In this document: positions 1-64,000 of the stretch, in pieces | Layout of the letters: each line of letters starts with the position of its first letter | How positions within the stretch are numbered: the first letter of the stretch is position 1 | Source of the DNA: Cymbomonas tetramitiformis | Lineage: Eukaryota; Chlorophyta; Pyramimonadophyceae; Pyramimonadales; Pyramimonadaceae | DNA: 64,000 nt | Assembly: GCA_001247695.2 (NCBI GenBank) | Contig: LGRX02035154.1 | Span: 27,998-91,997, forward strand | Reading direction: 5' to 3' | Translations under genes and position numbers: made by a program | Notes under the pieces: model-generated | Told to the model about the DNA's origin: nothing | What the model saw: the letters and a program-made list of their open reading frames with translations, nothing else | The model's database searches: none

Positions 1-156
1 GATCCAAACGTGCGAGATACATACACCTTAGATACTAGCAAGAAGTGCTTGATTCCGTGTGAAGCCGTACTAGCATGTGATGTTCGCCTAGTTAAGAGGG
101 GGGATGTGCACATGCTACCCCTGAGGGAGCATCAGCGGTTGTTGGCACTTCTGTGA
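1..156 (+). CDS. C-terminal end of an unidentified protein (partial)
   Basis: The frame beginning at base 1 is open to a TGA at 154-156 and encodes about 51 residues, so this would be the tail of a gene running in from the left. I do not recognise it. The purine-rich stretch near 94-105 (aagaggggggatg) resembles the polypurine tract seen just before a Copia-type 3' LTR, and a similar tract occurs at 26,083-26,096. The alternative is therefore that this is the end of a retrotransposon pol gene running into its LTR. No domain motif is visible to decide between these. Confidence 0.25.
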   Translation, partial: DPNVRDTYTLDTSKKCLIPCEAVLACDVRLVKRGDVHMLPLREHQRLLALL

Positions 157-224
157 GATTCTAGTGTTATGTAGATGTATATATTGTATATATTGTAGAT
201 ACGGGCATGTTGCGGTGTATATTG

Positions 225-990
225 TTATGACTTGTACATACTTCGAATAACTTCTCCGTATCACGTGCTACATCTCACGCACCCGCAATATATGCAATTT
301 CTGCTTTGCAGCCCTTTTTACAGACGAAATTAGCTCCCCAGCACCCCGTGAATATGACCCGATGTGAAATTTCGCTTCTCATAGCCTAGGTATGACCTCT
401 AAATACTTCTCACAACTTCTAATAACTTCTCCGTATCACGTGCAACATCTCACGCGCCCACGAGACATGCATTTTCTGCTTTGCAGTCAGTTTACAGACG
501 AAATTAGCCCCCCAACGCCCCGTGAATGTGACCCGATGTGAAATATCACTTCTCGATGCCTAGTAATAACTTCTAGATACTTCTCACAACTTCTAATAAC
601 TTCACCGTATCATTTGCATATCTCACGCGCCCACGAGACATGCATTTTCTGTTTTGCAGTCAGTTTACAGACGAAATTAGCTCCCCAACGCCCCGCGAAT
701 GTGACCCGATGTGAAATATCACTTCTCGATGCCTAGTAATAACTTGTAGATACTTCTCATAAATTCTAATAACTTCACCGTATCATTTGCATATCTCACG
801 CGCCCACGAGACATGCATTTTCTGTTTTGCAGTCAGTTTACAGACGAAACTAGCTCCCCAACGCCCCGCGAATGTGACCCGATGTGAAATATCACTTCTC
901 GATGCCTAGTAATAACTTCTAGATACTTCTCACAACTTCTAATAACTTCATCGTATCATTTGCATATCTCACGCGCCCACAAGACATGCA
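225..990. repeat. Tandem satellite, about 173-bp unit, about four copies
   Basis: The landmark gacccgatgtgaaat recurs at about 361, 535, 708 and 881, giving a unit of about 173 bp. Each unit contains an 'ataacttc' cluster, a 'tctcacgcgcccac' block and 'cagtttacagacgaaa'. Copies 2-4 are very similar and copy 1 is more diverged. No coding capacity is seen. Confidence 0.9.
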
Positions 991-1619
991 TATCCTGCTC
1001 CGCGGCCCATCTGCGACTTGTATAGCAGCCCTGTGGCCACAATAATTATCGAAAATGCAAAATATTGCATTCGGGTGATTTCTTATAAATTCTAACATGC
1101 TCTTGAAACTTCTTGCGACTTCTTAATGCCATTTTCATTGATTATGCAATTTATAGTGCAAGCCCGTCCACCTAGCCGTGCTACATGCCTGCGTGTGATA
1201 TGCTTGTGCGAAAAAGAGTGTTTCTGGTATAGCATGCGTGGGTGAAAGGTGTGCTCAGGAAGGAAATATTCGCGCAGTGGTAAGCTACGCTATGGCAAAT
1301 GGTCCAGAGGGCTATTATTTTGGAGACACCACTATCGGTGAGTGCATGAGGATATTGTATAGCGTGGAAACGGAAGGACAAGGAAAAGAAAAAGACTGCC
1401 ACGGCTGGAATCTCACCAAGAAAGCGGTAAGGCCTCTTAACTTAACTTTTTGCAAAAATAAAAGAAGTGCGTGGTAAAAAAGTGAGGTGGGTTGAATGTA
1501 CAGCTCAAGAACTCGGTCAGGGTGAACTCGCGCAGCAAGCTACAGCAGAAACTATTTGCAGGGACCATCCAAGCTTACCCAGAGGCGTTTAGTGGTGTTG
1601 GCAAGGACCGGGTATACAA
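991..1619. other. Unassigned sequence between satellite and gag remnant
   Basis: Only short open frames occur here and none has a recognisable motif. A 79-codon plus-strand frame at 1,238-1,477 opens with GTG and has no supporting feature. I see no RNA gene or clear repeat. Confidence 0.5.
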
Positions 1620-4090
1620 CTATAACATAACAACCCCGTACATACAAAGTATGTAATCCACCAAGGATTCCTCGTCGTCGTCAAACTCGCGTAGCATGGC
1701 CGCATCGGCCACCCTTTTTACAGCGAGCAACTGCTCGGCCTTGTCATCAGGCTCGTGCAGTGTGGCCACGTCAGCAACCACCTTCTCAGTCATCAACTTC
1801 TCGGCCTCGTCGACAGCGAGCAGCGTCTGAATGTTGTTCGGAAGACTGACCAAGCCCCTCATGGACAAGTGCGCGGTCAAGCGGTTAAGCGTCTGCACAG
1901 CGCTCTCGAGGTGAGAGTGAAGGAGGTAGACCTTCCTGTCCAGGAGCTCAGCTGCAGGAGCTCGTGGTACTCGTGCATCTTCGTCGAACTCAGCTGGTGT
2001 CTTCACGGGAAAGCTCTGCATCATCTGCGTGTTCCCCAAAGCCACTGCCACCGCTGCGCAATGCTCAACCCCCTCCGCACAAGCCTTGGCCTCCATGCTC
2101 ACGATATGTGCTGCTGCACCACTGCCCAGGCCATCCAGACGCACATCGGAGCTCGCCTTCGGACCAGGTACGTCATAGCAGGCGTCCACACCAGTGACCT
2201 CAGCTGCCAGGCACTGTCTGGGCACCACCAAGTCCTCCGACATGTCCTGGGTGGAGTACACTGGTCTCTCTGCCGCAAATGACCGTGTTTGGCACTCCAG
2301 GTCACACTCATCGTCCGAGAATGCCTGCGTGTGCACACTGCCAGTGACACTGCCTGACATGCACTGCCCCCTGAGTGGCTGAGATGTGACTCCATGGCGT
2401 CGCGCTCCTCCGCCAGGTTGACTGCTCTCGCCGTCTCGGCATCCTTCATCTTCCCCGAAGAGTCATTCACCAAGGCCTCCTTCTCAGAGTCGGGGATCTT
2501 GTTCTTCCACTCGGCCACCGTTACCCCCTGCTGTTTCTTCGGGAAGCGGTACCTGATGTTGTAGAGGCGCATCAACGCGTTTTGTGCCTCGTAGAACTTC
2601 GTCGACTTGAGCCGTGAGGTGTGGAAGTCCTTGGGTACCGAGGCCGTAGGACTCCCTGTCCAACAATCCGCTGGGTTGCTGGCATGCTGTCGACCACCGT
2701 AGCAGGTCGGACAGTAGGTGTTCGTGTTGGCGTTGTTCTGGCCGCCCTTCGGTGCAGTAGGTGGTGGTGTCTTGCTGTAATCCTTCTGCCGTTCACCCGC
2801 AGCAGCCTCCCACTTACCCTTCCCCGGTGTCGCTGGCTGCTTCTTCTTCTCCTCGGGAGCCTGATCACCCACCGACCCAGCACCAGCCTTGACAAGGGCG
2901 TGCTTCTTGATCTGATTGTTCAGCAGAACCAGATCAACACCGTTCTGCTTGGCCTCCCAGCACGCGTATGGACTGGTCACCCTCCGACTGATGTCCTGCC
3001 GGAACGCCAAGATCCACTGAGAGTTGTCGTTCATGAGGTTGTCCTGTACCTCGACGATCTCCTCCAGGTCCTTCCAGGTCACCGGCTTCGGAGGTGGATG
3101 CTGTGCCCGCAACTGCTCCTTAACTGTCGTCCGGTACACCTTGATCCGAAGGTTGTCCACGCACTCCTCGATGTGCTGTCTGATCACGTCCTTGGTGACG
3201 TCCTCCCGCCCAGTGTGCACCATAGCTTCCCTACGCTGGCAGGCCTTCATGTAGGTGAGCCCGTCCTCCCCCGGAAGCTGCACCCTGCTCGTCAGCAGGT
3301 CCTTCTTCTCCTTGTCACCCTTGAGCATGAACTTCGCATCCAGCTCCGCCACAAAGAGTCTCAGTGCCCAATAATACATGCTCTCCTCACCGCCGTCAGG
3401 ACCCGTGAGTCCCTTCACAGAAGTGCCCTCGGTCAGGTACTCCTCGGACTCCTCGCCATCCCGGTCTCCCTCCTCAAAGACCTTGGCCACTGTCCAGGTA
3501 GATCCAGAAGCTCGCTCATGGAAAGGAGGCTTACCACAGGCGCACAGGGAATGGCCCCCTTCATAGGACCATGCTGTTCCAGGTTCTTGAGAATCCTCCA
3601 TGCATTGTTGGCCACCACCCCGTCCTTCTCGTAGGACTCCATGAACCAGCTGAAGGCAACCGTGGTGGCCAGTACGCCGTCCTTGCCCTGCATCAGTGTG
3701 GGCAGCAGGTCCCATATCGCTTGATAATCTGGCCGCGAATTCCTGATCCACGCCCTCTTCTCTGGTGACAAGGCTTGGGAGGCCCGTGAAGGACTTTAGC
3801 TTTGCCCTCACACTGGCCTCATGTGTCCGACGCAGTTCCTCCACCGCTCGTGCCAAGTTCTGGATGAACTATGCACGGTCCTCATCCTTGGCCCCCGTGT
3901 AAGAAGTGAGGAATCTCTTCCAACTGGAGCTAGAGCTTGACTCGTATGTTTCAGACATCTCGCACTCAACTTCTAGGAAGGCCGTCGCTATTGCTGCCTC
4001 TGATTCTGCCGCCGCTGCCGCAGCCGCCGCCTGCTCGGATTCTGCCAGTTCTTCGCCCGTAAGAGTTCCAGCCGTGAAGTGCTGGGTCAC
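1620..4090 (-). pseudogene. Decayed gag of a Ty3-like element related to the one at 32.5-48 kb
   Basis: Translated pieces in several minus-strand frames line up in order with the intact gag at 42,793-46,878. Matches include the QHFT start region, the DYQAIWDLLP-type segment (3,433-3,771), the YLTEGTSVKGLTGPDG block, DGLTYMKACQRREAM, VTWKDLEEIVEVQD, a zinc-knuckle-like C-x2-C-x5-H-x6-C (CPTCYGGRQHASNPADC) and the FPVKTPAEFDEDARVP block near the end. It is broken by an amber codon at 3,869-3,871, frame changes near 3,770, 3,530 and 2,370, and truncation near 1,620 before any protease or pol. Its 5' LTR lies at 4,839-5,256, so only the 5' third of the element survives. Confidence 0.88.
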
Positions 4091-4165
4091 CCTCGCTCCC
4101 CTCTTTGCTGACCGGGTTTCCGTCTTGGCTGACCGTAGGGGTTAATTCGAAGACCGCACTTGCTG

Positions 4166-4455
4166 CAGGGAACATTGCTTACCCTGACGGGCCGGCCCGG
4201 GGCCGCTTGACGCCGCTCCGGGCCGCTCGCGGGCCGATGATGTGCCCACTTGCGGGCCGTCCATAATTTCGCACCGGCCATGTTTCGGCCAAAGAAAACA
4301 AGTACTTTCGATACTATTTTAACAATTCGCCATACTTAAATCCAAAATTTCGCGCCTGCGGCGGGCGATTTTAGTGTTCGGCCGATTTGGCCGATGGCTG
4401 GCCTATGATATTATCGCATCCGGGCCGATGGAGAAAAATAAAGCAATGTACTCTG
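4166..4455. mobile_element. hAT-type MITE, copy A (290 bp)
   Basis: It begins CAGGGAACATTGCTT and ends AAGCAATGTACTCTG, imperfect terminal inverted repeats of 15 bp. It is flanked by an exact 8-bp target duplication, ACTTGCTG, at 4,158-4,165 and 4,456-4,463. CAGG-type ends plus an 8-bp duplication are the signature of the hAT superfamily. The interior (GGGCCGGCCCGGGG, tcggccaaa, atttcgcgcctgcggcgggc) matches copy B at 17,209-17,498, which is also exactly 290 bp. It carries no ORF of its own. It sits between the gag remnant and its leader. Confidence 0.92.
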
Positions 4456-4475
4456 ACTTGCTGTTCTACTGCTAA

Positions 4476-4678
4476 CTCAGTGCAGAAGATGCCCCTGAGG
4501 TTCGCTAGTTGTGCTGTGGCTTTGATCCGTTTCCCGATTGATTCACCTTCACGCAGTTGCCTTCAGCTCCAGATTTCCTATCCGAGCCGCCCATTCCAGT
4601 GCAGAATATGCCCCTGGGTCCGGAACTGCACTCCTCAAGAATTACTGTGGAGCTCGCCAGTGCAGAATATGCCCCTGG
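4476..4678 (-). promoter_or_regulatory. Three leader hairpins of the decayed element
   Basis: Short inverted motifs lie at 4,476-4,499, 4,596-4,617 and 4,657-4,678. Each has an outer stem (CTCAG/CTGAG in the first, CCAG/CTGG in the others) and an inner GCA/TGC stem round an A-rich loop, with the same cc bulge. The intact element has three equivalent hairpins in the same position, with a different inner stem (ACGGA/TCCGT). The position between LTR and gag suggests an RNA-level role such as packaging, dimerisation or translation control. The role is inference; the pairing is seen directly. Confidence 0.6.
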
Positions 4679-4838
4679 GTCAGTTCCTTTTAGCTTTCAG
4701 GTTCGCAATTTGGGTTCGTCGCACGAGTCACTTCTCGCTGCCGCACTGTACCGCAAATGTACAAGCAAATGCTGGACCGAAAACAAACACTGGCGTCAAT
4801 TCAGTAATCAAAGGTCCCCCACATGTCGCATTTTGTTT

Positions 4839-5256
4839 TGAAAAAGACTGACCCGAATCGTCAGTTCTGACACGCTAGTTAGAGCGCACGCGTTAAAATA
4901 TCGCAAATATACTGTCCGAGCTGTTGCCGATGTTAGAGTTACTACTGTTTTCGCGGTCTGAGCACAAGCCTGTGCTGCTGCGAAGGCAAAACAAAATGAG
5001 TCAACTGAACTTCCAGTCGCTCGCCGACAGTCTATCACAAAAACGGTTAGCCTCCAGCTTCCGTACACCACAGCGTGACTCAGCAGGTCACGTCTTGTCA
5101 CATTTCTCTGGTCACCCTCCACAGTGTCACCTGTCGTCTCGAGTGTCTCCTGTTACCGTCTTGGTCGCAGCTGGTCACCACTATACTGCTGCTCGTGATT
5201 GTCACTTAGCCTTCACAACGTTGCTGACGTGCCACGTCACGCAAGCGTTTGTGACA
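4839..5256 (-). repeat. 5' LTR of the decayed Ty3-like element
   Basis: Starts TGAAAAAGACTG and ends GTTTGTGACA on the plus strand. Blocks shared with the 480-bp LTRs at 32,515 and 47,514 include agttctgacac, ctgttttcgcggtct and gaaggcaaaacaaaa. It is shorter (about 418 bp) and clearly diverged. No partner 3' LTR is found to the left of the gag remnant. Confidence 0.8.
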
Positions 5257-6683
5257 ATAACGCGAGACACCGTGACAGCCGCTCTAAGATTTTAAATGAT
5301 TGTGTGTCACGAGAAGTTACTACTCGTATACGACTATAGTAAAATAGTTGTATACGCATGACACCACCTGACTACGAAGTGGTCACACAGTTACATGCAC
5401 CACCTAAATAATGCAAGGGTACGGTTATTTATTTGCTAGGGATAGGAGGGGTCTTCTAGCATAATATTAATAACCTAATGCTTACTAATATCGTTTCAGC
5501 ACCACCAGAAATGTGAGATCGTCAGGAGGATGTCGTAGAGATAGCAGGAGTAGTTGTTAGAGTTTCAGCTCCCTCGAGAATCATCACTCGCAATAGCGGG
5601 GAGAAGGGTCTACGCTGATTGGGCTGTCTTCATGTAGTGGCAATTGTCGAAAATGAGAGATACATCGGGCGATTTTAAATACAAAACCGTCGAAATCTCT
5701 TTCGAGCAAGGTGTTGTTAAAGAAACAGCGTTTGTTGTGGGTATCGAAGTTGCTGACCGTGAAATACGTAGTGCTTGTTGAGGAATGTAGGCTTCTCAAA
5801 AGTGAATTTCCGGTAGGAGTTAAAGATCAGCAGATCTGCCTAAGGCTGATCAGTAAAAGTGACCATTAAGAACGTGATACGCAGAGGGGCGTCGTTCAGG
5901 AAGGTCTGGAGGGGCGGAGTCCAGGAAAAAAGGCATGGCAGTGTTAAAAAACCTCAAAGGTGACAAAACAGCACCACCAACCAAATGGAGTGGGGTGGCA
6001 CCACCAGAATTAATGTCCCAAGGTAGATGAACATATAGAAAAACGGTGGAGGCGGCGTCGCGCGTCTAAGGCATCCTGACCCAGCGGCCAAGGCGTCAGC
6101 TGAAAAGAAGGGGGCTAAGTGTAGATCGTGGACGATCGTCGTGGGCAAGGAGGGTCATCACTCCTACTTGCCCAGGAATTTGCGTCGCGAGATGACCAGT
6201 CTCGAAAAACGCGGAACGCTGCTGGAGTCCCAGCTGCGCTATAAGGGTTCAGCTGTCGCGAAGGGCGAGAATGGAGTTGGCAGCGATGGTAGCTCATAGA
6301 AATAAAAGGATCTCCGGAATTACGTGGGGGAAGAGGATCAGAATAGCGGAAAGCAGTGGAAGCGGGGATAAGACCCATGACCAAATGGAGATACAAATAT
6401 TCTAGGCTAAGTGAAAGGGGGGAAGTGATACAGAACCACAGTTACGCAGGGATATGAACTGTGGAACCGGACTCGGCGGCGGAGATAATTACCAAAGTGA
6501 GGCTTGAAGGCTTACGCCGACAAGTTAATTAGTTTGGGAAGTTGTTCTAGGCGCGGGCGTGTCAAAGGTCATCGTCATAACGCGAGACACCGTGACAGCC
6601 GCTCTAAGATTTTAAATGACTGTGTGTCACGAGAAGTTACTACTCGTATACGACTATAGTAAAATAGCAGTATACCGCATGAC
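5257..6683. repeat. About 110-bp direct repeats bracketing 1.2 kb
   Basis: The block starting ataacgcgagacaccgtgac occurs at 5,257-5,370, directly abutting the LTR end, and again at about 6,575-6,683, in the same orientation with few differences. The 1.2 kb between them holds only short frames without motifs. This could be a small non-autonomous element with short terminal direct repeats, or a duplication caused by the neighbouring LTR insertion. I cannot choose from sequence alone. Confidence 0.65.
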
Positions 6684-7853
6684 GTACTGACAAACACAGC
6701 AAACCTCTCTTTGGACCTCACTTCGGAGGACATGCGATCGATCAGGATAACTTCCTGAAATCACTTCAAGTTGAGGAGCTGAGGGTCAGAAGACTTGTTA
6801 TCTCATCATTGAATGCAAAGATCCAGGAGTTCCCACATCTTCAAACAAACATTCCTCCCGCTCTCCAGAAGCTGCGAGAAAAGGGCGTTGTCAACAGAGG
6901 AATCATGCATTCGATATATTAATGACATGTAGTAAATAGAGAACATTTTAGTTTCATTGGCTACGCTGCCAACACCTCGAATCTCACCTGAGTATATTCT
7001 TAATAAGGTAACCTGAATTTCCAATTGCTAGCCTTGACAATAGAATATGCCAATTGGAGATCGCTTTGAATGTTTTCAAATGTCCCAACTATTTATCCTG
7101 CTTGTTATATATCGTTAATGTGCCATTAAAGTTGAAATTACAACTAAGTTGTTCCTTTATTCAGTACTTTGATTTAACTAATAACAATACATTCCAATTA
7201 TGCTTCTGAATTATATTCAACCTTTCCTTGAATATTAACAATATCAATATGGTATTATGGTTGGTCAGACTAGCAATATCTTGATTCTGTCAATATCCCA
7301 ATTAATATGCTTGTGTCCATTTCATTTTAATTACCAATGCTAACCGCTTTTCTAAACTTTTATTATTCAATACTTGTCAACATTCCTTATTGCAACACAC
7401 GCGTTCAATCACACTTTGAGTTGTGTTCAATAACAGGATAACAACAATGCAAGATTTAGGATTGGGGAATTTGGATTTTTCCCCACCTGTACGTTCACGT
7501 ACCCCCTATAAATTTCCCCTATGATAGGGGTCACTAACTCAAGCCGTTACGTTTTGGAATACCCGTTCATTGGAAATAGGCTACAGTTTGGAAATGGGCT
7601 ACAGTAGAGATAAAATTGACATTTGTGTCGCGATATCGTGCGATATCGCGCCAGGGTAAATTTTCATCATTTAAAGCACTTCCAGGCGGTGTGAAAACAT
7701 ATTACAAGTTCCTTGAGCAGCCTTACAAAACGATTTTCAGACTCGCCGGAAGTTTGGTTTTAAGGTATAAAGGGTATTTCTTGGAGATAAAAGTGCATAT
7801 TTTTTGCACGAGAACGAGCTGCTGGGTCTGTGAAGCATATATATTCTCGAGAT
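6684..7853. other. AT-rich spacer
   Basis: Strongly AT-rich from about 6,900 to 7,480, without a convincing open frame. The part from about 7,480 lies immediately upstream of the transposase frame and may hold its promoter or element end, but I found no inverted terminal repeat matching a site downstream of the gene. Confidence 0.4.
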
Positions 7854-8027
7854 ATGGTGTCAACACGTCGTGAAAGGTGTGCCTCACTCGCCAGCCTCGG
7901 TTTTAGCTTGTCTTGGAGCGTATTACATCTCGCACACTTTTTCAGTGTGAAACCTAATTTCTACCCATTTGTAATCATCAGGGCTGGACTGTTACGACCG
8001 CCCGTAACTCCCAAGTTGAACAAGGCT

Positions 8028-9977
8028 ATGGAAGCGGCTAAAGCCTTTGTGACTGGGCAATATTCTGGGTGCAAGGCTGCTGCTGATGCCTTCGGAATTG
8101 ACAACCCGTCGCATGTTCGCTATTACGTAAATAAGTGGGCTGAAACTGATGTGGAAGCGGCATTACTTCATGTGGAGTGTGAGCGCGCGGACGCGTTTTT
8201 GAGAGGGGACACTCCTATGGAAGACCCACATACCCCGGCAGTGACGGTTGCCGCTGCTGCATCTTTGGCTTCCATGAGCCAAGATGTTACCTCGACGGGA
8301 AATTTAAATTGCATGTCCAATAACGTGCCATCGATGATAGATGCTAGTGGGACTTCCCCACTGTTACCTCTAGACCTTTCGACTCACTTCCAGCACGATA
8401 GTTTGGACAGCATTGCGCACGCTGCGTATGTCCTTGAGGCCACATCTTCGCCCAACCCATCGCGAAAAGATTATCCCCCTGTTTTATCTCCTGGAAAGAC
8501 ACCACGTGAAACGTATTGCGCAGGGTTTAAGTGGGCAGCACAGGCAGTGAAGGACGAGCTGCTTTCCAGTCGTATGGCGTCCAAGCGTGTATTGGAAGTG
8601 TATGGAATCTCCATACACTTCACTACGATCTCAAAAGGGGCTCGACAAATAGAGATCGCATCACCGGAAAAAGCGGGTAGGAGGACTTTCATCCCTAGGG
8701 AACATGAGACTCGCTTATGGGAGTTCATGTGCGCGCTTCGTGCTATGAAGCTGGCAGTATACAAGAGCACGGTTTGCACGTATGCAAACCAGATGATAGA
8801 AGGCACGGACATTGCGGACAAGTTTGAATATGGCGTAGTAGATAACAATTGGTACTACGGTTTTTTAGATCGGTTCGAGATGCGGACTGGCAACCAGCGT
8901 CCACTTGAGCTGACACGAGGGAAGTGGTGCACCGCTGACAATATGCACAAGCACTACGAGGTGGTAGCTGATGCATTGGTGGAAGCCAAACTAGCCGTGC
9001 CTAATCCGGACTTTGACGAGTCGGACCCTGACTCGTGCAAGATTCACATCACGAAACCTAAACGTGTATTGAGTTTCGACGAAACCCGCCTCACCATGGA
9101 CTGCACGGAGTCATCGAAGTCGAAGCAGGAGCGCATCGTGAAACCTGAGAAGGAGGATGATGGGGAGGTTTTGGTGAATAAGGGTGGTGGTGTCGCTAGT
9201 GGTGTTGGCGGTAGTACGGCGGATGGGGACAGTTTAGCACCGTTATTCATATTCGGTGGGGCGGACTCATACAAGGCGGCGTGGACACAGGGTGCTCCGA
9301 GATCGACCGTGATACAGGAGGACACGGGTCGTGGGATGCCTGCCACTTTCTATGCGAATAAGAAAGGTGGAATGACTCATGCACTTGCATTGCAATATTT
9401 CAAAAACAATATTGCAACTATGTATCCGGACATGACTCCCGAGAACCCTATAGCCGTGATCTGTGACGGCCACGGCTCGCATCTATCATGTCAACTGTTG
9501 ACATTCTGCAGGGAGGTGGGGATAATCATTTTGTTGAGGCCTCCACACACGACTAACATATCACAAGGCGAGGACGTCGTGAACTTTGGCAAGTTCAAAC
9601 CCCTGTTTCGCACGGCGAAGGCACGCAGGCTGCTGGAGAAGTTGAACACCGGCAGCAAGACACTGTTTCTGGATATGGGCGACTTGATGCCTTGCACGGC
9701 AGCAGCATGGGAGGCTGCTTTTTCCAAAAAGGAGAACACAAAAGCTTGGGCAGCAATAGGGGTTAACCCCTTCACCCGGTGTGTGTACTGGGAGCTGCGG
9801 AGGAAGGAAGAGGCAGCACAAGCGCGGGTGAAGAAGGTGGGGGGTGTGAACCTGGAGGTGCTGACTTTCGGCTTCAAAGGGAAGGAGCCGAGGAACAAGG
9901 CTGGGGAGGAAGAGGAGGAGGAAGGGGAGGGAGAGGGGGAGGGAGAGGGGGAGGGGCGGGCGGTACTCGAGGTGTGA
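8028..9977 (+). CDS. pogo/CENP-B-like DDE transposase
   Basis: The frame is open from 7,830, but the first 66 residues are hydrophobic and unlike a protein N-terminus. I prefer the ATG at 8,028, which begins a psq-type helix-turn-helix (MEAAKAFVTGQYSG...AAADAFG). Next comes a CENP-B/Tc5-type DNA-binding segment (NNWYYGFLDRFEMRTGNQRP), then a DDE_1 catalytic core. Counting from 7,830, Asp417 lies in LSFDETRL, Asp546 in ICDGHGSH, and the third acid, Asp582, in SQGEDVVNFGKFK. Residues about 430-470 form a low-complexity insert. The frame ends in a Glu/Gly tract encoded by a gagggg hexamer array, with the likely true C-terminus continuing in another frame (next entry). The protein would cut and paste DNA. 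No terminal inverted repeats were found, so element borders are unknown. Confidence 0.85.
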   Translation: MEAAKAFVTGQYSGCKAAADAFGIDNPSHVRYYVNKWAETDVEAALLHVECERADAFLRGDTPMEDPHTPAVTVAAAASLASMSQDVTSTGNLNCMSNNVPSMIDASGTSPLLPLDLSTHFQHDSLDSIAHAAYVLEATSSPNPSRKDYPPVLSPGKTPRETYCAGFKWAAQAVKDELLSSRMASKRVLEVYGISIHFTTISKGARQIEIASPEKAGRRTFIPREHETRLWEFMCALRAMKLAVYKSTVCTYANQMIEGTDIADKFEYGVVDNNWYYGFLDRFEMRTGNQRPLELTRGKWCTADNMHKHYEVVADALVEAKLAVPNPDFDESDPDSCKIHITKPKRVLSFDETRLTMDCTESSKSKQERIVKPEKEDDGEVLVNKGGGVASGVGGSTADGDSLAPLFIFGGADSYKAAWTQGAPRSTVIQEDTGRGMPATFYANKKGGMTHALALQYFKNNIATMYPDMTPENPIAVICDGHGSHLSCQLLTFCREVGIIILLRPPHTTNISQGEDVVNFGKFKPLFRTAKARRLLEKLNTGSKTLFLDMGDLMPCTAAAWEAAFSKKENTKAWAAIGVNPFTRCVYWELRRKEEAAQARVKKVGGVNLEVLTFGFKGKEPRNKAGEEEEEEGEGEGEGEGEGRAVLEV

Positions 9978-9979
9978 GA

Positions 9980-10429
9980 GTGACCAGTGCACTCTTTTGG
10001 GACAAGGGTCCCATGACCTCCGATGCTAGCTTCGCCGCAGTGGAGACAATGGCGAAGCAGAAGGAGCAGTCTGCTGCGGAGACACTCGTTAGGAAGAGGG
10101 AGGCGGCAGAGAAGGAGCTGCAGAGGTCCGTGAAATATGCCAAGTTGGCGGAGGCAGCTCAGCAGAAGTTGGCACGGGCAGGACAGGATGTGAAGCAGGC
10201 CAAGCTGTTGAAGGAGGAGCTGGTAGGAGTGCTTAGGGGCATGGGAGAAACCCCTGCCAGCAGTGCACGGAAGGAAGTGCTGGAAGGTGCACTGCAGGAA
10301 CTGTTGGGACAACCCACACCAGCAGCAACAGCGGAGGAGGAGGCAGCAGCAGCAACCGGTGCAGCAGCTGCGGAACCAGCAGCAGTTACAACAACTGCAA
10401 TAGCTGCAACAAGTAGTGTGGCTAACTAA
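9980..10429 (+). CDS. Probable displaced C-terminus of the transposase (coiled coil)
   Basis: This frame is open from 9,779 and reads, past the hexamer array, a charged Ala/Glu/Lys-rich helix (ETLVRKREAAEKELQRSVKY, then AEAAQQKLARAGQDVKQAK) ending in an Ala-rich tail and TAA at 10,427-10,429. It is one frame shift away from the transposase frame. The two overlap across the (ggggag)n tract at about 9,925-9,958, where an insertion or deletion would be easy. I infer one original protein with a coiled-coil tail, split by slippage in the repeat. A splice event or a separate gene is possible. Confidence 0.5.
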   Translation: MTSALFWDKGPMTSDASFAAVETMAKQKEQSAAETLVRKREAAEKELQRSVKYAKLAEAAQQKLARAGQDVKQAKLLKEELVGVLRGMGETPASSARKEVLEGALQELLGQPTPAATAEEEAAAATGAAAAEPAAVTTTAIAATSSVAN

Positions 10430-10559
10430 GTGACATTATGTTTATAGATTGCACGGTAATACTTTGAACGCCAGAACTTGATGGTCGGTAATATTTCCTT
10501 AATAACAATCCTGCTGCAAAGGGCATTCTGATGTGTATACAGGCTTGCGGTAGATGATA

Positions 10560-10735
10560 TCCTTATGTGTACTAGATCCTGAAGTTGTCGAAGTTCTGCC
10601 TCCCGACTACGGGGGGGCCCCTACCCCTCCCTCCGTACTTTTTCCCTCCCCCCCTCGCCCCCTCTACTTTTTCCTCCTCCTCTTCTTCTTTCCCTTTTCC
10701 CGTTTCCCTTTTCCCTTTATCTACACCCTTTACGA
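10560..10735. repeat. Polypyrimidine low-complexity tract
   Basis: Long C/T-only runs on the plus strand between about 10,617 and 10,720 (ccctccccccctcg, ttcctcctcctcttcttctt). No coding signal is seen. Confidence 0.8.
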
Positions 10736-10889
10736 TATGCGAAATTGTTTCATCTCATATTCATAGCACATTCATGATGCTAACATGGTATACAAGCTTA
10801 ATAACAAACCTCCGCGCCTCCGCGTTATCTCATTTCCCCGCTTGATTCCGTATCACCGCGGTTTCCCATATCTAAGGTTTAGGGTTTAA

Positions 10890-11216
10890 GCCAACCCACA
10901 CCATCTAGTCGCATCGGCTGGCTCATGTAGATGTTCTTAGACTCCTTGTTTGTCTAATTCCGACTATTATTGCATCGGTTATTCACATTTTTATCTCAAC
11001 TGTAGATAATTGCCAAACTGCCAAATTTCCAGGACCCTTTACCCCCACTTGCACGTGCCCCTATTCCTCCCCCAATATCCGCTTTGGGCCAAAACCAACC
11101 TGACCCATCCATCCGCTAGGTCATGTAGATGCTCTCCGATATCTTGATCGATCGATTCGGAGTAATATACGATGAGTTATTCCCATTTTTATCTATTTGT
11201 GTAGATAATTGAGATA
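10890..11216. repeat. Diverged tandem duplication, about 150-bp unit
   Basis: Two copies share ccaaccc/ccaacctgacc, tcatgtagatgctct/ttct, attcc(c)attttTATCT and gtagataattg in the same order, at about 10,893-11,018 and 11,094-11,216. No gene is evident. Confidence 0.65.
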
Positions 11217-11819
11217 TGACTAGGTACCTTATTTGGACGCGAGCTGGAAGGTAAGGTGGGCCGGATGTGTTGTGAACATTAGGATTTCTGTTTCAGGCGC
11301 TCAACGATTTCTTTGTCTTTGCCTCGCCACCACCAGCTTCACGTTCGAATATCTCAAGAGACAAACCTGGTGCTCAACCCGTGTTCTGCATCTTGTGGTG
11401 CATTACCTTTCTCACTGCCTGATTTCACGATGTGTGATGCCTAGTATTAAGTGAAGTGCAATTGAAACCATGTGGCAGTAGTTGAATTTGGGAGTATGTA
11501 AGCATGCCACAGCGCGCACCGGCCCGCAGCCCGTACTCCCACGGCCCGCACAACTCCCAGACGAAACCTTGATATGTGACCTGTTTTGAGCTTCGGTATT
11601 TTCTTGGAGAATAGGTGTTAGGGTGCAGCCTACAACTTCTTGGAGCCATCAATACAGGTTTCACCCGCAGCTTTCACACTTTGTACGTCCCTAGCGACTT
11701 CCTATGTGACGGTATTCGGCGTGAACTGCCCCGGTACCAAGCAGTTTTTAGCGTGCAGAACAGGGGCGTCTTGTTTCAGCAACGTGTTTCTCGTTGCGTT
11801 GACGGAAAACGCCCGCAAC

Positions 11820-11925
11820 CCCCCTTGATGGTTTCCTATCCTGGCAACGCCCGCACCCCCCCTTGATGGTTTCCTATCCTGGCAACGCACCCTCCCTTGA
11901 TGGTTTCCTATCCTGGCAACGCTAG
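11820..11925. repeat. Short tandem repeat, about 36-bp unit, three copies
   Basis: The block ttgatggtttcctatcctgg occurs at 11,825, 11,863 and 11,897. The surrounding 11.2-12.1 kb has a small Cys-rich plus-strand frame (11,640-11,828) that could be an exon, but nothing confirms it. Confidence 0.8.
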
Positions 11926-12120
11926 CGATGTGAATACGCATCCTCCCTTTCCGAACAGTTTGTAGATGGACAACTGGCGGGATAAAGTGAATACAAAGTC
12001 GCGCCACTGACCCAACGCAAGGAATCCTCGTGAGGACAGGTGAAATGTCGAAGAAGTGACCCTCGCTAGGGCTAGACTAAACCTCCTAATTGTATCAGAT
12101 ATAGTAGTTATTCACGCTAC

Positions 12121-13387
12121 GTTTTAAGCCGGAGCACCAGCAAAGTGCCACTCCTCGGGATGTCCGCATATTGTCTTAAGGGGAGTAGCATCATTGTGGC
12201 CCTCCCACGGGTGCTCCCGGCGGCGCTCTCAGCGAAGTTCCCGACGGAGCTGTTATCATCTCAAGTGACAGCACTGTCGGAGCGCTGTGTCCAACCCGCG
12301 TGCCCACACGGGAGACGTTCCCGAATCCGCTGTCGCCCTCCCACGCGACACTTTTGACAGCATTGTCCCCATCTTGTCGGGACGGCACTCTCGCTCGGCT
12401 CTGTCGTCTCCGATTCGTAGAATGACCGGAAGGACACCTGCAGGTGGCGCTCTCGTCCCTGTCGGCCTTTGGACGCCCAGCGCTCTCTCTCAGAACACTG
12501 CCGGGCCTCTGGGAGGGCGGCCACGTGTCGCCCTCCCACGGGAGCCTTTCGGTGCTGCTCTCGGTCACCCAAGGGTGCCACGCATTTAGTGGCTTCCTCG
12601 GCCACGCTGTCTTCTCCGTGTGAATGACGCTATCAGCGGCAGTGTCTCTCTCGCAAGGGGCGCGTACGTTCCGTAGGATTCCCGGTTGCCCCTCCAAACG
12701 GGCGGCATTGTCGCTTCAGGGGGTGCATATGCGGGGTGTAAACGAAATATCAGTTTCGGAGATGGCCGTTACTCCTACTTTCCGAGCGGGAAGGGGATCG
12801 AGACGGCGACTCGAAGGGCGATCTTTTCGACACTCGACACCTCACTTTACCTTTAACTTGACACCACCCATTGCACACCTCGGTTACCTCTCATGTCCAT
12901 CCCCGCACCCTGACACCTGTTCTGCCCAATCATTCGCCACACCCTTCTCTATTTTCTGAACTGCGGCTTTAACCCGCGATGATGTGCACCGCGTTTGAAA
13001 GATCCGTTTGCTCAATCAATATGCCCTTGAGAGTGCTCTGAAGATACGTACGCTGTCAAAGCACGCACCGAAACGCGGCTTCTATCAGCTTCCCTGGTGC
13101 ACGGCACACTCATCTTGCTGATAGGCTGACTGACATTTGTGAGCTATCATTGACGTCTGGTAAACACTTGCTAAATGGCAGTCTGAATAAGATAGTATGT
13201 CAAAACAGCGCTGTCTTGTGCCTTCATACTCGCCTGACGACCTAAAGTTGGAAGGGGAAGGGAATATTGAGGAGGCAAATGTTCACCCTCAAACACGTGG
13301 CTTGAAAGCGGCCACGGGCGAGTGAGTATTCAAGTTCCACGTGACGTGGAGTGGGTGCGGTGTGTAAAGGCACTATCAAATTCGGAG
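12121..13387. other. Non-coding spacer upstream of the FSH hydrolase
   Basis: Contains several imperfect copies of a gccctcccacg(g)g motif (about 12,200, 12,330 and 12,530). The open frames here (for example 12,191-12,697 minus) have no recognisable motif and no homologous frame elsewhere in the window. The promoter of the next gene should lie at its right end, but I see no diagnostic box. Confidence 0.4.
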
Positions 13388-14712
13388 ATGATGGATCCCT
13401 CGACACTCATAACAGCTGTTGCAGTCCTTATGGCTACCACTGTGTCAGACGTAGACGCACTGAAGGTGCTCTGTCTGCACGGTGGCGGCAGCAACGCGGC
13501 GGGGTTTCAGAACGATGTCGGAATGACTCACCTCATGGCTGCACTGCCAGATTCTGAATTCGTCTTCGCGAATGCAGCGTATGGCTCTGGGATCGACGGC
13601 CTGGTATGGATGCGTGATGTGCCTGGTGGAAAGTCGTCCACCACAACGGATCCGGATTGGGATTTGGAATCGCGAGAGGTACTCGACGGTATCGTGGAAG
13701 CACAGGGGCCTTTCGACGCCATCCTTGGCTATTCTCAGGGAGGCGCTTATGTGCTTGCGTATGTGGCATGGGCACCGGTGGACACGTTCAAAGCGGCGCT
13801 GGTGTTCTGTGGCTACGTGCCCTCAACGCACGAAGGCATCGTTGACCGCATTGACTCAAACGCGCCGCTCGGGGTGAGTACGTCGCTCGTGTTTATGGGC
13901 GAGCAGGACTATATCATTAGTAACGATATGACACGAGAGGCAGCAACTAAGTTCGAGTCTCCCACAATCGTCTCGAGTGCAGCCACTGGGCATCACTTGC
14001 CATACTCTTCAGACCCCACATTTAGCGATGTCATCGCGTTCATGAATGCGATCCCAGCAGGTTGGTTCTCTACCTATCGCCTTCATAATTAAGTCCCCGC
14101 CGATACAAAACGTAGGAAGGTAGGAAGGGATGGGGCGAGAAGTCACTGAGACACCGAGTTTGAGAAGCTTATTCAACATTTAAGGGAAGAGTGCATGGTG
14201 GCCAAAGGTCCAATGTGAGTTGCTGTGACAATCGAGACTGTTAGAAAGATTTCTGAGAACAAATTTTTAAAAGATTCGAAATATGATATATGTGATCACA
14301 GACATGTGATGCGCCAAGCTAATGTAAAGTTTATACATTGGGCTGTGCTTATTTTGTTCCAGACGGTGAGACGCCTACTGCAGCCCCTACCACTTCCCCT
14401 ACGCTTAGTCCAAACGGTGAGACGCCTATCGCAGCCGCCACCACTTCCCCTACGCTTAGTCCAAACGGTGAGACGCCTATCGCAGCCGCCACCACTTCCC
14501 CTACGCTTAGTCCAAATGGTGAGACGCCTACTGCAGCCCCGACTACTTCCCCTACGCTTAGTCCAAGCGAGAAGACGTCGATTGCAGACGCCACCACTTC
14601 TCCTACTACTACTCCAAGTCCCCCGCCAGGAACCCAGGACGATAGCAGTGTCACTGCCATGACTGTTCACGTATTGTGGACCGTGGTTTGCATGTTTGGC
14701 TTAGTGTTGTGA
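13388..14712 (+). CDS. FSH/OVCA2-type serine hydrolase, secreted and probably surface-anchored
   Basis: Two exons: 13,388-14,060 and 14,363-14,712. The intron runs gttggt...ttattttgttccag. Joining in phase 1 gives an uninterrupted 340-residue protein. The start is set at the first ATG (the open frame begins with GTG), which is followed by a signal-peptide-like stretch (STLITAVAVLMATTVSDVDA). The alpha/beta-hydrolase core follows, with LHGGGSN (oxyanion hole), nucleophile Ser116 in GYSQGG, Asp174 in GEQDY and His202 in TGHH. This fits the FSH family, which hydrolyses small esters or lipids. Exon 2 adds four 17-residue Thr/Ser/Pro-rich repeats (GETPIAAATTSPTLSPN type) and ends in DDSS plus a hydrophobic tail, as in GPI-anchored proteins. 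FSH enzymes are usually soluble and intracellular, so the export signal and stalk are unusual. If splicing does not occur, the enzyme ends at 14,092. Confidence 0.8.
14363..14570 (+). repeat. 51-bp coding tandem repeat (stalk of the hydrolase)
   Basis: Four copies of a 51-bp unit, a multiple of three, encode the 17-residue TTSPTLSP-type repeat. Copies 2 and 3 are almost identical at the DNA level, so the stalk length is likely to vary between strains. Confidence 0.9.
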
Positions 14713-15449
14713 GTGCAATTTAGAAGGTATTCTGCAAAAGTTGAAGATCAGACTGTCATAGTAAGTAAACTCTCCTATCTAGCTTGAAATGGGTTGCCAG
14801 CTCTGTATACACGGCATGATACATATCTGCAAGATCCAAACAGGTGCGTATAGGACGCGTTCTAAAGAGTTGAAATAACTCATAAACACATCCGGACCCC
14901 ACCTTTGTCCAATAGAGACAAGGCATGCTGAGAGCGGGTAGATGTTAAAGAATTCCGCCTACCGATTAAAAGATGTGCAAATATGTACTAACGGAATCTT
15001 AAAAGCGCCATTACGGCTCAAATGCATGCGTATACTTACGAAAGGCATAGTACCACGTACTAACACCACTAAGTGTACTCGGTATGCACATTGTATTGGC
15101 ACGGTCTCCTAGCGCACGATGCTTGGTGGGGCACGCTTGGACCGGAACTCATGCCTAACGATGGTCTAGGGGATTTGGAAGGAAGAAAGAAGGCCAGGGA
15201 CGCGGGATCTTGAAGCGTCTAGGAGAATGCCGTATTGGGCAGTTTTCCTTGGGAACGTGGTATTGGCACGGTCTGAAGATACCTGTCCTGAAGAGCACAC
15301 GGTGCCAAATGCGAGTCATGAGTAGTTATCCTTTAACACCTCAAAGACGAAGTCCCTTTTGCAGTATGGAATATCAGCTTTAGTGCGGTATTGGGCATAA
15401 CTTGATCATACGACCTTGAATGATGGCATATGAAGTATCTATGTTTAGT
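14713..15449. other. Spacer without recognisable features
   Basis: No open frame of note. The phrase tattggcacggtct occurs twice (about 15,093 and 15,261), hinting at a diverged repeat. Nothing else is supported. Confidence 0.4.
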
Positions 15450-16120
15450 AGACTCAAATTGTGACATAGTGGTATGTCGCACATGCCCCGTACATCCCCT
15501 ATACCACCCGTTACGTGCGCTCAAAGTGCAGAGATTTCTCTGTAAACTGTCAACTTTAGGACTATCCGCCCTGAGCAAGTATCTGACATCCCGCGAGGTC
15601 GCAAATGCGTTCAATTGACATACGACGAGTATTGGAATGATATCCATGCTCTTTACGTCCTCAGATCATCATATTTCGTCCGGGAAATACGCTCAAAGTG
15701 CAGAGATTTCTGTGCAAACTGCTAATTTTAGGACTATCCGCCCTGAGCAAGTATTTGACATTCCGCGAGGTCGCAAATGCGTTCGATTGACGTATGACGA
15801 GTATTGGAATGATATCCATGCTCTTTGGGTCCCTAGATCATCATATTTCGTCCGCGGGAAATACGCTCAAAGTGCAGAGATTTCTCTGCAAACTGCTAAT
15901 TTTAGCACCGATCCGCCTTGAGCAAGTACTTGACATCCCGCGAGGTCGCAAATGCGTTCAATTGACGTATGACGAGTATTGGAATGATATCCATGCTCTT
16001 TGGGTCCCTAGATCATCATATTTCGTCCGCGGGAAATACGCTCAAAGTGCAGAGATTTCTCTGCAAACTGCTAATTTTAGCACCGATCCGCCTTGAGCAA
16101 GTATCTCACATCCCGCGAGG
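15450..16120. repeat. Tandem repeat, about 175-bp unit, about four copies
   Basis: The landmark gacgagtattggaatgatat occurs at 15,624, 15,796 and 15,971, and the block cgctcaaagtgcagagattt occurs four times. The last two units are nearly identical. Open frames run through it only because the unit lacks stops; I do not call them genes. Its unit length resembles that of the 173-bp array at the window start, but the sequence is unrelated. Confidence 0.9.
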
Positions 16121-16454
16121 TCGCGATATTTCCTGCCGTTTCAATATTTCCACGATTTTACGTATGTGTATAGCTAACATATATCCACGTCGTAACATAT
16201 GTACATTCGCGTTTGACTTGGTCTTCTATTCCGACGTAAATGTTTTATTATTATCATGTACACCGTACCACATTATTAGAGATCCGATTATCTATCTGAT
16301 TATCAAATGATCAAATATGATCATCGAATGATCAATTTTGATTACCATCAAATGGCCCGACACTACTTGATGCACACAACTTCCATATTTGAACTAATTA
16401 CTTGCTTCATACACATAGCACGTGCCGTCAAAAATAAATTTTATGCACATATCC

Positions 16455-16946
16455 TCAAGCACCAGCTAGAGCGCTCCTAATCAACTCCTGGTGAACGTCC
16501 ACATTTGGGAAGCATTCAGTACACATGATACTTCTCCGTCTACCGTCTTGCTCACACTGCACGCACTGAGTTTGGACCTGCTTCCTGCGCTCTCCCTTAC
16601 AATGGGAGCACGTTCGGCATGTAGACTGAAACGCGATGCTTAGCTTGTGCTCCCCGATTTGAGTGTATACTCCGCCCACTCGTGTGAGCTTGTACCTCTT
16701 GTTGGCATTCTGTGGAGCTTCAACAGGGACCTCGTCCTCGATCTCTCTGCAGGCAGGATGTTGTTTAGACAACAACTCAGCATGCACGGGGTGCTTCTCA
16801 AAGCATGTCTTGTGCATGTAACAGCCAACTCTGCTCTTGCTATCCTTGCACTTTTGACACATCCACCTGCACTGTGCTCGTTTGTTGTGCAACTTCCGGC
16901 ATACAAAGTAATCTATACAACCATGAGTCTTGTAGTTCAACTTCAC
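16455..16946 (-). pseudogene. C-terminal zinc-binding fragment, piggyBac-transposase-like
   Basis: A 163-codon minus-strand frame without an ATG start (it opens with GTG). It holds two cysteine/histidine modules: WMCQKCKDSKSRVGCYMHKTCFEKHP, and CRTCSHC...CVQCEQDGRRRSIMCTECFP. Paired C-x2-C knuckles ending in CFE-x-H resemble the C-terminal zinc region of piggyBac-type transposases. No DDE core is visible upstream, so this is an orphaned or spliced end. The identification is tentative; a free-standing RING/PHD-like zinc protein is the alternative. Confidence 0.4.
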
Positions 16947-17208
16947 GAGAGTGTGCCCACACAGTTCTTAGGAATCCACAGCAGAGTGAGATCCCGCGCT
17001 CTCCCCGCTCCCGCCCCCCGCTCCGCCGCCGTCTGTAGCACCCTCATGGCGCAGTGTCCTCACCGCCCCACCCAGGCTGCCGTCCGCCGCTTCCCCACTG
17101 TCGCACGCCATCGGCGTCACTGATCCCTGCCCGCTCCCGCCCCCCGCTCCGCAGCCGTCTGTAGCGCCCTTGCGGCGCAGTGTCCTCACCGCCCCGCCTA
17201 GGCTGCCG

Positions 17209-17498
17209 CAGGGTAGAAGTCTTACCGTGGCGGGCCGGCCCGGGGCCGCAGAAGCTCGCTCCGGGCCGAAACCGGGCCGAAGGGGCTTTCGCCCCCGGGC
17301 CGCACAAAAATATGAGCCGGCCAAACTTCGGCCAAAAATATAGGCATTTTATGCCACTTTTATCAAACCCCCATACTTAATTTCAAAATTTCGCGCCTGC
17401 GGCGGGCATTGTTCTTCCTTGACCGTTTTGGCCGAAAGCGGGCCAGCGGAAATATAGTTTACGGGCCGTAAAAAGAATTTTGGAAGACTTCTACCCTG
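17209..17498. mobile_element. hAT-type MITE, copy B (290 bp)
   Basis: Perfect 15-bp terminal inverted repeats (CAGGGTAGAAGTCTT and its complement) and an exact 8-bp duplication GGCTGCCG at 17,201-17,208 and 17,499-17,506. It interrupts a unit of the GC-rich array, so the empty site can be read from the sister units. Length and core match copy A at 4,166-4,455. The terminal 15 bp differ between the copies beyond CAGGG, yet each copy keeps its own ends complementary. Confidence 0.95.
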
Positions 17499-17506
17499 GG
17501 CTGCCG

Positions 17507-18105
17507 TCCGCCGCTTCCCCACTGTCGCACGCCATCAGCGTCACTGATCCCGGCCCGCTCCCGCCCCCCGCTCCGCCACCGTCTGTAGCGCCCTTGCGGC
17601 GCAGTGTCCTCACCGCCCCGCCCAAGCGTGTAAGGATGCGTGCTGCCACTGTAGGAAGTGGATTTCCTTGGCCAGAAGGAAGACATTTTGGACATTCCGG
17701 TTGACCCGCGCACATGTCATGGCACGTGGTTTGACACGTTGCACAGGTTTTGCTCTCGATCGCGCCAAACCGCAAGTGCTCCTTACACCAAATGCAACAC
17801 TCGCTGGGGAGGATAATCTCTGCTCCACCATCGCTGGTTCCCATCGTCGTCACCGCCCCGCCCAGGCCGTCATCTGCCGCTTCCCCACTGTCGCACACCA
17901 TCGGCGTCACTGATCCCTGCCCGCTCCTGCCTCCCGCTCCGCCGCCGTCTCTAGCGCCCTTGCGGCGCAGTGTCCTCACCGCCCCGCCCAGGCTGCCGTC
18001 CGCCGCTTCCCCACTGTCGCACGCCATCAGCGTCACTGATCCCGGCCCGCTCCCGCCCCCCGCTCCGTCACCGTCTGTAGCGCCCTTGCGGCGTAGTGTC
18101 CTCAC
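17507..18105 (-). pseudogene. Gly-rich frame with a zinc module, part of the broken transposase region
   Basis: The minus-strand frame holds two Gly/Ala-rich repeat units, then a cysteine cluster (CCIWCKEHLRF...CATCQTTCHDMC...CPKC), then a further repeat unit. The cluster resembles the zinc modules at 16,455-16,946 and is probably part of the same ancestral gene, expanded by the GC-rich repeat and interrupted by the MITE. No start codon or complete domain is present. Function unknown. Confidence 0.35.
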
Positions 18106-18154
18106 CGCCCCGCCGGACGTGTAAGGATGGGTGTTGCCATTGTAGGAAGTGGAT

Positions 18155-18297
18155 CCTCCTCCTCCCCATCCTCACCCTCCTCTCCTCCTCCCCATCCTCC
18201 TCCTCCCCATCCTCACCCTCCTCCTCCTCCCCTCCTCCCAATCCTCACCTCCTCCTCCTCCCCATCCTCACCCTCCTCCTCCTCCTCCTCCTCAGTG
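18155..18297. repeat. (TCC)n-type microsatellite
   Basis: Imperfect tcc/cctc repeats over about 140 bp. On the minus strand they encode a Glu-rich run that forms the end of the next fragment. Confidence 0.9.
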
Positions 18298-18554
18298 AAC
18301 CATGCCTGTGGTGCAAACTTACGCATACGGATCCCTGATGCAGCGATTTTGTCTCGGTACCCCTTGAGAACTGCACCAAGGAAGTCCGACTTCTGCTTTG
18401 TGGCAACCGCTCCTTGCTCTGACTGATACTGTAGGTGCGCACACGTACTATTCATGTTCAGCGCATACAAAACTGCTTTGGTGGGGTGCCTGCGGTATCC
18501 TCTTCTTCCCTTACTATCACGCATGCGTCGCACTCGATGTCGGCGGTGGGACAA
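18213..18554 (-). pseudogene. Transposase fragment, possibly the same gene as the zinc modules
   Basis: The frame includes ALNMNSTCAHLQYQSEQG followed by KSDFLGAVLKGYRDKIAASG, then the Glu-rich run. The first part is reminiscent of the helical region after the DDE core in piggyBac-type proteins. The order on the minus strand (helical region, zinc modules) agrees with that reading. Evidence is weak and no catalytic residue can be assigned. Confidence 0.3.
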
Positions 18555-19407
18555 TGCGCGGAGTCATGCCAATACCCCGGAGGGCAACGGACACACTCAG
18601 GCACGAACGCTTTGGAGACGACGTGGAAAGAAACGGAGTGCATGCCGAAATGCTTCTCGTCGCGGCGTCCGCGGCCTTGCTTGTGGCCAAGTCCCGCCCT
18701 TGGGGAGGGGCGAAGCGGTAAAGCGGTGTTTCCAACTTCGCCCTCGGCCGTGAAATTTCCCATCTTCCCGACGGTTCTGGCGGTCACGCCAGGAGGAGCG
18801 AGGGTGGAAAATGCACACCTGGCTTGCCCGAAGGCTTGCCCGTAGACGGAACCGGCCACCTCGTCGTCGGCTCGTCGTTCGCACTTTCGTCGGATAGCGT
18901 GGCAAGCACCATGTTGGCGGCGTCGAGGTGGAATTGAAATTCTTTAATCAAGGCATTCACGTCAACGTCGGACGGTAGGCCAGAGTACAGGACGTTCGAC
19001 TTGTCCACGAAGGGCACGTGCTTGCGCTTGCCGGCGCTCGCATCCCAAATCTCAAGAATATGGGCGTAGATGTCCTCGAGCTCGACATTGGCCAACTCAA
19101 CGTCGAGACGAAGCGGGGTAAGCACCTTGTCGTAGAACTCCGTGTCGAGGGAAGCTAGTAGTTGCTTCTTGGCCACCATGCCGTCGAGAGGCCCAGAAGC
19201 GATGTTGCTAATAGCAGTCAGGCATGCGTCGAAATCTTGGTTAAGGGGGTCGGGGTCCTTCTTGTCGTCGAAAGAAATAGAGCAAAGCTCCTCGTAATGC
19301 CCAAGAGGCCGAACCACGCGAGGGATCAACCTCTTGGTGACCTCGAGAATAGCACGCTTGCCATCTCGAGGTGAAGCCCGTCCCGAGGCTTCCATACATT
19401 CGCGCAC
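18458..19407 (-). pseudogene. Retrotransposon gag fragment with zinc knuckle, frameshifted
   Basis: The frame at 18,784-19,407 encodes a helical gag-like stretch (DPLNQDFDACLTAISNIASG, VAKKQLLASLDTEFYDKVL) typical of Copia-type gag polyproteins. An overlapping frame, 18,458-18,859, continues with C-x2-C-x5-H-x4-C (CVRCPPGYWHDSAHC), close to the retroviral CCHC knuckle. The two overlap by 76 bp in different frames, so the gene is broken or uses frameshifting. No protease, integrase or reverse transcriptase is adjacent. It lies head-to-tail with the piggyBac-like debris and looks like an old insertion. Confidence 0.5.
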
Positions 19408-19645
19408 ATGTGCCGCGACGCCACCCCGACGTTATGGCATGGCAGACGCGGTGTTCAGAATTGAGAATACCAGGGTTCGGCGTTCGTTTAATTCGCCGTA
19501 ATAAACGACTAATAAACGAACGTTTAGTAAGCGGGTGCTTACTAAGCAACCCCCTTGGGTTTTGTAATAAACGGTTAGTAAGCGAATTAACGAAAATGCT
19601 TGATAAGCGGGACTTAAATTTTGATTTTCCACCCGTTTTTCAAGT

Positions 19646-19801
19646 ATGAATCATGTGCACGCAAAGACCGCTTCGAGGGGGGGGCTTAAATACGGAGTGT
19701 GCGAAACTTGCGGAGCCCACGCAGGTGAGATGAGGTGTCGCGAATGCGGAATCACCTATATGTTATATGTATGCCAAGTTCCAGCCGGAAAGACCATGTG
19801 A
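19646..19801 (+). CDS. Small zinc-ribbon-like ORF (51 residues)
   Basis: ATG to TGA, with a compact cysteine pattern VCETCGAHAGEMRCRECG, i.e. C-x2-C and C-x2-C pairs. It lies just upstream of the multi-exon transposon gene and could be its first exon: the sequence at 19,841-19,854 (catttcggttgcag) looks like a 3' splice site. I cannot show a matching donor. It could also be chance. Confidence 0.3.
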   Translation: MNHVHAKTASRGGLKYGVCETCGAHAGEMRCRECGITYMLYVCQVPAGKTM

Positions 19802-19834
19802 ATCGAAAGTTATTCACGGTAGCAGAAAACTAAT

Positions 19835-22632
19835 TTGCATCCATTTCGGTTGCAGGACTTACTTTTACCTCCTTCATTGAATGATGTGTTCAATTTCTCA
19901 TGTCGCTGTAAGAGGTTATGTTCGTCGAATATTTCTAAACAAGAGGTGAAGGATCTTCGCTCTGAATTCTGGACCTTGAACGCGGCATCTCCCAAAGAGA
20001 AAAGTCTTCAAGGAATGCAGAGACAATGGATCATATCTACCCTTAAAAAGTCGTCCGACTTTTCAGATCAAGATGCACCAGTTCTCAAATTTGCCATTGG
20101 TTCTCAGCGTGTGTGTCGCAAGTTTTATGAGAAATGTTTGTCGATATCTCATGGACGGCTGACGAAGCTAATAAAGGATTTATTTGCCGGAAGAAAACAT
20201 AACAGGTAAACCAATTTACAGTTTTCCTATAGGCTCCCATTCTTTGCATCAGATTCATTATAATAATATACATTTTCCCCTTTTCAGGCTGCACGGAAAC
20301 AGCAAACAAGTGCAAGTACAGGGCTTGTCATATATTCCAAAAAACTCTCTAAAGGTTTCAGCAGTGAAAACCTTTCAGCAGAAGATTGCCAAAGAGCAAG
20401 GTCAACATCAACCGGACAAGAAAGAAACACATCTGCCTCAAGGAATGACAAAGCTTGACGTCTACGAAAAGTTTATCGAAGAGATTCCAGCCTTTGGTTC
20501 TGAGAGATTCAAGGTCAGCGAGCCATACTGGTATACGATCTGGAGAAAACACTTCAAGTAGCTTAAGTGTCCGAAGATTTGCAAGTTCTCGGAGTGCAAG
20601 ATCTGCTCGACCGCAAAGCTTCACAAGCAAGTCGCTCCGGCCGAAATGAGAGGTATGTTAGAAAGAAAACCCAATCTTGTTCGTAAGAGGTATGTTCAGA
20701 AAGAAAACACGTGACCACTTACCTGAATGTGTTTGCGTTGCAGTACGAATCGAAAATCTTTTGCAAGCTCATCGACTGGATGCAAGGGCTGAACGGGAGA
20801 AGTACTACAAACACATTCAGAAATCCAGCGCAGCAAAAGGCAACGCGAAGTGGTGGAAATATACTACCATGATCATCGATGGCATGACACAACGTACCAC
20901 ACAATTGCCTCACTTTCGTCGAATGCCCTCTTGGGTCAAAGACAATAAGGCATTGATAGATACCCACTGCATGGGGATCCTAATCGAAGGCATCGGTCGT
21001 TTTATGGAATTCAATTTCAGTCATAACTACTCTGACAACTCGAACTATCTTGCGAACGTCATACAGCGGGCAGTAGCACGAGTTCATGAGCATCGACGAT
21101 CGGGTGGGCATCCGTTACCGGAAGTATTGTATCTACAATTGGACAATGTAAGCAGCAATAAGAGCCACTTCTTGATTGCTTATTGTGCCATGCTGGTCAA
21201 ACGTGGGGTATTCCGCAAGGTGAAGATCAACTATCTGATCGTGGGACATACACACGAAAATATCGATCAGATGTTTTCAAGGTTTTCTGTGGCTTTGAGG
21301 AGGCTGAACGTTTGGGACATCGAGCATTTGATGGAGGTGGCTAGGAACTGCTTTAAGGATGGAGTAGTTCCGGAATGTCAACTGATCGATGAGGTGCACG
21401 ATGTCAAGGGCTGGATGCATGGATGCTATAACGAAGTGCGCGATGTCAGCTTCCAACATGCATTCAAGATTTTTTCTGGCCCCACCGGCGACGTGTTAGT
21501 GCAGGCGAAACGTTATTCATTCGATCCAGTCTGGCTTCCAAAGGAAGGTGGGGTGAAGGTATTTAAGAGCAGCCTGCCCGAGGGCTCACCATGCTTTGTC
21601 GAGCCTAAATCCATTAACGAATTGAGCGCACGGAAACAAGCGAAGCAGCTTGCGACTTCCAGGAAGTCTACGAGCAATCCATTGAAAGAGATCGAGGATC
21701 TTGTCATTCAATGCCAGAGGAATCTTTGCTTATGCATTCGAGGTAAGCACTGCACTGCTAGCGATTACGATTTGATTTGTCATATTTCAAATGTAAGTGG
21801 CCTTCTTAGTTTCTCGGGTTATGTTTTGCAGATGTCGCAACCACCGAGGAGGCGGAGCGGCTTCAATTTCTAGCCAAGCGCGCAAATACTTTTCTTGAAG
21901 GGTATGTTCAAATGCAACGTGACATTGCGGCAGGAACGTTCGAACTGAAAGAGAAGACAACGTGGGTGCTGCACGAGGCTCCCTTTGAGGTTACTGGACC
22001 CATGATGCCTGTTCCTTCGGGTGCTTTGAGCGCGAACGGGCGAGATGCGGAAGTACTGATTGTCGATGAGCCAATGGCTGATACGAATGATATTGAACGT
22101 GGATACACGGATGCGCAACTGGCTGATTACGTGCAGGGCCTTCGGGACTCCGTAGCGGTTCACGTGCGCCCAGTACCTCGTCCTATCTACATCGGGGCAC
22201 AAAAAAATACCATTGGAAGACGAGCTCGAGATCATCTTGCGCAATACATTCTGGGAGAAACTGACGACCCGGACTACGATGTGAGCTACAGCAAGATGAA
22301 GAAAGGTAGCATGGCTGTGTTGATTGCTCCCGAATCCGAGAAGACTGCCCGGACGGAATACCCGTTTCGTATCGCTCTGGGAAGGAGCCGAGGATGGTCG
22401 AGATATCTGTACCTTTGTGAAGTACAAGAGCAGCTGCTAAATGAGAAAGGTGAGAAATGTTTATTGATGTGATTGCGCGCGCAACCTGCTTTTAACATCA
22501 CAACGTTTTATGTCAATCTAATATCTCTTTTATCTTCTTTCTGGTGCAGGAGAAAAATGTTTGCGGTGGTTGACTTGTGGTACATTTAAGCTCACGAGCG
22601 CCTCCGCTGTCGCCGGCATCGTCTTCAGATGA
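19835..22632 (+). CDS. Five-exon transposon-type gene, DUF7869-like, with one in-frame amber codon
   Basis: Exons read from phase-compatible GT-AG sites: start to 20,205; 20,288-20,652; 20,744-21,742; 21,832-22,449; 22,550-22,632. All four junctions restore one frame. Exon 2 carries a cysteine cluster (LKCPKICKFSECKICS). Exon 3 has the core LDNVSSNKSHF...INYLIVGHTHENIDQMFSRFS, with acidic and histidine residues typical of proteins annotated DUF7869, thought to be integrase/transposase-related. Exon 5 ends CLRWLTCGTFKLTS. A TAG at 20,559-20,561 interrupts exon 2 just before the cysteine cluster, so the copy is dead or relies on readthrough. The true 5' end is uncertain: the ATG at 19,835 lies inside a likely splice acceptor, so an upstream exon is probable. 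No other disabling change is seen, so the mutation may be recent. Confidence 0.72.
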
Positions 22633-23360
22633 CGAGGCCCCACCGTCGGGCAGCACTTGGCAGCACCCCGGTGCGGTGCAGCCTCCTGTGATCGAGGATT
22701 CAACAATTTCTTCTACGAATGATTCACCACCGGCCCCGGAGGCCGGCAACTACTTCACCCTCACGCTGCTCCGAGCCGGACCGCCAGCTCCGAAGACCTC
22801 TAGTGGCTGAGATTTGATCACACCGTGCCTGCCTAGAGATTGGCTATAGTGTAGCTTCCTAGATGTGCAGAAGAGCTCTCTGAATTTGAGCTGTGTTTAG
22901 GGTTTTGGCACCTAACAGCAGTATCTGACAATCTTTGCTGTGAACTGGGACCGCCCTGACCAAGAGTACAGGCCCCCAGTTGTGCTACAGTTTCCTCCTG
23001 AAGTTGAGTAGGGAGTTTGTTGCTTCGTTTCACTACTAGCTCCGGTCACCACCCTAGGTGGTGTGCTGGATTTGACACTGTGACACTCAAAACTGTCACA
23101 TGTCACTTCCTATGGTAGGCTGGGTGACCGTCACGAGTAGACGGGAAACACCCGTTAGGTATTTATGTATGCCTCTCTTTTATCTATCACACTTTTACCG
23201 TTCTGATTCCGTAACCCTTAACCCTTAAGCCGGTGGTTAGAATTCGAGGGTTTTCTATATGTGTTGTGAGAATGGATTTTTGCGATGTATGCTTAGTCAC
23301 TAAATGCCCGTTTGCTTTACCAATTATTGTATACCTATATTACCAACTATTTGCGACCTA
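22633..23360. other. Spacer downstream of the DUF7869-like gene
   Basis: No convincing ORF. A short palindrome, caccaccctaggtggtg, lies near 23,046. Element borders for the gene on the left were not found. Confidence 0.4.
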
Positions 23361-23528
23361 GGTTGGCGAAAACGTCCCCGCCCTCCCGATTAATCGCGCG
23401 ATTAATCGTATTTGGGCCTCTCCCGATTAATCTTTGCCGATTAATTGGCTTAATAGTGTTGGAGATGCTTAATAGTGTAAAACCGATGCGGGCTTACAAA
23501 AAATGTCGAAACTTTTGATGTTTCGTAC

Positions 23529-23864
23529 CTATGTTAAGTTGACGTTTGAATATTCGTACCTATTCACACGTTCGCGGTATGCTTCCTCAGTCTCGTCAAT
23601 CTCACGGGAGTACGCACCAGGACATATCTCAACACCACCACCTTTCTTCTGCGCACAGTGGTGCAGAATCCGTTGACTCTGTGTGACTATGATCCGCTTG
23701 CAACTTAAACACTTGCAGCGCTCACTGGGTGATCCTATATGACCGGCTAGGTAGAATTCGAGGGGAGTGGCTGTATGGCTCCCTTTAATAACGCGGACGA
23801 GCCACCATATCCACGCGGTGGGATTCGCCTGCTTGTCAGCTGTAGGAGCGGCTGCGGGAGGCAT
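23529..23864 (-). CDS. BED-type zinc-finger ORF inside the element
   Basis: A 111-residue frame with an ATG start. It contains CKCLSCKRIIVTQSQRILHHC, i.e. C-x2-C followed by an H/C pair after about 13 residues, preceded by aromatic-rich sequence. This resembles the BED finger at the N-terminus of hAT transposases. No catalytic domain follows, so it is a leftover DNA-binding module or a small element-encoded protein. Confidence 0.45.
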   Translation of the reverse strand: MPPAAAPTADKQANPTAWIWWLVRVIKGSHTATPLEFYLAGHIGSPSERCKCLSCKRIIVTQSQRILHHCAQKKGGGVEICPGAYSREIDETEEAYRERVNRYEYSNVNLT

Positions 23865-24039
23865 AGTTAAGAGGTTTAGGTTATTGGAAACTATAGCGGT
23901 ACTGCAGACTCATGAGAGCTGTTCCGTGTTCCCGTGTTCGCCTTGTTGCCTACAAGTATCTGCTATCCGCCTATCTCTCGTCGCGTGTTCCGTCTGACAC
24001 GTCCTCCAAACAGTTTGATCCTCCAAGGCAAAGCCAAGT

Positions 24040-24116
24040 TAAGTATGGGACATCAACGCCCTAAGTATGGGACGGCATGCCTTAAGTATGTAACGTGGTC
24101 CTTAAGTATGTAACGC
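24040..24116. repeat. Four short direct repeats (cttaagtatg type)
   Basis: ttaagtatgg/gta recurs four times at about 20-bp spacing inside the 23.4-24.2 kb element, as often seen in subterminal transposase-binding regions. Confidence 0.7.
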
Positions 24117-24906
24117 GAGACCCCCCCGATTAATCGCGCGATTAAACGTATTTGGCACCCTCCCGATTAATCGTTGGCGACGTTTTCGCCAACACAGTTT
24201 GCGACACTACATGTCGATATATGTCGAATATATCCACTCTTATATGCGCACATGGTTAGAATGTTTTCGATTTTACAGGCACGCGATTTAATTTCATCGT
24301 CCTTGTTGATGACATCTGCTCGACATATTTTTGCACAATTTTGGAACTAAATCATCGACCTTGATGATACGTTCCAAGGATGATTCACTTGCACGGATGT
24401 GCGTTCATCTGCCTATCGTTTTCTGTGGATTTATGCCAAAAAAAACACTAAAAATACATATATTTCACAATGTTTTCCATACTTAAGGAATATTTTCCAT
24501 ACTTAACGGACACGTGTGGTGATTTTTGCGATACTATGGATCATATTCCATGATGATAGCCACCAATCACTTACATAATGATCGGGACATGGCCCATGAT
24601 GCAACGCGTGCTTGTAGATGAGCCGTAGGTAAGTATAACGTTGCAGTTTAGGCGCGTTTTGTATGGTTTGCAAGATAAAATTACGCAAAAAACGTACAAA
24701 TGTGCAACTGATTCGCGACAAATATGCGGGGTAGGCAATTTAATTTAGATTATTTCTCTCTGAATTTAGATTAACCCATTTTGCATGTTGATTTTAGATT
24801 AAGTTTTTTTTGATGTCATCCGGCTATTACCGGTGCGGTGCATGCATCCATGACGCTGTATTGTACCTGTTGAGCTATCGCCATGCCATGCGAAATATTA
24901 CACTGA

Positions 24907-25041
24907 AGAGTTGTCTTGCCGTGATGTCCATATGTCCGAATGGAACCAAAAACCGTCCGATTTTAATCGAACGGTTTTTGGTTCCATTCGGAAAGATTCA
25001 CGGCCGTGAATCTAAAAGTCACGGCCGTGAAGAACAACTCT
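24907..25041. mobile_element. Foldback element, about 135 bp
   Basis: Outer ends agagttgt and acaactct are complementary. Inside, a perfect 22-bp stem (24,935-24,956 with 24,971-24,992, starting tccgaatggaacc) closes a 14-nt loop, followed by a perfect 20-bp palindrome (24,994-25,013, core cacggccgtg). Such structure is typical of small foldback MITEs. Confidence 0.75.
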
Positions 25042-25116
25042 TTCCGCATAATGACTTTTATTATTTGCCATCTTTGCCACAATAGACACTCACGGCGTGT
25101 TCTGCTTGAAAACAAG

Positions 25117-26862
25117 TAAGTAACTTGAAGCCTTGAGCTTCAAGTTACTGAAAGATATGTATCTTGGCAGTATTCGTGCCAAGTTTCGTGCTCTAGGACG
25201 CACGGGAAGCCCTCGGCTGTTTGGCATCTTTGGGTTTGGGTGTCACGTTCGAACCCAAACCCAAAACATCTGCCTTAGAAATAAATTGCGCGTTTCGCGC
25301 ACAAGTTACTTGAAGCCTTGAGCTTCTGACGATATATATTATGCATACGTGCCCCGCACAAGTACGCTACGCTTACATATGCACACAACGGTGTACGTGC
25401 AAATACCCGGTGCACAAATCATGCAAGGTATGCAACCGCAATTGCCCAAGCAGCATATACTTTGGCATCGCTTCTGGGTCAGATCTGACCCAGATACCGG
25501 CTTAAGGGTTAACTCAGGGTTTTTCTCACTAGTTAGATATATATTACCGCCGAACTATATATCTGCCAAGTGCTTCAAGAGGGGAGGAAGGGTTGGGTGC
25601 ACTAATATATAATAACTATGGAAACGAACAGCAAACGATCAGTTATATATATATAAGACCGAGAATCGTGCGATTATAAATTGTTAAATCGTGGGATCAT
25701 CGTTCGCAAAGGCGTCGACGGCTAGCGCAAAATCCGTAACGTATACCTCGGATACCTTGAATCGTCACTCTGACGCACGATACGTGTGGATCAATCAGTA
25801 ATCCAGCGTCAATCTGTATCACGAAACGCAATTCATTGAACCTTGAATCGTCACTGTCTCTGCAATACGATACGCAATTCAAAGGGGGCTACATCCTAAG
25901 AGCTGTAAGGCTAATGCCTAAGGTGAGGGACTAAAGTGGACTCAGTTCCCCCCAATATCCTAAAAACACCATGAGGGACGCCTCAAATCGGTGTAAGAAG
26001 ATTGGTACCAGCAAGAAGCAATAACAACAAAGACATCATAGACATATACAAAGGTATGCCCGTTGTGAGGTCACAACTCATTTAAGAGGGGAGATTTGTC
26101 AGGGTTATGACCGATGACATATGTATCATACATGTCATATGTGTCATACCTGTCAGGCATGTCATACCATGTCATGTCATGTCATGTCGAGTCATGTCAT
26201 ACATTATAATGACGGACATTCGTCAGACAGTCGTCAGACAGTCGTCATACAATCGTCAGTATGGTCGACTATGACTGTACATGTCATCGAGAGGCCGTAT
26301 GTCGCGGACTCGAGATGGCAAAGCAAGATCCATCTTGAAGAACCGGAATGGTTCGGAGAAGTATGCATCTTTGCTTCTAGCATGTTCTGAATAAGCATGC
26401 GCAGTATCATGTGGCAAACGCATTATTCGTTTAGCCGATACTGGTCGTTCAACCAATGTCTTGGGTTCACAACCCGATTGCGGTGCCAACTATGAGTTGG
26501 GGGACATCTGGTATATGAGCTAGCGTTGTGCTAGAGTAGCATCTTCTGTCCGAAGTCTGCACTCATACCCGCACATATCTACACGCGTGTTGCTGTTCCT
26601 TAACACCGTGTTATTTATCTTAAACATAAAGATATACTAAGGCTCGCCTGCGCAAGCCTTAAGACTTCAAGTTACTTATGCGCGAAACGCGCAATTTATT
26701 TCTAAGGCAGATGTTTTGGGTTTGGGTTCGAACGTGACACCCAAACCCAAAGATGGCAAACAGCCGAGGGCTTCCCGTGCGTCCTAGAGCACGAAACTTG
26801 GCACAAATACTACCAAGATACATATCTTTAAGTTAACCGAAGCTCAAGGCTTCAAGTTACTT
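25117..26862. mobile_element. Composite unit bounded by about 200-bp inverted arms
   Basis: The left arm (about 25,117-25,326) and right arm (about 26,654-26,862) are inverted copies sharing ttctaaggcagatgttttgg, cgaacgtgacacccaaaccc and gagggcttcccgtgcgtcct blocks. Each arm ends in cttgaagccttgagctt-type repeats and a gcgcgtttcgcgc palindrome. A Copia-like LTR lies between the arms. A third, partial copy continues at 27,148-27,180. The arms could be two copies of one small element inserted head-to-head rather than the ends of one transposon. Confidence 0.6.
26083..26520 (+). repeat. Copia-like junction: polypurine tract, 410-bp LTR, primer-binding site
   Basis: A purine tract (aagaggggagatt) is followed by a sequence beginning TGTCAGGG at 26,097 and ending GGGGACA at 26,506, i.e. 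TG...CA ends. Two bases later comes TGGTATATGAGC (26,509-26,520), 10 of 12 matches to the common initiator-Met-tRNA primer site TGGTATCAGAGC. A polypurine tract before and a primer site after the same LTR is the arrangement of tandem or circular-type recombination (internal-LTR-internal), not of a simple insertion. The LTR contains many atgtc microsatellite units. Confidence 0.6.
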
Positions 26863-26883
26863 GTGCGCGAAACGCGCAATTTG

Positions 26884-27139
26884 TACTGGAATATCCCGGT
26901 TCAAGATATCAGACAGTCAGTGAACCAATATAGATAAACTCCTATAAGAAATAAACCCTAAGCTAGATATACCCGGAACGGTCACGGAGTCGGAACGGTC
27001 TCGAGTCTAGCTACCTGTGACACTCGGTGTGTCACAGCACAGGCTTACGGAGCAGTCACGGTCCAGTGTTGGCTACCTAGGAATCTGCCATAGGGGCCTG
27101 CACCGGGACTCCCGGTCAGGGCTGCCTATACAGATTTCA
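26884..27139. mobile_element. 256-bp insertion with 8-bp duplication
   Basis: GCAATTTG at 26,876-26,883 and again at 27,140-27,147 flanks an insert that splits a copy of the arm repeat: the arm sequence reads continuously if the insert and one copy of the octamer are removed. The insert begins TACTGGAATA and ends GATTTCA and has no clear inverted ends. Class unknown. Confidence 0.6.
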
Positions 27140-27200
27140 GCAATTTGTTTCTAAGGCAGATGTTTTGGGTTTGGGTTCGTCGAACGATTATATAGAAGAA

Positions 27201-27261
27201 GTAGGAATAGTTTTCAGAAGCACTAGAATACTTTTCATATGCTTCTGAAAACTATTCCTAC
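27201..27261. other. Perfect 22-bp stem hairpin
   Basis: gtaggaatagttttcagaag plus ca (27,201-27,222) is the exact complement of 27,240-27,261, with a 17-nt loop. It is probably a tiny foldback element or the residue of one. Confidence 0.85.
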
Positions 27262-27382
27262 TGCCGCTAAATCTTAAACCCTTTGCCTTTCCCTTTGCCT
27301 TTGACCTTCCGTTCGCAACTTTACCATGTGCACCTCGGAGCGGTGGCACCTCGTGGACATTTGCTGACATCGTGATGACATG

Positions 27383-27566
27383 GTATCGCGAAACCACAGT
27401 TTCCAAACCGTGGTTTCGCGAAACCATGGTTTGGGGGAACGTGACACGCGATCAGCATATCCCCCGCCACCCAGGCGCCACCAAGCGGAATATTCGGGGG
27501 AATATCGCGAAAAGCGTGGTTTCGCGAAACCACGGTTTGTAACCATGGTTTCGCGATACCACGGTT
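27383..27566. repeat. Cluster of ggtttcgcgaaacc palindromes
   Basis: At least four near-palindromic motifs built on (t)ggtttcgcgaaacca(c) occur at about 27,385, 27,410, 27,518 and 27,547. The outermost pair is arranged as inverted repeats about 185 bp apart, suggesting the ends and subterminal sites of a small element. Confidence 0.6.
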
Positions 27567-27819
27567 CAATAAGTACAAAGTAGCCACTAAACGAACGCCG
27601 AACCCTGCGCTGGAGAATACTTGCACAGAGAGAGAGACACAGATCGTCAGAATAATAAAACTCGGTTACTAATCGTATCGTGCCAGTGCCGTCCGATCGC
27701 AAAATGACGTCAAATATTCAGTCGCAGGCCTAGTGGAGATCTTTAGATCGATTAGCGCTAGTGTCACTGTATCGCTATCGGTTCGGTTGGGCGTTTCAGA
27801 CGAGAGCTCGCAGCTCCAC

Positions 27820-28010
27820 CTCCCCCCCACACCTCCCCCACCCCCCACCCCCCTCTTTATCGCGAAGCGCCAAGAAATTTCAAGCAAATATGTTATATAA
27901 ATTATATATACCATAAATCATATATATAATTATATATCCTTAACTTCTGGCGGTAATATTAATATACGTCGCCCCCCACCGCAATAAATTATTATTTATA
28001 TATGTGATGG
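27820..28010. repeat. C-rich tract followed by AT microsatellite
   Basis: ctcccccccacacctccccc-type runs at 27,823-27,853, then tatata-rich sequence to about 28,005. No gene. Confidence 0.8.
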
Positions 28011-28532
28011 GCGAGGTGAGAGAGTTTTCTGAATTAATTGGTATTCGGTTGGTGACATCGTATTCAGTCGGTGACATGAACTGATTTGGTTTTTGTCGCT
28101 CATGTCACTGACTGAATTAATCAATCAGTCTAATCAGTCGATACCTTCACGAGTATCAGCTCCACCTCACGTCAGAACAGATGTTCCGACGAGAATCACG
28201 CGACGGGTTACTGTACCTGTTTCGTGTTTCTGTTAAACGAAAGGAAAGCAACCATCTGACGAAGGCTGCAATTCGAGAGCACTTGTACGACGATTTTTTT
28301 CGCAGATGATCAGAAATCTCAAACTCTCACATTAGTGGAATGGGCCGTACGAATCTAATCACGAGACTTGTCCCACAACAGGATCACGGCTCTGGTTCCT
28401 ATTTCGGCGAGAGCAAAAGCAGTTCGCACGTCATCAGCTAAAAGCACGTTTCCCTACACGTTCCCAAATAAGCACTGAATTTTGTACCACAACAAAGCAG
28501 TTCGACCACGCTTCCGCACAGATATCACTGGA

Positions 28533-30170
28533 ATGAAACCTTGTTTCCGGGCGTTAACACAGGCTTTGAAAACTCTAATTGCCGCTTCAAGAAGTGTGTC
28601 ACCAAGTAGGAACACTACTTTCGGCGGCTTATCTGCAGCTCAAGTACGGACAACAGGGGTCGCAGTGCTTGCAACGTTCGGAGGTATCACTGTATGTTGT
28701 GATTCTAAGAACGACGACGTGCGCACTAGCATTCCTAGCATTCCGTATGTCGAGCGCGCGGCCGAAAGTATCGCGTTTAATATCTATCGACTCCAGACGA
28801 AGCTAGGCTTACCACCGTTCGAAGACGTGCAAGAAGCTATTGCCATACTTGAAAGCCAAATCGGTGATGCTTTCAGCTCGAAGTCTCCCCTGTCGCCCCG
28901 CTCGGACGCTCCATCAGTGCTGTCGATGTATTACCTGTGGAGAACCAAGTTTCAGCATCGTTCGTCTGAGTTTAAACGCAACGCCTCAATCCGAGCTGGA
29001 CAAGAGCCTTTGAAAGATAGGCAGTTGCTTGACGTCCTGATATGGATGGCTGGAGTCAGCGACATAACGTATTTGAATACCAGCTCTGAGAGTGAACTAT
29101 ACAAGACGCTGAACAAATACGATGCCATCCCGAGCTCACTTCACGGAGCTGCGCGCGCTGCGCGGACCGCAAAACTCGCGACGGAGGCTGGCCAGTCTGA
29201 TCCCTCGAAACCCTTGCCCAAGCAAAGTTTGGATGAATCTGTGCCAAACCCTTCCTGGGAGATCCTGTTTCTGCAAAGCAGCGCGCAGAAAGCCGTCCCT
29301 GTACATTTCGTCGCTGTGGACCATACACGTCGTTGCTTGATCATGGCCATCCGAGGAACCTTCGGGCTGACTGATGCGGTGACGATGGCTGGCGCGAACT
29401 TACAGCCAGTTACACTAGGCCGAAAATCTCCTAACTGCGCTGCGCACGCTGGCATTGTAAAGTCAGCCAACACCTTAGTCGAGCTCCACGTGGGCACTCT
29501 CTGCAGATACGCCTGGGAGGGATACCAGGTCAGGCTAGTCGGACACAGTTACGGAGGTGCCGTAGCGGCCATGATTGCGACCTATCTTCATGAGCTTGAG
29601 CCAAGCATTACTGCGTTCTGTTTCGCGTGCCCTCCTTGTGTCACTGCACAGCTCGCTGAGAAGACCCGTCACTGCACAACGACGGTGGTGCTGGATGACG
29701 ACGTCATTCCTCGTCTCACCCGGCACTCCATATTCGAACTTCACAACGAGCTTGTGGAGACTGAGAGAAACTTGGGCAACCTCATATCGAAGGACAAGGA
29801 CAGATTCACAACTGAGCCTTGGGACACAACACTGTATGAATGGATGCGGGCCAAGAGCGACGAACTGGAGAAAGGTGGCTTGGAACGCAAATCTTGCACA
29901 GTTGATATTCCACCTGAAGAGGAGTTGCTATATGTCCCGGGGACTGTAATTCATCTTCATCGCTCTACAAGTACGCAAAATCTAGGAGTAGAAGCAGTTC
30001 AACAGATACCTGAAGAAGAACATTTCGGAGCCGCCGTGGCGGACCCTCAGTTTTTCAGGAAGATTGAGCTGTCAAAAACAATGGTAACGGACCACTTGAT
30101 AAGCAACGTGCGAGACGCGATACGGAAGTATAGAGATAGTTTACCATTGTCAGCGAAGCCGTTAAAGTAA
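28533..30170 (+). CDS. Class 3 lipase (diacylglycerol-lipase type)
   Basis: A single open frame of 545 residues from the first ATG; the frame itself opens slightly upstream without ATG. The N-terminus is rich in Arg, Ser and Ala with few acids (KPCFRALTQALKTLIAASRS), which may be an organelle-targeting peptide, followed by a short hydrophobic stretch (VAVLATFGGITVCC). The catalytic half shows the lipase-3 pattern: AIRGTFGLTDAVTM around the oxyanion loop, nucleophile Ser339 in VGHSYGGAVAA, acid within VVLDDDVIPRL (about residues 388-390) and a likely histidine in VIHLHRS. Such enzymes release fatty acids from diacylglycerol or related lipids, often at membranes. The gene has no obvious introns, unlike its neighbours, and no sign of decay. 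The substrate cannot be told from sequence. Confidence 0.85.
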   Translation: MKPCFRALTQALKTLIAASRSVSPSRNTTFGGLSAAQVRTTGVAVLATFGGITVCCDSKNDDVRTSIPSIPYVERAAESIAFNIYRLQTKLGLPPFEDVQEAIAILESQIGDAFSSKSPLSPRSDAPSVLSMYYLWRTKFQHRSSEFKRNASIRAGQEPLKDRQLLDVLIWMAGVSDITYLNTSSESELYKTLNKYDAIPSSLHGAARAARTAKLATEAGQSDPSKPLPKQSLDESVPNPSWEILFLQSSAQKAVPVHFVAVDHTRRCLIMAIRGTFGLTDAVTMAGANLQPVTLGRKSPNCAAHAGIVKSANTLVELHVGTLCRYAWEGYQVRLVGHSYGGAVAAMIATYLHELEPSITAFCFACPPCVTAQLAEKTRHCTTTVVLDDDVIPRLTRHSIFELHNELVETERNLGNLISKDKDRFTTEPWDTTLYEWMRAKSDELEKGGLERKSCTVDIPPEEELLYVPGTVIHLHRSTSTQNLGVEAVQQIPEEEHFGAAVADPQFFRKIELSKTMVTDHLISNVRDAIRKYRDSLPLSAKPLK

Positions 30171-30186
30171 GCACGAGGATATTCTT

Positions 30187-30699
30187 TCAGCAAACGGTGC
30201 TATTGCAGGCTTGTCGTACCCAAAACCGATGGTCACGGGAGTCTTCTGCAACTTTCACTGAGAACACTGCAACTTTGCTACCATCTTTGTTTTCAAGCAC
30301 CTTGACCTTTATTGCAGTAGTACTGCCTAGAATTAAACTTTCTCTTGCTTGAAATGAAGGGTGTTTATAGATACGCGTTGGGAATACGCGTTGGGATTGA
30401 GCATTTTGGGCACAGCCAAGGAGTTGCTCGGGTGACCCATAGGACTCAACGACTATAGCACAGCCAAGGAGTTGCTCAGGTGACCCATAGGACTCAACGA
30501 CTATAGCACAGCCAAGGAGTTGCTCAGGTGACCCATAGGACTCAACGACTATAGCACAGCCAAGGAGTTGCTCAGGTGACCCATAGGACTCAACGACTAT
30601 AGCACAGCCAAGGAGTTGCTCAGGTGACCCATAGGACTCAACGACTATAGCACATGGCGTTTTGAATGGAATGGATGAAATGTCAGCGGTGTAGTGCAT
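30187..30699 (-). CDS. Unidentified ORF with five in-frame 16-residue repeats
   Basis: Read from the ATG at 30,699. The frame is open further, to 30,768, but begins with TTG. After a short lead it contains five almost identical copies of CAIVVESYGSPEQLLG, encoded by a 48-bp tandem repeat (30,409-30,653). The C-terminus includes AIKVKVLENKDGSKVAVFSV and ends CNSTVC. The repeat keeps frame because its unit is a multiple of three, which may be coincidence. It lies 16 bp from the lipase 3' end, convergent with it, so the C-terminal codons could equally be lipase 3' UTR. I do not recognise a family. Confidence 0.35.
   Translation of the reverse strand: MHYTADISSIPFKTPCAIVVESYGSPEQLLGCAIVVESYGSPEQLLGCAIVVESYGSPEQLLGCAIVVESYGSPEQLLGCAIVVESYGSPEQLLGCAQNAQSQRVFPTRIYKHPSFQARESLILGSTTAIKVKVLENKDGSKVAVFSVKVAEDSRDHRFWVRQACNSTVC
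30409..30653. repeat. 48-bp tandem repeat, five copies
   Basis: Unit cacagccaaggagttgctca... repeats five times with almost no differences, which implies recent expansion. Confidence 0.95.
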
Positions 30700-31110
30700 G
30701 CATGTCGGCTGCGAATAAAGAAAATATAATGCAGTGATAATGCTAAACGACTTCGGGAATTTGGTCAAGCAGCGGGTTAGACCACAATGACGCAGGGCAC
30801 CGTGATTCGGCAGTATTTGTCTGGTAACCGGGGCTGGAGTGCGCTACCTAACGCTCCGTCGTCGAAGAGATGATGACCAGGTTTAGATCGCATGGCCCAC
30901 CTGGTACCGAATCACCTGACGGGGGGGGATGCATTCACCTCCTGGTAGTATGCGTTGTCCCAGCACATGCCAACGAACGAAACAACCCACAAAAACAACG
31001 CGTACAATAACACAAGCCCAAATGGAAGGGAAAACCAGAAAATCGAAATGCAACTGACAAACAGACGAGGACAAAAATGACAAAGAACGGAAAGAGAGGG
31101 AGCCGGAAAA

Positions 31111-31700
31111 CCCTATGTTGCATGATACGCCCCCCCCCCGGGCGTAAATTACGCGTAAATTACGTATTTCGGGCCTTGTGAGTTTTACGCGTAACACGTA
31201 ACACGCCATAGGAATCTCACCCAAATATAGGCTGAAATTCAACCTATATATGAGCTGAAATTCAGCCTATATATGAGGCTATATATGAGCTGAAATTCAG
31301 CCTATATATGAGGCTATATATGAGCTGAAATTCGGCCTATATATGAGCTGAAATTCAGCCTATATATCACCTGAAATTCAGCCTATATATGAGCTAAAAT
31401 TAAGTGCTAAAATAAAGAGGGCTTCCGTCCGTGCAGCTCAGACCGTCGGAAAGTGTAATAAGACCTAATTTTGCCTGGTTGGAAACCTTGGAATTCACAA
31501 CTTAGAACTTTTTCATTGTCGGGGCTTCTGGGCGAGGCGGCTCGCGACGACCTCTGGCTCCCGCGCGTTTGGTGTAAAATCGCGATTTTACGCCACCCAG
31601 CGTAAAATTGCCCGGAAATTAAGCCGACGTAAATTACGCGTAAATTACGTATTTCGGGCCTTGTGAGTTTTACGCGTAACACGTATCATGCAACATAGGG
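31111..31700. mobile_element. 590-bp MITE with perfect 19-bp inverted ends
   Basis: CCCTATGTTGCATGATACG at 31,111-31,129 is exactly complementary to 31,682-31,700. AAAA flanks both sides and may be a 4-bp duplication. A subterminal block (acgcgtaaattacgtatttc...) occurs near both ends in the same orientation (about 31,143 and 31,627). The middle holds about eight copies of a 24-bp unit (gcctatatatgagctgaaat) at 31,225-31,400. No ORF. Confidence 0.85.
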
Positions 31701-32294
31701 AAAACCAAACACCGCGAGAAAAGCTCGGCACAGTAACACGGTGCCGCCGGAGAAAGACAAACTACAGACCACGAAATCTAACGCTTGACCAAAGTAATGT
31801 CATTATCATACATGACTGCCCGGATCTCGGCCAGATAACCACCACCGACAGACGGACTGATGAAAACAAATTGTATAGTAAGTGCGCTTGGAGATAAATA
31901 GGATAGAAGGCCGGCGCACCGGAATACCGCACGGGACACACATATATGAAGGCATGGAACTAGGGGGGGTTCATTGCCACGTCCTCCCTGCCCACCCCTT
32001 CCCCGCATCAAGAGCCAAGGCCCCTCTTATCCGTGTTTCGTGTTTACGAGAGCAATTTTCTCCCGGCGGATTAAAACTAGCACCCGCACATTGTCTCTGT
32101 CACAATCACAGGCGGTTGCTGGCGATTAGGTGACTGGAGGGGTATTGTGGGCCCTGAGTCTGACCAGCAGTAATCGCGTATCTGTCGTACCTGACACACT
32201 ATGATGTCAATTGCTTGCCTTAAAACCTACCAATGTCTACATGTACTGAGCTTAGATAAGCCAGCAGTGCCAATTATTATATTTTTCTTATTTA
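31701..32294. other. Left flank of the large retrotransposon
   Basis: No open frame with recognisable content. TTTA at 32,291-32,294 equals TTTA at 47,994-47,997 and could be the target duplication of the large element if the 220-bp repeat next to it belongs to the insertion. Confidence 0.4.
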
Positions 32295-33216
32295 TGTCGC
32301 GAACTTATGCACAACGTGTCCACACAAAGCACGACCCTCTAGCCCTACTACTAAACAGTCTTACTTATTGTCAGCGCTCCTACAACACCAGCTCGGTACT
32401 GTATATATTGTCTTTTATACTCGTACAGTTGACTTTCTACTGCACCTGCACAAATTTTCAAAATTTTTGATATCTTCTTCTCTTATACACTTATGCAAGC
32501 TCTTTTTCTCGACATGAAAAAGACTGTTAATTACAGTTCTGACACTATCGCACACGAGCAAGTTCCACAAAAGTATATCTTTACAAGCAGAAGAATGCTA
32601 TATCTTACAAATCATATCATAACACTGCTGTTTTCGCGGTCTAAGCGAGTCCTTGTTATTTTCGGAATCACTGTTACGAAGGCAAAACAAAAATGAGCGT
32701 CTGCCTCACACTTCCACGCCGCCCTATATCTCTTCTCGCTGTCTCCGGAACACTGTCACCAACTGTCTCTCCGCTGTCACAACTTGTCAGGCTACAGTCA
32801 CCAACTGTCTTGACTAGCTCGTAACCTGTACTGCGCTAGTTACAAGGTGTAACACCCATCCGTACTTCCGTACCATATCACTGCTATAACCGCTCGCGCG
32901 TATCGTACTGCGCGTGTTATATGTTCGTCACAGAGACTACTGTCCCAAGTGTCACAACCCGGCTAAGGTACACGACAAGCCGCGGTTTGTGACAGCTGTC
33001 GCGAACTTATGCACAACGTGTCCACACAAAGCACGACCCTCTAGCCCTACTACTAAACAGTCTTACTTATTGTCAGCGCTCCTACAACACCAGCTCGGTA
33101 CTGTATATATTGTCTTTTATACTCGTACAGTTGACTTCCTACTGCACCTGCACAAATTTTTAAAATTTTTGATATCTTCTTCTCTTATACACTTATGCAA
33201 GCTCTTTTTCTCGACA
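32295..33216. repeat. 220-bp direct repeats on both sides of the left LTR
   Basis: A 220-bp block, tgtcgcgaacttatg...ctttttctcgaca, lies at 32,295-32,514 and again at 32,997-33,216 with two visible differences. Between the copies sits the 480-bp LTR (plus two bases). The inner copy lies at the 3' end of the element's internal region. The outer copy is missing from the far (right) side of the other LTR. The block itself has TG...CA ends. Confidence 0.9.
32515..32994 (-). repeat. 3' LTR (480 bp)
   Basis: TGAAAAAGACTG...GTTTGTGACA on the plus strand, so TG...CA on either strand. It matches the LTR at 47,514-47,993 with one difference noticed (t at 32,842 against c in the other). Confidence 0.93.
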
Positions 33217-33251
33217 TCCCCCATCTGTAGCTGCCACTGGTAGCACAGACA

Positions 33252-36200
33252 TTAAACAAGAGCTTGCTCAGCATCTTCTGTCGTAGCACCATCCAGCGCG
33301 AACTTGCCCATGCTGAAGGTAAACATACCCACTCCAGAAGCTTCCCCTCCTCGCAGCATTCTAGCCCGCGTCAAGGGATTCCGAAACACCACGACCCACA
33401 TGCATCTTCTACCAATAGGTCCATGCTCTAAGTGTCCAATCACATGTAAGCGCCCAGCGTGACACAACTTACGAAAGTACTGTGCCCTGCTCTCTGTCAT
33501 ATCTGTCATGTAGTGCGATGGCACATGAATACAAGCCACCACTCGGCTAGCCAGCCCTGCCAATGGCAACGCAATATCCAACACTGCGAACCAGGGTGAG
33601 GTCACCACTGCGTCACACACCCCATACTTCTCCTTCCAGGCACGATAGTTGCCTGGCTGCAAGGCGTTAAGGGCCTCGTGCCATTTCAGCTGTGGGTTCC
33701 AATCGTTATTCATAAACTTCAGGTGAGGCCATTCCAGTGACATAACTTTGCCAATGACACCTGTGCCAGCCCATGGGTCCCAGACCTGTGTGATCTTTTC
33801 CCAAGTCACCTCGTGCGCCAGGCGCCTGACCTCCTGGGGAACTGTCATCACCAGCTCCAAGCCCCAGTTTAGTTGACTGGCAATTTTCACCTGGGCTCTG
33901 CTCAACTGCGTAACATCCCCCCTCTTCTGCACCTCCTCTGGGCTCATGGCCTGCACCGTAGCCATCCTGCGAAGGTTTCTTGCGCGAGTGTGCTGCTCTG
34001 CACACTTTCTGCTCAAGATGGTGCGATGGCCCTCATGCCAGAATCCTGGCATCACGTCTGTAATCACTCTGCTGAGCTCCTCCTGGTTCCCCCAGGCTAC
34101 TCTGTCAGGGAGATCCCCCATGCTCCCTTCTTTCCTGAGCATCTGTCGCGACGTGAGTGCCTGCCATGGGTCTTCACGCCCCAGTTTCACTGCACGATGT
34201 GGACCCACGTCTGCAGGCAACAACACCACATCTGAGCCCAACTTCTCTCTCAGCTGTAGCTTCACGGCAGCCATCTTCTCCACGATCGACGCGCTCACCT
34301 CAGCAGCAGCTGCCACCACCGCGCCACCCAAGCATTTGGGACATTGCCACTCTCCTTCAGGTACTCCATCCAGCGCTGGCTCCAGACACCACTTGTGATA
34401 GCCACGATTACAGGTGTCACACAGCAACATCGCTGCCTCCCCATCTGCTCTCATGCACCTCTCACACGCGAGGTGCTTGCTGGGGATGGCTGCACTGCAG
34501 TCATACTGGTCTTTAACCTGCAGGTGACACGGTGCAATGTTCTGCACTGTGCTCTTCTCCCGCAGCTTCGTGCTGTCCTCCAACACCACCACCCCATCTC
34601 TCTGCACCTTAACTATCTTTAAGATGACTGGCTTGGTGGCCACCTCCATGCCAGAGCGTGGCTGCTGCCGTATGTATACAAAATCGCCCGCCTTGAACTG
34701 ATGCGGCTTCGGCTCGTAGCTGCCACTCCTCCGGTGCTCATACCGCAAGGTGTCGCGGTGTTGCGCGATCTCCAGGTTGCACCCTGCGTGCACCATGAGC
34801 TTCTTCACGATGGCTGCTCGCTGCAGCAAGTCCTCAGCCAGTGTCCTCTCCTCCTGCTTCTCAAAGTCCAACTCGGGTCGGGTGCGAAGGTCTGGTGGCA
34901 CCGTGGCTTCCTGAGCGAACAACAGGGTGAATGGCGCCACTCCAGTCGACTGCTGTTTAGCTGCATTGTAGCTGAGCACTAGTGACCAAAGCATCTCGTC
35001 CCACTCGAAGTCCAGGCCCTTGTCGAGGGCCATCTTCTTAAAGCAAAACTTGAGAGTGCGCACCACCCGCTCAGTCAAGCCGTTGCTCTCTGGGGAACTC
35101 GGCGATGTCACTCTCCGGTCAATGAGACACTGCCTGCATAGTGCGGCGAACTCGCCCTCAAACTCCGTACCCCCATCCACGAGGCATTCTGCCGGCGCCC
35201 CAAACACGGATAGCACGTGATTGCGAAACGCACTGGCGATGGTGGCAGCCTCCTTGTCAGGAATTGGAACGCACACGACGAACCGCGTATAGTGCTCGAT
35301 CATGACCAAGACGCGTTGGTTCCTAGCCTTCGTGATGCGCTTCGTGGGCCAGGCTAAGTCCAAAGACCAGCGGTACATGAAGGACTTGATTTCCAGCGGC
35401 GTGAGCATCGCCTCCTCCCGTGCATAGTGGGTCTTCACCCTCTGACAAGTCTGACACTGAGTGACCACTGCTCGTACATCCTGTTTCATGCCCACCCAGT
35501 AATGGCGTTGCCACAACAAGTTAAGCGTCCGCCTGATGCCCCAATGGCCAGTCCTCTCATGGTGCTCACGCACCAGCTGAATCCGGTCACAGGGCTTGGG
35601 CACCAGAAGCTCCTTGCCACTGACGGTGACCATGTATAACTCGCCCATGAGCTCGTCCCAACGGTGGCGTGCTGCTCTCTTCCTCACTCTGTGGTACTCC
35701 TCCTTGGGCACCTCCACTCTTCCTCCTGCCTTTATCCACGCGAGGCACAGCTCGTCCTCGTGTATGTCAGGGTGCTTCTCTCGAAGTGACTCCTGGTGGG
35801 TTACGCTGGCCAGCATGGCGACCATTCTCGTAGTGTCAGACAGCCTAGGCAGCCTCATCTCTTTCTCCTTCGCCACTGGTGCCCATTCTGGGGCTGAGCT
35901 TGTCCCTGCTGGCTTGACCCCAGGTCTTGAAAAGGCCTGGCGATGGCGCGCCTCATAGCCCGCGAGCTTCATGGAGGCAAGCTTCCACTGTCTGCGTCGT
36001 GGGATGGCGTCGGCGGTGCCGATTCCCTGAGTGCCTGTCTGCCCTTGACTGCACATGTGTTGCAACCGCTCCTCCCAGTCCTGATGGCTAAGGCGCCGTG
36101 CGACTTGCTGGGTGTAGTCGTTGGAACTGGTGATCCACTCAGCTAGTTGCGCTCGCACTGGCTCGGTTGTGTCCTCGGAAGTTGAAGCCATGTTGGTGGG

Positions 36201-39200
36201 CTTCACGATGGGAATAGCAGCTAACGTGCCATGATCCTCCTCCTCGCTCTCCTCGCTCTTCGGCAGTTTGGTCGTGCTGACCTCGGCAATTGCATACAGC
36301 AGCTCCATTGCCCTCCGGTCCATGGCAAGGCCCAGCACTCCTGCCAACTCTTCGTCCTTCATGCCATGCGCCATGCGCAGCTCACTCGCGCTGTACCCCA
36401 TGGCAACAGCCTTCTCATCCAGGTTGACCTCTCTGGTTTCCCCCATTTCTTCATCATCTCCTTTCCTTACTACCGTGCCTGCGCGAGGTGCGCGAAAGGC
36501 GCGAGAGTTCTGTGTCGCCAAGATGGTTGGCAACACTCTCATAGGTTCCCCCACCACGTTAGCGGTGTAGTGAGGCTTCCTGTCTCCAGTGACAACCCTG
36601 CGTGGCCTCCAGCCTCGCTGTAGGATATCGCGTACGTATCTGTCTGGTGGTCTGTCCACCCCCTCCATCACCAGATTGAACTGCTGATTCTGTAATAGAT
36701 TGCTCCAGTACGCTCGTAGACGATGCGCGTATGATCCCGCGCGTGCTGCGTCGAAGGATACTGGCTGGCCCACCACGCTGTTGATGATGGGAAACACTTC
36801 CTTCCTGATCTTCGAGTTCTCCCTGTGTGACAACGGGGAAACGTTCTCTAGCACATATGCTGGCGGCCGCTGAGGCTGTACCTGCTGTAGCGTAGAAAGG
36901 ATTCGCACTGCCTGGTAAAACAGTCTGCTGTGCCTGCCCTCCAAACCAGCCAGCTTGCCAGCTGGTGACAGGTCCTGGCATGGATATCCACACACCATGA
37001 CCCATTGTTCTCCACCCAATGCCCCTGCATGTACGAGGTCCATGAGACTGGTGTCTTCGATGTTGCTGGGCAGCTGCTCTAGATGAGCTGCCTCTGTCTG
37101 AAACAAGTCGGGATGACGGCGGCTGAGTGCCATGCACCTGGCCCTGGCTACCGCCTGGCTGGACTTCGAGATGTCCTGGTAGAGGTACTTGTTGACCTTG
37201 ACTCCACAGCGCAGGAGCATCTCTAGTCCAGCACACAGGCCCCCACACGGCTCATAGCAGACCACACCTTCTTCTCTAGCCTCCTGAAAGAAACTCTTGT
37301 CAATCACTCTCGTGTCGATCTTCTTTGGCACTTTGAGCTTGCCACCCTCCATAGTCTCGTCGCTGTATACCGCTGGGGAGCCTCCAGAATGCATGCCCCT
37401 GATTGGCCGAATCTGGCTGAGGGCCTCCCAGGCGACTCGTGTCAGCCTGCCCGAGCACCTGGCCACATCCGGGTGGTCAGTGTCGAACATGACCCCCTTG
37501 TTGCACTCCAGCTCTTCTTGGTAGTGCAAGTCAAATAGCCGATGGACTGCGCTGGTCCCCAACTGCTCCCTGACCATGTTCTCGCAGTAGTTGGCCACCT
37601 GTGCCTCTGGGCTCACTTCTGAACCAAGTGGTGGCTCCCTGGTCACTTCCAAGCAGATGGTGTCTGCGAAGCAGCGCGTTAGCCTCTCGGCACGCCCCGC
37701 TTCCCTGGCGTGGTCCCCTTCTCGGTCCAAGCGGGCACCGGTCTCGTCTGCGGTGCTGGGTAGCGGGTACCTGGATGGCACGTCCGCGTTCTCATTCTTC
37801 GGACCTGGTCGGTACTGGACCGTGAACTCAAACTCCTGAAGGCTAATGGCCCAGCGCAGATGTTGGCCCTGCAGGTCCCCCTTCTCCATGAGAGTCGTGA
37901 GCGGCGAGTGGTCGGTTACCAGCGTGAAGTGGATCCCGTGCAAGTACTGGCGTAACGTGCGAATCGCCCACACCACTGCCAGCATCTCACCCTGGAAACT
38001 CGCGTACTGCCTCTCAGTTTTCGACAGCGAGCGACTGATCACCACGCAGATGTGTTCTACGCCGTTCTCGTCCTTCTGACCCAGCACTGCACCAATGCCA
38101 TGGTTGCTCCAGTCCGTGTAGAGGAAAATGGGCTTGTAATCGATGGGCTTCAAACATCTCCCCGAACATAGGGCGTCCTTCAGGGCCTGCAATGCCTGGT
38201 CCTGCTCCTTCCCCCAAGCTTCCTTGATGTCCAACACATCCTTCCTGAGCAGGTCGTTCAGTGGTCGTGCCATCTCTGAGTAGTTGGGTCCCATGGGCTC
38301 CCCCACCAAGCCCTTGTAGTAGTTCATGAGTCCAAGGATGGAGCGTACCCCAGTCTTGTCCTCGGGCTTGGGCAGCTCTTGGATGGCTTTGCACTTGATG
38401 TCCTGCGCACCAATGGTGTTGTAACCAATGCGGTAGCCCAAGAAGTCCACGGTGGCTGACCCAAAGGTCGACTTGCCCGAATGCAAGCGGATCCCTGCAT
38501 CCCCCAAGGTGCGAAGCACAGCTTCTACATCCTTGATGTGCTGCTCAGCGGTGTCTGAGTATATGCACACGTCATCGACGTACGCCACCGTACAGTGCTG
38601 CAGGTGACGCAACTCGTAGTCCATGATTCTGATGAAGGCAGCGGTCGCTCCAGCTGCTCCGAATGGCATGGAAGTGTAGCGATAGAGCTGATTGCCCCAC
38701 CAGAACGCTGTCTTGTCCCTGTCCTCCTCGGTGGTCATGGGGATCTGGTGGAACGCCTTGGTCGCGTCAAGAGTAGTCTTGAACTTGGCCTTAGCCACGC
38801 GCTGGTAGAGCTCTTCTGGACGGTGAGGCAGCGTGTTGTCCTTCAGTGACAGCCGGTTCGTGTTGCGGAGGTCGACGCAGAATCTCGTCGAGGTCCACTG
38901 TCCGGTGTCGTGGTCCTTCTTCCCTGCGACCACCACGTTGCTGGCGTGCCTGCAGTGCTGCGAAGCCGGCTCGATGAAGCCATATTCCAACAGCTCCTTG
39001 CAGTGCAGGTCGATGATCTCCTGTTCCCCTGGGCTGTATTTCCTCGGTCGCTGGTAGGCCACCTTGGTCTCGTCCTTGAACGGGATGGCGAAGGTTGCAT
39101 GCGCTGCTCCTCCATGGTAGCCTTTGATGTCCTGCGGCTTGTTGGCGAAGCAATAGCTGCATCTCCTCACCACGTTGCGCATCTCCTCCCAATTCTCCTC

Positions 39201-40226
39201 AGTGAACTCGGGATGCCCTCCAAAGGTGGCATTGAGCTCGGTGTCCAGCCACGCTGCCTCGTCTTTGGTGACCCTGGTTGTGCCCCCGGGCTGCAACGTA
39301 TCCAGCACCGTGTGCGGAAGCACCTCGTCTCGCTCTGCCACCATGGCCTCCCACCCGGTGTCCCATTGGCGCGAGGACCTCTGGTCCTCCCAGGCGGTCC
39401 TGGAAGGTCTGCACAGCGAGTTCGAGCACGGGCCCACTGCAGGCATGCCCTGAAGCTCCCTGGGGGCCACAGCGGCCACCCAAGCGGCCACCACGAGCAA
39501 CAACAAAAGTTTTAAAATTCTGCTGGTCCCCACTGGTTTGACTGGAGGGCGAAGGGTCAGTATGCAAGTCAGCATCCTCCACCCCCCCTGCATACGGCCC
39601 AGGCCTCCTCCCGCAGACACGTAGATCACCAGCGCCAAGACTGACGCCACATAAACGCAATGGGCCACTTGGTAGCAAGCGGTTGCGAGCCGCAGGCGCT
39701 GCAGCCGGGCGGCAAAACGCGGCTTCTGCACGCGACGAGGGACAGCTGCCAGCGTGGCCGGTCCCGCCGCTGTGATTCGCTGGGCGATCGCCAGCGCACG
39801 GCTCACTTGCGCGCCAAACGCAGTGAATGCGCCTCTGTCGCAAACCAAGCAGGAGCCTGGCAACCCATGGCGCATCACGTGGACGACGACCACCAAGATG
39901 CCCCCCAGAGTACCGACCATGTGTGTGAAGTTCATGGCGAGCATGGCGAGCCCAAACCGTAACAATGGCACGCACCACAGCCCGCGATGGACATGGTGGA
40001 ACCCCGTCACCTCAAAGGCTCCCACGACCAGCAACAGGAGGTGCCTAGCCAGTTCCAACAGCACACGCAGATGCACACGATGATGTGTCCATGGCCCGAG
40101 CGACGCGGTACGTCCGGCCCACAACGCGCGCGCCACGACTCTGTGGAGCACACCAGTGCGGCACGCCCAGATGGCAACCATCTCACTAAGGCACCTGGAC
40201 ACCTCCATGGCCATCCATATGACCAT
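33252..40226 (-). CDS. pol: Pol polyprotein with RT, RNase H, C5-methyltransferase, integrase, PHD finger and second methyltransferase-like domain
   Basis: The frame is open from 40,445. Residues below are numbered from 40,292; the first ATG is at 40,226. Domains in order: hydrophobic region with about four membrane-like segments (76-96, 112-142, 208-228, 259-276); reverse transcriptase with TLDATKAFHQIPM and YVDD (571-574); RNase H (LYTDWSNHG, Glu769, Asp794); C5-cytosine methyltransferase (about 1,008-1,340); integrase zinc region H-x3-H...C-x2-C (HHERTGH, CQTCQ, about 1,577-1,617); integrase core with Asp1645, Asp1706, Glu1741; a GPY/F-like module (1,864-1,925); PHD finger (1,943-1,987); amino-methyltransferase-like domain (about 2,140-2,310). 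The frame overlaps the end of ORF4 by 88 bp in the -1 frame, so pol may be made by frameshifting. No protease is present in pol; it sits in gag. Confidence 0.9.
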   Translation of the reverse strand: MVIWMAMEVSRCLSEMVAIWACRTGVLHRVVARALWAGRTASLGPWTHHRVHLRVLLELARHLLLLVVGAFEVTGFHHVHRGLWCVPLLRFGLAMLAMNFTHMVGTLGGILVVVVHVMRHGLPGSCLVCDRGAFTAFGAQVSRALAIAQRITAAGPATLAAVPRRVQKPRFAARLQRLRLATACYQVAHCVYVASVLALVIYVSAGGGLGRMQGGWRMLTCILTLRPPVKPVGTSRILKLLLLLVVAAWVAAVAPRELQGMPAVGPCSNSLCRPSRTAWEDQRSSRQWDTGWEAMVAERDEVLPHTVLDTLQPGGTTRVTKDEAAWLDTELNATFGGHPEFTEENWEEMRNVVRRCSYCFANKPQDIKGYHGGAAHATFAIPFKDETKVAYQRPRKYSPGEQEIIDLHCKELLEYGFIEPASQHCRHASNVVVAGKKDHDTGQWTSTRFCVDLRNTNRLSLKDNTLPHRPEELYQRVAKAKFKTTLDATKAFHQIPMTTEEDRDKTAFWWGNQLYRYTSMPFGAAGATAAFIRIMDYELRHLQHCTVAYVDDVCIYSDTAEQHIKDVEAVLRTLGDAGIRLHSGKSTFGSATVDFLGYRIGYNTIGAQDIKCKAIQELPKPEDKTGVRSILGLMNYYKGLVGEPMGPNYSEMARPLNDLLRKDVLDIKEAWGKEQDQALQALKDALCSGRCLKPIDYKPIFLYTDWSNHGIGAVLGQKDENGVEHICVVISRSLSKTERQYASFQGEMLAVVWAIRTLRQYLHGIHFTLVTDHSPLTTLMEKGDLQGQHLRWAISLQEFEFTVQYRPGPKNENADVPSRYPLPSTADETGARLDREGDHAREAGRAERLTRCFADTICLEVTREPPLGSEVSPEAQVANYCENMVREQLGTSAVHRLFDLHYQEELECNKGVMFDTDHPDVARCSGRLTRVAWEALSQIRPIRGMHSGGSPAVYSDETMEGGKLKVPKKIDTRVIDKSFFQEAREEGVVCYEPCGGLCAGLEMLLRCGVKVNKYLYQDISKSSQAVARARCMALSRRHPDLFQTEAAHLEQLPSNIEDTSLMDLVHAGALGGEQWVMVCGYPCQDLSPAGKLAGLEGRHSRLFYQAVRILSTLQQVQPQRPPAYVLENVSPLSHRENSKIRKEVFPIINSVVGQPVSFDAARAGSYAHRLRAYWSNLLQNQQFNLVMEGVDRPPDRYVRDILQRGWRPRRVVTGDRKPHYTANVVGEPMRVLPTILATQNSRAFRAPRAGTVVRKGDDEEMGETREVNLDEKAVAMGYSASELRMAHGMKDEELAGVLGLAMDRRAMELLYAIAEVSTTKLPKSEESEEEDHGTLAAIPIVKPTNMASTSEDTTEPVRAQLAEWITSSNDYTQQVARRLSHQDWEERLQHMCSQGQTGTQGIGTADAIPRRRQWKLASMKLAGYEARHRQAFSRPGVKPAGTSSAPEWAPVAKEKEMRLPRLSDTTRMVAMLASVTHQESLREKHPDIHEDELCLAWIKAGGRVEVPKEEYHRVRKRAARHRWDELMGELYMVTVSGKELLVPKPCDRIQLVREHHERTGHWGIRRTLNLLWQRHYWVGMKQDVRAVVTQCQTCQRVKTHYAREEAMLTPLEIKSFMYRWSLDLAWPTKRITKARNQRVLVMIEHYTRFVVCVPIPDKEAATIASAFRNHVLSVFGAPAECLVDGGTEFEGEFAALCRQCLIDRRVTSPSSPESNGLTERVVRTLKFCFKKMALDKGLDFEWDEMLWSLVLSYNAAKQQSTGVAPFTLLFAQEATVPPDLRTRPELDFEKQEERTLAEDLLQRAAIVKKLMVHAGCNLEIAQHRDTLRYEHRRSGSYEPKPHQFKAGDFVYIRQQPRSGMEVATKPVILKIVKVQRDGVVVLEDSTKLREKSTVQNIAPCHLQVKDQYDCSAAIPSKHLACERCMRADGEAAMLLCDTCNRGYHKWCLEPALDGVPEGEWQCPKCLGGAVVAAAAEVSASIVEKMAAVKLQLREKLGSDVVLLPADVGPHRAVKLGREDPWQALTSRQMLRKEGSMGDLPDRVAWGNQEELSRVITDVMPGFWHEGHRTILSRKCAEQHTRARNLRRMATVQAMSPEEVQKRGDVTQLSRAQVKIASQLNWGLELVMTVPQEVRRLAHEVTWEKITQVWDPWAGTGVIGKVMSLEWPHLKFMNNDWNPQLKWHEALNALQPGNYRAWKEKYGVCDAVVTSPWFAVLDIALPLAGLASRVVACIHVPSHYMTDMTESRAQYFRKLCHAGRLHVIGHLEHGPIGRRCMWVVVFRNPLTRARMLRGGEASGVGMFTFSMGKFALDGATTEDAEQALV
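33363..33875 (-). other. Amino-methyltransferase-like domain at the pol C-terminus
   Basis: VWDPWAGTGVIGKVM matches motif I (SAM-binding loop, D/P-x-x-G-x-G) of Rossmann methyltransferases. Some 55 residues later DAVVTSPWFAVLDIAL occupies the place of motif IV, the [DNS]-P-P-[FYW] catalytic loop of N6-adenine and N4-cytosine methyltransferases. Here it reads S-P-W-F, with the second proline replaced. A NNDWN segment between could be the acidic motif II. The fold assignment is fairly good; target base and activity are open because of the changed loop. Confidence 0.65.
34332..34466 (-). other. PHD finger within pol
   Basis: A full C4-H-C3 series: C-x2-C (CERC), C-x2-C (CDTC), H (GYHKWC) and C-x2-C (CPKC), with the typical LLCDTCNRGYH and GEWQCPKC phrases. 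PHD fingers bind histone H3 tails. Placed just after integrase, it could steer insertion to chromatin with a given mark, as the chromodomain does in chromoviruses. The steering role is inference. Confidence 0.9.
36273..37271 (-). other. C5-cytosine DNA methyltransferase domain within pol
   Basis: The motifs appear in canonical order. Motif I: CYEPCGGLCAGLEMLLRCGV (residues 1,012-1,031 of the frame). Motif IV: catalytic Cys1105 in GYPCQDLSPAG. Motif VI: LENV (1,148-1,151). Motif VIII region: HRLRAYWSN, reminiscent of the RxRxxWGN of DNMT3-type enzymes. Late motif: REVNLDEKAVAMGY. The catalytic cysteine and ENV are intact, so activity is plausible. It would transfer a methyl group from S-adenosylmethionine to cytosine C5. 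It is placed between RNase H and integrase. C5-methyltransferase domains have been reported in retrotransposons of some algae and dinoflagellates, so acquisition as such is not new. Confidence 0.88.
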
Positions 40227-40357
40227 TACTGCAGAGTGAGGCAGCTGCGGCCATTGCAAGCGTGCGAACACCCCCACTATCAGGAAGCACACCTGCGTGC
40301 GCTTCGCCCACCGTTCACCGGCGGGCTGCGTGCCCGGCTGCGCGCCGGGGCTGCTTC

Positions 40358-41260
40358 TCAGTAGCGGGCGTGCCGGGCTGCAGCCGGCCCGGTGCCCCCT
40401 TGAAAAGGCCCCAGTGCGCTCTCCCTTCTTCTCTCCTCCCAGCGTTCATCATAACTCAGGCGCTCATAGGAAGTGCGCGGCGCGCTCCTGCCCGCATGCT
40501 GACTGCGAGCTGCTCCATGTTGCTGGACCCCCCTCCTAGGGCTCGGAGATCTCCTCCTGCGCTGTCCAGCCCGTGGCGAACGCTGCTGCACGGGCCTCGC
40601 GGTCAAGCTCGGCGGGCTCGTCGCGAGATGGCCATCATGTCGGGCGGCGACGCGCGCGACACGACCACTGGACCACTCTGGGCTGCTGGGCGCTGTGGAG
40701 CCCCGGGTCGGCGATGGCACGAGCGAAGTGGCCTCCTGTTCTGGCGCAGCCGGAGGCAGAACTTCAGTCCGCTGCGTGCAGACAGAATGCGTCGGAGACC
40801 TTAGAATGTCGTTGACTGACTGGTGCTCGGACCGCTGAGCCATGTTGCACTCGAAGCCCCTGTGCTGCGTCCCGCTGAGAGCATGGCCAGGGTGGTGTTC
40901 CCTCGTAGGCGCCGCTCTCGCACCACCACGACCATCAAGCCCAGGGCAGTCAGCCCCTAGCGTGCTCATCCTCGCAGTTACGCGGGCAACGCGAGGTCGC
41001 TCTTCGTACCCCCTGATGATCTCCGTGCGGATTCTTATGGATTCTTCAAGCGCCGCTATGGTGATGGCGCGCGCTTGTGCCAGATTAGCGGCAAGACCAG
41101 CAAAGTTCTCGCTAGTGACCTCCACTTCCTCTTCCTCAGAGGAACTCTCTGTCTGTGGCGACGTAGGTGTCCAGTGTGAGGCGCCACTGACTTCTTCCTC
41201 ACCCCCTGCATGTTCGTGATGGGAACCATCATCTTCCTCCGCTGTGTCCAAGCATCGCAT
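40358..41260 (-). CDS. Retrotransposon accessory ORF4 (300 residues, unknown)
   Basis: ATG start, 8 nt after the stop of ORF3. Acidic N-terminus (ESSSEEEEVEVTSENFAGLA) with one likely helix, then a long Arg/Pro/Ser-rich, probably disordered C-terminal half (AGQRRRRSPSPRRGVQQHG), which could bind nucleic acid. No known domain is seen. Its end overlaps the open pol frame, which is in -1, so it may be the upstream partner of a frameshift. Confidence 0.65.
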   Translation of the reverse strand: MRCLDTAEEDDGSHHEHAGGEEEVSGASHWTPTSPQTESSSEEEEVEVTSENFAGLAANLAQARAITIAALEESIRIRTEIIRGYEERPRVARVTARMSTLGADCPGLDGRGGARAAPTREHHPGHALSGTQHRGFECNMAQRSEHQSVNDILRSPTHSVCTQRTEVLPPAAPEQEATSLVPSPTRGSTAPSSPEWSSGRVARVAARHDGHLATSPPSLTARPVQQRSPRAGQRRRRSPSPRRGVQQHGAARSQHAGRSAPRTSYERLSYDERWEERRRESALGPFQGGTGPAAARHARY

Positions 41261-41267
41261 GAAGTCG

Positions 41268-42404
41268 TTACGCAGGTGTTCGTGTATCTCCTCGCTGGCG
41301 CTGGCGCTCTGCTTCAGCCAGCAGTGTGGGCCCTACCAGGGACGTGAACTCGCGTAATGGCTCTCGATGCATAACGGCCACACTGTTCCAGGTCTCCCAG
41401 CCGCAGCAGTCGAACTTGCGCGTCTCAGAGGAGAGGTACTCCACGGTGAACCATAGCTCTTCGGCTCCCCTGTCATGGTAGTAGCGTCGGTCTTCAAAGA
41501 GGTAGTAGACGGCCTTGGCCTGGGGGTTGGCTCGTGTCTTGAACACCCGCAGAGTGCCTCGCCGTGGACCATCACTCAAGTGGCTCTTGGCTATCTCCAC
41601 CAGCTGTGCGCTCGCGCCAAGGTGCTCCATGTGCTTCCGTATGGTGCCCAGGAGTCCACCCGTGCAGCCTTTCGACTGCCCACCCAGCGGCAAACACTCT
41701 CCTCGCTGACCTACCCCTGCAGAGGAGGAGTACTTGTACAGTGTCTTGTTGCTGAGTTGGCACGTGTGCACCCCCTTCCCTCGTTGCGCATAGGGCTTCC
41801 CAAGCTGGAACTCGATTCTGCCTCTGAAACAACGGTACTGGACGAGGAACACTGTCTGCCCGTGCAACGCGGTGAACTCGGAGATCTCCTCTGGATTCAG
41901 CCAGCGGGCCTCGCCGGTGGTGTTCTCGCTGCGTGTGGGTGACTCTGGCTCGTAAGTGCCCTGGAACACCGACGCGTGATATTCTGGATCCGCAGGGTCG
42001 AAAACTCCCTTGGGCCAGGTTTGATGCTTCAGGCGCAGCGGGGCTGAGGATGGCGGCGGCGTAGAGCCAGATGGCCCTGCCTCATCTCCTCTGACCATCT
42101 TCTGCGTCCTGGGAGTCTTGCACGTGCGTGCTGGCGGATCCCTCCTGGCCCCATAGGAGTTTAGCGCGTCACGCGCCTGCTCCTCCGTCTTGCACGCACC
42201 AAGCATTACTCTGGTGTTGTCCCCCAAGTGCAGGTACTCCACGGCGGCGGCGTTTGTGCTGAACACCTCACCGTCTCCTCCTATCCCATCAGTCACTGGG
42301 TAGAACTTCCCCACCTTGCCAGCTGCGTCCGACAGCGTGAGTTGAGGGATAACCTTCACGTTCAGGTTCTCCACACCAGCCACCTCCTCATCGTACTTTG
42401 TCCT
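41268..42404 (-). CDS. Retrotransposon accessory ORF3 (about 371 residues, unknown)
   Basis: Open from 42,404 to the TAA at 41,268-41,270 without an ATG near the start; the first non-ATG codon called at 42,383 is GTG. It overlaps ORF2 by 17 bp in the +1 frame, and ORF2 ends ..GTA CGA TGA: skipping one base at CGA-U-GAG would lead straight into ORF3. It looks globular (TALHGQTVFLVQYRCFRGRI, LWFTVEYLSSETRKFDCCGW) but matches no family I know. Its integrity in a recent element argues that it is used. Confidence 0.65.
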   Translation of the reverse strand, partial: RTKYDEEVAGVENLNVKVIPQLTLSDAAGKVGKFYPVTDGIGGDGEVFSTNAAAVEYLHLGDNTRVMLGACKTEEQARDALNSYGARRDPPARTCKTPRTQKMVRGDEAGPSGSTPPPSSAPLRLKHQTWPKGVFDPADPEYHASVFQGTYEPESPTRSENTTGEARWLNPEEISEFTALHGQTVFLVQYRCFRGRIEFQLGKPYAQRGKGVHTCQLSNKTLYKYSSSAGVGQRGECLPLGGQSKGCTGGLLGTIRKHMEHLGASAQLVEIAKSHLSDGPRRGTLRVFKTRANPQAKAVYYLFEDRRYYHDRGAEELWFTVEYLSSETRKFDCCGWETWNSVAVMHREPLREFTSLVGPTLLAEAERQRQRGDTRTPA

Positions 42405-42708
42405 TCAGGCGAGCGCGAAGGTCATTGATGTCCACCCGCTGCACGTACTTCAGGTGCTGATATTGCCAACGCTGATCCTTCTCGTAGTAGAAGGGCAGCT
42501 GGAACTCGCCAGTCACCTTCCCCATGGGGCTCACGTTGGTGGCACCATCCATGATGTGACGCACCATGCGCTCCATGAGATCCCACTGGGCGCGAGTGTG
42601 CTCGCTGAGCACGCAGAACTGGCGTGCCACCTTGTCCCACATGAGCTTGCCAGTGACGACCCCTGGGTAAGTCTGGTTGGCGTTGAGGGCCTCCTGGACG
42701 CTCGCCAT
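42388..42708 (-). CDS. Retrotransposon ORF2 (106 residues), in frame with gag across one UGA
   Basis: ATG at 42,708. Exactly the same frame as gag: after the gag TGA (42,793-42,795) the frame stays open for 28 codons to this ATG and on to the TGA at 42,388-42,390. It could therefore be made by stop-codon readthrough, as in gag-UAG/UGA-pol elements, or by separate initiation. The predicted protein is small and helical with aromatic residues (FQLPFYYEKDQRWQYQHLKY). Function unknown. Confidence 0.65.
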   Translation of the reverse strand: MASVQEALNANQTYPGVVTGKLMWDKVARQFCVLSEHTRAQWDLMERMVRHIMDGATNVSPMGKVTGEFQLPFYYEKDQRWQYQHLKYVQRVDINDLRARLKDKVR

Positions 42709-42792
42709 TGTGCACCTCCCAGCCTCCCAATGGGCACCACAGTCAGGAAGCGGGACCTGGTCGCTGTCCTTTCTGTAACTTGCCCTCGCTGT

Positions 42793-45700
42793 TCAGGTCT
42801 CTGAGGGTACCTTCGCCTCCTTGTCAACCTTCTGATCGACCAGCGTGAAGTCGGGCCACAGTAGCTCCGTCTCCAAGATGGTTTTCCACTCTCCACAGCG
42901 CGGGAACTTGACCTGTACAAATCCTGCGTCCACTTCACTCCCGTTGCCATCTTCACAGAGTGTGCACAAGCGAGCGTAGCCCGTGCGGTCGATGTACAGG
43001 CGCTGCTGAGCCCAGCTGCTCTCCTTGTCTTGCCAATCCCACGGATTCACTGCCATGCCCTCCCAAGGCTGCACACTAGCCAACTTGTAGTCAGCTTCAC
43101 TCTCAGCCTCTTGCTCCTGCGTGAGGTCTGGGTAGCGAGGATCTGCCTGGGCTGTGGCCAGGCTGGCTGGCGTAACGGGCTCGACCTCAGCTGACTCTTC
43201 AGCACTGGACCATTCGCCTCTGGTTGCAACGTTGGCCTCCCGCTGGCTGCGTGACGTCGCTTGCAGCAGGCCCAACATCTGGTTCGTTATGGCCGTGCCG
43301 GGAGCAGGTGGCTCGAACAATGAGTTCTCGGCCCGCAAGCTGACCCGTCCAGTGACCTCTATCTGCATGAGCGCGCCGGGTCGCAGGATGCCCGCGTCCA
43401 CCATGGACTGGCAGCGTGCCTCCAGCATCTCCTTCTCCTCCTGGTTGAACCTTCTCAGCCTCATATCTTCTAGGAATCCTGCCAGGCTCTCCACCAGCTC
43501 GGGGTGGTTCCGTAGGAATGCACATGGTGCTGGTGCACACCTTTCCCCTGAGAGGGCCAGGCGATCCTCTCCCCTTGTGTCTGGAGGCACGGCCTCACGT
43601 GGAGGTAGAGCACAGTCCTCAAAGATTGGGGTAAGAGTGCGCGCTAGTGTGGCACCATCGTCGAAGATCTCAGTCGCCAGGCACACCCTGGGGTCTTCGT
43701 TTCGCTTGCTCCTCGCATCAGCGGGCGGCGTAAGCTCGATCAACGGCAGCGTGACCTTCTCCCTCATGCCCAGTGACACCGCGGCCTCGGAGGTGGCGAT
43801 GCCTCGGTAAAGGTCGATGGTCAACTTGAGTACATTCTTCAGGGGTCCTGTGCCCACCAAGAAATCCCACGTGGTGTCGTTGGTGAAAGTGACGAAGGCA
43901 TGGAGCCGATGCAGAGTCATGTATGGCGTGCCCGCAGCGAGGACCACATCTACGTAGCAGTACTTGGTGAACTCTGCAGGGCTGCCATCACACCTGGCCA
44001 CCCTGGCCCCCGTCTCCGCATCGAAGATAGTCAAGCCAAGCCTGTTGACCGTTCTGATGGGAATGATGTTGCAATTAGCTCCAGTGTCCAGAAGCAGCGC
44101 TTTGTACAACATGAGCAGGCCCCCAGAGGCCATCAGAGCCATCCCTTGTGCCAGGGTCTCGTTGAGAAGCTTGCACACTGGCTGGACCTGCGCCATGGCG
44201 GTGAGCTGCTCCTCCGTGAGGCCACTGAGCATCTTCTTTTTCAACAGTTCGTATGCTTTGGCCTCCATTGTCCCTGCGTGTAACTCACCCCTCTCGCTGA
44301 AATCCTTCACGCCGTAGCTCTCCTGGACTGTGGCCGCTGCAGCGGTGACGCGCACCGTGGTCCTCACTTTCCTGGGCTGCTCCACCATGTCCTCTGGCAT
44401 CTCGTCCAGAGGGATCTCCTCCTCATCGCTGTCGTCACCGGACTCCATGCCTGGGCAGTCGTCATCCTCATCGCTGTCGTCACCATTGTCTTCGCCGCTG
44501 CCCTGTCGGTCTGCCGCTGAGGCTGCTGCCATAGGGAGCTGATCGGCCTCAGCTAGCTCTACCAAGGTTTCCACACCCCTGGGAGCTGTTATCCGACCTT
44601 CTGCCACGAGTCCAGCAGCTAGTTTGCGGAAAGCCGCTCCAAGACTCTTGATCATGGAGGCCATGAGCTGTACCTTTCTCTGCATCTCGTCCGCTGCAGG
44701 CGCCATGGGCACCTGTGCGTCGGCCTCATATTCCTCGGGTGTCTTCACCGGGAAACCTCTCATGCGCTGCGTGCTGCCTAGTGCTACCGCCGGTGCTGCT
44801 GCGAGCTCGGACTCCACACCCTTGTTCAGCATCTCGGGGAGTTCCCCCAAGCCCAAGGTGTTGAGTGCGTCTGAGAGTGCCTCCTCACCCATCTCCTCGG
44901 CCATCGCTGAGAGTACGTTGGTTGGAGAGCAAGATGGCGTTGCTGCCCCTGCGCTGACACGGTGTTGCGCATGCGAGACTGTGATGTGCGTCTCTCTCTC
45001 TGCGACGCGCGCTGCGACTGGCTCCTCATCGGAGCCCTCGTCCTCAGATAGCACCTGCGACCTCACGCTGCCAGCGCGGCTGGCAGTCTTCCGGGCAGCC
45101 ACCATGCCCTGGTACTCAGCCTTCAACGCCTCAGGGTTGCCAGTGGTGCTTTTCTGCTTGTCCTCTGGTGTCTGCTTGCGGTACTTGTCCTTCTCGTCAT
45201 TGGACAGCTGCTGCCAGTCCGTGACAAGGATGCCCCAATCAGAGTTCTTGAAGCGGTTCCTCAGGTTGTACATGCGCAAGGCGGCATTCTCTGCGTCCCA
45301 CCACTTGCTGGAACCGAGTCTGCTCTCGTGGAACCCGGCAGGCATCTTGACGTGTTTATATCCGCTCCTGCATTGCTCGGGGTCAGACTCGTGCCACCCC
45401 CCTCCGAAGCAGCGTAAGCACTTGGGCTTGTCGCTCGTACGAGTGCCCTCTGCTGGCGGCGGTGTCTTGTTGTAGGAGGGCTTCTTAGCCCTTTCAGCAA
45501 CATTCACCTCCTTTTTCATCTTCTTGGAAGGTGGTGTCTCCGCCTTCCTGCTGCCCTCCAGCTCGCCTGGCTGCCCTTCCCCCACGGACTCAATCTTCTT
45601 GATCGAGTTCTTTATCGCCTTGAGGTCGAGTCCATGTTGACGAGCCTCCCAGGTAGAGTACTGGCAGCCACACCGTCTGGTGATCTCCTGGAGGAAGGTA

Positions 45701-46878
45701 AGAATCCAGGACTCCGCGTCTCCCTTGAGCTTGTCCTGGACCTCGACGATGGACTCGAGGTCCTTCCAGGTTACCCGATTTGGTGGCGGGAACTGCGCCC
45801 TCAGTTGCTCCTTTACTCGTGTCTGGAAGATCTTAATGCGGAGGTTTTCTACGCAGTCCTCGATGAACGTACGCAGCTCCTCGTCGCTCAGCACCTTGCC
45901 AGTGTTGAGCTGCATCTCCCTGCGTTGACACATCTTCATGTACGTTAGCCCATCCTGCCCCACCTCATGTGGCTTCTGTGTCAACAGATCCACTTTCTCC
46001 TGTGTTCCTTTCATCATAAACTTCTTGTCAAGGGCAGCGATGAAACCCCTGAGCGCGTAGAAGTACTGAGTGTCACGGGTACCATCATGTCCCGTCAAGC
46101 CTTTCAGCGAAGTTCCATCAGTCAGGTAGTCGTTGGAAACTTCCCCTTGGGCGTCTTGGTCCGTCACTGGCCTCGCTATCACCCACGTGGTACCAGCATT
46201 CATTTCATTGAAGGGGGGCCTAGCACACGGGATAGTACCCTCGAGTGGGCCATGTTCACTAGTGTCTTTGAGGACTCGGTCCATATTGGAGGCCACTACA
46301 CCCCCTTTCTCATAATTCTCACGCCACCCGCTGAGAGTTTGCGAATTCTCGCCAGCCAGACATGCAGGGATGATGTCCCACAGATACTCAAAGTCAGGAG
46401 GTGTCTCTCTCAGGGCCTTGATCTGCGCCTCGGTGAGCGTGCCAGCCGCGGACCTGATCTTCCTTCTGATGTTGGCGTTGTGCTGCCGCACAAAATTCTC
46501 GCACATGTTGGCAAATTCCCTCAGGAATTTGGGACGGCGGTCTTCTTCCTTGGTGCCCGTGTAGATGGGCAGAGTGCCAAGGTTGACGCGCGTGGAGTCT
46601 GTGTACTCCATTTCCTCCTCGAATATTACCAACGGGTCCTGGACTTGGACCTGAGGTAGCACTGGCGCTTGGGGTTGGACCTGAGGTAGCACTGGTGCTT
46701 CGGCCTCAGGCTGGCCTCTGGCAGCCCCTTCCTCTTCTTCCAGCTCTGTGAAGTGCTGGCTCACCCGTATCGCTCTCTGGGTCTGCCTGTCTGCCCTTTG
46801 CTGCTTCTGCCGGTCAGTGCTGGACTCCGTTGCTACCTTTTCGGTGGTGAGGGATGCCGGTGTGAAAGCTCTTTTCAC
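42793..46878 (-). CDS. gag: Gag-protease polyprotein (1,361 codons)
   Basis: The frame opens at 46,893; the first called codon is GTG and the first ATG is codon 90 (46,611). Homology to the decayed gag begins before that ATG (QHFT), so a non-AUG start or a spliced leader is likely. Features: Gln/Pro repeats (APVLPQVQ, residues 61-80); a gag body with DYLTDGTSLKGLTGHDG and VTWKDLESIVEVQDKL; a zinc-knuckle-like C-x2-C-x5-H-x6-C at 487-503; acidic runs at about 795-825; a retropepsin-like aspartic protease with LLLDTGANCNIIP at about 929-941. The C-terminal 350 residues are unassigned. Gag forms the particle and the protease matures it. Placing the protease in gag rather than pol is a less common layout. 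Confidence 0.88.
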   Translation of the reverse strand: MKRAFTPASLTTEKVATESSTDRQKQQRADRQTQRAIRVSQHFTELEEEEGAARGQPEAEAPVLPQVQPQAPVLPQVQVQDPLVIFEEEMEYTDSTRVNLGTLPIYTGTKEEDRRPKFLREFANMCENFVRQHNANIRRKIRSAAGTLTEAQIKALRETPPDFEYLWDIIPACLAGENSQTLSGWRENYEKGGVVASNMDRVLKDTSEHGPLEGTIPCARPPFNEMNAGTTWVIARPVTDQDAQGEVSNDYLTDGTSLKGLTGHDGTRDTQYFYALRGFIAALDKKFMMKGTQEKVDLLTQKPHEVGQDGLTYMKMCQRREMQLNTGKVLSDEELRTFIEDCVENLRIKIFQTRVKEQLRAQFPPPNRVTWKDLESIVEVQDKLKGDAESWILTFLQEITRRCGCQYSTWEARQHGLDLKAIKNSIKKIESVGEGQPGELEGSRKAETPPSKKMKKEVNVAERAKKPSYNKTPPPAEGTRTSDKPKCLRCFGGGWHESDPEQCRSGYKHVKMPAGFHESRLGSSKWWDAENAALRMYNLRNRFKNSDWGILVTDWQQLSNDEKDKYRKQTPEDKQKSTTGNPEALKAEYQGMVAARKTASRAGSVRSQVLSEDEGSDEEPVAARVAERETHITVSHAQHRVSAGAATPSCSPTNVLSAMAEEMGEEALSDALNTLGLGELPEMLNKGVESELAAAPAVALGSTQRMRGFPVKTPEEYEADAQVPMAPAADEMQRKVQLMASMIKSLGAAFRKLAAGLVAEGRITAPRGVETLVELAEADQLPMAAASAADRQGSGEDNGDDSDEDDDCPGMESGDDSDEEEIPLDEMPEDMVEQPRKVRTTVRVTAAAATVQESYGVKDFSERGELHAGTMEAKAYELLKKKMLSGLTEEQLTAMAQVQPVCKLLNETLAQGMALMASGGLLMLYKALLLDTGANCNIIPIRTVNRLGLTIFDAETGARVARCDGSPAEFTKYCYVDVVLAAGTPYMTLHRLHAFVTFTNDTTWDFLVGTGPLKNVLKLTIDLYRGIATSEAAVSLGMREKVTLPLIELTPPADARSKRNEDPRVCLATEIFDDGATLARTLTPIFEDCALPPREAVPPDTRGEDRLALSGERCAPAPCAFLRNHPELVESLAGFLEDMRLRRFNQEEKEMLEARCQSMVDAGILRPGALMQIEVTGRVSLRAENSLFEPPAPGTAITNQMLGLLQATSRSQREANVATRGEWSSAEESAEVEPVTPASLATAQADPRYPDLTQEQEAESEADYKLASVQPWEGMAVNPWDWQDKESSWAQQRLYIDRTGYARLCTLCEDGNGSEVDAGFVQVKFPRCGEWKTILETELLWPDFTLVDQKVDKEAKVPSET

Positions 46879-46896
46879 TCCACACTTCCAAGCTTA

Positions 46897-47423
46897 CCAG
46901 TACGGATAAGTCCGTCCCTGGCTTCACCTTTCAGTGCTTCGCTCTAAGTAGCAATCACTGTGAGGACAATCTCGTTCATGAATGGTGTGCTGAGTCTTGT
47001 CTGTGCCTCGGCCCTGTCTTGTACTACTTCTCGCAGATGCTCAGCCGGGTTGCCTCAACCCTCGGTGTGCCCGGTCAGTACCACGACTCAGAAGAATGCC
47101 AGCATGGGTCAGGTTGCCGCAAAGATTGTTGTCGTGATAATGAACACTGACAACCCTGTTTCGCTCTACGCCCTCAGGCGTACCAGTACGGATGAATCCG
47201 TCCCTGGCTTTACCGTCGGGTGTTTCGCTCCAGCAGGATGTCACCTCCCGAAATAGCCCAGCATGCCATTCTCAACGCTGTAACCATAGTGGAAAATAGG
47301 CACACTGCTTCGCTCTGGTCGCTGTCGCTGTGCTTTGCAAGACTGATGAACTTCGAGTGCCACAACAGTCTGTTTCCCTCAACCTCTTCCAAGGCTTACC
47401 AGTACGGATAAGTCCGTCCCTGG
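46897..47423 (-). promoter_or_regulatory. Three leader hairpins of the intact element
   Basis: Hairpins at 46,897-46,921, 47,183-47,207 and 47,399-47,423. Each has an outer CCAG/CTGG stem and an inner ACGGA/TCCGT stem (extended to ACGGAT/ATCCGT in the middle copy), within larger repeats of about 220-290 bp. The decayed relative at 4.5 kb has the same arrangement with a different inner stem, so pairing rather than sequence is kept. They lie between LTR and gag on the transcript. Confidence 0.65.
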
Positions 47424-47513
47424 CATCACCATTCAGAAGTCTCGTTCTTCAGGACTGCTGTTGCACTTTCAGAATTACAGACGACATGTCTGTAATGCGG
47501 CACATTTTTGTTT

Positions 47514-47993
47514 TGAAAAAGACTGTTAATTACAGTTCTGACACTATCGCACACGAGCAAGTTCCACAAAAGTATATCTTTACAAGCAGAAGAATGCTAT
47601 ATCTTACAAATCATATCATAACACTGCTGTTTTCGCGGTCTAAGCGAGTCCTTGTTATTTTCGGAATCACTGTTACGAAGGCAAAACAAAAATGAGCGTC
47701 TGCCTCACACTTCCACGCCGCCCTATATCTCTTCTCGCTGTCTCCGGAACACTGTCACCAACTGTCTCTCCGCTGTCACAACTTGTCAGGCTACAGTCAC
47801 CAACTGTCTTGACTAGCTCGTAACCTGTACTGCGCTAGTCACAAGGTGTAACACCCATCCGTACTTCCGTACCATATCACTGCTATAACCGCTCGCGCGT
47901 ATCGTACTGCGCGTGTTATATGTTCGTCACAGAGACTACTGTCCCAAGTGTCACAACCCGGCTAAGGTACACGACAAGCCGCGGTTTGTGACA
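47514..47993 (-). repeat. 5' LTR (480 bp)
   Basis: Same length and ends as the left LTR. The promoter for the element should lie within it, but I cannot point to a TATA box with confidence. The usual Met-tRNA primer site (TGGTATCAGAG) is not found next to its inner end, so the primer is unknown. Confidence 0.93.
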
Positions 47994-47997
47994 TTTA

Positions 47998-50900
47998 GAG
48001 AAAACGTCTGCATAGCCAGCCGGTACTTTTCGCCAACAACGGACGAGACGGAGCCAATCCGTCTACGATGGACCGATTCCGTTTTTCGCCAGGCACTGTC
48101 TCCGATGGATCCTTAAAAGTTCTGCAATCGACACTCCCCGTCTCCGATGGAGTTGAAAATTTAGGTTCCGTCTCTCTGCGGTGCGTCGGAGCCCAAATTC
48201 TGGAGGCTCCGACGTGTCCCGGATCCAAAGGAGACGAAACGATCCAGTAGGCTCCTGCTCTGTTAACCCGGATTTTGGCCCACTCCTCACTATCAGGCCA
48301 GTTCGCAGTGAGCCTTGTAAAAACAATCGAAAACTCTTCCAACAAAACAAATCGCCTACTATACTGGATGCCATAAGATATGCAAGCATATGCAGCATAA
48401 ATTCGTCGAACTAAAGTTCGTGTAAAACTTTATCCGAGTTTTAGATCCTGCATCACTGTCATATGCTCCCATGAATTGTATTAAACATTTCCCTTTTATA
48501 CCGAACGAGGATAACGGTTGTTCAAAACAGCTTTGACGTAGCCTGTAAAAACGCGTGTTTCACTTTTTTGCAATTTTTAACAATTCAAAACCTTCGTGTT
48601 TCAACGTTAGCTTCCAGTAAGTGTCGTGCAGACGTGCCATTTAAGAGCACGCCAACCACGTTCAAGGAGGATAATTCAGTTTTGGAAGCAAGCGCATGAA
48701 AAGGACACTCGTCTTTCGTGTTGACAGGGGATTCTGCAAGAGATTCTGAAAGATGACGACAGAATGCCAAGCTCAACACCCTGTGCAAATCGCATCCCCA
48801 CCAGTAACCTTGTCACTACACCCACCACATACGCTTTGAAGTCCTGCAGAAACGGAAGAACTTAGAACTATGATAACCCACATGAGGGGTTTGCGTTGCA
48901 CAAAAGAATGCATCTCTCATTACCTAAGCTTCGGGCATGACATTGTACAAGCTCGAAGCGTTCGCACGGAGGCTCGAGTGCCACCCAAGTTCAGGTCGGT
49001 CAGCTTCGGTGTCCGGATCATCAAGTCAGCAATATCTGTTTCCAGCACACACCACAATGTGCCATCGACCACCATCCTGCGTCTTCGAGCATCTTTCCAA
49101 TGTGCAAGACATCTTCAGATATCACAAGTGGGAAGTCCGAAGAGGGGATCCGACTTTAGTTTGACAAGAGATCGTCTTCGAGCATCTTTCCAGTGTGCAA
49201 GACACTTTCAGACTCAAATAGGCACAGACATATGCACAGATACTCTTTTCAGCTCTGAGATAATGCGGTTCCCTCTCGCTGAGCAAGTGACGCCAAGCAG
49301 ACATACCTTGATCCATGAGATTCGTACAGCCCCACAAGCATAGCTTCTTGAGGTCTCTCAAGACGAAGTCAGGAATTATTCTCAGAGATGTTGCTGTCAC
49401 AAAGGTACATCCCCACCTATACACCCGCGGAAGGGCATCCTTCAGGCTCCCCCCCTATACACCCGCGGAAGGGCATCCTTCAGGCTCCCCCCCTATACAC
49501 CCGCGGTTGGGCTTCCGTTCCCCCATTTGTCTTCATTCACCGAGTGACAATGCCACCGCACAGAAAGCATGCGCCTGCACAAGTAGCATCTCCTTCATAA
49601 ACTCAAGTTCTGGTATGGAGCCACAGTGGTCTAGCAGGAACAAGAATTTCGCCAAAGGCCTGTTTCAGTAGGGCGCAAGTATGCACATTTCATTTGCTGG
49701 GTCGAATGGCGTGAGAATCGCTGCCTGTGAGGGAGCATATAACAATACTAGATGAAGGCTGTGCTGGTTCACTAACTATCAGTCAAAGTGACGAGTTACA
49801 CAGATGTTCGAAAATTCTCTACTCTGCTTCTATTCCGTAACACAAACGGATGAGCAGATTGTTGAGAATTAGCGTGCTCGGGTCAGTTTGAACGCAGATT
49901 TGTTGTCATCGGGTTCTCACATGTCAAGAGTCAGACACGACGATTGCAACGTAGTGATAATAAAATTCCTTAGCCTCTCCACGTCCCAGTGAAGAGCACC
50001 TGCGAAAAAGCACGTGGCACACGCTCGCGGGTCCCTTAGGCGGGTGAGACATGATACTGGCGTAAGGTTTCACCGGGCTTCGTGCAGGATGGCGACCTGC
50101 AAGTGAGAGATGTCGACGATGTCGGGAGCCCTCAGCAGACGCAGCATGAAATCGTTTAGAAACCTGCGATATGAAGGCGGACGCTCGAATTTGAAAGCAC
50201 GACGACCGAGCACCAGAGTAAAGTTCATAAGAAAATAGTAGTCAAGGTGTACTGTCAAAATCGGCATCACAGCGTTGACTGCATAATCAAGATATCCTCT
50301 GCGGGTCAAATAATGCAAGGAACTTGATGCCTTTGCAGTATTTTCACTGACGCTCCTGCTTATTTACTTTGTACGTGAGAAGAAGCGGCGACGTGAAGGA
50401 ATCGAGTTACACGTGGACAAAATAACCAAATTCGTCTGCTACCCTGAACTTTATCTCGGCAACCACGAAACTAGTTGACTTTCACAATACTTGGTTGCCG
50501 TTTGCTTTCGCTTACCAAACACACAGTTGCCACATCTTTAAAGGCAGTGATATGCCCCAGTATTCTCCCGATGATATCCGTCGGGATGTCACCAAAACAT
50601 ACGGCGTTAGCACTTGGCAACTCCATGAAAAATATTTCTTCAGTAGATGGGGGAATCCAACAAAAATTTCAACACACTGCTGGACCTACAGTATCCTATT
50701 GAGTTCACAGACCGAGACCTGCGGTAGAAAAATCGTGGAGACTGGAGATGGATGGAGAGGGACGAGAAAACGACAAACGGGGAGAGAGATTTTGACGATC
50801 GACAGGTCAGGATCGATTTTCGATAAATCGGACTGTCTGGATCGGCTCATAGCTCTCGAGCTGAAAACCAAGTATGCAAGACCAACAGATGACAGTCAGA

Positions 50901-51248
50901 GTGACGACGTGAGTGACTGACGTGAGTGACACGAGTAGCTTGCTCTTGTAACAGCTAGCGTAGGAAGATTTAGATCAGATAGGATATACAACTTTTTAAA
51001 ACTCTACAATATTGTATAGCAACTTGATGCGGATATAGAGCTCCCGATACGACATACATATATGACTCACACGAGTGCAAGTCAACGGTCAGCATCCGGG
51101 CCTGATGCTGTACAAAACTCCACGAGATGCTTTGCCGTACGGGCAGCTTATAAGCATTAGCATTTTGAGACCACCGGAAAGGTCCAAGTGGCGAGGAGTC
51201 CCATGTTGTGGTGTACGTGACGCAGTAGGGTTATTCCGTGACTAAAGG
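47998..51248. other. Right flank of the retrotransposon; no confident gene
   Basis: Short frames only. A 141-codon plus-strand frame at 50,495-50,920 (YSPDDIRRDVTKTYGVSTWQ) lacks an ATG at its start, and I do not recognise it. A 91-bp spaced duplication (cgtcttcgagcatctttcca) lies at about 49,079 and 49,170. The promoter of the glycoside hydrolase must lie at the right end. Confidence 0.4.
49412..49525. repeat. 38-bp tandem repeat, about 2.5 copies
   Basis: ctatacacccgcggaagggc plus atccttcaggctcccccc repeats, the last copy diverging after cccgcgg. Confidence 0.9.
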
Positions 51249-53100
51249 ATGTTTCAGCACGCATTTCTCGTCCTTTTCATTGGTTGCGCACACGGTGAAG
51301 TCGTCGACACCTCAAAATGGCTTGGGGCAGAGTACACTCCGGCACGGGCGAGTAACACTCTCTGGTGGTGGAACTTCGACGAGTATGAAGATGACGTCCT
51401 TCTCGAGCTGGAAGCTGCCCGGAGGCACTTCGGTTACACTACTTTGCGCATGTTCCTACACCCGCTTTTGTACGAAGCCGACGACGTCGCTTTTATATCC
51501 AATATCACCCGCTTTGTAGAAATCGCCGAGACAAAGGATATGCGAGTAGGCTTTGTCTTTTTCGACGACTGCTTCGCTCATGAGGGGGCAGATCTGAACG
51601 AACCGTGTCTGCCAAGCCGAGATCCTGTGCAATCCGGGTGTGAGGTCGGCTCTTTTGGACAAAGCCAATGTTGCATGAATTGCTGGGTCGCGAGTCCTCA
51701 AGACAAAGATCGTGACCCCTCCGACGTTGACCGTTATCGTCCATACGTGACGACCATCGTGAGTGCCTTCAAAAACGATCCCCGAGTCTTGTGGTGGGAA
51801 ATATTCAATGAGCCAAACGAAGCAAGCTCTTTTTCTTTGACACTGCGAAGCGCCGCTTATTCGTGGGCCAAAGCCGTTCACCCCACCCAGCCCGTCATCT
51901 CCTGCTGGGATGACAACGACGCCACGGACATCATCGACCATCATTCCTACTCCGGAAACTTCATTGAAATGTCCAAAGCCACGTATTCCGACCCCTTGAA
52001 AAGCGCCTTCATCACAGAGAGTGGCTGCCGCTGGTATCGCACACTCGATAAAGACGCTGGGTCCCCCTTGAACGTGGTGAACTGGCTGAATTTCTTACTC
52101 GAGGAGCGCAAACGCAGGCGCTCTGCCGTTCCGTTTGTCCCGGGGGTGATGTTCGCCTGGGAATTGATGGTTGGGTATGCTCCTCTTCTGTATCTCCTTG
52201 AAAGTTTATGGATTCACTTGATTTTCTCTTAAAAACCCTACGTTCCATGTACCTCGCTCAATCTTCATGGCCTGTGTCGATGTCCGCAGGAACGTCAACA
52301 CCCGCTTTCAGTGGGAAGATCCAGCTGGTCTCACTCCCGAGCCGCCGATCCCTTGGTGTGGCAGCTTGTTCCCCGATGGCACACCAGTCTCTTACACGGA
52401 GGCCGCAATAATCCGAGAATACATCACTCTCCAAATGAACACGTCGCACAGGGCATCGGAGACGAAGGGTGCAGTCACTTACGTGGATACGTTCCTGAGC
52501 AAGGAGCAAGTGCTGCAGAATGACCAGTGGCTTGATCTCACAGCCTCCGCCGCTCGATACACGCCGCCAGGAGTCGGCCCCGTGCAAGACGCCCTCTTGG
52601 AGGTGTCGCTTTGGCCGACAAGTGTTGTGGCTGGTGCGACAGTTATGCTGCGTGCAAGTGTGCAGGACGGGGAGGGCTGCCGTGGGTATAATGTGACGGT
52701 GTCGAAGAGCCGCATTGTGGTATGGAGGCAGAATCCGGAAAGAGGGGGGCGAGTGGAGTTAGGGAGTGTAAAGATTGCGGCAAGAGGTGGGCTCTTCACC
52801 AATGCGTGGAACTTGCTGAGGATCCACATCGAGAACAGCACAGTGAGGGTGTGGCTCAACCCGCAATATCAAGATACGAAGCGGGTGGTAGACGGGCGCC
52901 ATTTCAAGACGGTGCCCCTTGCACCGCTTTTGACAGTTGAAGACAATGCAACATCAACTTTTCCCGGGATAATTTGGCTGGATGCAACTCTCGATCCACA
53001 GCTTCCAGCCAACGAGACAGTTTTGAGATTGGACTATTTTTCCATACTCCCTGCTTCTCAATACCACCCACCTTCCAAGAATATGGAACAAGTATTTTGA
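51249..53100 (+). CDS. Secreted glycoside hydrolase, clan GH-A (GH5-like), with C-terminal lectin-like domain
   Basis: Two exons, 51,249-52,174 and 52,290-53,100. The 115-bp intron (gtatgc...tccgcag) joins in phase 2 to give 578 residues. It starts at the first ATG with a signal peptide (MFQHAFLVLFIGCAHG). The TIM-barrel catalytic domain spans about residues 20-345, with acid/base Glu188 in WWEIFNEPN and nucleophile Glu257 in AFITESGCRW, and the barrel end at VMFAWELMVG and FPDGTPVSYTEAA. Several cysteines (CFAHEG...CCMNCW) fit an extracellular protein. The C-terminal 220 residues form a beta-rich region (LEVSLWPTSVVAGATVMLRA, NLLRIHIENSTVRVWLNPQY) resembling laminin-G/DUF1080-type jelly rolls that often bind sugar. 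It would cut a beta-linked polysaccharide outside the cell; the exact substrate is not readable. Confidence 0.83.
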
Positions 53101-54699
53101 ACTGTGGTGAACTTAGATTGTTTGGATACATGGCCGCAGATTCGTGCTATGCTTTCGGGGAACACTGCCGCGTCCACTGCTTCCCTAGTCGCTGCGAGAT
53201 AGACTTTGATGCCTCTGCCGGTTGACATCCCTTCTGATTCATAAGGAGAAAATGATTTCCCTAGGAACATTTCCTTACTTCAGAATTTCGAAGCACTTTT
53301 AAGGAGTGGTTGTTCTCGGCTATCGGTGATTAAATCATATACTAAATTAAAATATAATGCTAATAATTCATATGGTATAATATGGCGCGCGGTCGCGTAT
53401 AAGTGTCACAGATAAAATCGATGCCAAAACAACCGTTCTGCACTGTGATGTATTGTGGTAAAATCAGTACCTTATTACATAGTTGCGTGCAGGCCGGATC
53501 GGCTGCCGCGCGAGAATGTGGCATGAAGTATAATGCGCCTTTGGTATGTTATTGGCATGCAAAGCTGCGGAGTGCAAAATTTGGCATTACATGCTGCAGA
53601 TCGTAAAGTGTTTAATAATACTAAAACTCTGCTTGCAATGCTTACATGACTATCAATACAGGAGAATGATGGTAACGCGATACATAGTGTGCTCTGCCTA
53701 CACCAGTTATTGTTTCATACTTATAGCTAGATTATTACATCTGCCTTCATGTGCTTACCGGGTATTCTGTACCACGGATGCTACGATTTCTCTCCAAATG
53801 TGTTCCTTTTGACCCAACCGCTATCTTCGGAGATATTGATACCAGACAGCCTCACTGGATACCCATGCCATGCGCAGCCATGTGTTAAACTTCTCTGCAT
53901 GCATCAAAGAAAAAAGAAAAAACCACGCCTTGTTGGGCGTGTGAGTAAATTAATTTCCCAGGCCCTACTCTAGGCCTAGACAAGTTACTAGAGGTGCAGA
54001 TAAGTTAATTACTTCTCCTATGGCTACGTGTGTGCACACGAATTGCTAGTTTATCACTAGTTAGCACTAAGATGGGGAAGGATGCTTCTATTACATGCGC
54101 AACAGTTGCTCCCACTCCGATCCGGCTGCTGCCTCTTTTGCGTGGGCAAAGGATTCTATTTGTCGATCTGTTTCCGGCAGTCTTGCCCCCCCTGCTTATT
54201 TATTTATCGGTGCAGAGTCCGATGATACCGCTGAGGATTTTCTTACTTTCCCCACTGCAGCCCGCTGCAAGAGATCCAGCTATAAAAACCTTTTCAGGAA
54301 AAGTGGGTCTCGTGCGCGGCGCGATCCTCTTTAATCTTCTCCACCGGGATGTTAATATCTTATCACACCTTATAGGCTATTGTGAACTAGTGTCGATAAC
54401 TGAGAGAGGGGGCGTCTTTCGATGCCAGCTGTCGCAGCTAGCTAGCGACATGCGCACTAATGCATGCATATCTTTCCTGCCACCATTTCAATAAGAAAGT
54501 ATACTTGTGGTCACGACACACACATTCTCTCCATATGGACTTACATATCATTTCATTATATAACTGTCGGGTATCGATGGCAAAACCGCCAGAAGCTATA
54601 ACATTTTAGCGCCGAGTCGTGACACAAAATAGCCGGACTTGATAATCTAAACAGATGATGGCAGCTCAACGTGTAGATAACATCAGCACCTATTTCACG
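53101..54699. other. Intergenic region between two convergent genes
   Basis: Moderately AT-rich, with no frame that carries a motif. It should hold the 3' UTRs of the glycoside hydrolase (plus) and RRP5 (minus). No repeat array is seen. Confidence 0.5.
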
Positions 54700-57600
54700 T
54701 TACAGGTTGTCCTCTGCATATTTCATGGCTTTTTCCTTCACAAGGTCCACATGCTCCTCGTCGCCATGCGCTCGCTCGTACTCCAAATATTTCTTGAAGA
54801 GTGACTGCATTCGACAGCATCTCCCCTCAAAATGACGACTCGTCACTTACCCATCCAAGAACCTTCAACCACATGGATTGGTATATAATATATATGGCGC
54901 AAAAATGTTTAACAGTTATCCTCCTTTGCCATACTATCTGCTGATTTACAAAGACCCCTCTCCCTCCTCAAAGCCGCCCTTTGACCTCATTGTCCCTGCC
55001 CTGGCCTGCGACCTATCTGATGACCAACTGGGCCCCCTTGAGATAGAGAGAGAGGAGAGTGCATTCCCTCTCTCTCAATATCCTTGTCCCTCTGGACTGT
55101 CTTAACCGCATCAGGAGACCGCTCTGGTGCATCTCCAGTCATTGGGTCCAAGACTACTGCTCGGGTCAAGGGGAGGAAAGCAGGGGAGGAGAGCGGGATG
55201 GATTTGTTTCGGCGCATATGGGGGCTTTTTGGTCCCCCTCGCCTGATTAGAGGCAAGCTTGCCTCTAGCCCGTGCGTGCATATTGGCATAACTAACCCCC
55301 CACAAGGTCCCTTATCATAGCCCCGTCTGCACCGCTGCAACCCAATCGGCAGTGCTGCCCACACGCTCTGAGAGCTAAGGTAAGCCCGTGCTTTAAGTAT
55401 CAGGCACAAACGCCTGATCGACTTGTTGGTCCCTCGGGTGGCCGCGGGTTGGAGCATGCCCCGCACCTTCATGCGGCGCGGAGAGAGCTTCATGGCGGTC
55501 ACGCGCTCGAAGAGGGTACGCACGCGCTCAGCCTCCCCGTACTTCACCTCTTGGTCGATGTACACATTCCAAAGGTCGACTCGCTTTGGATAATTCTGCA
55601 GCACAGCCTGCGCCACTCCTCCCCAAAGGCATGTTTAAGTTGCTTCGGAGCATTCTGCAGCACAGCCTGCGCCACTTTTCCCAAAGGCGTGCTTAAGTTG
55701 CTTCGGAGCATTCTGCAGCACAGCCTGCGCCACTCCTCCCAAAGGCATGCTTAAGTTGCACTGCAGCCACCTGCGCCACTCTTCCCAAAGGCATGCGCTT
55801 GGGCATTCTGCAGCACAGCCTGCGCCCTCCCAAGGCATGCTTACGTTGCTTCGAAGCATTCTGCAGTACCATCCTGCCCCACCCCCCCCTAAACAGTCTC
55901 CGCTTCCCCGTGTTAAGAGTGAGAGGCGACACTTTCAGCATGTGCCGCAAGCCGAGGTGTGGCTCCGGATGGAACAAGTGCGCGGAAGAGGGCGCCTCGG
56001 TGAAAGGGTTGGGCCAACGACGGAGCGAGATTGGCCACCTCAAATATTCCCCGGCCGCGCTCTTGTTGGCCAATCTTGAATTCTAATAAACCAGCTTGCG
56101 ATATGACCTGCGCCACATGCACTCCCCCCTCCCCCCATCACCCCCAGAGGCGCACAGATTCCCTTTCGGCCGCTTTTGGGCCGTTGATGGTGTGTGGTGC
56201 ATGGTGCCCATAGTGTGTGGCGTGCGTGGCGTGGTGTCCATGTGCCCCACGGGTTAACAAAGCGAGCGGAGGCTCATGTAAACGCGGGATTGGCCGTGGT
56301 GCATGGTCAGACAGCGTGCTCGGGGAACGTCAATCGACAGGATCGACAGGAGCCGCGCAACCCATCACCAGGGCGACGTTGAAATATGGAGAGGAGGATG
56401 CCGCGTCGAGGATTGCGGAGAAGGAGGCGCGCCTTCACGTGCTTGCGGCGCGGCAAGGACTGCAAGGAGCGGTCCAGAACCTTTTGCGCGGCGTCCGGCT
56501 TATTGCGATGCAGCAGGTGCGCCACGTGCCTGAGCCACACCTGCTTGTCCCCACGCCCCATGTTTTCCATGCCTCCCCGTGACACATGGCCGTCCCCCCG
56601 TCCTCCAACATGGGGGCGCGCAGGCGCTACCACTGACGCGTGGTGGCAGGGCCGTCAGAACGCAAAGACGTGCACAGACTGTGGAAATGTTCAATGTCCA
56701 ATGCACAGAGAGCCAAAGAAGTCCGCATCCCTCAGGGGGGCAGACACGCCCTCCTGCCTGAAGGAGAGAGGTCAAACACTCCATAGCGCTCCAGGGCATC
56801 GGAGCCTGAGGTGGCCGATGAGGTGGCCGATGAGGTGGCCGATGAGGTGGCCGATGAGATGGCCGATGAGGTGGCCGGGTTGATACGCAGCCGCCAGCAT
56901 ATGGCCAGTGCAGGCAAGTAGGTGAGGAGGAGGGGCAGGAGCGTGGCTCGCACGGTGGGTGTGGGTAGGGAGGCTGCAGGGCGCACCTTGGCACTGGAGG
57001 GGAATTTGCTAGTGGCAGATCGGAGGAGTTGCTCGGCCTGCAGGTGCTTCTCCGTGCGCTCGTAGATCCCCACGAGGCCGAGGTGCAGCTTCTTGCCGTC
57101 TGTCGCATTCAGGCCCTTCTTGAAAGTGGCCGCCACCGCCTCCTGTATGGATCACGCCGCATCATCGACGCACAGTGCCGTACCGTCGATGATGCACCTC
57201 GGGTGACTCGCATCAGGGGGCAGGGGTGTGGTATCTAGGTGGCTCCCGCATCAGGGGAGGCAGGGGTGTGGTCAAAATTGTCTCGGGTGGCTCGCGTCAG
57301 AGACAGGTGTGAGTCAAAGTATCTCGGGTGGTTAACGCAGAGCGGGGTGTGGTCAAAGTGTCCTCCCGGGTGGCTGTCAGGGGGCAGGGTGTGGTCAAAA
57401 GGCCTCAGATGGCTGCATCAGGGGGCAGGGGTGTGGAGTCCAGTATCTAGGGTGGCTCGCATCAGGGAGCAGGGTGTGGTCAAAAAGTGCATCTCGGGTG
57501 GCTGCATCAGGGAGCAGGGTGTGGTCAAAGTATCTCAGGGTGGCTGCATCAGGGGGCAGGGAGTCAGCAGTCAAAGAAGTACCTCAGGTGGTTAGCATCA

Positions 57601-58373
57601 GAGGCGAGGGTGTGGAGTCAAAAGTATCTCGGGTGGCTGCATCAGAGGCAGGGCAGTCAAAAGTATCTCGGTGAAGCAATGGGGGCAGGAAGTGCTGGTC
57701 AAAAGTGTCTCAAGAATTTGGCTCGCATCTGGGGCAGGGATTTGTGAGTCAAAGTACCTCAGGTGGCTCGCATCAGGGGGCAGGGGTGTAGGTCAAAGGA
57801 GTAAGAGTCAGACTACGCATCAGGGAGCAGGTGTGGATCAAAGTATCTCGGGTGGCTCTCGCATCAGGGGCAGGAGGTGTGGTCAAAAGTATCTCGGGAT
57901 TTGGCTGCATCGGAGTTAAAGGGGTGTGGAATCAAATGTATCTCGGGTGGCTCGCATCAGGAGTTAGGGGTGTAGTCAAAAGTATCTCAGAGGTGAAACT
58001 TGCATCAGGGGGCAGGGGTGTGGTCAAAGTACCTCGAATGGCTGCATCCGAGGGGGCAGGGGTATGATCAAGAAAGTATCTCGGGTGGCTTGCATCCAGA
58101 GGCAGGGGTGCTTGTCAAAAGTGCCTCCGGTGGCTCGCCATAAAGGTTCTCCAGGTTCATCAGCGCCATCCACACGTTGAAGCGCTCCACCTCCTCCCTG
58201 TAATGGATACCCTCCAGCGCCCGCTCTGCCACCTTTCTCGCCGCTGCGACTTCCATGCGGGAGATGTGCCACGCCATGTACTTGATCCACACGAAGCTGC
58301 TGCTCTGAGACGTGAGCACCAGCTTCTCAAACTCGGCCAGTGTCTCCGGCGCCTTCTCCCCCTCCAATCGCTC
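54700..58373 (-). CDS. RRP5: RRP5/PDCD11 C-terminal HAT-repeat exons
   Basis: Seven exons in order of translation: 58,373-58,125; 57,142-56,987; 56,540-56,433; 56,107-56,039; 55,607-55,467; 54,804-54,700, all phase 0, preceded by the linker exon at 58,983-58,588. They give one continuous HAT (half-a-TPR) array: EFEKLVLTSQSSSFVWIKYM, RFNVWMALMNLENLYG, KLHLGLVGIYERTEKHLQAE, VWLRHVAHLLHRNKPDAAQK, LLEFKIGQQERGRGIFE, NYPKRVDLWNVYIDQEVKYG, SLFKKYLEYERAHGDEEHVD, ending EDNL. This is the C-terminus of the ribosome-biogenesis factor RRP5, which acts in the nucleolus in pre-rRNA processing for both subunits. The stop is TAA at 54,700-54,702. Donors at 58,125 and 56,433 appear to be GC; for the latter a GT six bases earlier also keeps frame. 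Confidence 0.9.
55608..55880. repeat. Minisatellite copying the 3' splice junction of an RRP5 exon
   Basis: About five units of roughly 57 bp, each containing attctgcagcacagcctgcg, which in the minus sense is the acceptor ..gcgcag followed by the first 17 nt or so of the exon at 55,607. The units lie in the intron directly upstream of that exon. Confidence 0.85.
56808..56880. repeat. 12-bp intronic tandem repeat
   Basis: gatgaggtggcc repeated about six times in the RRP5 intron 56,541-56,986. Confidence 0.95.
57215..58124. repeat. Minisatellite filling an RRP5 intron, derived from its 5' junction
   Basis: About 20 variable copies of a 40-47-bp unit (catcagggggcaggggtgtg, gtcaaaagtatctcgggtgg). 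Read on the minus strand, each unit resembles the last codons of the exon ending at 58,125 (GCGAGCCACCGGAG) plus the first intron bases (gcacttttgac). Only the junction proper has gc after GAG; most units have at. Confidence 0.85.
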
Positions 58374-58587
58374 CTGCCGGGCCCGCTCACCACCTCCCTC
58401 CTCCCCTCCCTCACCTCTCAGCCAATCACTCAGCGCGTGATACCCATCAACTGGTTACACGCGGCATCAACTGGTGGCAGCATCCAGCGCTGCGCCTGCG
58501 CCTCAACAGCAGCTCTCCTCCCTGACGCTCCCTGTGGAGACCCGCCTTCCGGCGCTCCACTTGCGCAACGCGGGCGAGCGGTCGAAC

Positions 58588-58983
58588 CTGCTCCTTCTTG
58601 CGGATCTCCTCCTCGCGTTTCTTCTTCTCCTTCTTTTTATCCCGCTTCTTGTTCGTCACCACCTCGTCTTTCTCCTCATCCTCGTCCTCTTCCTCCTCAC
58701 CTTCTCCGAGGTCGTCCCACTCCATTTGCCCGTCCACATCCAGCGCCTCTTCCTCTTCTTCCTCCTCCTCTTCGTCATCTTCCTCCTCCTCCTCCTCCGC
58801 TTCCTCCTCATCTTCTTCCTCCTCCTCGTCTCCCTCCTCCTCATCTTCGTCCTCCTCGTCTTCCTCCTCCTCGTCTTCGTCCTCCTCGTCTTCGTCCTCC
58901 TCGTCCTCAGCAAACACCTTCTTGGTTGATTTTGGCACCCCTTTAATCTTCCCATCCTCGCCCTGCGCGAAATAGTTCGGGAT
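58588..58983 (-). CDS. RRP5: RRP5 acidic/basic linker exon
   Basis: One 132-codon exon between the S1 domains and the HAT repeats: IPNYFAQGEDGKIKGVPK, then about 60 residues nearly all Asp/Glu, then MEWDDLGEGEEE and a Lys/Arg/Glu helix (KKRDKKKEKKKREEEIRKKE). Acidic then charged-helical linkers are usual at this place in RRP5. The DNA is a (tcc/tcttcc)n-rich tract that is likely length-variable. Confidence 0.85.
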
Positions 58984-59339
58984 CTGAGCGATGGCCGCAT
59001 GCTTGCAGCGCCTCACCCGATGCACAACCCAGCACCCTCCTCGCGCCCTTCCAGCCCTGAAACAGCCCTCGTCTCACGCTTCGCAGGCTAGAGCGCCACG
59101 TGGCGGACTTGACTCGTGTGGCATCTGGGCGGCAACGCCCTGACCCTCCCGTCGCACGGGCGCAGGCACAGCTCTGCCACACCGCGAGCCTTCCGGGCAT
59201 CAGCGCCTTCAGTGCCCCGTGCTCCCTGGTGCGGCAGGATCACTCGGGTCTGGCATGGGTAGGACTTCTGGCTCTCTGCTGTACCGCTCGGCGGCAACGC
59301 AAACGGCCAGCTTGAGCAAACAGCAGGGCAGGGAGCCAC

Positions 59340-62300
59340 CTCGCTCTCCTCTTCATCGTCCTCGTCATCCTTCATCTCGGCGTCATCCTCGAAATGCGAC
59401 GACTTCAGGCTCACCCAGAGCTTCCCCTTCTCCTCATCCTTCTTCAGCACGTGCGTTCTCACGCGGTCTCCCACACTGCCAGTGGTTGGATCCCTCCCGC
59501 CCCGCACACCCAGCCGTTGCCCTCTTCAGAGCCTATAGGCGAATTGTGGTCCGAGGCGACCTCTACCAGCAGACAGTTGTGATCCGTTACGCCGCGCCCC
59601 CGAGCCTGCACGTGCTGCTGCCATCGTTCCCCGTCGCGCTGCGCGTCACAACGCTGATTCAACTGGCACTAGAGCCACGGGTGAGGTGCTGTCACAACAG
59701 CTACTGGAGCCACGGGTGAGGCGCTGGGCGTTATTTGGATCGCGTCTGCAAATCACAGAGATTGCAGAGGGGTGCAGCAGGCACGACTCACGCTGCAGGT
59801 TGCCACTTCCACAGTTCCACAGAGACCTGGGTGCGCACCTCACAACATTCTCTGCTTTCCGCACGTAGTCATCGGAGAGCTCGGACACGTGGCAGAAGCC
59901 CACAACGGGGCTCCCTGCATTCCACCCTCGCCGCCATGTGGGAATGAGTTTGTGCGCGCTGCCGAGATCCTCTTCAAACTCCAGAGCCAAGAAACGCCGA
60001 ACAGCGCAATCCCGACCATTCGCAAGAGCTCAGCTCACTGCCACCTCGGCGGCCTCCGGCAGTGCCACACCGCAGGATCGTGAATCCCGAGCATTCGCAA
60101 GAGCTCAGCTCACTGCCACCTCGGCGGCCTCCGGCAGTGCCACACCGCAGGATCGTGAATCCCGAGCATTCGCAAGAGCTCAGCTCACTGCCACCTCGGC
60201 GGCCTCCGGCGCGCGGAGGGTGCAAGTCGATCTTGCCCGCGTCTTCCACAGAGACGGACGGCCGTGATCAAATTCCGCTTTTATCCGTGGAATCCGGCGC
60301 GCACACTCTGCTGAAAGCAGAAGCGCGGTCTGTTCGAAGCACCCGTCATGCTGGTGACGGCCCTACGAAAGCCCTCAAACACGCCCGCCTAACGTACCTT
60401 CCATGTTGATAAAGACGCCGATCTCCTCCACTTTACGAATTGTACCCCACATGGTTGCGCCAACCTCAATCTCCGCCACTGCAGCGCTCATATCCGGCTT
60501 CGACCAGCGTTATATCTTTCAAATCCCCAAATCTTGGCATCATCTCACCCTTCATGCCCCCCCCCACTTTTTCCCTTCCAGGGACCCAATCTGTCAGGTT
60601 TGATCCCCCACCTTGCCCGCCTCGTCTTTGCAGCGGCGCCCTGTCTGATCCCCCGAGATCACTTTTCAGTGTCACCTCAACGCACTCGAAGCTTGCCCTA
60701 CCTGCAGCATGCCGCCGCGTGCGGCCTCCGGCAGAATCGCCCACTTCAGCAGCCGCACGAAGCGTCGCTCGCAACCTTTCGGAGACGCGCAGGTGCAAGC
60801 TAGAAGGGAGATGGCAGGGAGCTTCATGGGGGTGGTTGGGGGAGGTGAGACCTCTTTGTGATGGGGTCCAGGGACAGAACACGGCCTTGAACAAGCTTGC
60901 CCTGCATCCCTCCATGCACTCACATCACTCCGGCCCTCGTGTCTCATTAATGGGTCCGACCACACTGTGTCGCAATCCTCGTCTCCGAGACGAGTGAAAT
61001 TGATAGCTGGCATAAGTGGCATACAGCTGGCATAGTGGATGATCAGCTGGCATGAAGCTATACACGGAGACGGTGGAGGACCTGCGGGAATGAAACAGTT
61101 GGGTCGTTTACGAACTGATCCGACAGGTTGCCGAGGCGGATGTAGGCATCGATGTTCCGGGCCAGCGCCACGAAGCACCCCTGCTGGCTTTACCACACCC
61201 CCACTGCTAAGCCCGCACACGGCCTTGAAGCACCCTGCCCCAGGCACCCTCTTGCCACCCCATAAGCCCGCTGCGCATGCGAAGCACCCCTGCCCCAAAG
61301 AGCACCCTCACTTGCCACCCTGCTAAGCCCACTTTTGCCTTGTGGCTCACCTGCCCCCAAAGAGCACCCTCCTTGCCACCCCACTGCTAAGCCTGAACAC
61401 ACGCCGCGAAGCACCCCTGCCCAAGCATAATCCCCTGTGCTCGCTGGTCGCCAGCAAGGTTCACAGGGCAAACCGTGCACCAGCGATTGCCAGCTGGCGG
61501 CGGGAATGCAATCAGCGGAATCACCTTCTGGGAGCAGTTCTTGACATACCCACTGCAGTGCTCCCACCCCGCCCCATCAAGTCATTCAGTCACACTCGAC
61601 TACCATGACAACCATGTCAAGCGCTGGATGTTGGATTCGGCGCATCGCCCGAGAGTGGCTTGGTCACAGCCCCTAGTGTGAGATAAGGTCACCTCCGATA
61701 TGAGTCTATGCACTCGTGGCTTTTTGACTTTTGGAAGGAGTAGACTTGACTCTCTCCTTCCTTGATGAGAACTGACATGAAGCCATTACAATGGCTGTCA
61801 TCTCTTAAGGTCATGTAGACAGAATATTCCGCACCTGTGTCCAGATGCATGTCTAGCTTAGGCTGAACATGCTTCCGAGATGTTCAGCCTAAGCTAGACA
61901 TGCATCGGGACACAGGTGCGGAATATTCTGTCTGCATGACCTTAAGAGATGACAGCCATAGTAATGGCTTCGTGTCAGTTCGCAGCAAGGAAGGAGAGAG
62001 TCAAGTCTACTCCTTCAAAAAGTTGCCCTGCCCACCACCCATGAGACAGGCTCCAGCAAGGCGCTCTGGGGACGCTCTGGGGACTTGCCTCACGAGCTGG
62101 CCAATCTGCAGGTCTGCCGCAGACTTCAGCTCGGCGACGGCTGCAGCACTTCCAGACGACTTCTTTTCCGTTTTCGCCGTTTTAGCAGTCTGCGCATCAC
62201 AAACCGTCCGATCCACCAGCGCATCGCAGGCCGTCAAAGCGCAGGATGGCGGAGGTCCCTCAAGCCTTACGGGTGTCCCTCCGGCCCTCCGCTCAGTGCT

Positions 62301-63839
62301 CTGCAGGATGGCAGCCCATGTTCGGCTTCTTCCGCCCAACTGCACTTGTCTCAGGCTCTGGGGAAAGGGTCCGGCAAGGAGAGGGCATCGGGCCTCGCAG
62401 GTACTGGCGTGTAGGCGGCAGAAGAAAGCCACGCGCACCCGCTTGCCGAGGGCGCCCCCACGGGAGGCGCGCAGGGAGAGGTCGATTCGCTGGCCGGCGG
62501 CATCGCATTGGAGGACATAGCATTGGAGCAAGTCGCCCTCAGAGACGCCCTTCATCGCATCCTCCACCCATTCGTCCCGCATGTCTGCCCCTCACCCGCC
62601 CAGCTTCAACCACCGGCGCTCTCCAGCCTCAACCTGGGCCGTGCGCTTCGATCGCGGCGCCGCGTGCGCGCCGGCTCCCGGGACGCACCAGTGATGTGCA
62701 CGCGCCCGAAGGAGCGCACACCGAGCTGCACCTGCAGCGCGGCGCCCGGGATGATGCGCTGCACGCGGCCCGGGAGGACCTCCCCAGCTTTCAACTCGCT
62801 CCTCCTCTGTGCCCCCCACCCCCCCTCCTCTCCGCCCAGCACCCCAACAAGCAAATCCTTTCAACGCCGGCTGTTGCCTCGAGACTCCACTGGTGTTTCC
62901 GTTCCGCTGCTCATGCGTAGGCTGTCATGCCAGAGACCTGTCATGCCAAAGACCTGTCGTGCGCAGACTTGTCATGCCAGAGACCTGTCATCCCAGAGAC
63001 CTGTCGTGCCCCAAACCAATCATGCGTAGACCTGGCATGCCAGAGACCTGGCCCGCCAGAGCTCCGCCTCCTGGAATGCATTGGAGTCGCCCGAGCCCAA
63101 ACCGGGAGCTCAATGCATGCGCGAAGGGGTGACTGGGCACCAGGCCAAACGGGGTGGCGTGGGGGCGCTGACGTGGTGGGGGATGGCGGCTTTGGTCTGG
63201 ACTATTGACACTGGGCAAAAAGGCCGCGCGCGCACTAGCAGCCAGCGGTCAACCATGATGGCAGCGCTGGTGTCGGTGCAGTGGCAGCCAGCGCTCAACC
63301 ATGATGGCAGCGCTGGTGTCGGTGCAGTGGCAGCCAGCGCTCAACCATGATGGCAGCCAGCGGTCAACCATGATGGCAGCGCTGGTGTCGGTGCAGTGGC
63401 AGCCAGCGGTCAACCATGATGGCAGCCAGCGGTCAACCATGATGGCAGCCAGCGGTCAACCATGATGGCAGTCAGCGGTCAACCATGATGGCATGGCTGG
63501 TGTCGGTGCAGAGGCGGGGGTGGCGGGGGCTCGCCTTCATAGTCAAGTCCAGGACCTTGCGGTTCAAGTCGCATGTCAGCATGCGGCAGGCCACCTGCTG
63601 CCCGGGCTGGAAGCGGGTGGTGAAGCGCGCCACGTCGGCGGCGTCGTCCGAGGAGTCCAGCACGAAGACGCGGCCGCGCAGGGACGGGGTCACCATCACC
63701 CAGAGCCACTCCGCCGTGACCTGCTGCACATACGCCAGCACCTCTGCCCCAGCCTTCGCCTTCCGCAGCTTCTCCACGTGCTCGGACGCCGCCTCCTCGT
63801 TGCCTTCCGCCTTCATGTCCAAGGTCAGCTCGAGGCACC
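59340..63839 (-). CDS. RRP5: RRP5/PDCD11 S1-domain exons (gene continues beyond the window)
   Basis: Exons in order of translation, with matching phases: 63,839-63,535; 62,806-62,689; 62,584-62,439; 62,189-62,089; 61,552-61,525 (28-nt microexon); 61,180-61,082; an unresolved part ending at 60,663; 60,478-60,398; 59,914-59,839; 59,475-59,340. They assemble into several S1 RNA-binding domains: VTPSLRGRVFVLDSS...RMLTCDLNRKVLDL; GEVLPGRVQRIIPGAALQVQ joined to GRVHITD and LQCYVLQCDAAGQRIDLSLR; IGQLVSGYVKNCSQKGCFVA joined to RLGNLSDQFVNDPTVSFP; VGATMWGTIRKVEEIGVFIN joined to SPVVGFCHVSELSDDYV and KGKLWVSLKSSHF. RRP5 normally has about 10-14 S1 domains, so several lie to the right of base 64,000. 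The exon between 61,082 and 60,663 could not be fixed. Confidence 0.85.
60015..60208. repeat. 75-bp intronic tandem repeat, 2.6 copies
   Basis: gcattcgcaagagctcagct plus ccacctcggcggcctccggc repeat almost without change within the intron 59,915-60,397. Confidence 0.95.
61181..61440. repeat. Minisatellite containing decoy acceptors next to an RRP5 exon
   Basis: Units with gaagcacccctgcccca and ccttgccaccc(ca)ctgctaagcc. On the minus strand each has gcag followed by GGGTGCTTC, the same as the true acceptor and exon start at 61,180. Confidence 0.8.
61726..62023. mobile_element. Long foldback in an RRP5 intron (about 145-bp arms)
   Basis: Bases 61,726-61,870 are the inverted complement of 61,880-62,023 at roughly 90-95% identity, with a loop under 10 nt (centre gaacat/atgttc). 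Shared blocks include tagacttgactctctccttc, gtcatctcttaaggtcatg and acagaatattccgcacctgt. It lies in the intron between exons 62,089 and 61,552 and would fold into a long hairpin in the pre-mRNA. Confidence 0.9.
62920..63060. repeat. Short minisatellite (catgccagagacctg)
   Basis: About seven imperfect copies of a 17-18-bp unit in the RRP5 intron 62,807-63,534. Confidence 0.9.
63230..63495. repeat. Minisatellite near the donor of an RRP5 exon
   Basis: Alternating units agccagcggtcaaccatgatggc and agcgctggtgtcggtgcagtggc, about 23 bp each, repeat ten or more times. The region 63,480-63,510 next to the exon at 63,535 carries one unit, so the array begins close to the splice donor. Confidence 0.9.
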
Positions 63840-64000
63840 CTGCGGCGCCCGCGCCCTCATCGCGTCACATGCAGCACACCCGGAGCGCATCTCCTTCCGG
63901 GGAAGTTTGTTGCCAGCTCCTAGGGTAAGGTCTGGTGGACTGCTGGGGCTCCCCGACTCCGGTCACAAGGACCCATATGCCCCATCTTCGGTGGGGCCCT

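Follow-up and report, generated by a model that had tools for sequence, protein, structure and literature searches.

The locus examined here raises the question of whether a single retrotransposon pol can hold two different methyltransferases, and of what they might do for the element. It lies in a 64,000-nt stretch of the Cymbomonas tetramitiformis contig LGRX02035154.1 (the window), in whose positions all coordinates are given; the features described below are on the minus strand. The pol ORF (33252..40292) is unbroken and encodes 2346 aa from a GTG, or 2397 aa from stop to stop. Residues are numbered from stop to stop, which adds 51 to the numbering of the original prediction. A reverse transcriptase (RT; residues 440-717, 38295..39128; Pfam RVT_1 2e-21, with the AYVDD motif) is followed by RNase H (residues 737-880, 37806..38237; RT_RNaseH 2.5e-31), a Dnmt3-like C5 methyltransferase (residues 1085-1400, 36246..37193), an H2C2 zinc finger with an rve integrase (residues 1601-1900, 34746..35645; Integrase_H2C2 4e-16, rve 4.4e-7), a PHD finger (residues 1986-2045, 34311..34490) and a C-terminal class I methyltransferase-like domain (residues 2188-2377, 33315..33884). 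RT, RNase H and H2C2/rve integrase thus stand in the order of a Ty3/gypsy pol, with the rve match, at 30.5 bits, slightly below the Pfam cut-off of 32.6. The tyrosine recombinase of DIRS/PAT elements was sought in four element ORFs, which gave no Phage_integrase match; rve is present instead. Pfam matches, motifs and a predicted fold confirm that a C5 domain sits between RNase H and integrase and a second methyltransferase-like domain at the C-terminus. Since the two domains differ, the pol might place two chemically distinct marks on nucleic acids.

The C5 landmarks previously read from the sequence (Pro-Cys, ENV and the late motifs) are all present: the domain contains EPCGGLCAGLE, GYPCQDLS with the putative catalytic Cys at 1156, ENV at 1200 and the late motifs. 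The DNA_methylase profile, proposed as a check, matches at 3e-10, above the cut-off, and covers only profile positions 64-126 of 324. In a PDB sequence search the nearest solved chains are Dnmt3C, 3A and 3B (3e-5). By sequence the domain is Dnmt3-like, a label taken from these best chain matches; chlorophytes and charophytes are described as having a C5 class of their own, ChloroDNMT (PMC12344493). Among the family rows in which both columns are filled, the catalytic Cys is kept in 67 of 69 and the Glu of ENV in all 69. Of the matches to the C5 alignment, the top-scoring 80 of 526 viral and 80 of 301 genomic ones were kept, and five ORFs from these loci and one locus, L082, were examined. In L082, probably an algal contaminant contig, the C5 domain precedes the RT, and there is no match to the C-terminal domain.

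The PHD finger, also predicted originally, is borne out by Pfam (3.3e-9). Its closest relatives are the fingers of the chromatin proteins KMT2C/D, CHD4, KDM5, ATXR5, WSTF and BAZ2, with UHRF1 further down. The fingers of those proteins bind H3 tails, and by its nearest fingers that of the pol would be of the H3-tail reader type.

The C-terminal domain was expected to be a second domain of SAM-binding type. Its motif I, DPWAGTG, is found at 2223 and TSPWF at 2282, and a Rossmann methyltransferase fold, on which that claim hinged, is predicted with block-mean pLDDT of 80-97 over model residues 211-380. The narrower term ‘amino-methyltransferase’ is partly supported by the structural model and its relatives: the fold neighbours, the position of motif I before motif IV and weak profile matches in relatives speak for it, while the domain in the window has no profile match and its SPWF deviates from the usual motif IV. 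That motif in amino-methyltransferases has the form (D/N/S)-P-P-(Y/F/W); two relatives, P0045 and P0065, read SPPF. Pfam gave no match at all in the C-terminus of the window pol. Among 15 relatives, MethyltransfD12 was matched weakly in five (E up to 10, best 2e-4) and phrog_799, ‘DNA methyltransferase’, weakly in nine (E up to 1, best 1.6e-6), the matches covering motif I to IV; neither profile matches the window's own domain. Against curated amino-methyltransferase families nothing rose above the cut-off, the best Pfam score being that of MethyltransfD12 in a relative. MT-A70 had zero matches across 15 members with HMMER, whose filters drop weak matches, NCBIfam gave only weak ones (best 0.067), and in the PDB the C-terminal profile has a ribosomal protein as its top sequence match (0.027).

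In beta-class amino-methyltransferases motif IV precedes motif I; this order was rejected for the C-terminal domain because motif I comes first. A bacterial or viral source was also considered and set aside: the 62 matches of standalone size bear the names of green algae (Cymbomonas, Astrephomene) or eukprot labels, or are nameless, with no named bacterium or virus among them. In favour of a DNA methyltransferase, one of two profiles ranked a MethyltransfD12 protein first among 8569 ORFs taken from viral and bacterial loci (E 0.0018). A scan of viral contigs with the C-terminal profile matched six stretches, none of which was confirmed.

The element as a whole spans 15.7 kb (32295..47993), with the 4-bp target-site duplication (TSD) TTTA at either side, and in the one copy examined has the layout A-coding-B-A-B. 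The 480-bp repeat A has a 5' copy at 47514..47993, whose outer end reads ..GTGACA with the flank TTTAG, and a 3' copy at 32515..32994 (99.8% identity). The 221-bp repeat B has an internal copy at 32997..33217, joined to A by GC (plus strand GTGACA-GC-TGTCGCG), and a terminal copy at 32295..32515 (99.1% identical) with the junction ..TTTA/TGTCGCG. Such split direct repeats, a trait of DIRS/PAT type, were overlooked in the original prediction. Simple identical LTRs with a flanking TSD, as in Ty3/gypsy, were not found in this copy. The TSD agrees with A and B as the outer boundaries; A-A has no TSD, for which reason a canonical LTR element whose LTR is A was rejected. The element looks young and recently inserted. 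A search of 202 kb from contig C1, which belongs to the same assembly and has a GC of 33% versus 53% in the window, found no copy.

Ahead of pol lies a gag-like ORF of 1361 aa (42793..46878) with the aspartyl-protease motif LLLDTGA; its match to Pfam Asp_protease_2 (0.033) is below the cut-off. It is 75-87% identical to parts of the Cymbomonas gene models P0018 and P0001, and the match to P0018 continues in frame beyond its stop, up to 42403. Two open frames separate gag and pol (40358..42383; 41268-42383 and 40358-41260). Neither has a Pfam match, and both are matched by P0018 at 54-78%.

The domains belong to the conserved make-up of a family, as they should if the original prediction is right. 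C5, integrase, PHD and C-terminal domain occur together in 39 of 75 pols, counting that of the window, and many relatives have the same domain order; chance motifs or a one-off fused gene were ruled out because so many pols share the set. The family tree was built from the 52 of 75 rows with enough RT, RNase H and integrase; a further family analysis left out P0074 and P0073, both flagged for their length, and, by our choice, P0069 (end branch 1.24). In the 21 motif-keeping rows, including the window, mean pairwise identity is 43% for both the C-terminal and the C5 domain, 48% for RT, 49% for integrase, 50% for PHD and 58% for RNase H (among these, C5 was measured in 18 rows, RT in 14 and RNase H in 18).

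We see an even chance that the locus is a recently inserted prasinophyte gypsy-type retrotransposon whose pol bears two nucleic-acid methyltransferases of different chemistry. By analogy with SymbioDIRS, whose Dnmt3 domains are reported to perform de novo CG methylation (PMC5890265), the C5 domain would methylate cytosines in the element's cDNA or in insertion-site DNA, a self-methylation of the kind originally proposed. The PHD finger could dock the integration complex onto histone H3 tails, and the C-terminal domain may place an exocyclic-amino mark (6mA or 4mC) on the same DNA. Both marks might be useful together: 5mC would pass the new DNA off as the host's, and an adenine mark would hold the copy in permissive chromatin. 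In prasinophytes 6mA is reported to accompany transcribed genes (PMC12695648). The full proposal, in which one polyprotein writes 5mC and 6mA/4mC, reads histone tails and sets the chromatin state of each new copy, with writers that decay independently, is tentative and falls somewhat short of an even chance. On this reading the second writer has decayed in 13 of 34 near-complete rows, and the first in the one Tetrabaena protein observed.

Those 13 rows lack motif IV yet keep the domain, as would be expected of a pseudo-enzyme whose methyltransferase fold is retained for binding or structure. We regard this as unlikely. Rows that keep the motifs conserve the domain to the same degree as C5, compared with an identity of 24% in the 13 others, and across 15 rows, mostly chosen for kept motifs, the N-D, LQP and SP positions show little or no variation. 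The domain might instead be an m6A-type RNA methyltransferase acting on element or host RNA, with C5 alone acting on DNA. This is rather unlikely: the best sequence matches, weak as they are, are to phage DNA-methyltransferase profiles and MethyltransfD12, and the domain is fused behind an integrase and a PHD finger, which act on DNA and chromatin.

It is very improbable that this is an ordinary Dnmt3 gypsy element of the KnitGypsy-Dnmt3 kind, to which the C-terminal domain contributes nothing of its own. A Klebsormidium gypsy pol with Dnmt3 and DIRS-like repeats, the layout seen here, has been published (PMC5890265), and a review counts green algae among the hosts of gypsy and DIRS retrotransposons that carry a Dam or C5 methylase (PMC6338049). 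However, PHD does not occur as a term in the main text of the former, which mentions adenine methyltransferases in DIRS elements.

Retrotransposons with Dnmt3 are already known from dinoflagellates and a charophyte (PMC5890265), and green-algal ones with a methylase appear in the review (PMC6338049). A pol that combines a histone reader with a C5 writer and a putative second methyltransferase, kept in many relatives, would make it directly testable why mobile elements carry methylation enzymes; lineages in which both writers persist, one has decayed or the second is missing offer natural comparisons. Such elements may also weigh on the Cymbomonas methylome. A cytosine methyltransferase, conceivably of this family, is described among three Cymbomonas scaffolds whose read coverage exceeds 10,000-fold, where the mode is ~20 (PMC5741210).

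The closest system, compared by description, is KnitGypsy-Dnmt3 of Klebsormidium nitens (de Mendoza et al. 2018, PMC5890265), which likewise has a gypsy pol, a Dnmt3-related C5 domain and DIRS-like repeats; its host is a charophyte, and the text names no PHD finger or second methyltransferase. This published element had been overlooked in the original prediction. SymbioDIRS-Dnmt3 and SymbioLINE-Dnmt of Symbiodinium (PMC5890265) also carry a C5 methyltransferase within a retrotransposon, and the former shares the DIRS-type split repeats, but they are tyrosine recombinase or endonuclease elements for which the paper's text describes no second methyltransferase. DIRS elements with a Dam-like adenine methyltransferase (PMC5890265) resemble the window element in bearing an amino-methyltransferase; they use a tyrosine recombinase rather than rve, and no C5 or PHD finger is named for them in the text. 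Ectocarpus Sola1 (PMC12477816) places an N4/N6 DNA methyltransferase and ParB on an algal mobile element, although this is a DNA transposon with a ParB fusion and a separate gene. In orchids, gypsy elements have likewise acquired a methylation enzyme, an m6A RNA demethylase (PMC9289625), which differs in erasing an RNA mark and in occupying its own ORF.

The pol ORF lies on the minus strand at 33252-40292, as originally predicted, and runs for 2346 codons from a GTG; its frame is open for 2397 codons from stop to stop. The Pfam families are arranged in the order reverse transcriptase (RT), RNase H, C5 DNA methylase, H2C2 and rve integrase (rve scoring slightly below its curated cut-off) and PHD finger; the last 250 residues match no Pfam family above cut-off. 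The original prediction of a C5 methyltransferase and a second, C-terminal methyltransferase-like domain within one pol is borne out, and this architecture is part of a family. Across 728 aligned columns of RT, RNase H and integrase, the window shares 98% identity with P0001 of Cymbomonas tetramitiformis; over the entire pol match the figure is 90%, the P0001 gene model lacking some stretches. The window thus very probably derives from this species or one very near to it.

The closest solved structures to the C5 domain are Dnmt3C, 3A and 3B (3e-5), and the domain may be labelled 'Dnmt3-like' by similarity, as distinct from placement in a tree of C5 classes; a ChloroDNMT class is described in green algae (PMC12344493). 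The alignment has 74 rows including the window, and the catalytic and ENV columns are both filled in 69. The catalytic cysteine is present in 67 of these and the ENV glutamate in all 69; the two rows missing the cysteine (P0005, P0031) seem to reflect breaks in their gene models. The cysteine is preceded by Pro in 35 rows, the window among them, and by Glu in 27; the remaining rows have Ser (4), Asp (2) or Ala (1) at this position. Relatives with Glu instead of Pro (GWECQDLS, ECKDFS) include P0009, P0014 and P0015. The partial protein P0017 from Tetrabaena has lost the C5 motifs and kept the C-terminal ones.

A near-complete C-terminal domain is found in 34 rows including the window, 21 of which keep the motif SP[WPF][FY]. 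Among these 21, mean pairwise identity is 43% in the C-terminal domain, 43% in C5 (18 rows), 48% in RT (14), 58% in RNase H (18), 49% in integrase and 50% in PHD. The corresponding values for the 13 motif-less rows are 24%, 45%, 41% (11), 54% (11), 48% and 42%, a contrast somewhat favoured by the use of the motif itself to split the rows. Judged by these identities, the C-terminal domain looks constrained where the motif is kept, at about the level of C5 and below the other pol domains, and appears to drift where the motif is lost.

For 49 pols placed in a tree, 41 of them scored for the C-terminal domain, presence of the domain requires 4 changes, compared with 12 for shuffled labels, gain and loss being indistinguishable on this unrooted tree; a quick tree of 52 rows requires 3. 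Pols without the domain form two main clades plus P0046, and P0045 carries it within a clade otherwise without, with moderate branch support. C5 stands between RNase H and integrase in 64 of the 65 pols having all three domains; in P0074 it precedes RT, as in contig L082. G-patch domains occur in P0012 and, by precomputed domains, in P0016, P0044 and P0063. The related gypsy element of L082 (2232-6593) has no C-terminal domain match. This contig is filed under a cyanobacterial MAG, its ends share a 127-base overlap as in a circular assembly, and it is probably algal contamination.

Self-comparison of the window identified two direct repeats: A (480 bp; 47514-47993 and 32515-32994, 99.8% identical) and B (221 bp; 32997-33217 and 32295-32515, 99.1% identical). 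The few differences between copies suggest that the insertion is young. In the single copy examined the order is A-coding-B-A-B, the layout given for DIRS elements in PMC5890265. Both outer ends (TGTCGCG at 32295, GTGACA at 47993) are bordered by TTTA, a 4-bp target-site duplication in this copy; taking the A-A ends as termini gave no fitting duplication. The ends are joined internally as GTGACA-GC-TGTCGCG, and we infer that integration proceeded via a circular or permuted DNA form.

Upstream of pol are a gag-like ORF (1361 aa, with the protease motif LLLDTGA) and two smaller open frames; the Cymbomonas gene model P0018 is 54-84% identical to the gag-like ORF and these frames. Since the P0018 match continues in the gag frame beyond the gag stop, the gag of this copy may be truncated, or the P0018 model may be wrong. 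Pol is unbroken, and intactness is claimed for pol, not for the entire element. A second, divergent gag-like stretch lies at the window edge (1743-4114, minus strand); it shares 33-44% identity with portions of gag in P0018 and P0001 and probably belongs to another element of the family extending past the window.

The window also contains plus-strand ORFs with a DDE_1 transposase-type domain (7830-9977; 8e-14) and DUF7869 (20677-21873; 1e-49). A tandem array of 48-base units, the middle ones 99% alike, occupies 30362-30702 within a minus-strand ORF (30187-30768), and 31197-31416 is an array of the 23-base unit CTGAAATTCAGCCTATATATGAG, some units being separated by 12-base pieces. Contig C1 of the same assembly (G000; L081, L162-L181) has a GC content of 33% across 202 kb versus 53% in the window, and may come from a different organism.

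The C5 part of pol is of an already known kind. Gypsy elements with Dnmt3 and DIRS-like repeats are described in Klebsormidium (de Mendoza et al. 2018, PMC5890265); the same source reports that SymbioDIRS domains methylate CG, that the SymbioLINE domain chosen for testing failed in yeast, and that Dam-like enzymes are carried by DIRS elements. Green algae are among the hosts of Dam- and C5-methylase-bearing gypsy/DIRS retrotransposons (review, PMC6338049), and an algal DNA transposon with an amino-methyltransferase is reported from Ectocarpus (PMC12477816). In Cymbomonas itself, three extremely high-coverage scaffolds include a cytosine methyltransferase (Burns et al. 2015, PMC5741210); the passages on these scaffolds describe no element. 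Among the matches listed from open-licence literature, none describes an element whose pol unites the two methyltransferase types with a PHD finger, and an earlier mention is possible in work on eukaryotic adenine methylation. Compared with these elements, the novelty of the pol is its second methyltransferase and PHD finger, and it is plausible that one pol carries two active methylation writers.
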